NCBI GenBank assembly: GCA_903927005.1
Contig: CAIYLH010000100.1
Location: 1-49,999 of the forward strand
Direction: 5' to 3'
Length of the DNA: 49,999 nt
DNA from: an uncultured Pseudomonadota bacterium
GTDB taxonomy: Bacteria; Pseudomonadota; Gammaproteobacteria; Steroidobacterales; Steroidobacteraceae
The translations under genes and the position numbers were made by a program. Within the stretch, counting starts at the first letter, position 1; the number at the start of each line of letters is the position of its first letter. Shown in pieces: positions 1 to 49,999 of this stretch. A model generated the notes under the pieces. It ran no database searches, was not told the DNA's origin, and worked only from the letters and a program-made list of their open reading frames with translations.

Positions 1-130
1 GGATCACATCGCCCACGACGATAGTCTGATACGTATTCACGAATTTCGAAGGCTCAAGCCACGGATAGGACTCGCGGCGCAACTTGAAGCGCAGCGTGCG
101 GGTCACGGTCGGGACTGGAGTCTTGGGCAT
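1..130 (-). pseudogene. TnpB-like (IS200/IS605 OrfB) remnant, internally deleted and cut by the window edge
   Basis: Reading leftward from an ATG at 130 gives 43 codons running off the window. The N-terminal part, RTLRFKLRRESYPWLE, resembles the start of IS200/IS605 OrfB (TnpB) proteins. A few residues later comes TYQTIVVGDV, which resembles the conserved central strand of TnpB (the 'IVVGDV/N' block that carries the first RuvC aspartate). In complete TnpB proteins these blocks are separated by well over one hundred residues. Here only about five residues (PSKFV) lie between them, so the frame is open but a large internal piece appears to be missing. I read it as a decaying insertion-sequence gene; whether the rest lies to the left is not visible. 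Assignment is from memory of the family, not from a search. Confidence 0.5.
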
Positions 131-496
131 TGGCGCGATTTTACTGGGGCCACCTGCTGCGGCGTACGCGAGAAATTGCCCAGTTCGTACAGATATCGAG
201 CGATCCACTGCAGCCCGGCAACGAGCGCGGCATGAGCCCTAAACACTTGGCCGCAGCTCCTTGTGCTGGCGCAACTGTCGCAGCGGGGTCAGCGCGTCCC
301 TGCGCTTCCGTTGCCTGCGTGCTGGGAAAGCGCGCCGGTTGCTTGTGCCTCACTTTGAGCCACTCACGTCCGTAGGCCTCGGTCGTGATCTGCGCCAGCA
401 GATCGCAGTGCTCGCGTCGGCGCCCCAAAGGTCAGACAATCTCTCGGTCGGCAGCCTGCCGGCGATACGCCGCGCGGTGCGCGGGCCGGGGGCCAT
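131..496. other. Intergenic stretch between the tnpB remnant and the amidase
   Basis: About 366 bases without a gene I can support. The open frames on both strands are short, and their second halves are arginine/alanine-rich translations typical of GC-rich noncoding sequence. The right end (488-492, GGGGG) supplies a ribosome binding site for the amidase. No convincing -35/-10 pair or terminator hairpin was found. Confidence 0.5.
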
Positions 497-2062
497 ATGG
501 ATCGCAGACGCTTCATGCAGACAGTAGCGACTCTGGCGGCGACCGGGGCAGGTGCCGCCAGTGCCAGCGTTGCCAGCAACGCTGGCGGCAAGTATTCGCC
601 CGTCGAGGCCTCGTTCGCGGTGCTTGCCGCGGCTCAGGCGGCAGGCGTCACCAGCGCCGAGGGGCTGGTGCGCGCATACCTGAACAGGATCGAGCGTTAC
701 GACCACGCCGGACCTGCGTATCGCTCGGTGCTGGCCATCAGCCCCGATGTGCTCGATGCTGCGCGTGCGCTGGACGCGGAGCGTCGTGCCGGTCGCGTGC
801 GCGGGCCGCTGCACGGGCTGCCGTTGCTGATCAAGGACAATATCGCCACTGCCGATCGGATGGCGACGACTGCCGGTTCACTGGCGCTCGCGCGCGCGTT
901 CCATCGGCAGGATGCTGTGCTGGTTGCGCGACTGCGCGCGGCCGGTGCGCTGGTGCTGGGCAAGGCGAACCTGAGCGAGTGGGCCAACGGCCGTTCGACG
1001 CATTCGTGCAGCGGTTGGAGCGGCGTGGGAGGTCAGACCCGTAATGCCTATGACCGGCAACGCAACCCTTCCGGCTCCAGTGCGGGCTCCGCCGTTGCCA
1101 CTGCCGCCAGTTTCTGCGCGGCGGCGATCGGTTCCGAGACTGACGGCTCGGTGTTGGCGCCGTCCTCTCTCAATGGGGTGGTCGGGCTCAAGCCCACCGC
1201 CGGGCTCGTCAGCGGCGCCGGCATCGTGCCGCTATCGCCACGCCAGGACACGGCCGGTCCGATCGGCCGCTGCGTCGCCGACGTCGCAGCGCTCGCCACG
1301 GTGATCGCCGACAAGCCGCTGGGCTATGGCAAGCAGGGCGCTGATCTGGAGGCATTCCGATTGCAAGGCGTGCGCATCGGCGCGCTGCCGCCGTCGCGCG
1401 GCGCGCATCCCGAGGCGGCGCGTGTCTATGGCGCAGCGCGCGCAGCGTTGCTTGCCGAAGGTGCTGTGCTGATCGATCTGGAGCTGCCGCAGGCGCTCGG
1501 TGAGACCGATGAGGCTGAGAATACCGCGATGCAGTACGAGTTCAAGGCAGCGATCGACAGCTACCTCGCCGCGCTGGACCCCGCGTTCGGCGCCGCTCGT
1601 AGTCTTAAGCAACTGATTGAATTCAATCGTGCGCACGCGCGCGAGGAGCTGGCGGTGTTCGGCCAGGAGGTGTTCGAGATGGCGGCGGCCCGCGGACCAT
1701 TGACCGACCAGCTGTACCTCGACGCGCTGCAGACCCTCGAGCGGAACGCCGATCGCGAGGGCCTTGCCGCCTTGTTCGCGCAGCAGGGCGTCGAGGTGCT
1801 GATAGCGCCAGGCAGCGGACCTGCCGATCTGATCGACGCTGTCTGGGGGGATCGCCCGGGAGACGGCGGCTGGCCGGCTATTGCGTCGGCCGCGGCGATC
1901 GCCGGCTACCCGAGCCTGACGGTGCCGGCCGGCATGATTCGTGGGCTGCCTATCGGGCTCGTGCTGGTCGCGCCCCGCGGTCGCGACGGCCTGCTGCTGC
2001 AGGTCGGCCGGGCGTTCGAGCGCGCCTCTGGCGCGCGTGTCGCCCCGGTCGTGAGCGCATGA
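497..2062 (+). CDS. Amidase-signature family hydrolase with Tat-type signal
   Basis: 521 residues. It belongs to the amidase-signature family, which hydrolyses carboxamides with a Ser-cisSer-Lys triad. The triad is visible: Lys113 in LLIKDNI, Ser194 in the PSGSSAGSA glycine/serine loop, and Ser218 in GSETDGS. The N-terminus has a twin-arginine-like MDRRRFMQTVATLAA followed by an Ala-rich stretch, so export by Tat is likely. Length fits the family (about 450-550). The start at 497 is preceded by GGGGG at 488-492. It is first in a run of plus-strand genes but is separated from the next by 47 bases carrying that gene's own -10-like box. The substrate cannot be inferred: homologues act on indoleacetamide, peptide amides, aryl amides and others. 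It is not GatA, since no GatB/C partner is present and GatA is not exported. Confidence 0.85.
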   Translation: MDRRRFMQTVATLAATGAGAASASVASNAGGKYSPVEASFAVLAAAQAAGVTSAEGLVRAYLNRIERYDHAGPAYRSVLAISPDVLDAARALDAERRAGRVRGPLHGLPLLIKDNIATADRMATTAGSLALARAFHRQDAVLVARLRAAGALVLGKANLSEWANGRSTHSCSGWSGVGGQTRNAYDRQRNPSGSSAGSAVATAASFCAAAIGSETDGSVLAPSSLNGVVGLKPTAGLVSGAGIVPLSPRQDTAGPIGRCVADVAALATVIADKPLGYGKQGADLEAFRLQGVRIGALPPSRGAHPEAARVYGAARAALLAEGAVLIDLELPQALGETDEAENTAMQYEFKAAIDSYLAALDPAFGAARSLKQLIEFNRAHAREELAVFGQEVFEMAAARGPLTDQLYLDALQTLERNADREGLAALFAQQGVEVLIAPGSGPADLIDAVWGDRPGDGGWPAIASAAAIAGYPSLTVPAGMIRGLPIGLVLVAPRGRDGLLLQVGRAFERASGARVAPVVSA

Positions 2063-2097
2063 TGACGCGCGGCTGGCTGCATGGGTCGGCCGTGCGC

Positions 2098-2103
2098 TAG
2101 TCT
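2098..2103 (+). promoter_or_regulatory. -10-like box (TAGTCT) directly before the DsbA-like gene
   Basis: TAGTCT ends six bases before the ATG at 2110, so transcription from it would begin at or next to the start codon and give a leaderless mRNA. No Shine-Dalgarno sequence lies between box and ATG. No good -35 hexamer is present 16-18 bases upstream. Confidence 0.45.
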
Positions 2104-2109
2104 CTGGCC

Positions 2110-2775
2110 ATGAGCAAGCCCATTGCCATCGATATCTATTCAGACGCCGTCTGTCCGTGGTGCTACCTCGGCAAGCGCCGTCTCGAAGCGGCGCTACGCA
2201 TGCGGCCGGACCTCGTGGCCACGGTGCGCTGGAAGCCGTTCGAGCTCAATCCCGACCTGCCGCCCGAAGGCGCCGACCGCGCGACCTACATCGCGGCCAA
2301 GTTTGGCGACTCGGCGCGTTTCGCCGCCGCGCAGGCGAAGCTGGTGGAGCTGGGAGGCGAGGTGGGGATTGCGTTTCGCTTTGGCCAGATCGCGCGGGTG
2401 CCGAACACGCGCGCCGCGCATGCACTGGTGGCGCTGGCGGGCGAGCATGCCGATGCGGTCGTCGAGGCGATTTTCGCGGCCTACTTCGAGCGGGGCGAGG
2501 ACATTGGCGAGCTCGACGTATTGGCTGGCGCGGCTAGCGGCGCGGGTCTGGACGGTGCTGCGCTGCGTACGCGCCTGGCTGCCCGCGAGGGCTTCGCCGA
2601 GGTTGAGGCCGATGAGGCGGTCGGCCGCGAGCTGGGCATCAGCGGCGTGCCCTTCTTCGTGCTCGCCGGCCGCTGGGCACTGTCCGGCGCGCAGGAGCCG
2701 GCCCAGATCATTGCGGCGCTCGAGCAGGTGCGCGACACCCTCGCGCGCGAGCAGGGCACGACCGCTCTACGCTGA
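2110..2775 (+). CDS. DsbA-family (FrnE-like) thiol-disulfide oxidoreductase
   Basis: 221 residues. The thioredoxin-fold DsbA subfamily known as FrnE/2-hydroxychromene-2-carboxylate isomerase-like is recognisable from DAVCPWCYLGKRRLE, with the CPWC redox pair at residues 15-18, the KPFELNPDLPPEG segment, and the cis-proline loop GISGVPFFV near residue 180. The helical insertion between these is of normal size. There is no signal peptide, so it is probably cytoplasmic, as for FrnE proteins of other bacteria, which are linked to oxidative stress and disulfide handling. No Shine-Dalgarno is present; a -10-like box six bases upstream suggests leaderless expression. The downstream amidohydrolase starts 84 bases later with its own ribosome binding site. 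Whether it isomerises disulfides or oxidises thiols cannot be told from the sequence. Confidence 0.88.
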   Translation: MSKPIAIDIYSDAVCPWCYLGKRRLEAALRMRPDLVATVRWKPFELNPDLPPEGADRATYIAAKFGDSARFAAAQAKLVELGGEVGIAFRFGQIARVPNTRAAHALVALAGEHADAVVEAIFAAYFERGEDIGELDVLAGAASGAGLDGAALRTRLAAREGFAEVEADEAVGRELGISGVPFFVLAGRWALSGAQEPAQIIAALEQVRDTLAREQGTTALR

Positions 2776-2859
2776 GTATGCTGGTCGCCGCCCGGCCCAC
2801 TGTCGGGCTGTGCGGGCGTGCCCCCTGAGATGAGTCCCACTGTTGGACAGGAGTTGACG

Positions 2860-4137
2860 ATGAAACGAGTAGTTGCCGGCATAGTGCTGTCCCTGGCCGG
2901 ATGCACCGTCGCCCAGGCCGATACGGTCGTCGTGACCGCCGCGCGGATGATCGACGTGCTCGCGAGCCGTGTCATCGACAAGCCCCAGCTTACGATCACC
3001 GACGGCCGGATCGTGGCGATCACGGCACAGGGCGCGCCGATACCGGCTGGCGCGCGCCGCGTCGAGCTGCCAGGCCAGACCCTGCTGCCGGGTTTGATCG
3101 ACATGCACGTGCACCTGACCATCGATCCGGCGCTGGGCGGTTATCGCGGTCTGGAGTACACCGACAACTTCTGGACTGTGGTCGGCGTTGCGAACGCGAA
3201 GAAGACGCTCGAGGCGGGCTTCACGACCGTGCGCAATGTCGGCTCCTCCAACTTTGATGACGTGGCGCTCAAGCAGGGCATCGAGGGCGGTTACGTGCCC
3301 GGCCCGCGGCTCGTGCCGGCCACCTACGCGATCGGGGCGACTGGCGGTCACTGCGACGCGACCGAGTTCCCGCCGTCGGTGAAGGTACCGACGCCGGCGG
3401 TTGCGGACGGTCCCGATGCGATCCGCGCGACGGTGCGGATGCTGCGCAAGTATGGCGCCGAGGTGATCAAGTTCTGCGGTACCGGTGGTGTGTTCTCGAA
3501 GACCGACTCGGTCGGTGGTCAGCAGTACTCGCTGGTGGAGATGACGGCGCTGGTCGAGGAGGCCCATCGGCTGGGTCTGAAGGTCGCCGTGCACGCCCAT
3601 GGCGCGGCTGGCATCAAGGACGCGCTGCGTGCCGGCGTCGACACGATCGAGCACGCCAGCCTCGCCGACGAGGAGTCGTTCCTGCTCGCCAAGCAGCATG
3701 GCGCGTACTTCTCGATGGACATCTACGATGACGACTACATCCTCGCTGAGGGCGAGAAGAACGGCACGTTCAAGGAGTCGCTGGAGAAGGAGCGGTTGAT
3801 CGGTCGCCAGCAGCGCGAGACGTTCAAGGCCGCGACCGCTGCGGGCGTGAAGATGGTGTTCGGCACCGATGGCGGTGTCTACCCGAACGGCGACAATGCC
3901 AAGCAATTTGCGACGATGGTGGCCTGGGGCATGACGCCGATGCAGGCGCTGCGCGCGGCGACCGTCACGGCCGCCGAGGCGCTGGGACGCTCTGCCGACG
4001 TCGGCGCGATCGCGGTGGGTCGTTACGGCGATCTGGTGGCGGTCGATGGCGATCCGCTTGCGGATGTCACAACGCTGCAGTCGGTGTCATTCGTGATGAA
4101 GGGTGGCGTCGTCTACAAGGGCGGAGCATCCCGCTGA
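2860..4137 (+). CDS. Exported metal-dependent amidohydrolase (Xaa-Pro dipeptidase/imidazolonepropionase-like)
   Basis: 425 residues from ATG 2860, chosen because AGGAG lies at 2849-2853; an in-frame start at 2818 would add 14 unlikely residues. The amidohydrolase metal ligands are all visible: DMHVH (His83, His85), the carboxylatable lysine in EVIKFCG (Lys204), VHAHG (His247), IEHAS (His265) and FGTDGG (Asp337). The N-terminus MKRVVAGIVLSLAGC fits a lipobox (LAGC, Cys15), and a Sec signal peptidase I site (AQA/D at 20/21) is also possible, so it is either a lipoprotein or periplasmic. Members of this group hydrolyse Xaa-Pro dipeptides, cyclic imides or organophosphates; the substrate is unresolved. 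The short-chain dehydrogenase starts 10 bases after its stop, so the two are probably cotranscribed. Confidence 0.87.
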   Translation: MKRVVAGIVLSLAGCTVAQADTVVVTAARMIDVLASRVIDKPQLTITDGRIVAITAQGAPIPAGARRVELPGQTLLPGLIDMHVHLTIDPALGGYRGLEYTDNFWTVVGVANAKKTLEAGFTTVRNVGSSNFDDVALKQGIEGGYVPGPRLVPATYAIGATGGHCDATEFPPSVKVPTPAVADGPDAIRATVRMLRKYGAEVIKFCGTGGVFSKTDSVGGQQYSLVEMTALVEEAHRLGLKVAVHAHGAAGIKDALRAGVDTIEHASLADEESFLLAKQHGAYFSMDIYDDDYILAEGEKNGTFKESLEKERLIGRQQRETFKAATAAGVKMVFGTDGGVYPNGDNAKQFATMVAWGMTPMQALRAATVTAAEALGRSADVGAIAVGRYGDLVAVDGDPLADVTTLQSVSFVMKGGVVYKGGASR

Positions 4138-4147
4138 GCGGGGCTGC

Positions 4148-4894
4148 ATGCGCCAGCGCATCCTGATCACTGGCGCGAGCACGGGACTTGGGCGTGGCAT
4201 GGCGCTTGAGTTCGCGGCGCGTGGCCGCGACCTTGCGTTGTGCGCGCGTCGCGTCGAGCTGCTCGAGCTGCTGCAGGCGCAGATCAAGGCGAGCTATCCC
4301 GGTGTCCGGGTCGTGATCCGTGCGCTGGACGTCAACGACCATGCGCGCGTGTTCGCAGTCTTCCGCGAGCTGCGTGACGAGCTCGGTGGGCTGGACCGGA
4401 TCATCGTCAACGCCGGCATTGGCGGCTGCGTGCCGGTCGGGACCGGCGGCTTCGCCGCCAACCGCGCGACCGCAGAGACCAACTTCGTCGCCGCCCTCGC
4501 GCAGTGTGAGGCGGCGGTCGAGATCTTCCGCGCCGCGGGTGCGGGGCACCTGGTGACGATCAGCTCAGTGGCCGCGATCCGCGGCTTGCCGCGTGCGCAG
4601 ACGGTCTATGCCGCCACCAAGGCGGGGCTGGCGTCGCTGACCGAGGGCATCCGGGCGGAGCTTTGGAATACGCAGATTTGGGTCAGCGCGATCTATCCTG
4701 GCTACATCGAGTCAGATATCAGCTCCAGCGCCCGCAAGCGCCCGTTCCTGGTCGATACCCTGACCGGCTGCCGCGCGCTGTTCAAGGCGATCGAGAGCGA
4801 GCGGCCGCGCGTGTTCGTGCCGCGCTGGCCATGGGCAGTCATCTCGATGCTGATGCGTCACGTTCCGCTGGGATTGCTGGTGAGGTTCCTCTAA
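4148..4894 (+). CDS. Short-chain dehydrogenase/reductase (SDR)
   Basis: 248 residues starting MRQRILITGASTGLGRG. The classical SDR signatures are present: cofactor motif TGASTGLG (residues 8-15), NAG at 88-90, catalytic Asn112, Ser140 in TISSVAA, and YAATK with Tyr154 and Lys158. Start at 4148 is 10 bases after the amidohydrolase stop and follows GGGG at 4140-4143; the in-frame ATG at 4103 would overlap that gene's end and add a non-SDR leader. The C-terminus carries WPWAVISMLMRHVPLGLLVRFL, a hydrophobic amphipathic tail seen in membrane-associated SDRs, so it may act on a lipophilic alcohol or ketone. It overlaps the next gene by one base (TAATG). The substrate and cofactor preference are not evident. 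Confidence 0.88.
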   Translation: MRQRILITGASTGLGRGMALEFAARGRDLALCARRVELLELLQAQIKASYPGVRVVIRALDVNDHARVFAVFRELRDELGGLDRIIVNAGIGGCVPVGTGGFAANRATAETNFVAALAQCEAAVEIFRAAGAGHLVTISSVAAIRGLPRAQTVYAATKAGLASLTEGIRAELWNTQIWVSAIYPGYIESDISSSARKRPFLVDTLTGCRALFKAIESERPRVFVPRWPWAVISMLMRHVPLGLLVRFL

Positions 4895-5322
4895 TGCTCG
4901 AACTGGGTTGCCCCGATCTTGCCCGCGATCCACTCGCGATCTGCGTCGTCAAGGATGAGGTCGTGGAGGTTGAGTTCGCAGCTGTGGCCGGGCTTGTGAT
5001 GAGCGCGGTGGGCCCTAACCACTATGTCGCCGGCGATGCGCTTGTCAGCGGCTCTACCGGTGATCGCTGGTGCGTATCGCGCGAACGGTTTGATGCCAAA
5101 TACCGGCCGGCCGCCGGTCAGGCGCCAGGCGCGCCTGGGGCCTACCGCAATGTGCCGGTGTCCGTCTGGGCGAAGCAGATCGCCGAGCCGTTTCACATTG
5201 CGCGTGCGCCGGGCGGCGATGTGTTGAGTGGCGAGGCGGGGGACTGGGCGTTGCAATACGCGCCAAACGACTGCGGCCTCGTGGCCAGGCTGCGCTTCGA
5301 GGCGGTCTACCGATCGCGCTAG
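4894..5322 (+). CDS. Small uncharacterised protein, PGDYG-domain-like
   Basis: 142 residues, translationally coupled to the SDR (start and stop overlap as TAATG). It is soluble, with no signal or membrane segment. The C-terminal half has VWAKQIAEPFHIARAP, then GEAGDWALQYAP and a conserved-looking LVARLRFEAVYR end. This pattern resembles the small PGDYG-domain proteins, which have a G-x-PGDY-like core, though here the core reads AGDW. The N-terminal half (VVKDEVVEVEFA...GSTGDRW) looks like a related repeat of the same beta-rich unit. No catalytic motif is recognisable. Codon use matches the neighbours and the frame is uninterrupted, so it is a real gene; the family name is tentative. Confidence 0.7.
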   Translation: MLELGCPDLARDPLAICVVKDEVVEVEFAAVAGLVMSAVGPNHYVAGDALVSGSTGDRWCVSRERFDAKYRPAAGQAPGAPGAYRNVPVSVWAKQIAEPFHIARAPGGDVLSGEAGDWALQYAPNDCGLVARLRFEAVYRSR

Positions 5323-5369
5323 TGGGCGGAAGGCCCGGACCGCGTTGCCGCAGTCCGGACCGTCGTTCG

Positions 5370-7973
5370 TCAGCGGCGGTAGGTGAAGGTCAGGCCTACC
5401 GTGCGCGGCCGGAACGTCCAGTTGCGCTCAAGTCGGGTGGTGGAGGAGTTCACGCCCTCCGGCGCTGTGCCTGGATTGATCGAGTAGTTGTAGTTGGTGG
5501 CCGTGCGCGAGTCGAACAGGTTGTCGACGAACGCTGCCACCTGCCAGTCGCCAAACGTCATGCCCCAGCGCGCCGTCACGAAGTTGGTCGCAGGCAGCAT
5601 GTAGTTCGCGTCGTCGAACTGAGCCGTGGTCGGATCCTGTCCGGGCGCCAGCCACTTGCCCTTGCCCTGGTACTGATAGTCGCCGCGCACGTACGACTCG
5701 TGCCCGAACGCGGTAAACCGGTACTGGAGGCCGAGCGAGACCGTCGCCGGCGAGCCCGGCTGCCCACCTTGACCTGCAATCGCATTGCCCGATGCGGCGA
5801 CGGGCGGCATGGGGCTGGTGCTGCCGTCGGGGTTGGTGATGACATGAATGGGACCGACGAAGCTGTCCTTCGTGTAGCGCGAGTCGGTGTAACCGGCCGC
5901 CAGTTCCGCGGTGAAGTTGTCGGTGACGGCGAACTCCGCCTGGATGTCGGCGCCCTTGGCAACCGCCTCGCCGAGGTTCTGGATCCACGAGATCTGGCAG
6001 ATCGGTGGCAGCACGGTCTGTTGGATGTCGTGCCACTTGATGTAGTAGATGCTGGTCGCAATGCGGATCCGGTTGTCGAAGTTGTTCTTCGAGCCGACCT
6101 CATAGCTTTGGACCGTGTCCGAGTTATAGGTCGCGGGGGATTCGCTGATGCCGAAGCTTTCGAAGTCGCCGGCGCAGGCGACCTGCGGGACCGGATTGTT
6201 CGCGCCGCCCGGCCGGAAGCCCTTGGAGTAGGTGGCGTAGTACAGGTTGTTCGGGTCGTGCTGATACGACAGACCGAGCTTCGGCGTGAAGACGTTTTCC
6301 GCGTGGCTGCCCGACAGCCAGACATCAGGGCCGAACAGCTGCGCCCCGCCGGTGACCGTGTCGAAGGAATACTTCACCTTGGCGAAGCGTGCGCCGACCA
6401 CGGCTTTTAACGTGTCGGTGAGCGCGTAGCTGCTCTCGCCATAGATGGCGAACTGCTCGTCTTTTGCGCGCGTGCGCAGGAAGTAGGAGCTGTTCGGATC
6501 GATACCTGTGACCAGCGGCATCGGCACGGCCAGGGAGGGATCCGGGTTGCTGCCATTGTTGGCGCCGAACGCGTCGAGGATGTAGTTGCCGCCCTCTGGT
6601 GCACTGATGCCGGCAGCCGGGTAATACGCCGCGAGCAGCGCATTCAGGCCGGGATCATGCAGCTGCTCAAGGTAGGCCTGCCGGTTGGAGCTGTAGAACA
6701 GCCCAGCCGTCCAGACGAGCTTTGCGTTCGGATCCGTGGACTGCAGGCGGAACTCCTGCGCAAAATTCTGCTGACCGTTGTCTACAGTTGCGGGTGCGCG
6801 GTAGCCGGGTGAGCCGCCGAGGTGGACGCCGGTGTTGTCGAGGAACAGCGGGAAGTCCGGCGCCGGATCTACTGAACTGTAGAACCCCTGATTCATGAAC
6901 AGCGACTGGTAGAAGCCGAGGTTGTACATCGTGCCGTCGTAGCCGGTTGTTTCCTTGCGGTGGTAGTACGACGTGCTGGAGATGAACTTGACCGAGCCGA
7001 AGTCGCCCTCGACCTTCAGCGCCGGCAGGTAGAACGTGTCAGGCGTCGCCCGTCCAGTTGGATTGGCGCTGACGAAGCGGTGCGACGCGGGGTCCGAGTA
7101 CAACGGCCAGTAGTTCGAGACGTCGTTGGTCTTGCGGTCCTGGAAGTAGATGCTCGGGGTGAGCGTCCAGCGATCATTCGGCGCCCAGACTGCGGCGAGG
7201 CGCACCAGCGAGGTTTCGGTGTGGTTCGAATGCTTGTCTAGCATCACGGTCGGATCGGTCGCGTCGACGCGGTCGATCCAGCCGCCGTCACGGCGCGTCC
7301 AGACGGTGATGCGGGCGCCGAGCTTGCCGTCGATCAGCGGACCGCCGGCGGCGACGCCCGCCTCGTAGCTCGGCTCCCCGCCGGGCGTAAACGACAGCTC
7401 GCCCCGGCCGTAGACGGAGTTCTTCGTCAGGCTAGGCTGGGTGGTGATGTAGCGAACCGTGCCGCCCTCGGAGCCTGCGCCGAACAAGGTGCCCTGCGGG
7501 CCGCGCAGGACCTCGACGCGCTCGATGTCGAAGGACTTCGGCAGCGACTCGTCCGGGTTGAACGCAATCGCACGCATCTGGATCGGTGTGTCGTCGATGT
7601 AGATGCCGGTGGTGCCGGCGCCGCCTGAGGAGGCGATGCCACGAATCGAGATATTGGCGGTGCCGGAGTTGTCGATGCTGATGCCCGGCGTGAAGCGCGC
7701 AATGTCCTGAATGTCCTTGATGCCGCGCAGGTCCAGTCCCTCGGAGGTGATTGCCGTGACGCTGATGGCCACCTTGCTCAGGGACTCTTCATGGCGCGTT
7801 GCCGTGACGACGATTTCCTCGAGCTGGGGGGCGGCGGTCCGCTCGGGGGCCGGGGCGGTCTGCGCGACGGCTCCGGCGGCGGCCAGTGAAAGGCTCGTGG
7901 CGACGGCCATTCCAACGGTGAGTCCGGCCTTGCGAGCCAACAGCAGCCCGTGCAACGCGTTTCCTGATCGCAT
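5370..7973 (-). CDS. TonB-dependent outer membrane receptor
   Basis: 867 residues. It is an outer membrane beta-barrel with a plug for energised uptake of a large ligand. A signal peptide (about residues 1-37, ending AGAVA) is followed by the TonB box region LEEIVVTATRHEE, the plug (about 50-170) with IERVEVLRGPQGTLFGAG, and a long barrel. The C-terminus ends LTFTYRR rather than with the usual terminal aromatic residue. Start 7973 is preferred over the in-frame ATG at 7988 because AAGGGG lies six to seven bases before it, and 7988 has no ribosome binding site. It is divergent from the spermidine dehydrogenase gene, across a roughly 300-bp control region. The ligand is unknown. The plug style (FTPGISIDNSG..) is that of the broad family that takes up sterols, glycans or aromatic compounds as well as iron chelates. 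Confidence 0.93.
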   Translation of the reverse strand: MRSGNALHGLLLARKAGLTVGMAVATSLSLAAAGAVAQTAPAPERTAAPQLEEIVVTATRHEESLSKVAISVTAITSEGLDLRGIKDIQDIARFTPGISIDNSGTANISIRGIASSGGAGTTGIYIDDTPIQMRAIAFNPDESLPKSFDIERVEVLRGPQGTLFGAGSEGGTVRYITTQPSLTKNSVYGRGELSFTPGGEPSYEAGVAAGGPLIDGKLGARITVWTRRDGGWIDRVDATDPTVMLDKHSNHTETSLVRLAAVWAPNDRWTLTPSIYFQDRKTNDVSNYWPLYSDPASHRFVSANPTGRATPDTFYLPALKVEGDFGSVKFISSTSYYHRKETTGYDGTMYNLGFYQSLFMNQGFYSSVDPAPDFPLFLDNTGVHLGGSPGYRAPATVDNGQQNFAQEFRLQSTDPNAKLVWTAGLFYSSNRQAYLEQLHDPGLNALLAAYYPAAGISAPEGGNYILDAFGANNGSNPDPSLAVPMPLVTGIDPNSSYFLRTRAKDEQFAIYGESSYALTDTLKAVVGARFAKVKYSFDTVTGGAQLFGPDVWLSGSHAENVFTPKLGLSYQHDPNNLYYATYSKGFRPGGANNPVPQVACAGDFESFGISESPATYNSDTVQSYEVGSKNNFDNRIRIATSIYYIKWHDIQQTVLPPICQISWIQNLGEAVAKGADIQAEFAVTDNFTAELAAGYTDSRYTKDSFVGPIHVITNPDGSTSPMPPVAASGNAIAGQGGQPGSPATVSLGLQYRFTAFGHESYVRGDYQYQGKGKWLAPGQDPTTAQFDDANYMLPATNFVTARWGMTFGDWQVAAFVDNLFDSRTATNYNYSINPGTAPEGVNSSTTRLERNWTFRPRTVGLTFTYRR

Positions 7974-8042
7974 CAATATCCCCTTCATTTGGCTAGGTCT
8001 TGCGCCGGCATCCCTGCGGCTCTAAATCGTCGGTGTGATCCC

Positions 8043-8071
8043 ACCATAGCGCCGTCGTTTATCAAACGCAA
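8043..8071 (-). promoter_or_regulatory. Predicted sigma-70-type promoter for the TonB-dependent receptor
   Basis: On the minus strand TTGCGT (8071-8066) is followed after exactly 17 bases by TATGGT (8048-8043). Transcription would start near 8036, giving a 5' leader of roughly 63 bases before the ATG at 7973. Confidence 0.5.
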
Positions 8072-8096
8072 TTTCGCTGCGGCGGCCGAAATAATC

Positions 8097-8112
8097 GTTG
8101 CTGCTTCGCAAC
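8097..8112. repeat. Inverted repeat GTTGC-N6-GCAAC in the divergent control region
   Basis: Perfect 5-bp arms with a 6-base spacer, lying between the two divergent promoters and upstream of both -35 boxes. The geometry suits a dimeric regulator. It matches the 5-N6-5 layout of a second repeat at 8176-8191, but the sequences differ. Confidence 0.35.
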
Positions 8113-8147
8113 AAGGATAGTGCTTGCTCATCTGAGATCGCAGATTC

Positions 8148-8191
8148 TTGACGCCGCCAGCCCGGCCGGGTAGCGTGTGGCGGCAACCACA
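8148..8191 (+). promoter_or_regulatory. Predicted promoter of the polyamine operon with overlapping inverted repeat
   Basis: TTGACG (8148-8153), a 17-base spacer, then TAGCGT (8171-8176). An inverted repeat TGTGG-N6-CCACA at 8176-8191 covers the end of the -10 box and the expected start site near 8183, a typical repressor position. The GntR-family regulator encoded in the operon is the obvious candidate to bind it, but that is inference. The leader to the ATG at 8274 would be about 90 bases. Confidence 0.55.
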
Positions 8192-8273
8192 GCATGGCGT
8201 TGGCGGCTTAGAGCCGGCAACTGCCCGTCCAGGCCATCGGCCGGGACAACAACTAACTAGAGCAGGGGCAAGC

Positions 8274-10211
8274 ATGCCGCGAGATCGCCGCCGTCCGCCG
8301 TCCGATCGTGACCTTGGCATGGACCGCCCGATTACCCGGCGCGATTTCATGCAAGGAGCGGCGCTTGCAGGAGCTGGCTTTGCGGCCGCGCCGTTGCTGG
8401 CAGGCTGCGGTCATCGCACGCCGCCGCTGCGGGTCGCCGCGCAGGACCTGCCGGGCTATTACCCGCCGCGACTGACCGGCCTGCGCGGCAGTCACCTCGG
8501 CTCGTTCGAGACTGCGCACCTGCTGCGTGACGGACATCGACTGCCGGCGCCACTGGAGCTGGGCGAAGAGTACGACCTTGTGATCGTCGGCGCCGGTATC
8601 AGCGGACTGGCAGCGGCGCATTTTTATCGCACTGAGCGTCCGGACGCCCGTGTGCTGCTGCTCGACAACCACGACGACTTCGGCGGCCACGCCAAGCGCA
8701 ATGAGTTCGAGATCGACGGTCAGGTACGGCTGCTCAACGGCGGTACTTACGCGATCGAAAGTCCCCGGCCGTACAGCGATGTTGCTGATGGCGTGCTGCG
8801 CGCGATTGGCATTGATGCGCCGGCGCTTGCCGCGAGTACGCAGAAGAAAGATTTCTACGCCAGTCTGGGCCTCAAGCAGAGCGTGTTCTTCGATCAGGAG
8901 ACGTTCGGGGCCGATCATCTGGCGGTGGGCTACGGCGAGCGTCCCTGGGCGGAGTTCCTGCAGGGCACGCCGCTGTCGGAGGCTGCCAGGCGCGACGTCG
9001 AGCGTGTCGAGACTGCGCATGTCGACTACCTGCCGGGGCTGACCTCTGCGCAGAAGAAGGCGCGCTTGCTCAAGATGAGCTACCGCGATTATCTGAAGGA
9101 CCTGGTCAAGGTCGATCCTGCGGTACTTGAGCTGTACCAGTCCCGCACCAAGGGCTGGTGGGGCGTAGGCATCGACGCGATCTCGGCACTGGATTGCTGG
9201 GGCGTGGACATGCCCGGCTTCAAGGGTCTGAACCTCGCGCCCGGGTCGATTGCGGGGATGGGATATACGCCGGCGGGTTTCGCCGACACGGGTGGCTCGG
9301 TCTTCCTGCATTTTCCTGACGGCAGCGCGACGGTTGCGCGCGGCCTGGTGCGACGCCTGATTCCTGCCGCGGTGCCGGGCTCCTCCATAGAGAGTCTGAT
9401 CACCGCCCGGGTTGACTATCGCCGTCTGGACCGCGATGGCGAGCCGGTGCGGCTGCGTCTGTCCAGCACCGTCGTCGGTGTGCATCACGACGGCGCGCCG
9501 TCGTCCGCAAGTCAGGTACGCGTCAGCTACATGCGCGATGGTCGCGCGCTCGGCGTGCGGGCGAAGCACTGCGTGCTCGCCTGCTACAACGCAATCATCC
9601 CGTATCTGGTGCCGGAGCTGCCGGCGGCCCAGAAGTCGGCGCTGCACGAGGCCGTCGAGACGCCGCTGATCTACACCAGTGTCGCACTGCATCACTGGCG
9701 CGCGTTCGCCAAGCTCGGCACGCACAGCATTTACTCGCCTGGCGGTTATTTCTCGACGTCGCGCCTCAACGGCACGGTCGATATCGGCGACTACCTTAGC
9801 CCGAAGAGTCCCGACGAGCCGAACCTGATCTGGATGACTCGCACGCCTTGCATGCCCGGCTTCACCGAGCGCGAGCAGAACAAGATCGGACGCGCTGAGC
9901 TGTATGCGACGCCGTTCGAGGTGATCGAGCGGAACATTCGCGAGCAGCTGGCGCGGACCCTGGCGGGCGGCGGCTTCGATCCGGCGGCAGACATTGCCGC
10001 GATTACCGTCAATCGCTGGCCGCACGGTTACGCGCCCGAGAACAACCCTCTGTACGACGCCGACCTGCCGGAGGCGGAGCGTGCCTACGTCCGTGGACGC
10101 GCCCGGTTCGGCCGCATCGCTATCGCCAATTCCGACGCCGGTGCCGGTGCCTACACCGACGTCGCCATCGAACAGGCGCACCGCGCCGTTTACGAACTTC
10201 TGGGTGCCTGA
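8274..10211 (+). CDS. spdH: Spermidine dehydrogenase-like FAD-dependent oxidoreductase, Tat lipoprotein
   Basis: 645 residues. Spermidine dehydrogenase cleaves spermidine to 1,3-diaminopropane and 4-aminobutanal. The N-terminus DRDLGMDRPITRRDFMQG is characteristic of SpdH-type proteins: a twin-arginine motif (Arg22-Arg23) followed by a hydrophobic stretch and a lipobox LLAGC (Cys45). This predicts Tat export and lipid anchoring in the periplasm. A FAD-binding Rossmann motif, VIVGAGISGLAAA, is at 103-115. The start at 8274 has AGGGG five bases upstream; earlier in-frame starts (8148) overlap the promoter and have implausible sequence. It heads a plus-strand operon; spuC-like follows after 30 bases. 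The polyamine genes around it support the assignment, but the substrate (spermidine, spermine or another polyamine) needs testing. Confidence 0.8.
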   Translation: MPRDRRRPPSDRDLGMDRPITRRDFMQGAALAGAGFAAAPLLAGCGHRTPPLRVAAQDLPGYYPPRLTGLRGSHLGSFETAHLLRDGHRLPAPLELGEEYDLVIVGAGISGLAAAHFYRTERPDARVLLLDNHDDFGGHAKRNEFEIDGQVRLLNGGTYAIESPRPYSDVADGVLRAIGIDAPALAASTQKKDFYASLGLKQSVFFDQETFGADHLAVGYGERPWAEFLQGTPLSEAARRDVERVETAHVDYLPGLTSAQKKARLLKMSYRDYLKDLVKVDPAVLELYQSRTKGWWGVGIDAISALDCWGVDMPGFKGLNLAPGSIAGMGYTPAGFADTGGSVFLHFPDGSATVARGLVRRLIPAAVPGSSIESLITARVDYRRLDRDGEPVRLRLSSTVVGVHHDGAPSSASQVRVSYMRDGRALGVRAKHCVLACYNAIIPYLVPELPAAQKSALHEAVETPLIYTSVALHHWRAFAKLGTHSIYSPGGYFSTSRLNGTVDIGDYLSPKSPDEPNLIWMTRTPCMPGFTEREQNKIGRAELYATPFEVIERNIREQLARTLAGGGFDPAADIAAITVNRWPHGYAPENNPLYDADLPEAERAYVRGRARFGRIAIANSDAGAGAYTDVAIEQAHRAVYELLGA

Positions 10212-10241
10212 CGAGGCGCCCCCCAGCCCTGAGGATTCGCC

Positions 10242-11639
10242 ATGATTTCTGGAAAGCTGCCTGCCGCCGAACTTGCCGAGCTCAAGCGCCTCGACGTCGC
10301 CCATCATTTGCCTGGCCAGACCGACTACGCCTTGCAGGCCCGTCTCGGCGGTAGCCGCATCATCACCCGTGCCGAGGGCTGTACGATCCACGACGCCGAA
10401 GGCAACGCGATCCTCGATGGCATGGCGGGCCTGTGGTGCGTCAACGCCGGCTACGGGCGTCGCGAACTCGCCGATGCCGCGCACGCGCAGATGCTGGAGC
10501 TGCCGTACTACAACACCTTCTTCAAGACCGCCAGTGCGCCGGCCGTGCGTCTGGCCGCGGCGATTTCCGAGCGTCTAGGCAATGGCCTCAGCCATGTCTT
10601 CTTCAACTCCTCCGGCTCCGAGGCCAATGACACCGTGCTGCGGCTCGTTCGCCACTACTGGGCCGTGCGCGGCCAGCCCTACCGCAACATCATCATCGGC
10701 CGCTGGAACGGCTACCACGGCTCGACCGTCGCTGGTGCGAGCCTGGGCGGCATGCGTGCCATGCACGAGCAGGGTGGGCTGCCGATCCCGGGCATCGAGC
10801 ACATCATGCAGCCGTACCTGTTCGGTGACGCGTTCGGCGAGGATCCCGAGCAGTTCGCGGCGCGCGCCGCCGCTGCGCTGGAGGAGCGGATCCTGCACGT
10901 CGGTCCGCACAACGTCGCGGCCTTTATCGGCGAGCCGGTGCAGGGGGCGGGTGGCGTGATCATTCCGCCGCCGGGTTACTGGCAACGCATCGAGGCGATC
11001 TGCCGCAAGTACGGCGTTCTGTTCGTCAGCGACGAGGTCATCTGTGGCTTCGGGCGTCTGGGCAAGTGGTTCGGCTTCCAGCACTTCGGCGTGCGCCCGG
11101 ACATCGTCTCGATGGCCAAGGGCCTGTCCTCCGGCTACCTGCCGATTTCCGCGACCGCGGTTTCCTCGTCGATCGTCGACACGCTGCGAGAGGGCGGCGA
11201 GTTCGTCCACGGCTACACCTATTCCGGTCATCCGACCTGTGCTGCCGTCGCACTCAAGAATATCGAGATCCTGACCCGCGAAAAGCTGGTCGAGCGTACC
11301 GCCGAGGACACCGCGCCGTATCTGGCGAAGGCGCTCGACCGCGTGCGCTCGCATCGGCTGGTTGGCGAAGCGCGCAGCCTCGGCCTGATCGGCGGCATCG
11401 AGATCGTCTCCCGCAAGGACACGAACGAACGCTTCGGCGGCAAGGAAGGAACAGCCGGTCCCATGGTCCGCGACATCTGCATCCGCAGCGGGCTGATGGT
11501 CCGCGCGATCCGCGACACGATTGTGTTCTGTCCGCCACTGATCATCACGCATGCCGAGATCGACCGTCTGGTCGGCATCATTGCCGCGGCGCTCGATGAG
11601 GCTGAGCCGCAGCTGCGCGCCCTGCCCTCGGTGGGTTGA
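10242..11639 (+). CDS. spuC: Class III aminotransferase, putrescine:pyruvate aminotransferase type
   Basis: 465 residues. SpuC-type enzymes transfer the amino group of putrescine (or cadaverine, other diamines) to pyruvate, giving 4-aminobutanal and alanine. Class III PLP motifs are clear: GLWCVNAGYGR near the N-terminus, FFNSSGSEANDT for phosphate binding, VSDEVICGFGR with Asp264, and the PLP lysine Lys293 in SMAKGLSSGYLPI. The HGYTYSGHPTC segment is typical of the omega-aminotransferase/SpuC branch. Length matches the family. A ribosome binding site (TGAGGA) precedes the ATG. It lies 30 bases after spdH and 9 bases before the regulator, so it is cotranscribed. Closely related omega-transaminases use other amines with pyruvate; the polyamine context is what favours SpuC. 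Confidence 0.85.
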   Translation: MISGKLPAAELAELKRLDVAHHLPGQTDYALQARLGGSRIITRAEGCTIHDAEGNAILDGMAGLWCVNAGYGRRELADAAHAQMLELPYYNTFFKTASAPAVRLAAAISERLGNGLSHVFFNSSGSEANDTVLRLVRHYWAVRGQPYRNIIIGRWNGYHGSTVAGASLGGMRAMHEQGGLPIPGIEHIMQPYLFGDAFGEDPEQFAARAAAALEERILHVGPHNVAAFIGEPVQGAGGVIIPPPGYWQRIEAICRKYGVLFVSDEVICGFGRLGKWFGFQHFGVRPDIVSMAKGLSSGYLPISATAVSSSIVDTLREGGEFVHGYTYSGHPTCAAVALKNIEILTREKLVERTAEDTAPYLAKALDRVRSHRLVGEARSLGLIGGIEIVSRKDTNERFGGKEGTAGPMVRDICIRSGLMVRAIRDTIVFCPPLIITHAEIDRLVGIIAAALDEAEPQLRALPSVG

Positions 11640-11648
11640 GATGCTCCG

Positions 11649-12320
11649 TTGACCTCGACCGCTCTCATCACACCGGCTGACGGCCTGCTGCGTGCTGGCG
11701 TGCACGACGAGCTGCGCCGTCGCTTCGTGACCGGCAAGGTGATGCCAGGCACGCTGCTGTCGACGCGCAGCTTGGCGCAGGAACTGGGCGTCAGCCAGAT
11801 GCCGGTGCGCGAGGCGGTGAGCCGGCTGGCCGCTGAAGGCGCGGTCGAGATTCGTTCCAAGCGCCGCATCGTCGTGCCGGCGATGACCGAGGGCCGGTTC
11901 CGCGACCTGTTGCGCTGCCGGGAGCTCCTGGAGCCGGAGGCGGCCGCAGCGGCCGTCAAGCACATCGACGCGGCGCGGCTGAAGCGGCTGCGGGTGGTCG
12001 ATGATGCGCTCGGCGTCGCGCTCAAGAGCGGCGACGTCGAAGCCTATATGGAGCGAAATTTCGAATTCCACTTCCTGATCTACCGCGCCCAGCCGCGGCC
12101 GACGATGACGCAGTTGATTGAGACGCTGTGGCTGCAGTTCGGGCCCTACATGCGTGTCGTCTACGGGCGCTTCGGTACCTCGGGCCTGGTAGACCAGCAC
12201 CAGCTCGCGATAAAGGCGATCAGTGACGGCAGTGCGACGCGCCTCAAGCGCGCGATCCTCGCCGATATCCGCGACGGCATGGGCCTGATCGGCAAGAGCG
12301 GCTTCGCGCCGGGAGCTTGA
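11649..12320 (+). CDS. GntR-family transcriptional regulator (FadR/FCD subfamily)
   Basis: 223 residues. An N-terminal winged helix (LLSTRSLAQELGVSQMPVREAVSRLAAEGAV, about residues 36-66; quoted only to identify the PVREAVSRL recognition region) is followed by an alpha-helical FCD effector domain, with FHFLIY and DQHQLAIKAI supplying the usual histidines. Such proteins are usually dimeric repressors released by a carboxylate or amine catabolite. The TTG at 11649 is the only upstream start that keeps the whole winged helix; no strong ribosome binding site is visible, and translational coupling to the aminotransferase (9-base gap) is likely. Placement inside the catabolic operon suggests autoregulation, with the repeat at 8176-8191 as a candidate site. 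Confidence 0.85.
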   Translation: MTSTALITPADGLLRAGVHDELRRRFVTGKVMPGTLLSTRSLAQELGVSQMPVREAVSRLAAEGAVEIRSKRRIVVPAMTEGRFRDLLRCRELLEPEAAAAAVKHIDAARLKRLRVVDDALGVALKSGDVEAYMERNFEFHFLIYRAQPRPTMTQLIETLWLQFGPYMRVVYGRFGTSGLVDQHQLAIKAISDGSATRLKRAILADIRDGMGLIGKSGFAPGA

Positions 12321-12322
12321 GT

Positions 12323-13630
12323 ATGGCGCGTCATTTCCCCGATGCCCTGACCCCGACTGCCAGCCACGCCCCGTCGTATTACGCCGCGACGTGCCGTGAG
12401 CATGTCACTACCACGGAGTTTGCCGGACCCGCGCGCGCAGACGTCTGCGTCATCGGGGGCGGTTACGCCGGACTTTCAACGGCCCTGCATCTGGCGCGGC
12501 GCGGGGTCGATGTGGTGCTGCTGGAGCAGTCGCTGCTCGGCTGGGGCGCCTCTGGGCGCAACGGCGGGCAGGTCCACGTGGGGGTGCGCCGCGACCAGCA
12601 TTGGCTGGAAGCGCACCTCGGAGTCGAAGATGCGCGGCGTCACTGGGCCTACGCACTGGGCGCGCGCGAGCATCTCGACTGGCTGATTTCCACCTACGGC
12701 ATCCAGTGCGACTACCGCGACGGCTTGCTGCACGCCAATCACCGCGCTCGTTTCGAGGCCGAGACCCGTCGCCACGTTGACTTCATGCGTGGCAGCTACG
12801 GTTACGAGGCGTTGCGCTTTGTCGAACGCGACGAGATGGCAGCCATGGTGGCCACACGTGACTATCACTGCGGCACCTTCGACAGTCGCGGCGGGCACCT
12901 GCATGCACTCGACTTTGCGCTCGGCATTGCCCGCGCTGCGTTGAGTCACGGCGCGCGCCTGCACGAACAGGTCGAGGTGACGGACATCGCCCGCCTCGAC
13001 GGCGGCTATCGCGTCTCGACCTCGCGTGGCGAGCTCATCGCCAATCGTGTGGTAATGGCCTGCAACGGCTACCTGCGGCGCCTCGCGCCGGCGGTCGAGC
13101 GGCATGTGATGCCGATCAACAACTACGTCGCTGTCACCGAGCCGCTGGGGGCGGAGGCGCGGCGGCTGATTCCCAACGGCTGTGCGGTGGCTGACTCGCG
13201 CTTTGTCGTCAACTACTTCCGGGTGACGCCCGACGACCGCTTGCTGTTCGGCGGCGGCGAGAACTACACCTATCGCTTCCCGCGCGACATCGCGGCTTTC
13301 GTTCGGCCGCACATGCTCGGGATATTCCCGCAGCTCGCGCGCGCGAAGATCGACTATGCCTGGGGCGGTACGCTCGGCATCACGCCGACCCGTATGCCGT
13401 GGGTGCGCGAGCTGGGTCCAGGCTTCATCAACGCCAGCGGCTTCTCGGGTCTGGGCGTCTTGCTCGCACCCTATACGGGCAAGGCGGTTGCCGATGCGTT
13501 GTGTGGCGAGCGTGACGCGTTCGAGCTTCTCGGCCGGGTGCCGGTGCCCGCCTTCCCCGGTGGCCCCGCGCTGCGCGGCCCGACGCTGGTAGCAGCGATG
13601 CTTTTTTATGCGCTCAGGGATCGTCTCTGA
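12323..13630 (+). CDS. puuB: Gamma-glutamylputrescine oxidase-like FAD amine oxidase
   Basis: 435 residues. PuuB oxidises gamma-glutamylputrescine to gamma-glutamyl-aminobutyraldehyde with oxygen. The N-terminal layout is the same as in E. coli PuuB: PSYYAAT, then ADVCVIGGGYAGLSTALHLA (FAD motif GGGYAG, 45-50), VVLLEQ, and WGASGRNGGQ at about 74-83. The C-terminal FAD contact INASGFSGLGV is also present. ATG 12323 is chosen because GGGAGC lies at 12311-12315; a TTG at 12317 overlaps the regulator's stop codon. The gene lies two bases after the GntR gene and 24 bases before the PuuA-like ligase, so ligase and oxidase are adjacent, as expected for the pathway. Confidence 0.87.
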   Translation: MARHFPDALTPTASHAPSYYAATCREHVTTTEFAGPARADVCVIGGGYAGLSTALHLARRGVDVVLLEQSLLGWGASGRNGGQVHVGVRRDQHWLEAHLGVEDARRHWAYALGAREHLDWLISTYGIQCDYRDGLLHANHRARFEAETRRHVDFMRGSYGYEALRFVERDEMAAMVATRDYHCGTFDSRGGHLHALDFALGIARAALSHGARLHEQVEVTDIARLDGGYRVSTSRGELIANRVVMACNGYLRRLAPAVERHVMPINNYVAVTEPLGAEARRLIPNGCAVADSRFVVNYFRVTPDDRLLFGGGENYTYRFPRDIAAFVRPHMLGIFPQLARAKIDYAWGGTLGITPTRMPWVRELGPGFINASGFSGLGVLLAPYTGKAVADALCGERDAFELLGRVPVPAFPGGPALRGPTLVAAMLFYALRDRL

Positions 13631-13654
13631 GCCAGTCAATGAGTAGAGGTAATC

Positions 13655-15022
13655 ATGCATGATGGAAAATCAGTCAAGTCCGCTCCTCTGAGCGAATGGC
13701 AGGCGTTTCACGCCGCCAACCCGGACCTGAAGGCAATCGACGCGTTCATCATCGATGTGAACGGCGCGCTCTCGGGCAAGCGCCTCGAGGCTGCTGACGG
13801 GAACAAGTTGTACGAAGATGGCGCGCAGTTCTCCGCCTCGGCGCTGGTCGCCGACTGCCGCGGACTTGGGCATAACGCCGGCGGCCTCGGCAAGGCCGAT
13901 GGCGATCCCGATGGCAATGCGTTCCCGCTGGCCGGCACGTTGTGCCGCTCGCCGTGGGCGTCCACTCCTACAGCCCAGGTGCTGTGTCAGATGCTGGACG
14001 TGCACCACGCCAAGGAACACTGGTTTGATCCACGTGTCATTCTGCGCGACGTCGTCGCACAGTGCCGAGCCGCTGGCCTGAACCCCGTGGTCGCCTGCGA
14101 ACTCGAGTTTTACCTGATTGATCCGCGTCGTGCCGACAATGGCGCGATCTCGGTTGGAACTCCGCCGGGCCGCAGCGCGCCGCGCCGCGCCGGCAACCTC
14201 TCGCTGGAAGCGGTTGAGGACAATGCCGTCTTTCTGACGCGCGTCAACGAGGCGGCCCACCTGCAGGGTTTGCCGGTGTGCGGTTGCGTCGCCGAGTACG
14301 GCGTTGGCCAATACGAAGTGAACCTGCGGCATCTGGACGACCCGCTGCTGGCGGCCGACCAGGCGGTGCTGCTCAAGCGCCTGATCAAGGGCGTGGCGCG
14401 CTCCATGGGCATGGAGGCGACGTTCATGGCCAAGCCGTTCATGCCGCAGCCCGGCAATGGCCTGCACATCCACGTCAGCATCGTCGACGACAAGGGCAAG
14501 AATCGCTTTGGCGCCGAGGGTGGCGAGACGCTGCTGCGCCAGGGCATCGCCGGCATGCAGGCCATGCTGTACGACTCGTTCGCGCTGTTCGCTCCAAACT
14601 TCAACGCGCAGCGTCGCTATCTCGGTCTGTTCGTGCCCACCTCGCGTGACTGGGGGAACAACAACCGTAGTGTCGCGTTCAGGGTGCCTGCGGCCCACGG
14701 TCAGGCGCGGCGCGTCGAGCACCGCGTCGCCGGCGCCGATGCAAGTCCGCATCTGGTGATGGCGGCGATCCTGGCGGGGCTCTTGCACGGTATTAAGCAC
14801 AAGCTCACCGCGACCGAACCGGTGGATGGCCGCGCGAGCGAGGGCGGCGACGCGGAGTTCCCCGGCGATCTGATCGTAGCGCTGGATCGGCTGGAGAGCG
14901 GCAAGCTGCTCTCGCAGTACATCCCGGCGGAGTTCCTGAAGGTCTTCTGTCAGACCAAGCGCGGCGAGTACATGGAGCTGATCGAGGAGATCTTCCCGCA
15001 GGAGTACGACTTCTATGCCTGA
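13655..15022 (+). CDS. puuA: Gamma-glutamylputrescine synthetase-like (glutamine synthetase family)
   Basis: 455 residues. PuuA/SpuI ligates glutamate to an amine of putrescine (or another polyamine) using ATP. Glutamine synthetase fold motifs: VACELEFYLID, VAEYGVGQYEVNL, FMAKPFMPQPGNGLHIHVS, WGNNNRSVAFRVP and RVEHRVAGADASPHLVMA. The N-terminal IDAFIIDVNGALSGKRL segment is the PuuA-like version of the short N-domain and distinguishes it from the ammonia-assimilating GlnA. AGAGGT at 13645-13650 precedes the ATG. It directly follows the PuuB-type oxidase and overlaps the next aminotransferase by eight bases. A second, different ligase of this superfamily is encoded at 27010-28377, so the two probably have different amine substrates. 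Confidence 0.87.
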   Translation: MHDGKSVKSAPLSEWQAFHAANPDLKAIDAFIIDVNGALSGKRLEAADGNKLYEDGAQFSASALVADCRGLGHNAGGLGKADGDPDGNAFPLAGTLCRSPWASTPTAQVLCQMLDVHHAKEHWFDPRVILRDVVAQCRAAGLNPVVACELEFYLIDPRRADNGAISVGTPPGRSAPRRAGNLSLEAVEDNAVFLTRVNEAAHLQGLPVCGCVAEYGVGQYEVNLRHLDDPLLAADQAVLLKRLIKGVARSMGMEATFMAKPFMPQPGNGLHIHVSIVDDKGKNRFGAEGGETLLRQGIAGMQAMLYDSFALFAPNFNAQRRYLGLFVPTSRDWGNNNRSVAFRVPAAHGQARRVEHRVAGADASPHLVMAAILAGLLHGIKHKLTATEPVDGRASEGGDAEFPGDLIVALDRLESGKLLSQYIPAEFLKVFCQTKRGEYMELIEEIFPQEYDFYA

Positions 15023-16379
15023 CACCCTGCGGGGCATCGGCCAGGAACGCCTTGCGGCGTTCGTGGTTGGGGAGGGTGCGCGCTACGTCAGCGCGCACCC
15101 CCGTTCCCGCGCCCTGGCGGCGGCGGGAGCGAGCAGTTACTACGCTGGCGTGCCCATGCACTGGATGCTGGACTGGCCGCTGCCGTTTCCGCTGGTCATC
15201 GGAGATGCCCAGGGTGCGATGCTGACCGATGCCGACGGCGTGACGCTTGCTGACTTCTGTCTGGGCGACACCGGGTCGATGTTTGGGCATTCGCCGCCGG
15301 CGGTGGTGCGTGCGCTTAGGGCGCAGACCGGCCACGGCTTTACCTACATGCTGCCGACCGAGCATGCCTATGCGGTTGGTCACCTGCTGCAGGAGCGCTT
15401 CGGGCTGCCGCACTGGCAGGTTGCGACAACTGCCTCCGACGCTAATCGCTTTGCACTGCGGGTGGCGCGCGCGGTCACTAACCGCCCGAAGGTGCTAGTC
15501 ATGAATGGCTGCTACCACGGGGCGGTAGACGAGTCCTACGTCGAACTGCACGACGGGGTCGCCCGCAACCGTCCGGGGCTGATCGGGCAGTTCACGGACC
15601 TGACCGAGGGTACCCGGATCGTCGAGTTCAACGACGTGGCGGCGCTGCAGCGTGAGCTTGCTCATCGCGACGTGGCCTGCGTGATGACCGAACCGGTGCT
15701 CACCAACTGTTGCATGGTGTCACCGCAGCCGGGCTATCACGCCGCGTTACGGCGGCTGACCCGTGAGACCGGCACGCTGCTGCTGATCGATGAGACCCAT
15801 ACGATTTCCACCGGGCCCGGCGGCTACACCCGTGCCCACGGCCTGGAGCCTGACCTGTTCGTCGTCGGCAAGCCGATCGCGGGGGGGATTCCTGCGAGCG
15901 TGTGGGGCTTCAGTGACGCGGTCGCCGCAAGCTGGGATGAGATTCGCCGCACCAAGGCACCGGGCCACTCCGGGCTGGGAACCACCCTGTCCGCCAACGC
16001 GCTCGCGATGGCGACCATGCGCGCGACCCTTGAGGAGGTCATGACGGAGGAGGCCTACGCGCATATGGAACGGCTGGCGGCGCGCCTTGCGGCCGGCCTC
16101 GAGGCCACGATCGCGCGTCACCGCCTTGCGTGGCATGTCGCACGCGTCGGGGCCCGGGTTGAATTCATTTGTGCGCCTGGACCGCTGTCTAACGGTACTG
16201 AGGCGATCGCCGCGCATGCGCCGGAGCTGGAGCAGGCGATTCATCTGGGACTGCTGAACCGCGGCTGCCTGATTGCGCCGTTCCACAACATGATGCTGGT
16301 GTGTCCGGCGACCACCGTGGCGCAGGTGGATCAGTTGGTGGGGGCGTTCGCCGAGGTGGTGGGTGCGCTCGCCGCTTAG
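15015..16379 (+). CDS. Class III aminotransferase, glutamate-1-semialdehyde aminomutase-like
   Basis: 454 residues, overlapping the PuuA-like gene by eight bases and therefore translationally coupled. It is a PLP-dependent class III enzyme: VLVMNGCYHGAVDESY, LLLIDETHT (Asp259) and the PLP lysine Lys286 in VVGKPIAGGIPASVWGF. The GKPIxGGxP form of the lysine motif is that of glutamate-1-semialdehyde aminomutase (HemL) relatives rather than of SpuC. It is not HemL itself: the phosphate-binding segment reads TASDANRFALRVAR instead of the usual N-S-G-T-E-A, and the operon context is amine catabolism. An about 60-residue N-terminal extension precedes the core. A role on an aminoaldehyde, beta-amino acid or diamine from the same pathway is likely (1,3-diaminopropane from SpdH would be one candidate), but that is inference. 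Confidence 0.82.
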   Translation: MPDTLRGIGQERLAAFVVGEGARYVSAHPRSRALAAAGASSYYAGVPMHWMLDWPLPFPLVIGDAQGAMLTDADGVTLADFCLGDTGSMFGHSPPAVVRALRAQTGHGFTYMLPTEHAYAVGHLLQERFGLPHWQVATTASDANRFALRVARAVTNRPKVLVMNGCYHGAVDESYVELHDGVARNRPGLIGQFTDLTEGTRIVEFNDVAALQRELAHRDVACVMTEPVLTNCCMVSPQPGYHAALRRLTRETGTLLLIDETHTISTGPGGYTRAHGLEPDLFVVGKPIAGGIPASVWGFSDAVAASWDEIRRTKAPGHSGLGTTLSANALAMATMRATLEEVMTEEAYAHMERLAARLAAGLEATIARHRLAWHVARVGARVEFICAPGPLSNGTEAIAAHAPELEQAIHLGLLNRGCLIAPFHNMMLVCPATTVAQVDQLVGAFAEVVGALAA

Positions 16380-16397
16380 GAGCGCGGTTTGGGTGCA

Positions 16398-16418
16398 GCC
16401 CCGCAGGATACGCGGGGC
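16398..16418 (+). terminator. GC-rich hairpin after the plus-strand polyamine operon
   Basis: GCCCCGC (16398-16404), a 7-base loop, GCGGGGC (16412-16418): a perfect 7-bp stem 18 bases after the aminotransferase stop. No T-tract follows, so it is not a classical intrinsic terminator. It may act as a 3' stabiliser or Rho-assisted end. Confidence 0.35.
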
Positions 16419-16432
16419 GGGCACGGAAAAGT

Positions 16433-16462
16433 TATACAACAAAATTTAAATTGTTGTATATT
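16433..16462 (+). promoter_or_regulatory. AT-rich palindromic promoter/operator of the nucleotidyltransferase gene
   Basis: Perfect 10-bp inverted arms TATACAACAA (16433-16442) and TTGTTGTATA (16451-16460) flank an 8-base A/T core. The right arm runs into TATATT (16457-16462), a good -10 box ending six bases before the ATG at 16469. Transcription would therefore begin at the start codon (leaderless). It is the most conspicuously AT-rich stretch noticed in the window. A dimeric repressor bound here would block RNA polymerase directly. Confidence 0.6.
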
Positions 16463-16468
16463 GCACAA

Positions 16469-17548
16469 ATGCTCTACTCTGAATTGTCGAGCGCCGCTCA
16501 GACCGCCTATGCGCAGTTACAGGACGCGGCGCTTGCAGAGGCGTTGTCGCGCACGGTGGCGCAGATAGACGGGAGCTTCGCTCGGAAGACGGTCAAGGGC
16601 AGGATTTACTGGTACTTCTCGTTCCGCGAGGGGGCCGCCGTCAGGCAGATCTATGTTGGCCCAGATAGCGACCGGGTACGCCAGCTGATTGCCTTGAAGG
16701 CGGCCGCTGCAGGCCTTAGCCCCATCGCGCCGCTGGCCCGTGCATATGCCGCTCATGGGGGAGCGACGCTTACCAGCAAGCATTTGCGTGTCATTCGTCG
16801 TATATCTGACTATGGATTCTTCCGCTCCGGCGGCGTGCTGGTAGGCACGCACGCATTTTCCAGCTACGCGAATATGCTCGGTGTGAAGTGGCGCAGCGGT
16901 GATCGCACCATGGACGTGGATCTCGCCCTGCCGGGGCAGAACGTTTCCATAGCATTCCCTGACGCGCCGCCTATTGATTTGCACGATGCGCTTACCACTT
17001 TCGAAACGGGGTTTCTGCCTACCAGCACCATGGGTGGAGATCTCGGACCGACGTACTCGCTTAAAGGCGACCCGGACTTTCAGATCGATTTCCTGACGAC
17101 CGCGGATCGCCGTGGATCGGGGCCCCGCAAAATGCCAAAGTTGCCGGTTACAGCGACGCCATTGAAGTTCATGGAGTACCTGCTCGAAAACCCGACGCAG
17201 GCGGTGCTGCTCGATGATGCCGGACGCTACGTCGTCGCCAGCATCCCAAATCCGCTCAGGTATGGGGTGCACAAGCTAATCGTGAATGCAGAGCGGACCG
17301 TGCAGTTCGCCACCAAGGCACGCAAGGATCTGGAACAGGCTGCAGCCCTGTTTCAGTATGCGTCTGCTCAGGATCCGGAGGGGCTGCAGGAGGCCTGGGA
17401 CGCGGCGTTCCAGCGCGGAGCTGGCTGGTCGAGCCGCCTCAACTCATCGCTGACCGCCCTGAGTCGTCGCTGGCCGTTGGCCCGACTAGGCGTAGCTCGT
17501 GATCTGCGCGGGACCGGCCTCAAGGTGCTGGGCATTCCAGCCGCGTGA
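16469..17548 (+). CDS. GSU2403-family nucleotidyltransferase-fold protein (NTP_transf_8-like)
   Basis: 359 residues. The N-terminus YSELSSAAQTAYAQL followed by GSFARKTVKGRIYWYF and RQIYVGP is typical of the GSU2403-type proteins. The nucleotidyltransferase core follows: GVLVGTHAFSSYANMLG (residues 122-138, G-T for the usual G-S/G-T), the metal pair Asp149-x-Asp151 in TMDVDLA, a third acidic residue Asp207 in FQIDFLT, and NPLRYGVHKL (261-270), a segment also seen in AbiEii-like nucleotidyltransferases. All catalytic acids appear intact. ATG 16469 is supported by the -10 box six bases upstream; there is no Shine-Dalgarno. It is a solitary gene between two convergent catabolic operons and has no obvious link to amine metabolism. 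Function is unknown; a role in stress or defence (toxin-like NTase) is only a hypothesis. Confidence 0.78.
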   Translation: MLYSELSSAAQTAYAQLQDAALAEALSRTVAQIDGSFARKTVKGRIYWYFSFREGAAVRQIYVGPDSDRVRQLIALKAAAAGLSPIAPLARAYAAHGGATLTSKHLRVIRRISDYGFFRSGGVLVGTHAFSSYANMLGVKWRSGDRTMDVDLALPGQNVSIAFPDAPPIDLHDALTTFETGFLPTSTMGGDLGPTYSLKGDPDFQIDFLTTADRRGSGPRKMPKLPVTATPLKFMEYLLENPTQAVLLDDAGRYVVASIPNPLRYGVHKLIVNAERTVQFATKARKDLEQAAALFQYASAQDPEGLQEAWDAAFQRGAGWSSRLNSSLTALSRRWPLARLGVARDLRGTGLKVLGIPAA

Positions 17549-17589
17549 TCCCTACGCAGGGCTCTTGCCGAAGACAGAGTATCGCTCGC

Positions 17590-18153
17590 TCACGGGTTGG
17601 GGCGGCGTGCAAGGCTATCGGCGTCGTTGGGGACGGACTCTGCAAGCGCGCGCAGACGCTGCAGGCCCCGCTCGTAGTCGGGGCCAATCAGGTGATCCAT
17701 GAACAGCCCGAAGTAGCGTCCGACCGGACTCATGCCCAGATCCATCTCTAGTGTCCAGACAACCCGCGTGCCGGTACCTGCAGGTGTCAGCAGCAGCGAC
17801 GCCTGCGCCGCGCCCTGTGCGCCGAAGTCGAGCGCTGTCGTCACCCGTTGCTCGGGTAGCGATTCCACGATGGTTTCGTTGCCGCTGCCGACCTTGCTGT
17901 TGCCGGCCCATGCCATGTGCGCGCCGACGCCCGCCTCGGGGCCGGTGTAGAGCAGCTTCATGGTCGGATCGAGGCCGCTCCACGGCGACCACTCGTTGAA
18001 GCGGTGCAGCGAGTTGATCAGCGGAAACACGGCGGCCGGTGGGCGGCCGACCAGCACTTCACGTTCAACATGCACGTGGCGCGGCAGCAGGTAGGCGCCA
18101 CCGACCAGCGCGACCGCGAGGGCGACTATCCAGACGAGGATCTTGCGTAACAT
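17590..18153 (-). CDS. Membrane-anchored SRPBCC-family (polyketide cyclase/START-like) protein
   Basis: 187 residues. One N-terminal transmembrane segment (about residues 5-23, ILVWIVALAVALVGGAYLL) is followed by a SRPBCC domain: VEREVLVGRPPAAVFPLINSL, then FNEWSPWSGLDP and TRVVWTLEMDLG. These helix-grip folds bind hydrophobic ligands. ATG 18153 is chosen over 18168 because GGAGGAG (complement of 18160-18166) sits six bases upstream. The gene lies downstream of the Pot operon on the same strand but has its own strong ribosome binding site and a 70-base gap, so it may be independent. Ligand and role are unknown. It converges with the nucleotidyltransferase gene, with about 40 bases between stops. 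Confidence 0.85.
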   Translation of the reverse strand: MLRKILVWIVALAVALVGGAYLLPRHVHVEREVLVGRPPAAVFPLINSLHRFNEWSPWSGLDPTMKLLYTGPEAGVGAHMAWAGNSKVGSGNETIVESLPEQRVTTALDFGAQGAAQASLLLTPAGTGTRVVWTLEMDLGMSPVGRYFGLFMDHLIGPDYERGLQRLRALAESVPNDADSLARRPNP

Positions 18154-18223
18154 CGGGCACTCCTCCATGACTGCACCGGCAGAGGCGTGGGGCCCTGTGG
18201 GCGCCCCGCGCAGGGAATCAGCG

Positions 18224-19078
18224 CTAGCGCGGCTCGCTGCGTCGCATCAGCGACAGCGCAAGCACGGCTGAGGCGACCATCAGGAACAGGCTGACGGCGT
18301 TGAGCACGGGCGTTGCGCCCTCGCGCATACGGCCGTACATCATGATCGTCAGCGGCGAGTCCGCGCCGACCAGCATCAACGTCGTGTTGAAGTTCTCAAA
18401 AGACATCAGGAACGCGATCGCAGCCGAGCCGATCAGCGCTGGCCGCAGGTACGGCAGCGTGATTGTCCACAGCACCGCCGGACGGGACGCGCCGAGGTTG
18501 TAGGCCGCCTCTTCGAGCGTGCGATCGAAACGCTTGAGGCGAGCGCTGATGGTCAGCGTCGCGATCGCCGCGATGTAGGAGAACTGGCCGAGGACGACCA
18601 GTGGCAGCCCCGGCCGCAGGAACTCGAGCTCCAGTCCGAAGCTGTCGTTCAGTACGTCGGCGACGCGGCTGGCGAACGCGAGGATCGAAATGCCGAGGAT
18701 GACGCCAGGAATCACCAACGGCGCGAGCATCATCACTGACAGCGCCTGCTTGCCCCAGAACCGGCCGCGCTCCATCAGAAAAGCATTGGTCGTGCCAATG
18801 ACGACTGACAGTACGGTGACCGCGCAGGCGACCTCAAAGCTCGTCCAGATGCTGCCGAGCAGTTCCTCATCGCCGAACAGCCCGGTGCGAGCTTTTGCCG
18901 CGTTACCGATGAACCAGTCGAGCGTGAAGCCGTGCCACGGTGGTGCGGGATAGGCCGCGTCGTTGAATGCAAACACCCCGACGGTCACCAGCGGCAGGAA
19001 CAGGAAGATGAGGAATGCCACGAGGTAGAGCGCGGTACCTGCGCGCAGCCAGACCGGGCGGGGCAGTGAGGGAATCAT
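18224..19078 (-). CDS. potI: Polyamine ABC transporter inner membrane permease (PotI/PotC type)
   Basis: 284 residues, six predicted transmembrane segments, beginning MIPSLPRPVWLRAGTALYL. The permease-ATPase coupling (EAA) loop is EEAAYNLGASRPAVLWTITLP. The long periplasmic stretch after the first segment (DAAYPAPPWHGFTLDWF) matches PotI/PotC permeases, which form a heterodimer with PotH/PotB. The start codon overlaps the PotH stop as ATGA (19075-19078), so translation is coupled. It is the last gene of the importer and is followed by an imperfect GC hairpin around 18190-18215 without a T-tract. Substrate class (putrescine/spermidine) is from family and operon context. Confidence 0.87.
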   Translation of the reverse strand: MIPSLPRPVWLRAGTALYLVAFLIFLFLPLVTVGVFAFNDAAYPAPPWHGFTLDWFIGNAAKARTGLFGDEELLGSIWTSFEVACAVTVLSVVIGTTNAFLMERGRFWGKQALSVMMLAPLVIPGVILGISILAFASRVADVLNDSFGLELEFLRPGLPLVVLGQFSYIAAIATLTISARLKRFDRTLEEAAYNLGASRPAVLWTITLPYLRPALIGSAAIAFLMSFENFNTTLMLVGADSPLTIMMYGRMREGATPVLNAVSLFLMVASAVLALSLMRRSEPR

Positions 19079-19956
19079 GTGCGACGCATCACGTCGGAGA
19101 ACCGCTGGCCGCTGAGTTTCAGCCCCACCCATACCATCGAGGTCGACAGCGCCAGCAGCAGGAAGCCGAAGGCGGCGCCCTGCTCCCAGTTGAAGCGCGT
19201 GATGAACTGCGTGTAGATCTGCTCGGTGAACCACTGCGAACTGGTGCCGCCGAGGAGCGTGGGCGTCAGGTAGTTGCCGAGGGTGAGCATGAACACCACG
19301 ATGCAGCCGGCGGTGATACCCGGCAGGGCGTGTGGAATCACGATCTGGCGCAGGATCGACAGCCCGTTGCCGCCAAGATCGTAAGCCGCTTCGATCAGTG
19401 AGTTGTCGAGGCTCTCCAGGCTGCTGACCAGCGGGACCACCATGAACAGCAGCGAGGTATAGACCAGGCCGACCAGGATCGTAGCGTCGTGGTACAGCAA
19501 TTCGACCGGCACGGCAGTGATGCCGAGGTGGACGAGGATGCCGGGCAGTACGCCGGACTCTCGCAGCAGGATCATCCAGCCCAGGGTGCGCACCGTCTCG
19601 CTGACCCAGAACGGGATCAGGCAGACGATGAACAGCAACGTGCCGAGGCGTCCGCGGGCGAGTTTCGCGATCGTCCAGGCGATCGGGAAGGCGATCAGCA
19701 GTGTCAGCAAGGTTGAAATGAGCGACATCACCGCCGTACGCACAAAGATGTGCCAATAGAGCGGTTCGCCGAAGAACGTCCGGTATTGGGCGAGGCTGGT
19801 GACGTACTCGCGCGGCGCGGTGCGCTCGCGTAACGACAGCAGCGCAAGGTCGACGTGCGGCAGCACGATCAGCGCGAACAGCCACAGCAGTGCCGGCGCA
19901 AGCAGCAAGCCCACCATCAGGCGGCGCTGCCAGGCGGGGCCTGCGGTGTCATCCAT
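19075..19956 (-). CDS. potH: Polyamine ABC transporter inner membrane permease (PotH/PotB type)
   Basis: 293 residues. An N-terminal membrane segment (LMVGLLLAPALLWLFALIV) is followed by five more and the EAA loop EAAYDLGGNGLSILRQIVIP, which docks on the ATPase. RERTAPREYVTSLAQYRTFF between the first two segments, and LGNYLTPTLLGG near the end, are typical of PotH/PotB proteins. The gene overlaps potG by eight bases upstream and potI by four bases downstream. It forms the translocation pore together with the PotI-type protein. Confidence 0.88.
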   Translation of the reverse strand: MDDTAGPAWQRRLMVGLLLAPALLWLFALIVLPHVDLALLSLRERTAPREYVTSLAQYRTFFGEPLYWHIFVRTAVMSLISTLLTLLIAFPIAWTIAKLARGRLGTLLFIVCLIPFWVSETVRTLGWMILLRESGVLPGILVHLGITAVPVELLYHDATILVGLVYTSLLFMVVPLVSSLESLDNSLIEAAYDLGGNGLSILRQIVIPHALPGITAGCIVVFMLTLGNYLTPTLLGGTSSQWFTEQIYTQFITRFNWEQGAAFGFLLLALSTSMVWVGLKLSGQRFSDVMRRT

Positions 19957-21067
19957 GACTGACCCCGGCGGGGAAGCAGACCGCCCGGTCCGGATCGAAG
20001 CTGAACAGGATCCGCTCGCCTACCTTGAGGTCGGCGTAGCGGCCCGTCTGCGGCAGCGCGATTCGAAATTCGAAGCGCGTCGCGCTCTCGCGCAGCAGCA
20101 CGGCGGAGTTGGCGCCGTCGAACAGCAGGCTTTCGACCTCGCCGGCGTGACTGGGTTGGCCGGCGGGCAGTTCGGCCGCCGTGCGTCCGAGTGTTGCGGC
20201 CTCCGGTCGCACGAAGGCCTCCACGGCGCTACCGACGCTGACCGGAGTCGAGGCGCGGGCATGGATGACCCAGCCGTCCGCCGTCGCCACCTCAACCACA
20301 GAGCCGTTGAGCGCGCGGGCCCTGCCTGTAATGCGATTGTTGGCGCCGACGAATCCCGCCACGAACGGCGTCGCAGGCTCGTAGTAAAGCTGCTGCGGCG
20401 TGCCAAGTTGCTCGAAGCGGCCATGGTTCATGACGCCGACGTGATCCGACAGCACCAGCGCCTCGGACTGATCGTGCGTGATGTAGACGAAGGTCGTGCC
20501 GAACGCGGCCTGCAGCTGCTTGAGCTCGATCTTCATGTGCTCGCGCAGCTTCAGGTCGAGCGCGCCCAGCGGTTCGTCGAGCAGTAGCAGCGTCGGCTCC
20601 AGCACGAGGCTGCGGGCGATCGCCACGCGCTGGCGCTGGCCGCCAGAGAGCTCGTCCACCTTCTTGCGCGCCGCGCCACCGAGGCCGACTCGCTCCAGCA
20701 TCTCGGCGGCCTTTCCGGTTCGCTCGGCGCGGCCAACGCCGCGGCGGGCAAGGCCGAACGCGACGTTCTCACCCACTGACATCATCGGGAACAGGGCCAG
20801 CTGCTGGAACACCATGTTCACCGGACGGCGGTTTGGCGCGACGCCGCGCATGCTGCGGCCGCCGATGAGGATATCGCCCGCATCTGGCTGGATGAAGCCG
20901 GCGATCATCCGCAGCAGTGTCGTCTTGCCGCAGCCGGACGGCCCGAGAATAGAGAAGAAGCTGCCGCGGGCCACGCTGAACGACAACTCGTCGACGGCGA
21001 GGTGATCGCCGAAGCGCTTGACTGCGCTACTGACTTTGAGGTCGGGGGTGGCGGTCGTGGCGTTCAA
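19949..21067 (-). CDS. potG: Polyamine ABC transporter ATPase (PotG/PotA type)
   Basis: 372 residues. All ABC motifs are intact: Walker A GPSGCGKTT, Q-loop FQQ, signature LSGGQRQR, Walker B LLLLDEP with D-loop, and switch histidine in YITHDQSEA. A C-terminal TOBE-type beta domain (about residues 240-372) is present, as in PotA/PotG and other importers of the spermidine/putrescine/iron family. The start overlaps the binding-protein stop by four bases, and its own end overlaps potH by eight. It powers import across the inner membrane. Confidence 0.9.
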   Translation of the reverse strand: MNATTATPDLKVSSAVKRFGDHLAVDELSFSVARGSFFSILGPSGCGKTTLLRMIAGFIQPDAGDILIGGRSMRGVAPNRRPVNMVFQQLALFPMMSVGENVAFGLARRGVGRAERTGKAAEMLERVGLGGAARKKVDELSGGQRQRVAIARSLVLEPTLLLLDEPLGALDLKLREHMKIELKQLQAAFGTTFVYITHDQSEALVLSDHVGVMNHGRFEQLGTPQQLYYEPATPFVAGFVGANNRITGRARALNGSVVEVATADGWVIHARASTPVSVGSAVEAFVRPEAATLGRTAAELPAGQPSHAGEVESLLFDGANSAVLLRESATRFEFRIALPQTGRYADLKVGERILFSFDPDRAVCFPAGVSHG

Positions 21068-22125
21068 TTGGCCGCCTTGATGCGATCCAGTATGCGGCCT
21101 TCTATCTCCTCAAGGCCCGGCGGGATCGCCGGGTACCACTTGATGTTCTTGAAGCCGTCCGGGAAGGACGCGGCGAACTGCGCCCTGAACTTCGGGTCCA
21201 TGAGGACATCGGCGCCTTTGGATGCGCTGAAGTTGCCAACCGATTTTGCGATCTTCGCGGCAATCGCCGGGCGCATCGTGAAGTTTATCCAGGCGTAGGC
21301 GCCAGCCTCGTTCTTGCCGCGTGCCGGTAGCGCGTAGGTGTCGAGCCAGGCGATTGCGCCTGACTTTGGGTTGATGAAGTGGATGTCCGGGTTCTCGGAC
21401 GCCAGCTTCCAGCCGCCCGAATCCCACATCATGGCCGCCACTATCTCGCCCGAGCGGACGCCGTTGAGCAGCTGGTCCTTGTTGTCGTAGAAGAAGCGGA
21501 AGTTCGGCTTGCAGGCGCTCAGCGTACGGCCGACCTCTTCCATCAGCGCGCTATAGGCCTTGACGTTGCCATACAGAGCGAACGGGTCCTTGCCTGATGC
21601 CAGCGCGAACGCCATCAGCGTCGGCCGCTTCAGGCGCACGGCGGTCTTGCCCTTGAGGTCCGCCTTGCACAGGTCCCCGTAGTCGGCGATCTTCGCCTTC
21701 TTGCTGTTGACCACCAGACCTTCTGCGCCCCATACGTACGGCAGGCCGTACAGCTTGCCGTCGATCGAGGCGTTCTTCTTGACCGTTTCGAGCAGGTCCG
21801 GCATGAACTGCTCGGCCTTGACCTTGGACAGGTCGATCGGCCGATAGATGCGGAACTCCTGCTGGGCGCCGACGATGCGGTCCTGGGACGGCTGGGCGAG
21901 GTCGAAGCCGGCACCGCCCGTGGCGCGCAGCTTGGAGATCATCTCCTCGTTGTTCGACAGCGTGACTTCGACCTGGATCCCGGTTTCCTTCTTGAAGTCC
22001 GCGATCACCTCGGCGGGGACGTAGTCGGCCCAGCTGATGATGCGCAGTTTCTTCGCATCGTCAGCCCGCGCGGGTAGCGCGAGGACAAGCAAGACGGTCA
22101 GCAGGAGGGGGAGGGCAAGCTTCAT
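21064..22125 (-). CDS. potF: Periplasmic polyamine-binding protein (PotF/PotD/SpuD-E type)
   Basis: 353 residues. A Sec signal peptide (about 1-21, ending PARA/DD) is followed by the family start KKLRIISWADYVPAEVIADFKKETG, the equivalent of the 'YNW.DY' segment of PotF/PotD. Later blocks such as YGLPYVWGAEGLVVNSKKA, MMWDSGGW and AYAWINFTMRP match the family. AAGGAC lies upstream of the ATG. The APC permease gene ends 59 bases upstream on the same strand, so the importer is probably the distal part of the 28377-to-18224 operon. Whether it prefers putrescine or spermidine cannot be told without comparing pocket residues. Confidence 0.87.
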   Translation of the reverse strand: MKLALPLLLTVLLVLALPARADDAKKLRIISWADYVPAEVIADFKKETGIQVEVTLSNNEEMISKLRATGGAGFDLAQPSQDRIVGAQQEFRIYRPIDLSKVKAEQFMPDLLETVKKNASIDGKLYGLPYVWGAEGLVVNSKKAKIADYGDLCKADLKGKTAVRLKRPTLMAFALASGKDPFALYGNVKAYSALMEEVGRTLSACKPNFRFFYDNKDQLLNGVRSGEIVAAMMWDSGGWKLASENPDIHFINPKSGAIAWLDTYALPARGKNEAGAYAWINFTMRPAIAAKIAKSVGNFSASKGADVLMDPKFRAQFAASFPDGFKNIKWYPAIPPGLEEIEGRILDRIKAAN

Positions 22126-22184
22126 GCAAATGTCCTTCGCGGCCGACCGACTCGCCGGGGGGGCGGCGGTGACGACGGCCTAGA

Positions 22185-23594
22185 TTACCGGGAGACTGAC
22201 TGGCCGTCACTCGGGGCGGCGGCCGGCGTGAGCAGACCCTCGTCGGCGACGATCTTGCCCTGTCGGAAGCGCAGCATCGTGATGGCGGCACCAACGAGGC
22301 CGGTGGCGAGGAAGATCGCTGACAGCAGCGGGTTGTACCAGACGATAGCCACCAGCGACACCAGCGCAATCGCCAGCGCAATCAGCGGGAACAGCGGGTA
22401 AGCGGGGGTGTGGAACGGCCGGTCTAGGCCCGGCTCGCGCCGGCGCAACCGGAACAGGCTCAGCAGGCTCATGATGTACAGGACGATCGCGCCGAGTGCC
22501 GACATCGTCACGATGCTTGCCGTCAGCGGCTGGCCGGCTATCGTCACGACCTGGTCGGAGTAGATCGCCGCGATGCCGATGGCGCCGCCGGCGAGGATCG
22601 CCAGGTGCGGCGTGCGCAGGCGCGGATGTACGCGGGCGAGGACGCGCCACAGGAAGCCCGCGCGGGCAAGCGCGTAGATCTGCCGCGAGTAGCCTATGAT
22701 AATGCCGTGAAACGAAGCGATCAGGCCGAGCAGCCCGATCCAAACCAGCATGTGCAGCCAGCCGCTGCGTGCGCCGACGACGGTCTTCATGGCCTGCGGC
22801 AGCGGGTCGTTGATGTCGGCCAGTTGCCGCCAGTCGCCGACGCCGCCGGCGAATATCATGGTGCCGAAGGCGAGTGCCACCAGCGTCAGTATTCCGCCGA
22901 TGTAGGCGCGTGGGATCGTGCGTCGTGGGTCGCGCGCTTCCTCCGCTGCCATCGCCGCTCCCTCGATGGCGAGGAAGAACCAGATTGCGAACGGGATCGC
23001 CGCAAAGATTCCTGCGACCGACGCCGACGAGAGAGTGTCGGCCCCCGACCAGCCGTGCGTGGCGAAGTTCGTCCAGCTAAAGCCGCCGGCGACGACGCCC
23101 ATGAACACCAGCAGTTCCGCAATCGCAAGGATGGTCACGACCAGCTCGAAGGTCGCCGCGATCGTCACGCCGGCAATGTTCAGTGCCATGAACACGACGT
23201 ACGCCCCTACCGCGGCGCTGCGTGCCGGCAGGCCGGGGAACTGGACGTTGAGATATGCCCCGATGGCGAGCGCGATCGCGGGCGGTGCGAAAACGAACTC
23301 GACCAGCGTCGCGAAACCAGCGAGGTAGCCGCCAACGGGCCCGAAGGCGCGATAGCTGTAGGCAAATGGGCCGCCGGCGTGCGGAATCGAGGCGGTCAGT
23401 TCGGTGTAGCTGAAGATGAACGTCGTGTACATCAAGGCGATGAACGCGGTCGTGACCAGAAAGCCCAGCGTACCGGCCTGCGCCCAGCCGTAGCTCCAGC
23501 CGAAATACTCGCCGGAAATCACCAGGCCGACTGCGATGCCCCACAGGTGCAGTCCGCTGAGCGTGCGCGCGAGTGCCGGCGTGTCCTTAGTCAT
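22185..23594 (-). CDS. APC-superfamily amine/amino acid permease, ethanolamine-permease-like
   Basis: 469 residues with about 12 hydrophobic segments. The N-terminal half (LHLWGIAVGLVISGEYFGWS, then SIPHAGGPFAYSYRAFGP and FAPPAIALAIGAYLN) looks like the ethanolamine permease branch of the APC superfamily more than like PuuP. The GEYFG segment corresponds to the substrate-binding G-x-G region of helix 1. ATG 23594 overlaps the upstream amidotransferase stop by eight bases; a GTG at 23603 would also be possible. It sits in the same operon as a glutamine-synthetase-like ligase, an alcohol dehydrogenase, an aldehyde dehydrogenase and a hydrolase, so it probably imports the amine those enzymes consume. 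Confidence 0.82.
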   Translation of the reverse strand: MTKDTPALARTLSGLHLWGIAVGLVISGEYFGWSYGWAQAGTLGFLVTTAFIALMYTTFIFSYTELTASIPHAGGPFAYSYRAFGPVGGYLAGFATLVEFVFAPPAIALAIGAYLNVQFPGLPARSAAVGAYVVFMALNIAGVTIAATFELVVTILAIAELLVFMGVVAGGFSWTNFATHGWSGADTLSSASVAGIFAAIPFAIWFFLAIEGAAMAAEEARDPRRTIPRAYIGGILTLVALAFGTMIFAGGVGDWRQLADINDPLPQAMKTVVGARSGWLHMLVWIGLLGLIASFHGIIIGYSRQIYALARAGFLWRVLARVHPRLRTPHLAILAGGAIGIAAIYSDQVVTIAGQPLTASIVTMSALGAIVLYIMSLLSLFRLRRREPGLDRPFHTPAYPLFPLIALAIALVSLVAIVWYNPLLSAIFLATGLVGAAITMLRFRQGKIVADEGLLTPAAAPSDGQSVSR

Positions 23595-24444
23595 GACGGC
23601 CACTGCGCGGCAGTACCTCGGCTAAGAGCCAGTTGCGAATTTCCGCCAGCCGCAGTGCAGGGTCCGTCATCGCCGCTCCCAGTCCGTGTTTCCATGCCAA
23701 CGCGGCGTCTGCCGGCGCTTCCTGCAGGCGGCGCAGGTCCGCGGCATATGCCGCCAGCGACGCATCGTCGCTGAACAGGCCTTCTTCTACCAGGCGGGTG
23801 CCATAGCGTTCGGCGGCTGCGGCGATGTCCAGGTAGTCGTACTCGGGGTGGTACTGCACGCCCCAGAAGTTGCCACGTAGATAGCTGAAAGTTGCCGCCT
23901 GCAGGCTGATCTCGTTGCTGGCCAGCACGGTGGTGCCCGTGGGCAGCACGCTCACCTCGTCGAGGTGGATGGTGGGCGCCTCGAATACCGCGGGCTTGCC
24001 GGCGTACATCGGGTGGCTCCTGCCGGCGTCGGTCAGCTGCACCCGGCGCGCGAACCCGAACTCGCGACCGCGCGGGTTGCGCCGCACCGTGCCGCCAGCT
24101 GCGGTGACGGCGACCTGCAGGCCCCAGCAGCTGCCGAAAAACGGCACGCCGGCGGCAAACACCGCACGCGCCACCTCGACCTGTCGCTCAACCGGCTCAC
24201 CGCCGTTATAGATGTTCAGTGCGGAGCCGGTCATCGTCACGCCGTCGTACTGCTCAAGGCTCATGCCGTCGGGCAGCGGCGCCGCACCGTCAGCAGGGCG
24301 GATCACGTCGCAGACGATGCCAGGCAACAGCCCGCCGAGTACGCGAGCGTAGCCGCTGCCGGAGTCGTAGCCCAGCGCCGCCTGCTGGCGGGCGCGGATC
24401 TCGGCGACGTTGCCGTCGATGACCAGCAGGCGCACTGCCGCCAT
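23587..24444 (-). CDS. Class I glutamine amidotransferase-like hydrolase, probable gamma-glutamyl amide hydrolase
   Basis: 285 residues, MAAVRLLVIDGNVAEIR. The nucleophile Cys106 lies in FFGSCWGLQVAV and the histidine-glutamate pair in GVQYHPEYD, the triad of class I (GATase1) domains. The fold is the GuaA/amidotransferase-like form rather than the peptidase C26 form of E. coli PuuD. In this operon the expected job is hydrolysis of a gamma-glutamyl amide to glutamate plus the free amino acid, as PuuD does in the putrescine pathway and IpuF-type enzymes do for other amines. ATG 24444 is four bases after the alcohol dehydrogenase stop. The in-frame upstream start at 24486 would overlap that gene and is rejected. 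Confidence 0.8.
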   Translation of the reverse strand: MAAVRLLVIDGNVAEIRARQQAALGYDSGSGYARVLGGLLPGIVCDVIRPADGAAPLPDGMSLEQYDGVTMTGSALNIYNGGEPVERQVEVARAVFAAGVPFFGSCWGLQVAVTAAGGTVRRNPRGREFGFARRVQLTDAGRSHPMYAGKPAVFEAPTIHLDEVSVLPTGTTVLASNEISLQAATFSYLRGNFWGVQYHPEYDYLDIAAAAERYGTRLVEEGLFSDDASLAAYAADLRRLQEAPADAALAWKHGLGAAMTDPALRLAEIRNWLLAEVLPRSGRHD

Positions 24445-24448
24445 GGAC

Positions 24449-25612
24449 TCAGGCCGCCGCCGGCATCTGACCGAGCACAGCGCCACGGAATATCCGCTCC
24501 AGTGCCGCCGCGTCGACCGGGATGGGGTTGCCGCCAGCCGAAGGATCGATCGCGGCCTCTGCGCCGATCACGTGCGCCTGCTCGATGCTGACGCCGATCT
24601 CTGCGAGCGTGTGCGGAATACCCAGTTCGCGGCGCAACGCCAGCACCCAGGCGAACAGGGCTTCGTAGCCGGGGTTCGGCAGCCCCAGTGCGCGGGAGAT
24701 CAGCGCGCACTTATCCTCGATTGCATGGCGGTTGTACGCCATGACGTACGGCAGTATCACGGCATTGGTCAGGCCGTGATGGGTATCGAACCAGGAGCCG
24801 ACCGGGTGGGCCAGCGCGTGTACGCCGCCTAGCCCCTTCTGGAATGCGGTGGCGCCCATCGAGGCGGCTGCGAGCATCTGCGCGCGTGCCTCTAGGTCCT
24901 TGCCGTTAGCGCAGGCGCGCGGCAGGTAGATTGCGACCAGTCGCATGCCTTCCAGCGCGATGCCGTCTGCGAGCGGATGGAAGCCCGGCGCGCAGAAGGC
25001 TTCGAAGCAATGCACGAAGGCGTCGATGCCGGTTGCCGCGGTCACGGCGCGCGGCAGGCCGACGGTGAGTTCGGGATCCAGGATCACGACCTGCGGCAGC
25101 ATCTTCGGATGGAAGATGATCTTCTTCTGGTGGGTGGTGACGTTGAGGATCACGCCGGCGCGACCGACTTCGGAGCCGGTGCCGGCAGTCGTCGGAATCG
25201 CCACGATCGGTGCGATGCCGGCGGGGTCAGCGCGGGTCCACCAGTCGCCGATGTCTTCGAAGTCCCACAGCGCCCGGCTCTGGCCGGACATGAACGCGAT
25301 GACCTTGCCGGTGTCGAGTGCGGCGCCGCCACCCATCGCAACCACGCCGTCGTGATGGCCGGCGCGGAATACGGCAAGGCCTTCCTCGACATGGCTGCTT
25401 GAGGGATTGCCTTTGACGTTGCCGAATAGTCCGCCGCCGACCAGGCTGCGCGCCGTGGCGATCATCGGGTTGTCCAGCAGTCCCGCGTCGGTGACGATCA
25501 GCGGGTTCTTGATGCCGGTACGCAGGCAGGCCGCCGGCAGTTCTGCCAGCCGACCTGGGCCTGCCCAGATCGTGGTCGGATAGTTCCAGTTGCCCTTGAT
25601 CGCCGTGCTCAT
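24449..25612 (-). CDS. Iron-containing (group III) alcohol dehydrogenase
   Basis: 387 residues. The family's NAD-binding motif GGGAALDTGK and substrate-side loop IPTTAGTGSE are present. The metal ligands are visible as GIDAFVHCFEAF (Asp and His), GVHALAHPVG (His) and FDTHHGLTNA (His). Such enzymes interconvert alcohols and aldehydes with NAD(P). The start overlaps the aldehyde dehydrogenase stop by four bases (ATGA-type), and the amidotransferase follows after four bases. The canonical Puu pathway has no alcohol dehydrogenase, so its position between the aldehyde dehydrogenase and the hydrolase suggests that the gamma-glutamylated intermediate carries a hydroxyl group. Confidence 0.9.
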   Translation of the reverse strand: MSTAIKGNWNYPTTIWAGPGRLAELPAACLRTGIKNPLIVTDAGLLDNPMIATARSLVGGGLFGNVKGNPSSSHVEEGLAVFRAGHHDGVVAMGGGAALDTGKVIAFMSGQSRALWDFEDIGDWWTRADPAGIAPIVAIPTTAGTGSEVGRAGVILNVTTHQKKIIFHPKMLPQVVILDPELTVGLPRAVTAATGIDAFVHCFEAFCAPGFHPLADGIALEGMRLVAIYLPRACANGKDLEARAQMLAAASMGATAFQKGLGGVHALAHPVGSWFDTHHGLTNAVILPYVMAYNRHAIEDKCALISRALGLPNPGYEALFAWVLALRRELGIPHTLAEIGVSIEQAHVIGAEAAIDPSAGGNPIPVDAAALERIFRGAVLGQMPAAA

Positions 25613-27000
25613 GGCTTTATCCTGAAATGAAAGGACTTGGGGCGCGTCAGCTGCTCAAAGCCGACGCTGGAGAGGGTGCAGCCTCGACCCGAATGCTTCA
25701 CGCCCGTCCACGCCAGCGCAGGGTCGAGATAGTCGCAGCGATTGAGGAACACGGTGCCCGTCTCGAGCTCGTCGCCCAGCTGCCCGGCACGCTCCACGTC
25801 GGCTGAGAACAGCGCCGCGGTCAGGCCGAAGTCACTGTCGTTCATCAGCGCGATGGCCTGCTCGTCTGAGTGCACGCGCATGACGCCGACGGCCGGGCCG
25901 AAGGTCTCTTCGCGCATGATTCCCATGGAGTGGTCGACGTCGACCAGTAGCTGCGGCGCAAGGTACGGCGTGCCGTCCTTGTCCGCAGCGAAGCGGCTGG
26001 TGTCGACCAGCTGGCGTGCCCCACGGCGCACGGCGTCGGCAACCTGGCCGCGGACCGAATCGGCCGCTGAGGCGCGCACCACCGGTCCAAGCGTCGTCTC
26101 CGGATCCAGCGGCGAGCCGAGGCGGTAGTCGTGGCTCAGTGCCACGGCCCCTTCCACGAACGCATCGTAAAGGGCGTCGGCGACGTAGATGCGCTTGATG
26201 CCGCAGCAGGACTGGCCGGCGTTGAAGAATGCCCCGTCGACGAGGGTCTCGATCGCATGGGCGAGGTTCGCATCGGCGCGGACGTAGGCCGGGTCCTTGC
26301 CGCCGAGCTCCAGGCCCGCCGTAGCGAAGCCGCGCGCGGTCGCCGCGACGACGGCCCGGCCGCCGGCGACGGAGCCGGTGAAGCAGACGTTAGCGACGCG
26401 CGCGTCGGCCATCAGCCGTGAGGTGTCGGTGTGCGACAGGTGCAGGTACTGGAACACGCCTGCCGGCAGACCTGCGGCCGCGAACGCCTCGGCGAAGCGC
26501 TCCGCGCACAGCGGCGTCTGGTGGGAGTGCTTGAGCACGACCGCATTGCCTGCGATCAGCGCGGGCATCACCGCGTTCACGGCGGTGAGGTAGGGGTAGT
26601 TCCACGGCGCGACCACGGCGACGACGCCGAGCGGGACGCGCTTGATCTGCCGGCTAAAGCCCTCTTTCTCGCCGGGCTGCACGGCCGCCAGTGCCTGCGG
26701 GGCTATCGCCAGCATGTGGCGCGAGCGCTCTTCGAAGCCGCGTACCTCGCCCGGGGCATGGCGCACGGGGCGCCCCATCTGCCAGCTGATCTCGGCTGCG
26801 ATCACGGCGCTCTGGGCGACGAACGCGTCGACAGCGCGGCTCAACAGCGCAATGCGCTCGCTCAGCGGCGTGCGCGCCCAGTGGCGCTGCGACTCGACCG
26901 CGCGCGTCAGCGCCGCATCGATCGCTGCGCCGTCGGCCAGGGGTCGCTCGACGTAGATGCGTCCGTCGACCGGGCTTATGGTCTTTTGAATGTCACTCAT
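25609..27000 (-). CDS. NAD(P)-dependent aldehyde dehydrogenase
   Basis: 463 residues. Aldehyde dehydrogenase motifs: VVAPWNYPYLTAVNAVMPALIAGN, FTGSVAGGRAV (cofactor), LELGGKDPAYV with the general-base glutamate, and FFNAGQSCCGIKR with the catalytic cysteine directly after GQS. It is slightly shorter than the usual ~480-500. It probably oxidises the gamma-glutamyl aminoaldehyde made in this pathway to the acid, the step done by PuuC in E. coli. The gene begins nine bases after the ligase stop and overlaps the alcohol dehydrogenase, so the three are expressed together. It may also serve the PuuB-type product made by the opposite-strand operon, which has no aldehyde dehydrogenase of its own. Confidence 0.88.
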   Translation of the reverse strand: MSDIQKTISPVDGRIYVERPLADGAAIDAALTRAVESQRHWARTPLSERIALLSRAVDAFVAQSAVIAAEISWQMGRPVRHAPGEVRGFEERSRHMLAIAPQALAAVQPGEKEGFSRQIKRVPLGVVAVVAPWNYPYLTAVNAVMPALIAGNAVVLKHSHQTPLCAERFAEAFAAAGLPAGVFQYLHLSHTDTSRLMADARVANVCFTGSVAGGRAVVAATARGFATAGLELGGKDPAYVRADANLAHAIETLVDGAFFNAGQSCCGIKRIYVADALYDAFVEGAVALSHDYRLGSPLDPETTLGPVVRASAADSVRGQVADAVRRGARQLVDTSRFAADKDGTPYLAPQLLVDVDHSMGIMREETFGPAVGVMRVHSDEQAIALMNDSDFGLTAALFSADVERAGQLGDELETGTVFLNRCDYLDPALAWTGVKHSGRGCTLSSVGFEQLTRPKSFHFRIKP

Positions 27001-27009
27001 GTCGTGGCG

Positions 27010-28377
27010 TCAGATGATTTCGAAATAGCGGGCGAGTTCCCAGTCGGTGATCGCCTTTCTGAACTCCCGCTCCTCGTGCTGGCGCGTCACGGCGTGATGC
27101 TCAACGAAGGCGTCGCCAAACAACTCGCGGCCGGCCTTCGAGGCGAGCAGCCGTTCGGCCGCTTCGTGCAGCGTGGATGGCAGCCGGCGCTTCTTGGCGT
27201 GCTCGCGCTCGTAGGCATTGCCGTTGATCGGCGCGTCAGGCTCGATCTTGTGTTCGATGCCCCACAGTCCCGAACCGATCGCGACCGACAGCGCGAGGTA
27301 GGGGTTGATGTCCGCCGCGGCGATGCGGTATTCGACGCGCTGGCTGGACGGGCCGCCCTTGATCACGCGCAGTGCGGTGGTGCGGTTCTCGACGCCCCAG
27401 GTCGCCGAGGTCGGCGCCCAAAAGCCAGGTACCAGGCGCGAGTAGCTGTTCACGGTCGAGGCGACCATCGACAGCAGTTCAGGCATCAGCGCCTGTTGGC
27501 CACCGATGAACCAGCGCATCGCGTCAGACATCTCGTCGGACTGCGACGGGTCGTGAAACACGGTCTTGCCATCGAGCGTCTTCATCGAGACATGCAGGTG
27601 GCCGCTCTGGCCCGGCACGCTGTTCGACCACTTGGCCATGAACGTCGCCATCAGGCCATGCCGCTGCGCCAGCACCTTGGTGAAGGTCTTGAACAGCGCC
27701 GCCCGGTCGGCCGCCTCGAGCGCCTCGCAGTAGACGAGTGCCGCTTCGAGCACGCCCGGACCGGTCTCGGTGTGCAGGCCCTCGATCGGGAAGCGCATTG
27801 ACTGGCTCAGGTCCAGCAGCTCCTGGTAGAGCTCGGCGTGGACGGTGCTGCGCAGCATCGAGTAGCCGAAGGAGCCCGGCGTCATCGGCTTGAGGTCGCG
27901 ATAGCCCTTCTCGCGCACCGAGTCCGGGGTCTCCTCGAACATGAAGAACTCGAATTCCGCGGCGGCACTGACGGCGTAGCCCATGCCGCGGGCACGCTCG
28001 AGCACACGCCGCAGCGTGGCTCGCGGGCAGACGCTTTCGGCATGGCCGGCAAACTCACCCAGGAACAGCGCCGTCTTCGGCTCCCACGGGATCTCCCGCA
28101 GCGTGCCTGGCAGGACGCGCACGGCGGCATCCGGGTAGGCGGTGTGCCAGCCGGTGAACTTCAGGTTATCGATCAGCTGGTCGCTGGAGTCCCAGCCGAG
28201 GATGACGTCGCAGAACCCCAGCCCCTTGTCGAGTGCAGCGAGGAACTTGTCACGGGCGAGGTACTTGCCGCGCATGATGCCGTCGCCGTCGAAGACGCCG
28301 AGCTTCACGTGCTCTATGCCGCGATCCTGAATGAATTGCCGCGCGGTGGCGACATCGTGGGCGGTGTTCGGATCCAT
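27010..28377 (-). CDS. Second glutamine-synthetase-family ligase (gamma-glutamyl amide synthetase)
   Basis: 455 residues, first gene of the long minus-strand operon. Catalytic blocks: SAAAEFEFFMFEE, ETGPGVLEAAL, FMAKWSNSVPGQSGHLHVSM, WGVENRTTALRVI and RVEYRIAAADINPYLAL. The N-terminal KLGVFDGDGIMRGKYL replaces the D-x-N-G segment of the PuuA-like ligase, so this is a distinct subgroup, probably with a different amine. ATG 28377 follows GGGGAAAC; longer in-frame extensions (to 29070) run through the divergent EF-G-like gene and are excluded. A -10-like TATCAT lies about 44 bases upstream. Ligases of this kind attach glutamate to putrescine, ethanolamine or isopropylamine in known pathways. Confidence 0.86.
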   Translation of the reverse strand: MDPNTAHDVATARQFIQDRGIEHVKLGVFDGDGIMRGKYLARDKFLAALDKGLGFCDVILGWDSSDQLIDNLKFTGWHTAYPDAAVRVLPGTLREIPWEPKTALFLGEFAGHAESVCPRATLRRVLERARGMGYAVSAAAEFEFFMFEETPDSVREKGYRDLKPMTPGSFGYSMLRSTVHAELYQELLDLSQSMRFPIEGLHTETGPGVLEAALVYCEALEAADRAALFKTFTKVLAQRHGLMATFMAKWSNSVPGQSGHLHVSMKTLDGKTVFHDPSQSDEMSDAMRWFIGGQQALMPELLSMVASTVNSYSRLVPGFWAPTSATWGVENRTTALRVIKGGPSSQRVEYRIAAADINPYLALSVAIGSGLWGIEHKIEPDAPINGNAYEREHAKKRRLPSTLHEAAERLLASKAGRELFGDAFVEHHAVTRQHEEREFRKAITDWELARYFEII

Positions 28378-28420
28378 GGTTTCCCCGGAGCGGCTGGCGA
28401 AAAGAAAAGGTCGGCCGCGA

Positions 28421-28426
28421 ATGATA
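28421..28426 (-). promoter_or_regulatory. Candidate -10 box (TATCAT) for the minus-strand amine operon
   Basis: TATCAT reads leftward at 28426-28421, placing the start site near 28414 and the ATG at 28377 about 37 bases downstream. The hexamer 17 bases upstream (CGGGCA) is a poor -35, so an activator may be needed. Confidence 0.35.
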
Positions 28427-28566
28427 GCGCCTAACCGCACTATTGCCCGCCGCCGGGTGGGGCGCTGATGTTGCGTTGCGGCGTATGCCGGTTGCAAGTG
28501 CCTGTGGCGGGCCTGCCCCGCTGGCGGCTGCGGAAGATGCGGAGCAGGGGCGCAGCGCCAGTCGGG

Positions 28567-28572
28567 TAGCGT
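28567..28572 (+). promoter_or_regulatory. Candidate -10 box (TAGCGT) for the EF-G-like gene
   Basis: TAGCGT lies in GGGTAGCGTGTG, the same 12-base string that carries the -10 of the spermidine dehydrogenase promoter. The start site would be near 28579, giving a very short leader that begins with the ribosome binding site CGGAGG (28578-28583). No good -35 hexamer is seen. Confidence 0.35.
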
Positions 28573-28588
28573 GTGAGCGGAGGTACCT

Positions 28589-30637
28589 ATGCCCAACGAA
28601 CTCCCGAATTTGTGCAATGTCGCCCTGGTCGGCCAGGCCGGCAGCGGCAAGACGACCCTGGCCGAGGCCCTGCTGCATGCCGCCGGAGCACTCCGCGTCC
28701 GCGGTAGTGTGCCGCGCGGTACGACGGTTTGTGACTTCGACCCGCTTGAACGGCGCCACCAGCACTCCCTGGATGCCGCCGTCTGCGGCTTCGAGTCGCA
28801 CGGCCGACGCGTGACCCTGATCGATACGCCGGGAACCCCGGATTTCATCGGCCGGGCGATCAGCGTGCTTGCCGCGGTGGAGGCCGTGGCGGTCGTGATC
28901 AACGCCGAGACTGGCCCGGAGCCTGTTGCCGTGCGGCTGATGGAGGAGGCCCGCGAACGCGGTCTGTGCCGCTTCCTGGTGGTCAATCGGATCGATGCCC
29001 CGGACGCAGATCCGGCCGGGATCCTGTCAGTCCTGCGCGAGACCTTTGGTCGTGAGTGCCTGCCGCTCAACCTGCCCGCCGACCACGGCCGGGCAGTCGT
29101 CGACTGTTACTTCCAGTCTGCCGGTCCTGCCACTGACGTGGGCTCTGTCGCCGCTGCCCACGAGGCGATCGTCGACCAGGTCGTCGAGGTCGACGAGGCC
29201 TTGATGACCCGCCATCTGGAACAGAGCGGATCGGTCACGCTCGAGCAGTTGCACGGTGCGTTCGAGCAGGCGCTGCGCGAGGGACATCTGGTGCCGGTCT
29301 GTTTCGTCTCCGCCGAGAGCGGCGTGGGCGTGGCCGAGCTGTTGCGGGTGCTGACGGAGCTTGCGCCGTCACCGGCCGAGGGTAACCCGCCTGCGTTCCT
29401 GCGCGGCGAGGGGACGGCGGCGAAGCCGGTGAAGGTGCTGCCGGATCCGGACCTGCATGTCGTGGCGCACGTGTTCAAGGTCATGATTGACCCGTATGTA
29501 GGCAAGATTGGGGTGCTGCGAGTGCATCAGGGCACTATTCGGCCGGGCCAGCTGCTTTACGTCGGCGATTCCCGCAAGCCCATTCGCGTGCCGCAGCTGT
29601 CGCGCCTGCAGGGCAAGGAGTCGCGACCGTTGCCGGCCGCAGGCCCGGGTGTGATCTGTGCGATAGCCAAGGTCGATGAACTGCACTTCGACGCGGTGCT
29701 GCACGATTCGCATGAGGAGGACCACCTGCATCTGCGCTCGGTGCGCCTGCCGCCTTCGATGCTAGGGGTGGCGATTGAGGCGCAGAAGCGGGGTGACGAG
29801 CAGCGTCTGGCCGACACCCTGCACAAGCTGGTTGAGGAAGATCCCAGCGTGCGCATCGAGCATCCACCTGGTAGTGGCGAGACGGTGCTGTATGGCATGG
29901 GCGAACTGCACCTGCGGCTGCTACTGGAGCGCATGACCGAGCGCTTTGCTGTGCAGGTACGTACCCACCCGCCGCGCATCCCATATCGCGAGACAGTCAC
30001 GCAGGTGGCCGAGGCGACCTATCGTCACAAGAAGCAGACCGGTGGCGCTGGCCAGTTCGGCGAGGTTCGGCTGCGGGTCGAGCCGCTGCCACGGGGGGCG
30101 GGTTTCGAGTTCGTCGACGAGGTCGTGGGCGGTGCGATCCCCGGGCAGTTCATTCCGGCGGTCGAGAAGGGCGTGCGCCTGGCACTGGGCGGTGGCGTCA
30201 TCGCCGGCTTCGAGATCGGGGACGTGCGGGTCACACTGCTTGATGGCAAGCATCATCCGGTGGATTCGAAGGAAATTGCGTTCGTGACGGCAGGTCGGCA
30301 TGCATTTGAGGAGGCGGCGGCGCACGGTGCGCCGGTTGTGCTGGAGCCGGTGGTGCGCGTCGAGGTGTCAGCGCCAGGCGGCTCGATCGGTGATGTGACG
30401 GCGGATCTGGCTGCGCGCCGCGGGCGCGTGACGGGCCAGTCATCGGCGTCCGGCGGCGGCTTGACCGTCAGTGCGCTGGTGCCGCTGGCGGAACTGACCG
30501 ACTACGCGATGCGCCTCAAGGCTCTGACGGCGGGGCAGGGTGTCTATTCGCTGGATCTTAGTCACTACGAGGCCGTGCCGGGCCGTCGTCAGCAGGAACT
30601 CGTTGCGGCGTGGACGCCGCACGCGCACTCGACCTGA
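28589..30637 (+). CDS. Elongation factor G-like GTPase (EF-G2/FusA2 type)
   Basis: 682 residues with the EF-G domain order: GTPase domain, domain II, then the III-V region (TGGAGQFGEVRLRVEP and GVRLALGGGVIAGFEI are domain IV/V-like). P-loop GQAGSGKTT is at 15-23. The switch II motif is DTPGTPDF (79-86): Thr83 replaces the histidine that activates water in EF-G (DTPGHVDF). The guanine-specificity motif is NRID (133-136) instead of NKxD. The RGTTVCDFDPLERR segment replacing the usual switch I is typical of the FusA2-like paralogues, which do not substitute for EF-G. A strong ribosome binding site, CGGAGG, precedes the ATG. It is divergent from the amine operon, with no functional tie visible. 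Its role may be ribosome-associated but distinct from canonical translocation. Confidence 0.88.
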   Translation: MPNELPNLCNVALVGQAGSGKTTLAEALLHAAGALRVRGSVPRGTTVCDFDPLERRHQHSLDAAVCGFESHGRRVTLIDTPGTPDFIGRAISVLAAVEAVAVVINAETGPEPVAVRLMEEARERGLCRFLVVNRIDAPDADPAGILSVLRETFGRECLPLNLPADHGRAVVDCYFQSAGPATDVGSVAAAHEAIVDQVVEVDEALMTRHLEQSGSVTLEQLHGAFEQALREGHLVPVCFVSAESGVGVAELLRVLTELAPSPAEGNPPAFLRGEGTAAKPVKVLPDPDLHVVAHVFKVMIDPYVGKIGVLRVHQGTIRPGQLLYVGDSRKPIRVPQLSRLQGKESRPLPAAGPGVICAIAKVDELHFDAVLHDSHEEDHLHLRSVRLPPSMLGVAIEAQKRGDEQRLADTLHKLVEEDPSVRIEHPPGSGETVLYGMGELHLRLLLERMTERFAVQVRTHPPRIPYRETVTQVAEATYRHKKQTGGAGQFGEVRLRVEPLPRGAGFEFVDEVVGGAIPGQFIPAVEKGVRLALGGGVIAGFEIGDVRVTLLDGKHHPVDSKEIAFVTAGRHAFEEAAAHGAPVVLEPVVRVEVSAPGGSIGDVTADLAARRGRVTGQSSASGGGLTVSALVPLAELTDYAMRLKALTAGQGVYSLDLSHYEAVPGRRQQELVAAWTPHAHST

Positions 30638-30662
30638 GCAGGCGCGCTGGGCGGCAAGGATC

Positions 30663-30668
30663 TAGAAT
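30663..30668 (+). promoter_or_regulatory. -10-like box (TAGAAT) upstream of the small membrane protein
   Basis: TAGAAT ends six bases before a GTG at 30675 that is in frame with the small membrane protein. It either makes a leaderless GTG-started mRNA or gives a 51-base leader to the ATG at 30726. Confidence 0.4.
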
Positions 30669-30725
30669 GCGCACGTGCACGGCGTTGCCGTGCGCTTTCC
30701 AAATCCTGCTGTCGACGAGCGCGCC

Positions 30726-30899
30726 ATGAAGATTGCCAAACCCCTGTTGCTGGTCTCCACCCCCATCGGCGTGTTTGCGGGTCTGCGCGAGGCGTGGCGC
30801 TTTCACTGGTGGCTGGCGCTGTTGATGGCCTTGTTGCTGGCCGTCATCGGCGCGTTTTGCTGGCTGACGGTGCGCGTGGCGCGGCGCGAGGCTCGCTGA
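30726..30899 (+). CDS. Small uncharacterised membrane protein
   Basis: 57 residues from ATG 30726 (MKIAKPLLLVSTPIGVFAG...). The first hydrophobic stretch (about residues 5-18) and a second, longer one (about 25-49, WWLALLMALLLAVIGAFCWL) predict a two-helix or hairpin inner membrane protein with a basic C-terminus (RVARREAR). An in-frame GTG at 30675 lies exactly six bases after a -10-like TAGAAT, so a 74-residue leaderless version is possible, but its added residues look unlike a protein N-terminus. No family is recognised. It is isolated between the EF-G-like gene and the convergent cupin gene. Confidence 0.6.
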   Translation: MKIAKPLLLVSTPIGVFAGLREAWRFHWWLALLMALLLAVIGAFCWLTVRVARREAR

Positions 30900-30906
30900 C
30901 AATTCG

Positions 30907-31296
30907 CTAGAGGATGTCCTCGCGCACGGCGCCCGGCTGCGCAGGATCGTGCGCCTCGGTGTTGAAGCCGATCAGCACCATCATGCCCGGTCCGGGATTG
31001 CGGTAAGCGTGCGTGACGCCGGCTGGAATCGTGAACCGCCAGGTCTCGCCGGCCGGCACCTCGACGTCGCGCAGTACACCGTCTTCCTTCAGTCGCACTT
31101 GCGCAGGTCCCGTGATCACCGTGATCTCGGTGCCAGCGAGGTGGCGGTGATTGCCGCGCACGCAGCCAGGCTCGGTGAGCACGACGTGCACGTTGCGCTT
31201 GTCCCCGAGGTGGCTCTCATCGACCGGTTCGAACAACGAGCCGCGGTGGTCGTGGTGCGTCCGGATCGGTTCTATCACTGTCTTGAAGGTTGGCAT
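30907..31296 (-). CDS. Cupin-domain protein (sugar-nucleotide/CapF C-terminal-like)
   Basis: 129 residues, a single small beta-barrel. GCVRGNHRHLAGTEITVITGPAQVRL contains the histidines and glutamate of the first cupin motif, and VPAGETWRFTIPAGVTHAYRNPG the second. The GNHRH...TE arrangement resembles the cupin found at the end of CapF and in WxcM-like/dTDP-sugar isomerase relatives, so it may act on a nucleotide sugar or bind a polar ligand. ATG 31296 follows GGGGAGCC; longer in-frame extensions translate the antisense of the upstream gene's Pro-rich region and are excluded. It follows the FecR/DUF6600 gene by about 58 bases on the same strand. No sugar-biosynthesis genes are nearby, so the function stays open. 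Confidence 0.78.
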   Translation of the reverse strand: MPTFKTVIEPIRTHHDHRGSLFEPVDESHLGDKRNVHVVLTEPGCVRGNHRHLAGTEITVITGPAQVRLKEDGVLRDVEVPAGETWRFTIPAGVTHAYRNPGPGMMVLIGFNTEAHDPAQPGAVREDIL

Positions 31297-31354
31297 TGGC
31301 TCCCCGGCCAGGTCGTCGCGGCCTGGCCGAGGATAGCAGCCGAAGCGTTCGCTC

Positions 31355-33592
31355 CTAGCGGTCCCGTGGGTCCTTTTGTGGCTTGTCCGGGTGCGGATTC
31401 TCGGCCGGCGGTGGCGGTGCGCGGTTCGCAGCCGGCGGCGCGGCTGGCGGCGGCGGCGGCCGGAATTCCCGCACCGCCGGCGGCGACGGCGCCGGTTGTG
31501 ACGGCGGGGTCCATTCGCGCGGCGCCGCGGCGCGTGGTTCCGGTCGCGGTTCGTAGCTCGGCCGAGGCGGCGGCTGGTAGGCGGGCGCCCGGTTCTGGGG
31601 CGCTTCGTAGCGCGGTGACTGCTCGGCCGGTACCTGCGGGTTGACCGGTGGCGGCGCCGGCCGGTCGTAGCTTGGACGCTGTTCGTAGCGACGCGACTCC
31701 GGCGCGGTTGACGGTGTCGTTGGCGCCGGGGCTGGAGCCATCGGACGGTCGTAGCTGGGGCGCTGCGCAGGCTCGGGTCGCTGCGGCGAGGCCGGTGCGC
31801 CCTGGCGGGAGGGGTCGCCGGTCCGTGGTTCCTGCGGCGCCTCGCGGCGCCATTCGCTCGGCGCTGCCGGCGAGTAGTTCGGCGGTGGCCGATCGGTGCG
31901 GGTCGCCGGCGTCGTCGGCGGCATGCCGCGCGGCAGCTCGGCGTCTGCGCGTGGTGGTCGGGTCGCAGGCGACGGTAAGGCCGTTGGGGGTGTCTCGCGC
32001 GCCGGCTCGCGCGCCGGCACGTCACTGCGGATCACCCGGACGGAGTCCGGCCGCGCTATCGCAGGGCCCTGCGGCCCTTCGCGCCGCATTGCAGGGGCCC
32101 GCTCGACCGGTACCGGTCGACCGCCGTTGGCGATGACCGCACGCCGCTGCGCGTCGAACGACTGCGCCGGCGGCGGTGGCGGTACACGTGCGATGACTGG
32201 GCGCGTCCACATCTCGCGGCGCGGCTCGGCGGGCGCCGGTCTGCCGATGCTCTCGCGGCTCGGTGCGATCGCCGGCGCACTGCTCTCGGCGCGCATGTGC
32301 TCGAGCGCGCGCGGCGGCAGCCGGCTCAGATGCTCGCCAATGCGCTTTGAGCCGGTGAAGGCGTCGCGCGAGGTTGCGATCAGTGCGCCCGATACGCCGA
32401 GGTTGGCGTAACGGACTGGCTCGCGTCGGTCGTGGTCTCGCCCGCCGTGTTCTCGGTCTACGTAGTTGTTCACGTACGTGTTGGTGACGTGGATGTTGGT
32501 GATGTTGACGTTCTGGACGTAACCGCGGCTGTGGCGGTACGAGGGCACGTACACCTCGTTCCATCCCAGCGGGAACCAGCCTACCGGCGGGCCGCCGACG
32601 CCGATGCCTACGGACCAGCCCGGACCGCCGACCCAGCCGACCAGCGCAGGGGCATACATCGGGTTGTGGTGGCGCGGGCCTGGCGTCCAGCACCAGTCGC
32701 CCCGCACGTGTATCCAGCGGCCGTAGTGGAACGGCGCAAAACCCCATGGCGCCTCGTCGATCCAGGTCCAGCCCCAGGGTGCGATCCACGCCCAGTGCCC
32801 GTCGCGGTAGGGCGACCAGCCGGCGGCGACAGTGGGAACCCACACCGGGCCGTACTCGTCGAGCGTGCGCCAGGTGCCGTAGTCGTCGAGATCCTCGTAG
32901 CCGATGGTGTCGCGGGAGACGTAGCGGGTGGAGACCGCGCGATCCTCGCGCCGGTCACGCTCAGTGGCCCATTGGTCGAAGGCGTCGCCGGCTGGCAGGT
33001 TGCCCAGCTGCATCTGGTCGACCGAGCCGTAGAAGTCGGCGAGCTGGCCTGCCTGGACGGTCTGGGCGCCGTTCGCATCGGTTACCGCGAGCTGACCCTG
33101 GCGCACGGCGACGTGCAACTCGTCACCGCGGTCATTGACGTCGATCCGGTACGACCCTGGCCGCAGTACGGCGACTGAGGCGGCGGAGGTCGCGATCTCC
33201 AGCGTCTCGTCCGGCGCCAGCGAGCGCACCCGCAGCTGCAGCGTGCCGCCGGTGAGGCGCAGCTGCACGGTGTGATCGTCAATATTCAGGATACCCACGC
33301 CGGTCTCCGCTCCCAGCCGGATCGCGGTGGAGCCGACATGCAGTTCGGCGCGCGACTCGCGGTCGCTCCACAGCCGGTCGTCGTTGGTTAGCGGCCGGTT
33401 AAGTACGTCGGCAACCCACTGGTCGCTGCCGGCGGGTTCCAGCGAGACGGTCCCGAGCGCGACACTGACCCGGGCCACGCGTCCCGGTGGGTCGAGCGGC
33501 TCGTCCGCGCGTGCCAGTAGTGGTGTCAGCAGCACCAAGCTGGCCAGTGCGGCCAACAGGCGGGCGGGGAGAAGACGCGGATCGGGCAACAT
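31355..33592 (-). CDS. Secreted FecR-like/DUF6600 protein with long proline-rich tail
   Basis: 745 residues. Signal peptide about 1-29 (LLAALASLVLLTPLLARA). Residues about 40-195 form a FecR-like beta region (GTVSLEPAGSDQW...NRPLTNDDRLWSD, LRLTGGTLQLRVRSL, LRPGSYRIDV). The tryptophan-rich part that follows (about 230-330: DYGTWRTLDEYGPVWVPTV, GHWAWIAPWGWTWIDEAPWGF, HYGRWIHVRGDWCW) is the DUF6600 signature. A spacer with NVNITNIHVTNTYVNNYVD follows, and then a strongly proline/arginine-rich low-complexity tail from about 430 to the end, with repeated R-P-S-Y-x-R/P units. GGAGTAG precedes the ATG. The protein is probably periplasmic or envelope-associated; the tail could span or bind the cell wall. 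No sigma factor is adjacent, so it is not a standard FecIR anti-sigma protein. Confidence 0.83.
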   Translation of the reverse strand: MLPDPRLLPARLLAALASLVLLTPLLARADEPLDPPGRVARVSVALGTVSLEPAGSDQWVADVLNRPLTNDDRLWSDRESRAELHVGSTAIRLGAETGVGILNIDDHTVQLRLTGGTLQLRVRSLAPDETLEIATSAASVAVLRPGSYRIDVNDRGDELHVAVRQGQLAVTDANGAQTVQAGQLADFYGSVDQMQLGNLPAGDAFDQWATERDRREDRAVSTRYVSRDTIGYEDLDDYGTWRTLDEYGPVWVPTVAAGWSPYRDGHWAWIAPWGWTWIDEAPWGFAPFHYGRWIHVRGDWCWTPGPRHHNPMYAPALVGWVGGPGWSVGIGVGGPPVGWFPLGWNEVYVPSYRHSRGYVQNVNITNIHVTNTYVNNYVDREHGGRDHDRREPVRYANLGVSGALIATSRDAFTGSKRIGEHLSRLPPRALEHMRAESSAPAIAPSRESIGRPAPAEPRREMWTRPVIARVPPPPPAQSFDAQRRAVIANGGRPVPVERAPAMRREGPQGPAIARPDSVRVIRSDVPAREPARETPPTALPSPATRPPRADAELPRGMPPTTPATRTDRPPPNYSPAAPSEWRREAPQEPRTGDPSRQGAPASPQRPEPAQRPSYDRPMAPAPAPTTPSTAPESRRYEQRPSYDRPAPPPVNPQVPAEQSPRYEAPQNRAPAYQPPPRPSYEPRPEPRAAAPREWTPPSQPAPSPPAVREFRPPPPPAAPPAANRAPPPPAENPHPDKPQKDPRDR

Positions 33593-33690
33593 GGGGCTAC
33601 TCCTTAGCGGGCACCGTGCGGCGGGCCACGGCTATACGTTGAACCGTTCGGTGGCGATGGCGGCAAAGGTTGAGGGAATTTAACCTCGCC

Positions 33691-33711
33691 GTCATCCCAG
33701 CTTCGGATGAC
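33691..33711. repeat. Inverted repeat upstream of the MgtC-like gene
   Basis: GTCATCC (33691-33697), a 7-base spacer CAGCTTC, GGATGAC (33705-33711): perfect 7-bp arms. It lies between the divergent FecR/DUF6600 and MgtC-like genes, about 55 bases before the MgtC-like start. It may be an operator or an RNA hairpin in the leader. Confidence 0.4.
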
Positions 33712-33765
33712 ACACCCTGCGCCGCCCGGCACGGGCATAGTAGGCTGACATCCGGAGACCCAGTT

Positions 33766-34251
33766 ATGGATACATCGGCTCTGACGTTCGGCGACATCGT
33801 CCTGCGGCTGCTGTGTGCGGTTGCTTGCGGCGGCGTTATTGGCCTGAATCGTGATTTGCACCACAAGGGTGCCGGTCTGCGCACGTTTGGGCTAGTGGCA
33901 TTGGCCACAGCGGGAGTAGCGATTGGCGCATTGACGGCAGGCTCGGCTCATCCGGACGATTTTGGTCGGGTGATGCAAGGCGTGCTGACCGGCGTTGGCT
34001 TTCTCGGCGCCGGTGTCATCCTGCGGCGCCCGGACAGTGGTCGCGTTACCGGGCTGACGACCGCGGCGGCGATCTGGTTCGTGGCGGGCGTCGCGCTGCT
34101 GTGCGGGCTGGGGCAATTCCTGTTGGTCGGCCTGCTGGTGGGCATGGCGTTGTTGTTGTTGCTGTTCGGGCGGGGCGTCGAGCGGTTGACGGAGCGTTGG
34201 CTCGGAGCGGCGGTGGAGGACGAGGACGCAAGTCCGCCCCCGCTCGGCTGA
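33766..34251 (+). CDS. MgtC/SapB-family membrane protein
   Basis: 161 residues, four to five transmembrane segments. The family core is present near the N-terminus: CGGVIGLNRDLHHKGAGLRTFGLVALATAG, followed by GVLTGVGFLGAGVILRR and GLTTAAAIWFVAGVALLCG. It is the short form, without the C-terminal ACT-like domain of Salmonella MgtC. MgtC proteins affect Mg2+ homeostasis, ATP synthase activity and growth in low magnesium in some pathogens; many environmental homologues are unassigned. ATG 33766 is supported by CGGAG at 33753-33757; earlier in-frame codons run through the inverted repeat. It lies 64 bases before the TolC-like gene, which has its own -10-like box. Confidence 0.88.
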   Translation: MDTSALTFGDIVLRLLCAVACGGVIGLNRDLHHKGAGLRTFGLVALATAGVAIGALTAGSAHPDDFGRVMQGVLTGVGFLGAGVILRRPDSGRVTGLTTAAAIWFVAGVALLCGLGQFLLVGLLVGMALLLLLFGRGVERLTERWLGAAVEDEDASPPPLG

Positions 34252-34273
34252 CGCTTTGCCGAACTTTGCGTAT

Positions 34274-34290
34274 CCCCACGCCCCGTGGGG
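34274..34290 (+). terminator. Compact hairpin between the MgtC-like and TolC-like genes
   Basis: CCCCACG (34274-34280), loop CCC, CGTGGGG (34284-34290): a perfect 7-bp stem 22 bases after the MgtC-like stop. No T-tract follows. It overlaps the place where a -35 box for the next gene would be, so it could instead be a protein-binding site. Confidence 0.35.
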
Positions 34291-34303
34291 GTGGCGGCGC
34301 CAT

Positions 34304-34309
34304 TACAAT
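34304..34309 (+). promoter_or_regulatory. -10-like box (TACAAT) directly before the TolC-like gene
   Basis: TACAAT ends six bases before the ATG at 34316, again predicting transcription from the start codon and a leaderless mRNA for the export operon. No Shine-Dalgarno sequence is present, and no recognisable -35. Confidence 0.5.
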
Positions 34310-34315
34310 TGGCGA

Positions 34316-35761
34316 ATGCAAACTCATCCCCGTGACCTGCGCCGCGTGCGCGGCGCCCGAATCCTGCTGCCGGCCGTGCTCGGCAGCGGCCTGCTGTTCG
34401 CAATGACCGCCGCTGCCGGCTCGTTCACTGATCCGTTCGGAACGCGCGAGGCGATTGGTGCACGCACCGCTGGACTTGACGACCCACTGGGTCGCGATTG
34501 CGCATTGCCGGCAGGGCCGCTGACGCTGGCTGTCGCGGTCGACCTCGCTTTGTGCCGCAATCCGGCGACGCGCGCCAGCTGGGCCGGCGCGCGCCAGCAG
34601 GCCGCGGCGCTGGGCATCGCCCAGAGCGCGTGGCTGCCGAGTCTGACGGCCAGTGGCAGCGAGAACTGGAGCGACAACCCCCGCACGGTCGGTACCGGCA
34701 GTGGCTCGATGCAGCGCACCACCGACGCGGCGTTGAGTCTGTCGTGGACGCTGTTCGACTTTGGTGGCCGCGAGTCGCGCATTGCCAGCGCCCGACACCT
34801 GCTGGAGGCTGCTGCCAGCAGTGCTGGCAGCGCCGCGCAGCAGACGGTGCTGGCGACCGTGCAGGCGTACTACGGGGTCGTCGCGTCCGAGGCCGGTCTG
34901 CTCGCCGCTCGCAGTACCGAGGCCGCCGCGCAACATAGTCTGGAGGTGGCGCGCGGTCGTCGCGATGTGGGCGTCGCGACGCGTGCCGACGTGCTGCAGG
35001 CCGAGACCGCGTACGGTCAGGCAGTGCTCGGCCGGGTGCAGTCGGACGGCTCGCTCGCGACGGCGCGTGGCACGTTCGCCGTCACCATCGGTGCGCCGGC
35101 TGACATGACGCTGCGCCTCGACGCGGCGCCGGTGCCGGCGGAAGTGCCGGCGGTGACGCAGAAGATTGCTGACCTGATGAGTGAGGCGGCGCGGCAGCGT
35201 CCGGATCTGGCGGCGGCGCTAGCCCAGCGCGATGCAGCGGCAGCTGACGTGGGCAGCGCGCGGGCGGCCGGGCGACCGTCGATCAGTGTCGGTGCCGCAC
35301 GCAACTATGTGCAGACGGCGGGCCTGCCAAGCGACAACTACAACTCGATCGGCGTCAACGTCAGCTGGCCGCTGTTCAACGGCTTCAACACGACCTATCG
35401 CGTGCGGCAGGCGGAAGCCGCGCTCGCCGCACGCGAGGCCACCGCCGAGCAGGTTCGCCTTGGTGTATCGCTCGACGTCTGGAACGGCTACGCGGGCCTC
35501 GACTCCGCCGGGCAGCAGCTCACGGCAACGGCGGCGCTGCTGGCAAGCGCAACCGAGAACGAGCAGGTTGCGCTGGGTCGCTATCAGGCGGGCGTGGGCA
35601 CGATCGTCGACGTACTGACCGCGCAGTCGGCGCTGGCCGGAGCGCGTCAGCAGCGTATTGGCGCCGAGCGCAGTTGGCAGGTGGCGCGCGCGCAGCTTGC
35701 GCTTGCGCTGGGCCGGCTCACCTCGGCGGAGCCGCTGGCGATAGTCGGGGGTACACCGTGA
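34316..35761 (+). CDS. TolC-family outer membrane efflux protein
   Basis: 481 residues from ATG 34316. A signal peptide (about 1-37, ILLPAVLGSGLLFAMTAAAG) is followed by two tandem outer-membrane-efflux repeats of alpha-helical barrel sequence: PLTLAVAVDLALCRNP starts the first, SEAARQRPDLAAALAQRDAAAADVG the second. LGRYQAGVGTIVDVLTAQSALAGAR near the C-terminus is the usual conserved helix. It would provide the outer membrane duct for the MacAB-like pump encoded next. Its stop overlaps the GTG start of the adaptor gene. The start is leaderless by position of the -10 box. An in-frame start at 34256 is upstream of that box and is rejected. Confidence 0.87.
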   Translation: MQTHPRDLRRVRGARILLPAVLGSGLLFAMTAAAGSFTDPFGTREAIGARTAGLDDPLGRDCALPAGPLTLAVAVDLALCRNPATRASWAGARQQAAALGIAQSAWLPSLTASGSENWSDNPRTVGTGSGSMQRTTDAALSLSWTLFDFGGRESRIASARHLLEAAASSAGSAAQQTVLATVQAYYGVVASEAGLLAARSTEAAAQHSLEVARGRRDVGVATRADVLQAETAYGQAVLGRVQSDGSLATARGTFAVTIGAPADMTLRLDAAPVPAEVPAVTQKIADLMSEAARQRPDLAAALAQRDAAAADVGSARAAGRPSISVGAARNYVQTAGLPSDNYNSIGVNVSWPLFNGFNTTYRVRQAEAALAAREATAEQVRLGVSLDVWNGYAGLDSAGQQLTATAALLASATENEQVALGRYQAGVGTIVDVLTAQSALAGARQQRIGAERSWQVARAQLALALGRLTSAEPLAIVGGTP

Positions 35762-36990
35762 ACGCGCTGTGCCGCGGGCGCACGGCCGCCCTCCTTGTGC
35801 TGGCTGCGGCCCTGCCGCTGCTCGGCTGTGCCGGCGGCAAGAAGGTCGAGTACCTGACTGCGCCCGTGCAGCGCGGCGACCTCACCATCACCGTGTCTGC
35901 GACCGGCACGCTGAACCCGGTAAAGCTGATCAACGTCGGCACGCAGGTGTCCGGCACGGTCAAGGTCCTGAACGTCGACTACAACTCCCGTGTGCAGCGC
36001 GACGAGGTTCTCGCCCGACTTGACGAGCGCACCTACGCTGCAGCTGTGCGCCAGTCCGAGGCCAACGTGGCGAGCGCGACTGCCAGCCGTGCGCTGGCGT
36101 TGGCGAACGTCAAGCGCGCCGAGGATCTGTTTGCGAAGGGTTACGTGGCGCAGCAGGACCTCGACACCGCGCGCCAGCAGGTTGCAACTACTACCGCGCA
36201 GCGTGACCTAGTGCTCGCGCAGCTCGATCGTGATCGCACCAACCTCGGCTACACGGTGATCCGCTCACCCGTCTCGGGCGTGGTTGTCTCGCGCGAGGTT
36301 GACGTGGGTCAGACCGTTGCCGCCAGCTTCCAGACACCGACGCTGTTCAAGATCGCGCAGGACCTGTCGAAGATGCAGATCGACTCCAGCTTCGCGGAGG
36401 CTGATGTCGGGCGTCTGCGCGTGGATCAATCGGTGCGCTTCACGGTGGACGCGTTCCCGGATCGCATGTTCGAAGGCATCGTGCGGCAGATCCGCCTCAA
36501 TCCGACCACGGTGCAGAACGTGGTGACCTACGACGTGGTCGTCGGCGTCGACAACCTTGACCAGATCCTGCTGCCCGGCATGACCGCGTACGTCAACGTG
36601 ATCCTGTCGGAAAAGCATGCTGTGCTGGCCGTTCCGAACGCCGCGTTGCGCTTTCGCCCCCCGGGAGTCGAGGCACCGGGCATCCCCGCGACGGCGGGCG
36701 TCGCAGCAGGCGCCAAGGCCGGCGCCGGCGATGCCGGTCGCGGCGCGGGTGCTGCAGGTCACGGCGCTGGGGCGCGCCGCGGTGGTGGGCCGCGCGCAAT
36801 CTACGTGCTGCGCAAAGGCGCGCCGGTGGCCGTGCAGGTGCGTCTGGGCGGCACCGACCGGCGTTCGACCGAGGTGGTCGAGGGCGATCTGAAGGAAGGC
36901 GACGAGGTGATCGTCGGGCTCGCAGGCACTGCCGGCGGCACAGCGCCTGGCGGATCTGCCGGAAGCGCGCCGCGCGTACGGATGTTCTGA
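35758..36990 (+). CDS. macA: MacA-like periplasmic adaptor (membrane fusion protein), probable lipoprotein
   Basis: 410 residues from GTG 35758 (overlaps the TolC-like stop; GGGGGT lies 6-11 bases upstream). The N-terminus carries ALPLLGC, a lipobox-like site at Cys24. Then come the MacA blocks: YLTAPVQRGDLTITVSATGTLNP, GTQVSGTVKVLNVDYNSRVQRDEVLARLD, a coiled-coil hairpin (about 85-150), YTVIRSPVSGVVVSREVDVGQTV, and LLPGMTAYVNVILSEK. A Gly/Ala-rich insert (about 300-345, AGAKAGAGDAGRGAGAAGHG) sits before the final membrane-proximal domain and is unusually long. The adaptor links the inner membrane permease to the TolC-like duct. Confidence 0.87.
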   Translation: MNALCRGRTAALLVLAAALPLLGCAGGKKVEYLTAPVQRGDLTITVSATGTLNPVKLINVGTQVSGTVKVLNVDYNSRVQRDEVLARLDERTYAAAVRQSEANVASATASRALALANVKRAEDLFAKGYVAQQDLDTARQQVATTTAQRDLVLAQLDRDRTNLGYTVIRSPVSGVVVSREVDVGQTVAASFQTPTLFKIAQDLSKMQIDSSFAEADVGRLRVDQSVRFTVDAFPDRMFEGIVRQIRLNPTTVQNVVTYDVVVGVDNLDQILLPGMTAYVNVILSEKHAVLAVPNAALRFRPPGVEAPGIPATAGVAAGAKAGAGDAGRGAGAAGHGAGARRGGGPRAIYVLRKGAPVAVQVRLGGTDRRSTEVVEGDLKEGDEVIVGLAGTAGGTAPGGSAGSAPRVRMF

Positions 36991-37703
36991 TGTCCGCCAC
37001 TGCGGTTATCCAGTGCCGAGGCCTGCTCAAAGACTACGTCACCGACGCTGGCGCGCTGCATGTGCTCAAGGGCATCGACCTGACGGTCATGCCCGGCGAG
37101 TTCGTCGCGATCATGGGCCCATCGGGCTCGGGCAAGTCGACGCTGATGAACATCCTCGGCTGCCTCGATGTGCCCAGCGGCGGCCAGTACCTGCTGGCGG
37201 GCGCTGACGTTGGCAGTCTGGGTGAGCCGGCGCTGGCGCGACTGCGCAACCAGACGATCGGCTTTGTGTTCCAGGGCTTCAATCTGCTGGGTCGGGCAAC
37301 GCTCGAGGATAACGTCGCACTGCCGCTCGTTTACGCGCGCGTCGGCACTGCTGAGCGACGCGCGCGTGCCCGCGCCGTGCTCGCGAAGGTGGGCCTTGGC
37401 GACTATCCGCGCTCGTTTCCGAACAAGATCTCCGGCGGCCAGCAGCAACGGGTCGCAATCGCGCGGGCGCTGGTGACATCTCCCGCCCTTGTGCTTGCCG
37501 ATGAGCCGACCGGCAACCTCGACAGCCATACGAGCATGGAGATCATGCAGCTTTTCGCTGCGCTCAATCGCGACGGCATGACGGTGGTGGTGGTCACCCA
37601 CGAGCCGGACGTTGCCGCCTGCGCAAGCCGGCTGGTGCAACTGCGCGACGGCCTGGTCCATTACGACGGGCCGGTGCCCGAACAGTTCAGGAAAGCGTCA
37701 TGA
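36990..37703 (+). CDS. MacB-type ABC transporter ATPase subunit
   Basis: 237 residues. ABC motifs are complete: Walker A GPSGSGKST, FQGFNLL, signature ISGGQQQR, Walker B LVLADEPTGNLD, and VVVTHE. The sequence is of the LolD/MacB (macrolide/lipoprotein exporter) class. In E. coli MacB the ATPase and permease are one polypeptide; here they are separate genes with a four-base ATGA overlap. The start overlaps the adaptor stop by one base. It energises the pump by mechanotransmission rather than by transport through the membrane. Confidence 0.9.
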   Translation: MSATAVIQCRGLLKDYVTDAGALHVLKGIDLTVMPGEFVAIMGPSGSGKSTLMNILGCLDVPSGGQYLLAGADVGSLGEPALARLRNQTIGFVFQGFNLLGRATLEDNVALPLVYARVGTAERRARARAVLAKVGLGDYPRSFPNKISGGQQQRVAIARALVTSPALVLADEPTGNLDSHTSMEIMQLFAALNRDGMTVVVVTHEPDVAACASRLVQLRDGLVHYDGPVPEQFRKAS

Positions 37704-38920
37704 TCCTGGCCATGCTGCGCGAGGCGTTCGCGGCGATGGTCGCCAATCGGATGCGTGCGGCGCTGACGATGCTTGGCATGGTGATCGGCGTCGCGGCGGT
37801 GATTCTGATGCTCGCGATCGGGCGCGGAGTCGAGGATTCGGTCAGCAAGTCGATCGCCTCGATGGGCAGCAACCTTTTCATCGTGCTGTCCGGATCCGCA
37901 GCGCAGGGCGGCCTGCGGATGGGCAGCGGTAACGCGCCCACGCTCACGCTCGACGATGCCACTGCGATCAACGAGCTGCCTGGCGTTGTAGCGGACGCAC
38001 CGACGCTGCCGGGCGGTGCCCAGGTCGTGTACGGCTCTGCCAACTGGGGCACGCAGGTCAACGGTACGATCCCGGATTACCTGGAGGTCTCGTCCTGGGC
38101 TGTTGCCAGTGGCGCGATTTTCGATGATTCGGACGTGCGCGGGGCAACCCGCGTCGCGATGCTCGGCCAGACGGTGGCGGATAACCTGTTCGGCGGCGAA
38201 GATCCGGTGGGTCGAACGATCCGCATCAAGAACGCGCCGTTCGTCGTGGTCGGCGTCATGAGTCGCCGTGGGCAGAGCCTGGATGGCCGCGACCAGGACG
38301 ACACGGTGCTGGTGCCGGTCACGACCGCGCAGCGCAAGCTGTTTGGCGCGCAGTTCCAGGGTACCGTCCGCTTCATTACTGTCAAGGCGGAATCGGAAGC
38401 TGCGATGCCGCGGGTAGAGGACGAGATCAACGCATTGCTGCGCGAGCGCCACCGCGTACGCGACGGCGCCGATGCCGACTTTACCGTCCGCAATCTGGCG
38501 GCGATTGCCGCAACCGCGGCTCAGGCGACGCGAATGATGGCGCTGCTGCTCGGCGCGATCGCCTCGATCTCGCTGGTGGTCGGCGGTATCGGCATCATGA
38601 ACATCATGCTCGTGTCAGTTACCGAGCGGACGCGTGAAATAGGCATTCGCATGGCGATTGGCGCAGCTCGCTCACACATTCTCTGGCAGTTCCTGCTCGA
38701 GTCGATCGTGCTGTCTTTGGTGGGTTGCCTGATCGGCGTCGGTCTCGGCGTTGCCGGCGCTTACGTCGTTAGTCACACCACCGAAATCACGACCATCGTC
38801 TCGGTCGGTTCCGTGGCGCTTGGCTTTTCAGTCGCGGCGGCGATCGGCGTGTTCTTCGGGTTCTATCCGGCGCGCAAGGCTTCGCTGCTGCAGCCGATCG
38901 AGGCGTTGCGCTTCCAGTAG
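37700..38920 (+). CDS. MacB-type ABC transporter permease subunit
   Basis: 406 residues. One N-terminal transmembrane segment (ALTMLGMVIGVAAVILMLAIG) is followed by a periplasmic MacB core domain (about 45-275) and three C-terminal segments with the FtsX-type motif LVVGGIGIMNIMLVSVTERTREIGIRMAIGA, a hallmark of this family. It ends FGFYPARKASLLQPIEALRFQ, the typical 'P-A-x-A..L-P-I-E-A-L-R' finish. The four genes 34316-38920 make a complete tripartite export system. The substrate is unknown; homologues export macrolides, peptides, siderophores or lipoproteins. The gene converges with the EAL-domain gene six bases later. Confidence 0.9.
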   Translation: MILAMLREAFAAMVANRMRAALTMLGMVIGVAAVILMLAIGRGVEDSVSKSIASMGSNLFIVLSGSAAQGGLRMGSGNAPTLTLDDATAINELPGVVADAPTLPGGAQVVYGSANWGTQVNGTIPDYLEVSSWAVASGAIFDDSDVRGATRVAMLGQTVADNLFGGEDPVGRTIRIKNAPFVVVGVMSRRGQSLDGRDQDDTVLVPVTTAQRKLFGAQFQGTVRFITVKAESEAAMPRVEDEINALLRERHRVRDGADADFTVRNLAAIAATAAQATRMMALLLGAIASISLVVGGIGIMNIMLVSVTERTREIGIRMAIGAARSHILWQFLLESIVLSLVGCLIGVGLGVAGAYVVSHTTEITTIVSVGSVALGFSVAAAIGVFFGFYPARKASLLQPIEALRFQ

Positions 38921-38929
38921 TCGCGACTA
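38918..38929. repeat. 12-bp perfect palindrome containing both convergent stop codons
   Basis: TAGTCGCGACTA reads identically on both strands. Its first TAG is the stop of the permease; its last three bases are the complement of the TAG stop of the EAL-domain protein. There is no loop or T-tract, so it is unlikely to terminate transcription. Confidence 0.5.
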
Positions 38930-41143
38930 GTGCAACGCCGTGTCGGGTGGCAATGCGGCGCGTGTGACGGCTTCTGTCAGTAACGGCGATGCCTTGTAGA
39001 CGGCGGCGGCTAGCGCGTCCGCAAACGGTTGTGGTGCCGCCAGAGCGTTGCCCTGACCGTAGGTCACGCCGAGCGCGCCCAGCTGGTTGGCCGCTGCATG
39101 TGATCCGACGCACTCGGCCACCGTGTCGAGGCCGAGCTGGCGCGCGACCTGCACTATGCCGCGCACCATTGCCTCGGCGCGATGGTCAGTCGCAAGCTCG
39201 CGGACGAACGCCCCGTCGATCTTCAGGGCTGTCACCCGCAGCGAGTTAAGGGTTGCGAGCGAGTTTGCGCCGGTGCCGAAATCGTCGATAGAGCAGTGGC
39301 AGCCGATCGCCCGCAGCGCGTCGATCACGGTGCGCGCCGCATCCATGTTGGCAACGATCGTCGGTTCGCTGATCTCGAAGCTGAGCAGGGCGGGAGAGAC
39401 GCGGTACGCCTGCAGCCCCTTTTGAATGCGTTCGACCAGTCCTGGCTGGCGTAGCGACTGACCCGACAGGTTCAGCGAGAACACGACCCCACGACGTTCC
39501 AGCACGGCGGCGACCGGTTCGAGTCGGCGCAAGGCCTCGCCGAGTACCCATTCGTCGAGGCGTGCGGTCAGCTGATGACGATCCGCAATCGCGATGAACT
39601 GTTCGGCGGCGATGGTCTGGCCTTCTTCGCCCGGCAGCCGTGCGAGCAGTTCGTAGCGGTCGGGGCGGCTGGCGTCCCATAACGGCGTGAGACTCTGGGC
39701 GTGTAGCGCCAGCGCGCCCTTCTCGATCGCTGCTAGCAGCGCGCGATACAGGCGCTGCTCGCGCTGCCGCTCGGCAGGTCGTGCATCGGAGGCTGCGTAC
39801 ACTTCGACGTGGTTGCGGCCGGACTCTTTGGCGATGCTGCACGCCGACTCGGCGCTTGCGAGCGAGTGTTCCGGTGTCGATCCCGGTCCGATGGGGGCCA
39901 GCCCGTAGCTCAGCGAGACCCGCACTCCGGCCAGCGGCTCGGCGAGTGCGAGTGTCGACACCGCCATGCGTACGGACTCGGTCCAGGCCAGGGCCGCTTC
40001 GAGCGAGGGCGTATCTAGCAGTGCGACGAAGCTGTCGCTGCCCAGTCGCGCCGTTATGCTCTCGCCGGGAAGTTCCTGGTTGCGCCAGATGTCGGCGATG
40101 CCGCGCAGCACGCTGTCGCCGGCGTTAAAGCCGTACAGTTCATTGGTGGCCCGCAGGTCATTAATGTCTGCGTGCACCAGCCAGCGGCCGTCCTGCGGCG
40201 CTCGCAGCAGTTGGCTCGCGACGCGCTCGTCGAATGCATGCCGTGTCAGCAGGCCGGTCGTGCTGTCGAAGCAGGTGTCGATCACTTCGTGCAGGCGTGG
40301 CGTCAGTCGCTCGAGCATGCGCGCCTCGCGCGCCTCGAACGGCCGGCTGTCGCTGCGGTTGAAGGCGACTGCGACTCCCAGCACCTGGCCCCGGCGAATC
40401 AGTGGCACGCATAGAATCCGGAATGGCACCAGAGCGCCGCTGCCGGTATCGCGCACCTTGTTCACGATGAGTGTCTTCTGCTGCAGTTGTGCGACACGCA
40501 GCAGGTGGCGGCTTACCAGCCCGCGCAGGGTATCGAGTTCGGTCGGTTGCAGAATGCAGCGTGGCGCCACACGTTCCAGACGACGGGTCGGCACATGCAG
40601 CAGCGCTACATCGCAGCCTGCGCGTGCTGCGAAGGCATCCATCAGCAGTTGCAGCGAGTCGCCGGCGCCTGCCGGCACTTCGGCCTGGCTCATGTCGAAC
40701 AGCCACTGCAGTTCCTGCGTGTCTTCGACGTTGAATCGGCCCGTGTCGAGGACGCGCTGTTGGGCGAGATCGCGGCGCGCGACAGTTAGCAGGGGGGCGA
40801 GTAGGCGTTCGACGGCCTCGAACGCGGGCAGTTCGGCGTCGCGACCGCCGCTCCGGCACACGATCGCCAGCACGCCGAGTACGCCGCTACGCTCGTCGCG
40901 TAGCACGAAGCCGTAGGCCGGCATGTCCTCGAGCACTTCGCGCGTGCCGGCGATGCTGGCCGAGTCGCGTGCTGATTCAAGCAGTTCGAGTACTACCGGT
41001 CGCAGGTCCTGCAGGTCGGCGCCATCGGCGCTCCAAATGAGGTCGGCGTCAGGGGCATACAGGTAGATGCCGCGCGCGCGCGGCATCAGTGTGCGCAGCA
41101 GCTGTGCGTAGGGCGCGAAGTCGAACGACGGGTACACCGACAT
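38927..41143 (-). CDS. GAF-like/GGDEF/EAL protein, probable cyclic-di-GMP phosphodiesterase with degenerate GGDEF
   Basis: 738 residues. The N-terminal half (about 1-290) looks like one or two GAF-like sensor domains. A GGDEF domain follows (about 293-450) whose signature is GSDSF (368-372), so diguanylate cyclase activity is unlikely. The EAL domain (about 465-715) keeps the catalytic set: ELLAR (498-502), Asn558 in SLNLS, Glu590 in FEISEP, Asp620-Asp621 in IDDFGTG, Lys641 in LKID, Glu677 and Gln697. It therefore probably hydrolyses cyclic-di-GMP, with the GGDEF part perhaps binding GTP as an allosteric site. There is no membrane segment or signal peptide. No ribosome binding site precedes the ATG, but a -10-like TTAGCT lies seven bases upstream. 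Confidence 0.87.
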   Translation of the reverse strand: MSVYPSFDFAPYAQLLRTLMPRARGIYLYAPDADLIWSADGADLQDLRPVVLELLESARDSASIAGTREVLEDMPAYGFVLRDERSGVLGVLAIVCRSGGRDAELPAFEAVERLLAPLLTVARRDLAQQRVLDTGRFNVEDTQELQWLFDMSQAEVPAGAGDSLQLLMDAFAARAGCDVALLHVPTRRLERVAPRCILQPTELDTLRGLVSRHLLRVAQLQQKTLIVNKVRDTGSGALVPFRILCVPLIRRGQVLGVAVAFNRSDSRPFEAREARMLERLTPRLHEVIDTCFDSTTGLLTRHAFDERVASQLLRAPQDGRWLVHADINDLRATNELYGFNAGDSVLRGIADIWRNQELPGESITARLGSDSFVALLDTPSLEAALAWTESVRMAVSTLALAEPLAGVRVSLSYGLAPIGPGSTPEHSLASAESACSIAKESGRNHVEVYAASDARPAERQREQRLYRALLAAIEKGALALHAQSLTPLWDASRPDRYELLARLPGEEGQTIAAEQFIAIADRHQLTARLDEWVLGEALRRLEPVAAVLERRGVVFSLNLSGQSLRQPGLVERIQKGLQAYRVSPALLSFEISEPTIVANMDAARTVIDALRAIGCHCSIDDFGTGANSLATLNSLRVTALKIDGAFVRELATDHRAEAMVRGIVQVARQLGLDTVAECVGSHAAANQLGALGVTYGQGNALAAPQPFADALAAAVYKASPLLTEAVTRAALPPDTALH

Positions 41144-41150
41144 GGGGATC

Positions 41151-41156
41151 AGCTAA
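41151..41156 (-). promoter_or_regulatory. -10-like box (TTAGCT) before the EAL-domain gene
   Basis: TTAGCT reads leftward at 41156-41151 and is separated from the ATG (41143) by seven bases (GATCCCC). No Shine-Dalgarno is present; a leaderless transcript is plausible. The -35 region is not recognisable. Confidence 0.35.
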
Positions 41157-41254
41157 TCGCTTGCAAGGGGCAGATGATTCCACCTGCGGGTGCGCCGGAG
41201 CGTGGCGCGGGTCACGTTTCGCGTCAGGAGAATTTTACATAATATCTGCTGAGG

Positions 41255-42745
41255 CTAGCCGGCCCAGGCGCGTGAGCGCTCCACTGCCCGGGCCCAGTCG
41301 GCGCGCCGTGCAAGCGCGCCGGCGCTCCCTGGACCCGGTTCGAAGCGGTGGCCGGCGCGCCACTGCGCGGCTACTGTCGCTTCGCTGTCCCAGAACTGGG
41401 CGCCCAGGCCTGCCAGATAGGCCGCCCCCAGCGCCGTCGTCTCGGTGATCGCGGGCCGCACGACGGGTACCCCGAGCAGGTCCGCCTGGAACTGCATCAG
41501 CATGTTGTTGGAGGTGGCGCCGCCGTCGACGCGCAGTTCCAGTAGCGGCCGACCGGCGTCGCCTTGCATCGCGTTGAGCACGTCGGCCGTCTGGAACGCG
41601 ATTGCTTCGAGCGCGGCGCGCGCAAGGTGGCCACGCTGGGTGCCGCGAGTGATCCCGACGAGCGTGCCGCGCGCGTGGGGATCCCAGTAGGGAGCGCCCA
41701 GCCCGGTGAACGCCGGCACGAGGTAGACGCCGCCCGTGTCCGGTACGGTCGCGGCGAGCGCCTCGACATCGGCGGAGTGCTCGATGATGCCGAGGCCGTC
41801 GCGTAGCCATTGCACCACGGCACCGCCGACGAACACGCTGCCTTCGAGCGCATACACCCGCTCCGTGCGTTGCCAGCCGATCGTCGACAGCAGGCGGTGG
41901 CGTGAGGCCAGCGGCTGGTGGCCGGTGTTCATCAACATGAAGCAGCCGGTGCCGTAGGTGTTCTTGGCCATGCCAGGTGTGAAGCAGGCCTGGCCAAACA
42001 GCGCTGCCTGCTGGTCGCCGGCAATGCCGGTGATGGGTATGCGTCGGCCGCCGAGATCGGCGTGTGGCGCGACCGAGGGGTCGAGCGAGGAGGCGACGAC
42101 TTCAGGCAGGCATGCCAGCGGAATTTCCAGCAGCTCGAGCATCCGCTCAGACCAGCGAGCGGTGTGCAGATCCAGCAGCAGCGTGCGACTGGCGTTGCTC
42201 ACATCGGTCAGGTGGGCGCGCCCGCCGGTCAGCTTCCAGATGAGCCAGCTGTCGATGGTTCCGAACGCAAGTTCGCCGCTGGCGGCCCGTGCGCGTCCGT
42301 TCGGCACATGGTCCAGCAGCCAGGCGAGCTTGGTGCCCGAGAAGTACGGGTCCAGCGTCAGCCCGGTAATGCGTGCCACCTCGGCCTCGTGCCCGGCGGC
42401 GGCGAGCGCAGCGCAATGGTCGGCAGTGCGGCGGTCCTGCCAGACGATTGCTGGTGCTACCGCGCGGCCGGTAGCGCGTTCCCATAGGACGGTGGTCTCG
42501 CGTTGGTTGGTGATGCCGATCGCTGCGACTTCCTTGGCGTCAACGCCGGCGCGCGTCAGGACCTCGGCCATCGTCGCGGACTGGGAGGCCCAGATCTCCT
42601 CGGGGTCGTGCTCCACCCAGCCGGGCGCGGGGAAGTGCTGTGCGAACTCCCGCTGCGCGGTCGCGACCGGCCTGCCGCTGGCGTCGAACAGGATGGATCT
42701 GGAGCTACTCGTTCCCTGGTCCAGTGCGAGGACGTAGCGTGCCAT
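41255..42745 (-). CDS. glpK: Glycerol kinase
   Basis: 496 residues. Phosphorylates glycerol to glycerol-3-phosphate with ATP. FGGY-kinase motifs typical of Glp[19 protein letters not shown] at the start, [65 protein letters not shown] and [18 protein letters not shown] 42745 follows GGAGAATC; upstream in-frame codons lie in glpD and are rejected. It is 16 bases downstream of glpD on the same strand, so glpD-glpK is an operon. No glycerol facilitator (glpF) gene is seen here. Confidence 0.95.
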
Positions 42746-42761
42746 CGGGCGATTCTCCGGA

Positions 42762-44264
42762 TCAGGCGGACGGGTGGGCCGCAAACCACGCGCCGATCGC
42801 GGCTTGCGCATCGGGTGGCAGGTGCAGGCCGAGCTTCGTGCGCCGCCACAGTACGTCCTCGGCGGTGCGTGCCCACTCGTGTGCCTGCAGGTAGCGCAAT
42901 TCGGCCTCGTACAGGCCACTAACGACCTCTGCGCCCAACTCGCCGAGCGTCTGGGCGTGACCCAGCCACTGGCTCAGGCGCGCGCCGTAAGTGCGCGCCC
43001 AGCGGTCCAGCAACCGCGCAGGCATCGCCGGATAGCGCCCCGACAGTTGTACCCGAAACGCCTCGAAGTCGGCGCCTGGCAGCTCGCCGCCAGGTAGCGG
43101 TGCACAGGCCGTCCAGGGAGCGGGACGCCGGCCGAGCGTCGGCAGCAGTTTTGCCATCGCATCTTCGGCCAGCCGCCGGTAAGTGGTGATCTTGCCGCCG
43201 AACACTGACAGCAGCGGCGGGCCGTCGGTGTCGAGCTCGAAGCTGTAGTCACGCGTCACGCTGGACGGGTCGGACGACTCATCCTCCAGCAGCGGTCGCA
43301 CACCCGAGTAGCTCCAGATCACCTCGGCCGGCGTCACGCTGCGGCGGAAGTGACGCGTGACCAGGTCGCACAGGTACGCGGTTTCATCGCCGTCGATTGT
43401 CGCGCGGGAGGCATCGCCGTGGTACTCGACGTCGGTCGTGCCGATCAGCGTGAACTCATGCTCATAGGGGATCGCGAAGATGATCCGTCGGTCTGCGTTC
43501 TGGAAGATGTAGGCATAGGGGTGGTCGAAGAGTCGCGGCACGATGATGTGGCTGCCTTTGACCAGCCTGACGGCGTTGCGTGAGCGGACCGGCGTTGCCT
43601 GGTCGAGGAAGCTGCCCACCCAGGGGCCGGCAGCGTTGACCACCGCCGCGGCGCGAACCCGTGTCGAGACCCCGTTGGCGGCGATCAGCGTAGCTGTCCA
43701 GGCGCCCTGCTCGCGCGCGATGCGCGTGCAGCGAGTGCGTGTGAGTATGCGTGCGCCGTGCGCGGCCGCGTCCATGGCATTGAGTACGACCAGCCGCGCA
43801 TCGTCGACCCAGACGTCGGAATACACGAAGCCCTTGCGGTGATCACTGCGTAGCGGCCGGCCGGCGGGATGACGCGTGAGGTCGATCGCCTCGGAGGCGG
43901 GCAGGCGACGCCGACGCGCCAGATGGTCGTACAGGAACAACCCGGCTCGAATCATCCACGCCGGCCGCAGGTGCGGCTCGTGCGGCAGAATGAAGCGCAG
44001 CGGCCACATGATGTGGGGAGCGGCATTCAGCAGGACCTCGCGCTCGGCGAGGGCCTTGCGCACGAGCCTGAACTCGTACTGCTCCAGGTAGCGCAGGCCG
44101 CCATGGATCAGCTTCGTACTGGACGATGAGGTATGGGCTGCGAGATCGTCCTTCTCGGCGAGCACGACCGACAGGCCTTGACCCGCGGCATCGCGTGCGA
44201 TGCCCGCGCCGTTGATGCCGCCACCGACTACCAGCAGGTCGCAGTCGATCGTGACGGCGGTCAC
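42762..44264 (-). CDS. glpD: Aerobic glycerol-3-phosphate dehydrogenase
   Basis: 500 residues from GTG 44264. A flavoprotein that oxidises glycerol-3-phosphate to dihydroxyacetone phosphate and passes electrons to quinone at the inner membrane. The start [26 protein letters not shown] is the GlpD FAD motif; [55 protein letters not shown] and [17 protein letters not shown] follow in the expected order. With the GTG at 44264 the length matches E. coli GlpD (501); the longer frame from a GTG at 44348 would add 28 unrelated residues. No strong ribosome binding site is seen, so the start is less certain than the gene. Confidence 0.94.
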
Positions 44265-44387
44265 GAGCGGTCTGCCGCGTGATGTTGCCGTGGCGACGGA
44301 GTGGGAGCGTGTGTGTTCATCGTCGGGTCCGGGCCTGGGAGCCGACACTTTACCGCACTGGGCCGCTGCTCGCGGCAGTCGGCCGGT

Positions 44388-45833
44388 TCAGGCGGCGTTG
44401 CGAGCCGCCACTGCCGCTCCCGACTCCGGCGGGGCGCCGAACCAATGCAGCTGGGTTGCGAGCCCGGCGACCTCGCCGACGATCAGCAGCGCCGGCGAGC
44501 GCACGGCGTGATCTGCCGCTAGTTGCTCGATCTGTGCCAGCGTGCCGACGACGACACGCTGCTCGGGTCTGCTGCCGTTCTCGATGAAGGCGATGGGCGT
44601 CGCCGGGTCACGGCCGTGCCGTATCAGCTCTGTGCGCAGCTGCGCCAGCATGGCCACGCCCATGTACACCGCGAGCGTCTCGCGCGCCGCCGCCAGTCCA
44701 CGCCAGTCGGTCGTGTCGAGGGACTCGCGGCAGTGGGCGGTCAGTAGCCGAACCGAGCCGGAGTGGTCGCGATGTGTCAGCGGGATGCCGGCATAGGATG
44801 CGCAGGCGAGGGCCGCGGTGACGCCCGGTACGACTTCATAGGGGATGCCGTGAGCGCGCAGGAATTCAAGCTCCTCGCCGCCGCGGCCGAACACGAACGG
44901 GTCACCGCCTTTGAGCCGCACGACGCGTCTGCCGGCGAGGGCGTGCTCCAGCATCAGCTGGTGGATCTGCTGCTGTGCGACGCTGTGGCCATGACCGGTC
45001 TTGCCGACCTCGATCAGGTCGGCTTCGCGACGCGCCAGCAAGAGCACTTCGTGGGACACGAGTCGGTCGTGCAGTACGACATCCGCGCCCTGCAGCGCGC
45101 GCAGCGCCTTGAGCGTCAGCAGGCCGGGGTCGCCAGGGCCGGCGCCGACCAGCGCGACGCTGCCGCAGCGCTTGTCCTGCGTCGACGCGGCGGATGGGTG
45201 GCTGTAGCGGGCGAGCTCGCTGGCGATGAGCTCGGCGGCGGCGGCGGGCCTCGCGTGGCGTACCAGCGCCGCTACCGGTCCGTCGAGTAGCCAGTCGTAG
45301 AACCGGCGGCGTGCCGAAAGGTCTGGAATCGCAGTGCGGATTCGGCTGCGCCAGGCAGCGGCGAATGCCGCGAAGCGGCCGAGCGATTCGTCGACGACGG
45401 TCTCCAGCTGCGCACGGATGCGCCGGGCAAGCACCGGTGCCGTGCCGCCAGTGGAGACCGCCACGACGATCGGCGAGCGATCGATGATCGCGGGCAGGAT
45501 GCCGGTTGACAGTTCCAGGTCGTCGACAACATTGGCGATGATGCCGCGCTGTTCTGCCGCGCGGGCGACGCCGGCGTTGACGACGCGATCGGAAGTAGCG
45601 GCAATGACGAGTCTTGCCCCCTCCAAGTCATGCGCCTCGAACTGCCGCGGCACGTGTTCGAGGCGCCCGGCCTCGCGAGCCGCTTGCAGCGCTGCCGTCA
45701 GCGTGGGTGCGACTACCTTCAGCCTTGCGCCGCTTTCGGCCACCAGCGCGAGCTTGCGCTCCGCAATTGTGCCGCCGCCGACGATCACTACCAGGCGATC
45801 GCGCAGGTCGAGGAACAAAGGGAAGTAGCGCAT
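44388..45833 (-). CDS. cysG: Siroheme synthase (precorrin-2 dehydrogenase/ferrochelatase fused to uroporphyrinogen-III methyltransferase)
   Basis: 481 residues, the bifunctional fusion that makes siroheme for sulfite reductase. N-terminal domain: [26 protein letters not shown] (NAD motif) and NVVDD with Asp104, aligned to the catalytic aspartate of Salmonella/E. coli CysG. The position equivalent to the phosphorylated Ser128 is Thr128 ([16 protein letters not shown]). C-terminal SUMT domain: [46 protein letters not shown] and [16 protein letters not shown]. It starts 13 bases after the sulfite reductase hemoprotein stop and is cotranscribed with its client enzyme. Its end is about 120 bases before glpD. 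Confidence 0.94.
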
Positions 45834-45846
45834 GCGCAGCCGTCCG

Positions 45847-47502
45847 TCAGGCAGCCGGCATGCCGGTGCGCCAAAGGTAATCGCCGAAGCGCTCGTCGGG
45901 CTCGCGTGCGGCGGCGAAGCCCGCGAACATCACGTCGAGCTCGGCGAGGATCGCAGCCTCGTCCAGATTCTCGCGATACAGCACGTTCAGCCGCTCGCCG
46001 CGGGCGTCACCGCCAAGATGCAGGTTGTAGCGGCCCGGTGCCTTGCCGATCAGCCCGATCTCGGCGAGGTAGGGTCGTGCGCAGCCGTTCGGGCAGCCGG
46101 TGACTCGCAGGCTCAGCGGCACATCCGCGACGCCATGGTTCTCCAGCAATGTTTCGAGCTTGCCAAGCAGTTGTGGCAGGTAGCGCTCGGCCTCTGCCAT
46201 CGCCAACGGACAGGTTGGCATCGACACGCATGCAAGCGCGTCGCGGCGCACGGCTGCGCCGTGTTCGGCGGCGTCCAGCCGATATTGGGCGATGACAGCA
46301 TCGATCGTGGCGCGATCCGCCTCGGCTACGCCTGCGACGGTTGCGTTCTGGTTGGCAGTCACGCGGAAGTCGCCGCGATGGATACGGGCGAGTTCGCGCC
46401 AGCCAGTCAACCAGGGCTGGTTGTAGCGGTCGGCGATCCTGCCGGCCGGGACTCGCAGCGTGCGGTGCCAGCGGCCGTCGAAGCCCTGCTGCCAGCCGAA
46501 GCGGTCGCTGTTGGAAGTGAACGCATAGGGTCGCGCCGGCTCGAGCGTCACGCCGGAACGCTTTTCGACCTCCGCGATGAACCAGGCCAGCCCGCGGTCG
46601 GCGATCGTGTATTTGAGGCGCGCGTGCTTGCGGTTGGTGCGATCGCCAAAGTCGCGCTGGGTCGTCATCACCGCTTCAGCCACCCCAAGGACCGCCTCAA
46701 CCGGCAGGAAGCCGGCGACGTCGGCAAGGCGCGGGAAGGTCTTGGGGTCGCCATGCGTGGCGCCGAGTCCGCCGCCGACGGTGAGGTTGAAGCCGACCAG
46801 GCGGCCTTGCTCCACGATTGCGATGAAGCCGAGGTCATGAGCGAGCACGTCGACGTCGTTGGAGGGCGGCACGGCGATGGCGGTCTTGAACTTGCGCGGC
46901 AGGAACGATTTTCCGTACAGCGGCTCGACCTCTGGCGTGCCCTCCAGCTTCTCCCCATCCAGCCAGATCTCGTGATACGCGCGGGTCTTCGGCAGCAGGT
47001 GCTCGGAGAGCCGCTGCGCAAGCTCGGCAACCTCGAGATGTGCTGGCGACTCGACCGGATTAGAGCTGGCAATGACGTTGCGGTTAACATCGCCGCAGGT
47101 CGCGATGGTGTCCATCAGTTCGGCATTCATCGCCGCCATGGACGCTTTCATGTCGCCCTTGGCGATGCCATGAAACTGGAATGTCTGGCGCGTGGTCAAT
47201 CGAATGCTTTCATTCGCATAGCGGCGTGCGATCGAGTCGATCGCGAGCCACTGTGCGGGCGTGCACACGCCGCCGGGCAGCCGCAGGCGCACCATGAAGC
47301 GCCACAGCGGCTCGAGTTTCTGCAGGCGACGCTCCTCGCGGATGTCGCGATCGTCCTGTTGGTAGCTGCCGTGCAGGCGCACGAGCTGCGCGTCGTCGTC
47401 GGCAAGCCCTCCCGTGGTTGGGTCGGCCAGGCCGTGCGCGATCGTGCCGCGCAAGCCCCGGCTTTCGGACTTAATTTTCTCGACGGGGGTAAGTTCAGTC
47501 AT
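45847..47502 (-). CDS. cysI: Sulfite reductase (NADPH) hemoprotein, beta subunit
   Basis: 551 residues from ATG 47502, selected because GAGG lies four bases upstream; an ATG at 47520 overlaps the cysJ stop and has no ribosome binding site. It reduces sulfite to sulfide using siroheme and a 4Fe-4S cluster. The cluster cysteines are visible in [17 protein letters not shown] and [16 protein letters not shown]. Other blocks match Cys[70 protein letters not shown] and [10 protein letters not shown]. The gene is between cysJ and cysG; the order J-I-G lets electron donor, enzyme and cofactor synthesis be made together. Confidence 0.95.
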
Positions 47503-47509
47503 CTGCGCC

Positions 47510-49297
47510 TCAGTAGACATCGCGTGCGTAGCGCCGGGTGGCGGCCAGCTCATTCAGGTATTCGGTTGCGTCCTCGCGTGAGCGGCCGCCGTGTTCGGCG
47601 ATTACCTCGATAAGCGCGGCGTGTACGTCCGGCGCCATGTGCTGCGCATCGCCACAGACGTACAGGTGTGCGCCACCGTCGAGCCACTCATACAACGCGC
47701 GTCCGTGCTCACGCAGCCGATCCTGCACGTATACCTTCTGTGCCTGATCACGCGAGAACGCGACGTCGAGTCGATTCAACGCGCCCTTCTTCAGGGCAGC
47801 CTGCCATTCGAGCTGGTAGAGGAAATCGCGTTCACGGCGCCGGCCACCAAAGATCAGCCAGTTGCGCCCGCGTGCGCCGTCGGCCTGACGTTGTTGGACG
47901 AAGCCGCGGAACGGTGCGACGCCGGTACCTGGTCCAATCATCACGATGTCGCGTGCGCCGTCGGTGGGGACACGGAAGCGCTGGTTCGGCTCGACGAAGG
48001 CGCGCACACGGCTTCCGGCGCGCGACGTGGCCAGTTGCCAGGAGGTTGGTCCAACCCGGTGTTCTCCGCCGTGGGTGTAGTCGATGACTGCGACGGTGAG
48101 GTGCGCCTCGTCGCCGACTTCGCGGCGGCTAGACGCGACCGAATACAGCCGTGGTGCGAGCGGGTGAAGCGCACGCACCAGGCTTTCGGCGTCCCAGCTG
48201 GCGGGGAAGCGGAGCAGCAGGTCGACGACCTGCTGCTCCTTTAGAGTTGCCCGCAGCTTCGCCGCCTGTTCGGGCCGCAGCCAGTCTGCCAACTCTGCGC
48301 TGCCACTGCGTTCGGCCAGTGTTTCCAGCAGCGGGCGCGCGATGCGCGCCACTTCGCGGCGGGTGCGCAGCCAGTCGCCTAGCGGTGCTGTCGTGTCGTC
48401 GAGGGTGACTGACTCGGCTGCATCAAGGCGCGTCAGCGACAGGACCTGATCAATTATCAGCATCGGGTTGTCAGCGACGATGCCAATGGCATCGCCCGCC
48501 TCGTACTCGAAGTGCCGATCGGGCAGGACGAGTTCCAGATGGCGCACGTCACGGTCGGCGTTGCGCGCTGTAATGCGCGCATTGGCAGCCACCTCGACTT
48601 CGAGCGGCGCCTCGCGCGACGCCAGTAGCGGCGCGGGGGCGTGCAGCAGCGTGACGCTGGCCAGCTGAGGCGCCGATTCGCCCAGCTCCTGGTGGGCGAG
48701 CGCAACCGCCTGTTCGGTCCAGGGAGTGGCGCGGGTGTCGTAGTCGACATCGCACTCGACACGCTCGGCCAGGCGGCGTGCGCCGAGCTCCGCCAGACGC
48801 TCGTCTAGTTGCCGGCCGGTTGCGCAGAACTGTGGATAACTGGAGTCGCCTAGCGCCAGTACGGCGTATGTCAGTGAGGCGAGCCTGGGCGCCCGACGGC
48901 CACTGAGTAGGTCAATCAGCGCGCGGGCGTCGTCCGGCGGCTCGCCGTCGCCGTGAGTGCTTGTGATCAGGTAGACGAGCCGCTCCTGGGCGAGCTGGCG
49001 AGGCGAGTAGTCGGCGACATTCGTCACCGACGCGGCGAGGCCAGCGGCCTCGAGGCTGCGGCCGAGCTTTTCGGCGACCCGCCGGCCATTGCCGGTCTGC
49101 GAGGCATACAGAATGGTGGCTCGTGCGCTAGGCGCTGCGGCTGCGCCGCCGCGTGCGCGGTCCGCCGCGAGACCCGCCAGGTAGCCGCTGGCCCAGTAGA
49201 GGGCGGCCGGGTCGAGGTCGCCGACCGCCGCCTGCAGTCGTATCAGGCGTTCCGCGGTCACCGGCGGTGGGGCGTGGGGGAGGGGAATCGCGCTCAT
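47510..49297 (-). CDS. cysJ: Sulfite reductase (NADPH) flavoprotein, alpha subunit
   Basis: 595 residues from ATG 49297 (E. coli CysJ has 599). It carries electrons from NADPH through FAD and FMN to CysI. The flavodoxin domain (about 60-200) has ILYASQTGNGRRVAEKL and STHGDGEPPDDA. The FAD-binding part contains LAPRLYSVASS. The NADPH domain has IGPGTGVAPFRGFVQQR and YVCGDAQHMAPDVH, with the family C-terminus RRYARDVY. The in-frame ATG at 49459 would add 54 residues with no family resemblance. cysI starts seven bases after its stop. The upstream region holds a GGGCAAA/TTTGCCC inverted repeat but no clear CysB site. Confidence 0.94.
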   Translation of the reverse strand: MSAIPLPHAPPPVTAERLIRLQAAVGDLDPAALYWASGYLAGLAADRARGGAAAAPSARATILYASQTGNGRRVAEKLGRSLEAAGLAASVTNVADYSPRQLAQERLVYLITSTHGDGEPPDDARALIDLLSGRRAPRLASLTYAVLALGDSSYPQFCATGRQLDERLAELGARRLAERVECDVDYDTRATPWTEQAVALAHQELGESAPQLASVTLLHAPAPLLASREAPLEVEVAANARITARNADRDVRHLELVLPDRHFEYEAGDAIGIVADNPMLIIDQVLSLTRLDAAESVTLDDTTAPLGDWLRTRREVARIARPLLETLAERSGSAELADWLRPEQAAKLRATLKEQQVVDLLLRFPASWDAESLVRALHPLAPRLYSVASSRREVGDEAHLTVAVIDYTHGGEHRVGPTSWQLATSRAGSRVRAFVEPNQRFRVPTDGARDIVMIGPGTGVAPFRGFVQQRQADGARGRNWLIFGGRRRERDFLYQLEWQAALKKGALNRLDVAFSRDQAQKVYVQDRLREHGRALYEWLDGGAHLYVCGDAQHMAPDVHAALIEVIAEHGGRSREDATEYLNELAATRRYARDVY

Positions 49298-49717
49298 GTA
49301 AGCTCGGCGGGCATTGAACAGGGCGTGATCGTAGGTAGCGGCCCTCGTGCCTGAAAGCCACTTGTCGTTATGGGTCGATAACCATTCAGCACGAGAGTGG
49401 GGTTGGCCCTTGAGTGAGGGGGTAGAGGGCAAACCGTCGAAAGAGTGGTATTTGCCCACACTTTCCTGTAGGGTGGGCTACGGCTCGTGTCCCTTTGTCC
49501 TTTTTTGCCTCCTGTCGCCCGGGTTCTCCGGGGCTGACACTGACATCAAAAGCGCTGAGAGTCCGATCCAAGGTGGCGGTTGTGAACGTCCCCGGGTTTT
49601 GGGCTCAGTGCCTTTAAAGTCCGGAGACGAGCGCTCCGCAGTCAGTTCTGGTCTCTGGTGTTTCGGCCTTTTTTAAATGCGCCGCGCTCGGGACCTTGTT
49701 AGTGAGTGATCGCAAAA
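49298..49717. other. Long intergenic region between cysJ and the RRM protein gene
   Basis: About 420 bases, divergent, without a supported gene. It contains an inverted repeat GGGCAAA (49427-49433)/TTTGCCC (49451-49457) with a 17-base spacer. It also has two T-runs (around 49500 and 49671), a small hairpin CCCGG/CCGGG (49518-49532) and another, CGGAG/CTCCG (49622-49638). The right half is less GC-rich and could form a structured leader for the RRM gene, as long 5' leaders are known for cold-regulated RNA-binding protein genes. No promoter could be assigned with confidence on either strand. Confidence 0.45.

Positions 49718-49999
<282 letters not shown>

Follow-up and report, generated by a model that had tools for sequence, protein, structure and literature searches.

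A candidate ethanolamine-degrading gamma-glutamylation operon whose ligase falls in a separate, apparently unstudied clade

Introduction

Ethanolamine is a common piece of cell membranes and a source of membrane-lipid nitrogen in many habitats. Its degradation by gamma-glutamylation has already been published for Chromohalobacter, Phaeobacter and Streptomyces, and a route of this kind is therefore not new. The feature to which a preliminary description of the present DNA had drawn attention, an alcohol dehydrogenase in place of the amine oxidase, is indeed present, but the excerpts of two reports already give this layout for Chromohalobacter and Phaeobacter (PMC9397018, PMC10132767). The gene order given in the second report for the Phaeobacter ethanolamine operon is also that of a Ruegeria operon (our locus L118); in the excerpts of that report, the route was surveyed by searching for the transporter EtoX (PMC10132767).

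Here we describe a five-gene operon in a window of 49,999 nucleotides (the whole stretch of DNA that was analysed) from an uncultured bacterium of the Steroidobacteraceae. Judging from sequence comparisons, and with a probability that we put at roughly 0.8, this operon would degrade ethanolamine to glycine by gamma-glutamylation, along a route of the published type with a ligase of a separate clade. It is the ligase, not the pathway, that appears to be new, standing in an apparently unstudied clade of its own beside known partner enzymes.

Gene content and catalytic residues

Pfam and NCBIfam matches confirmed the place, strand and family previously given for each of the five genes, which encode a glutamine-synthetase (GS)-like ligase, an aldehyde dehydrogenase (ALDH), an iron-type alcohol dehydrogenase (Fe-ADH), a class-I amidotransferase (GATase) and a permease:

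27010..28377, minus strand: GS-like gamma-glutamyl-amine ligase of the clade here called W, putative gamma-glutamylethanolamide synthetase (PF00120, 320.9 bits; tree position)
25609..27000, minus strand: ALDH, putative gamma-glutamyl-aminoacetaldehyde dehydrogenase (PF00171)
24449..25612, minus strand: Fe-ADH, putative gamma-glutamylethanolamide dehydrogenase (PF00465 and PF25137, ADH_Fe_C)
23587..24486 (longest open reading frame), minus strand: class-I GATase-type hydrolase, putative gamma-glutamylglycine hydrolase (PF00117, 58.4 bits)
22185..23603, minus strand: ethanolamine permease of the APC family, Eat type (TIGR00908, 586.8 bits against a cut-off of 381.75)

The spacing is operon-like and the operon is intact, with a gap of 9 nt between ligase and ALDH, a 4-nt overlap of ALDH and Fe-ADH, and overlapping reading frames of GATase and permease. 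For the GATase, an internal ATG at 24444, directly after the end of the Fe-ADH gene, is the likelier start. Neither a PuuB-type oxidase nor a monooxygenase system is found among the five genes. A promoter scan returned 0 sites (1.1 expected) and a terminator scan 9 (5.5 expected), and the inverted repeats 5' of the ligase were unremarkable.

Alignment located the Fe-ADH metal ligands D197, H201, H265 and H279 (kept in 31/31 operon rows), E231 and C265 of the ALDH (34/34 rows), and the GS metal and substrate residues E141, E143, E204, E211, H260, R332, E349 and R351 of the ligase; C120, H213 and E215 of the GATase were assigned by motif only. In the operon ligase, W320 takes the place of the Glu at the GS ammonium site, and all 26 rows of clade W have a Trp there. 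A true glutamine synthetase was rejected as the identity of this protein, given the Trp at the ammonium site and a far better GlnA match on contig C129.

Conservation and co-occurrence

The ligase was present in all 12 genus relatives searched, and wherever the contig reached far enough it was followed by the Fe-ADH (11/11), the GATase (10/10) and, in 8 of 10 cases, the permease, such that the conservation of the Fe-ADH with the ligase, on which the preliminary description had staked its reading, holds in related genomes. The five-gene set is not a chance cluster. Even samples were provided by 368 other genomes of the class and by a phylum sample. Within the class, 21/368 genomes carry a W ligase and 17 of these 21 also hold an operon-type Fe-ADH (Fisher, 7e-17); in the phylum sample the Fe-ADH occurs in 5/5 genomes with a W ligase (p = 2e-5). 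The remaining four class genomes have no Fe-ADH over the threshold, and in one of them (G356) a divergent Fe-ADH adjoins the ligase. In 5 of the 17 genomes with both, the search assigned W ligase and Fe-ADH to different contigs; in two of those five (G466 and G572) the surroundings of the W ligase showed neither an ALDH nor an Fe-ADH. Carriers of an operon of this kind include cultured bacteria, among them Microbulbifer elongatus, Thalassospira and Hansschlegelia beijingensis.

We also examined 80 related W loci, chosen as the best of 572 confirmed loci and so not a random sample; at least two (L023, L025) were taken to be the same contigs as genus genomes G005 and G006. Sixty-two of these best 80 of 572 have enough downstream sequence, and ligase, ALDH and Fe-ADH follow one another in the same order and strand in 47 of them, while 12 have no Fe-ADH. 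A PuuB-type oxidase was found in 0/80 (best 80 of 572), extending to relatives the earlier remark that this oxidase is missing from the operon. By BLAST, again among the best 80 of 572, a GATase/PuuD-type hydrolase is present in 24/80 loci and a formylglutamate-amidohydrolase type in 10/80, with one locus holding both; a hydrolase was recognised in only 22/46 of those with full flanks. Where a locus had no recognised hydrolase or Fe-ADH, its neighbours were searched with Pfam (20 open reading frames in all); a GATase was confirmed in L018, L068 and L090, the rest being mostly unrelated genes.

Ligase phylogeny

Clade R is our name for the clade that contains the ligases of operons with the published ethanolamine layout (e.g. 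Ruegeria L118). In the ligase tree R and W are separate clades, each at 100/100, and the operon ligase falls in W (26 rows), outside R and outside the PuuA clade; quick trees match the careful trees in outline. The ligase thus does not group with PuuA in the phylogeny that the preliminary description had proposed, and a PuuA-type identity was rejected on this position and on a score of 195.3 bits against NF045547 (cut-off 650). It matched four NCBIfam GS-family models without reaching the cut-off of any, and is 31% identical to the R-type ligase of Ruegeria L118.

W is probably sister to IpuC, which takes that place at 93/88 and is 40% identical to the operon ligase; the data do not reject the alternative topology, in which W and R join to the exclusion of IpuC (p = 0.281). 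Membership in an IpuC clade was discarded, W forming its own 100/100 clade. Nonomuraea and Arthrobacter ligases, taken as GlnA4-like stand-ins for SCO1613 (itself outside the row set), fall in R, suggesting that the GlnA4 ligase probably belongs to that other clade. Among relatives with a specific name, IpuC is probably the nearest, and the ligase is set apart from both GlnA4-like stand-ins. We found no characterised member of W and no W ligase of known activity.

Oxidising enzymes and exchange of the ligase

The operon ALDH is 55% identical to that of Ruegeria L118, as against 31% to E. coli PuuC, and the Fe-ADH is likewise 55% identical to its Ruegeria counterpart. In their trees, the operon-type ALDHs and Fe-ADHs each cluster together (100/100), separate from three E. 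coli ALDHs and three E. coli Fe-ADHs, respectively. The ligases differ far more between the two operon types (31% identity) than ALDH and Fe-ADH do (55% each), so that a replacement of one ligase type by the other, at least once, is probable.

For trees of the three proteins we started from 93 loci (60 W, 33 R) in which both ALDH and Fe-ADH were uncut and more than 48% identical. After thinning at an Fe-ADH identity of 68%, 30 loci remained (25 W, 5 R), to which the window was added; the long-branched L094 was left out. R and W interleave in the ALDH tree, and W as a single clade is rejected (p-AU 0.00015). Two W loci, L032 and L070, are responsible for this rejection: their ALDH, but not their Fe-ADH, groups with R, so that an exchange of the ALDH fits equally well. 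When they are removed, neither the ALDH (p = 0.149) nor the concatenation of ALDH and Fe-ADH (p = 0.322) rejects a single W clade, and the Fe-ADH alone had not rejected it in the first place (p = 0.208). A reading of two or more ligase exchanges from the ALDH tree was withdrawn, its signal consisting of these two loci; the tests are compatible with either direction and any number of replacements.

A wider proposal, to which we give somewhat less than even odds, is that W is a second, uncharacterised gamma-glutamylethanolamide synthetase family, nearer to IpuC than to R, that W and R have been swapped more than once beside the same ALDH and Fe-ADH and also in a rhizobitoxine-like cluster, and that a constant oxidation core is combined with interchangeable ligase, hydrolase and transporter.

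Proposed pathway and substrate

We infer the following steps. The Eat-type permease would take up ethanolamine, which the ligase would convert to gamma-glutamylethanolamide at the expense of ATP. The Fe-ADH would then oxidise the free hydroxyl to give gamma-glutamyl-aminoacetaldehyde, the glutamyl tag possibly keeping the amino-aldehyde from self-reaction, and the ALDH would yield gamma-glutamylglycine, to be hydrolysed by the class-I amidotransferase to glycine and glutamate, with the glutamate recycled. A glycine decarboxylase (glycine cleavage P-protein) is encoded elsewhere in the genome and could use the released glycine. The order of ligation, two oxidations and hydrolysis had been put forward before, and gene families and conservation support it.

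That the substrate is an amino alcohol, not a diamine, had also been proposed, and the ligase position outside PuuA, the missing PuuB and the conserved Fe-ADH speak for it. Between the two candidates then named, the permease family and EtoX in sister operons favour ethanolamine, and 3-aminopropanol less. EtoX, which occurs in relatives and not in the window, lies within 2.3 kb of the W ligase in 9/80 loci (best 80 of 572), is 67-75% identical to the EtoX of L118, and is accompanied by an Fe-ADH in 8 of the 9. For the EtoX of W locus L054, the match to 4uab, which is the structure of Csal_0678 with ethanolamine bound (PMC12410723), has an E value of 1e-168, and the Glu of the T-E-x-Y-T-V motif is kept in 9/9 EtoX proteins beside W ligases. 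Neither EutB nor EutC had a match in the genome at E 0.001 (assembly 97.4% complete), in a search for which only E. coli was positive among 14 control genomes; the Eut route was rejected on this result, which agrees with the earlier view of a pathway lacking the ammonia-lyase.

It is unlikely, though the strongest of the alternatives, that the same four steps serve another short amino alcohol (3-aminopropanol, alaninol or serinol) or a range of them. The operon ligase stands nearer to IpuC than to the R-type ligases, neither the Fe-ADH nor the ALDH reaches the cut-off of any NCBIfam model listed for it (in the case of the ALDH, the best 25 of 43), and two homologous rhizobitoxine-like clusters, of which serinol is the expected amino alcohol, contain a W-like and an R-type ligase. 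Against this, the permease exceeds an ethanolamine equivalog cut-off, and the transporter adjoining nine W ligases among the best 80 of 572 loci is an ethanolamine-binding one.

The surroundings bear on a further alternative:

21064..22125, minus strand: Pot-type solute-binding protein (PF13416; PotD/PotF models matched below cut-off)
19949-21067, 19075-19956 and 18224-19078, minus strand: Pot-type ABC ATPase and two permeases (PF00005, PF00528)
10242..16379, plus strand: polyamine set of aminotransferase, GntR, PuuB-like oxidase, PuuA-like ligase and aminotransferase (PRK07046)

The solute-binding protein probably serves polyamines, and its gene follows the operon in 7/12 genus relatives (in two of the other five the contig ends first). 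The plus-strand set comprises two class-III aminotransferases, a GntR regulator and genes 38% identical to E. coli PuuA (13655-15022) and 37% to PuuB (12317-13630), bearing out the claim that a separate PuuAB-type operon adjoins. One could accordingly read the operon as a polyamine pathway, its ligase a PuuA-like gamma-glutamyl-polyamine ligase fed by the co-directional Pot transporter downstream. We consider this very improbable: the ligase does not belong to the PuuA clade, no PuuB-type oxidase was found among the best 80 of 572 W loci, putrescine oxidation by established chemistry has no step for an alcohol dehydrogenase, and the adjoining set already covers polyamines. A division of labour between the neighbouring ligases, with diamines for one and amino alcohols for the other, is plausible.

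The chance is slighter still that an amine is glutamylated, hydroxylated and then oxidised as in the Ipu route, which the kinship with IpuC (named for isopropylamine) would favour, given that this kinship is not firm and that the P450, ferredoxin, reductase and short-chain dehydrogenase carried by loci L022 and L124 are all missing from the five-gene operon.

Discussion

If W ligases do the same job as R ligases, a survey based on EtoX would miss many carriers, because the W ligase occurs in 21/368 class genomes and EtoX beside only 9/80 W loci (best 80 of 572). Degradation of ethanolamine by this operon would then mean that the oxidation steps are kept while enzymes of two unrelated clades act at the step that chooses the substrate.

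The Eut ammonia-lyase route shares the likely substrate with this operon and differs in its EutB and EutC, unmatched here. The Ipu route has glutamylated intermediates in common, but uses a monooxygenase system and different dehydrogenases, with no monooxygenase here. Puu (PuuABCD) has the roles of ligase, aldehyde dehydrogenase and amidotransferase in common, whereas here there is an Fe-ADH and no PuuB, the ligase is outside the PuuA clade, and the ALDH is only distantly related to PuuC. The GlnA4 cluster of Streptomyces coelicolor shares the proposed chemistry and also contains an ALDH and a glutamine amidotransferase, joined in several species by a permease; the figure legend of the published account names a short-chain dehydrogenase where this operon has an Fe-ADH, and an excerpt of a 2022 review lists the same cluster gene beside an iron-dependent dehydrogenase.

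Closest is the EtoX operon of Chromohalobacter salexigens and Phaeobacter sp. MED193. Its ligase, judged via the same-layout Ruegeria operon, comes from another clade, and its hydrolase is of the formylglutamate-amidohydrolase type (PF05013) where a class-I amidotransferase stands here. Both systems do without an ammonia-lyase and have a dedicated ethanolamine transporter, Eat-type here and TRAP there; by the same Ruegeria comparison their ALDH and Fe-ADH belong to the same families, and the excerpts on the published operon agree with ours in the order of ligase, ALDH and Fe-ADH.

Organization of the operon

All five genes that the preliminary description had assigned to one operon were found on the minus strand, packed as a single unit and with the catalytic residues of their products intact:

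27010-28377, minus strand: glutamine synthetase (GS)-like ligase
25609-27000, minus strand: aldehyde dehydrogenase (ALDH)
24449-25612, minus strand: iron-type alcohol dehydrogenase (Fe-ADH)
23587-24486, minus strand: class-I amidotransferase (GATase)
22185-23603, minus strand: permease

The GTG opening the GATase reading frame falls within the Fe-ADH gene, and the ATG at 24444, directly past the end of that gene, is the likelier start. A Pot-type ABC transporter lies downstream in the same direction, and the separate PuuAB-type operon reported earlier is indeed present nearby, as a plus-strand PuuA/PuuB (putrescine-route ligase and oxidase) set with two aminotransferases. A divergent gene at 28589-30637, starting about 210 bases from the ligase, resembles by eye an elongation-factor-G-type GTPase; an elongation-factor-G-like gene also adjoins the ligase in at least three other loci (L103, L104, L112).

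The ligase belongs to a distinct clade

In a careful 42-row tree, the ligase fell within a single clade of 26 rows (clade W; support 100/100) rather than with PuuA: the PuuA of E. coli, like the PuuA-like ligase encoded in the window, fell outside W, R and the group of IpuC, the isopropylamine-route ligase. Clade R, which holds the ligases of operons with a published layout, was separate (nine rows, 100/100) and comprised five operon ligases, PDB 5dm3 (which we take to be Csal_0679), 11zs and two actinobacterial ligases. IpuC adjoined W at 93/88, and a topology joining W and R without IpuC was not rejected (p = 0.281). GlnA4 of S. coelicolor was represented by ligases of Nonomuraea (L127) and Arthrobacter (L128), chosen for their neighbouring genes, which encode a PuuD-like hydrolase, an ALDH and a short-chain dehydrogenase.

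At the GS ammonium-binding position, Glu327 in the usual numbering, the residue was Trp in 26/26 W rows and in both IpuC and the methylamine ligase, Phe in 9/9 R rows and Tyr in E. coli PuuA. Loss of this Glu is consistent with a ligase that acts on an amine and not on ammonium, and points to no particular amine.

GS-family matches in the window's own genome number five in all. Two further GS-like ligases lie on contigs C47 and C69; one adjoins a Pot-type transporter, and one groups with glutamate-methylamine ligase (100/100). Elsewhere, a sister group of the W ligases (L020, L130) is without Fe-ADH and neighbours a class-III aminotransferase, a P1-family peptidase, a Pot-type transporter and a dimethylformamidase-like gene.

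Conservation of the ligase and its partners

The ligase was present in 12/12 genus relatives searched (76-91% identity), divided over two contigs in one (G005). Where the contig extends, Fe-ADH came next in 11/11, GATase in 10/10 and the permease in 8/10; the contigs of G003 and G012 stop after ALDH and within Fe-ADH, respectively, and G001 and G002 are without the permease at that position.

We read the neighbours of the best 80 of 572 confirmed ligase relatives from the genome_contigs database by tblastn. Within these 80, a same-strand downstream ALDH was found in 62 of the 76 loci having at least 600 bases downstream; among the 62 whose downstream sequence spans 3.2 kb or more, a downstream Fe-ADH was present in 50 and the order ligase-ALDH-Fe-ADH in 47, and 12 had no Fe-ADH. 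The 46 loci with full flanks included 37 with Fe-ADH, 22 with a recognised hydrolase and 25 with a transporter belonging to one of three types; a PuuB-type oxidase was seen in none of the 46, in agreement with the proposed presence of Fe-ADH and absence of PuuB. Near six W ligases (L035, L069, L071, L072, L099, L101), no Fe-ADH was found and a short-chain dehydrogenase lay no more than 8 kb away; exchange may therefore extend to the enzyme of the first oxidation. Around three others (L061, L065, L079), all searched pathway partners were absent within 8 kb, the flanks of L065 and L079 being partly cut.

Because the best 80 loci are the closest matches, two even genome samples were added. In the class sample (368 genomes besides the window's own; W ligase E <= 1e-130, Fe-ADH E <= 1e-100), the W ligase occurred in 21 genomes, Fe-ADH in 33 and both in 17 (Fisher p = 7e-17). 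Four W-ligase genomes had no Fe-ADH above threshold: in G356 a 52% Fe-ADH adjoins the ligase, in G574 the contig stops after ALDH, and in G494 and G608 ligase identity is just 47-49%. The two genes lay at most 3 kb apart in 12/17 genomes having both, and on separate contigs in the other five: G319 has an extra Fe-ADH fragment adjoining the ligase at a contig end, the contig of G468 ends, and in G466, G572 and G538 neither ALDH nor Fe-ADH was seen adjoining the ligase.

In the phylum sample (298 other genomes), all five genomes with a W ligase had Fe-ADH, against 36 Fe-ADH genomes in total (p = 2e-5). Within 15-18 kb around the Fe-ADH of these 36, an R ligase was found in 29, a W ligase in four and neither in three; in one of these three, G028, a W ligase lies 28 kb off.

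Probable replacement of the ligase

Identity between the window's operon and an operon of Ruegeria (L118) is 55% for ALDH as well as for Fe-ADH, and only 31% for the ligase. The genes of L118 run RpiR, hydrolase, TRAP genes, ligase, ALDH, Fe-ADH, the same order as that given for the Phaeobacter MED193 operon in the available part of PMC10132767. Distant W operons (L017, L018, L068) are 58-62% identical to the window in ligase, 54-60% in ALDH and 49-54% in Fe-ADH, indicating that divergence of the ligase does not ordinarily outpace that of ALDH and Fe-ADH. The low identity between W and R ligases is therefore best explained by at least one replacement of one ligase type by the other, a conclusion drawn from divergence rather than topology.

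The evidence from tree tests is weaker. In the Fe-ADH tree, R formed one group (92/92) drawn within W, and W as a single clade was not rejected (p = 0.208). The ALDH tree did reject it (p = 0.00015), a result due solely to two W loci, L032 and L070, whose ALDHs cluster with those of R-type operons; with these loci removed it was not rejected by ALDH (p = 0.149) or by ALDH and Fe-ADH joined (p = 0.322). The placement of these ALDHs indicates that genes moved between the two operon types, and either the ALDH or the ligase may have moved, in either direction.

Ethanolamine as the predicted substrate

Several lines of sequence evidence favour ethanolamine. The permease scores above the cut-off of an ethanolamine permease model, and the TRAP ethanolamine-binding protein EtoX adjoins the W ligase in 9 of the best 80 of 572 loci (67-75% identity to the Ruegeria protein), the L054 copy matching PDB 4uab at E 1e-168. 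The available text of PMC12410723 describes 4UAB as Csal_0678 with bound ethanolamine, held by Glu220; a Glu in the stretch T-E-x-Y-T-V, which by our reading of the numbering corresponds to Glu220, is kept in 9/9 EtoX copies of W loci. Phaeobacter EtoX binds ethanolamine with a Kd of 7.9 uM (PMC10132767, in part). The ammonia-lyase genes EutB and EutC had no match in the window's own genome, as expected of the proposed lyase-independent route, and the genome encodes a glycine decarboxylase, which could use glycine from the pathway. Together, these observations make ethanolamine the likely substrate.

A substrate range broader than ethanolamine is kept alive by homologous five-gene clusters on two symbiotic plasmids (L122, L129; aminotransferase 44%, PLP transferase 70%, desaturase 63%, gamma-glutamyl hydrolase 48%, LysE 39% identity), of which L122 carries an R ligase and L129 a W-like ligase with ALDH. 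They resemble, and are named by resemblance to, the putative rhizobitoxine operon reported in B. phymatum (PMC5789663, available part). Rhizobitoxine synthesis passes through the amino alcohol serinol, according to the portion of PMC3222319 at hand, and by analogy the ligase in these clusters may act on serinol, which suggests that both clades could handle 2-amino alcohols.

Comparison with published routes

From the parts available, GlnA4 of S. coelicolor is a gamma-glutamylethanolamide synthetase with later steps proposed (PMC6529630), C. salexigens has a set of PF00120, PF00465, PF00171 and PF05013 (PMC9397018), and the Phaeobacter proteins are raised on phosphorylethanolamine (PMC10132767). 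The pathway, including its alcohol dehydrogenase, is thus already known from these sources: the amino-alcohol chemistry of the preliminary description is well supported by sequence, and the alcohol dehydrogenase falls as its novelty. On a Paracoccus pantotrophus plasmid (L123), an R-type ligase-ALDH-Fe-ADH operon directly precedes the bhcBCD genes of the beta-hydroxyaspartate cycle, a placement that would fit use of a C2 product.

No W-type ethanolamine ligase or ligase replacement in this operon was recognised in the literature searched, which was seen in part and left most subscription journals outside. The window's operon is well supported as a variant of the published route with predicted chemistry, and its apparently new part is ligase clade W, of predicted activity, beside conserved ALDH and Fe-ADH partners.
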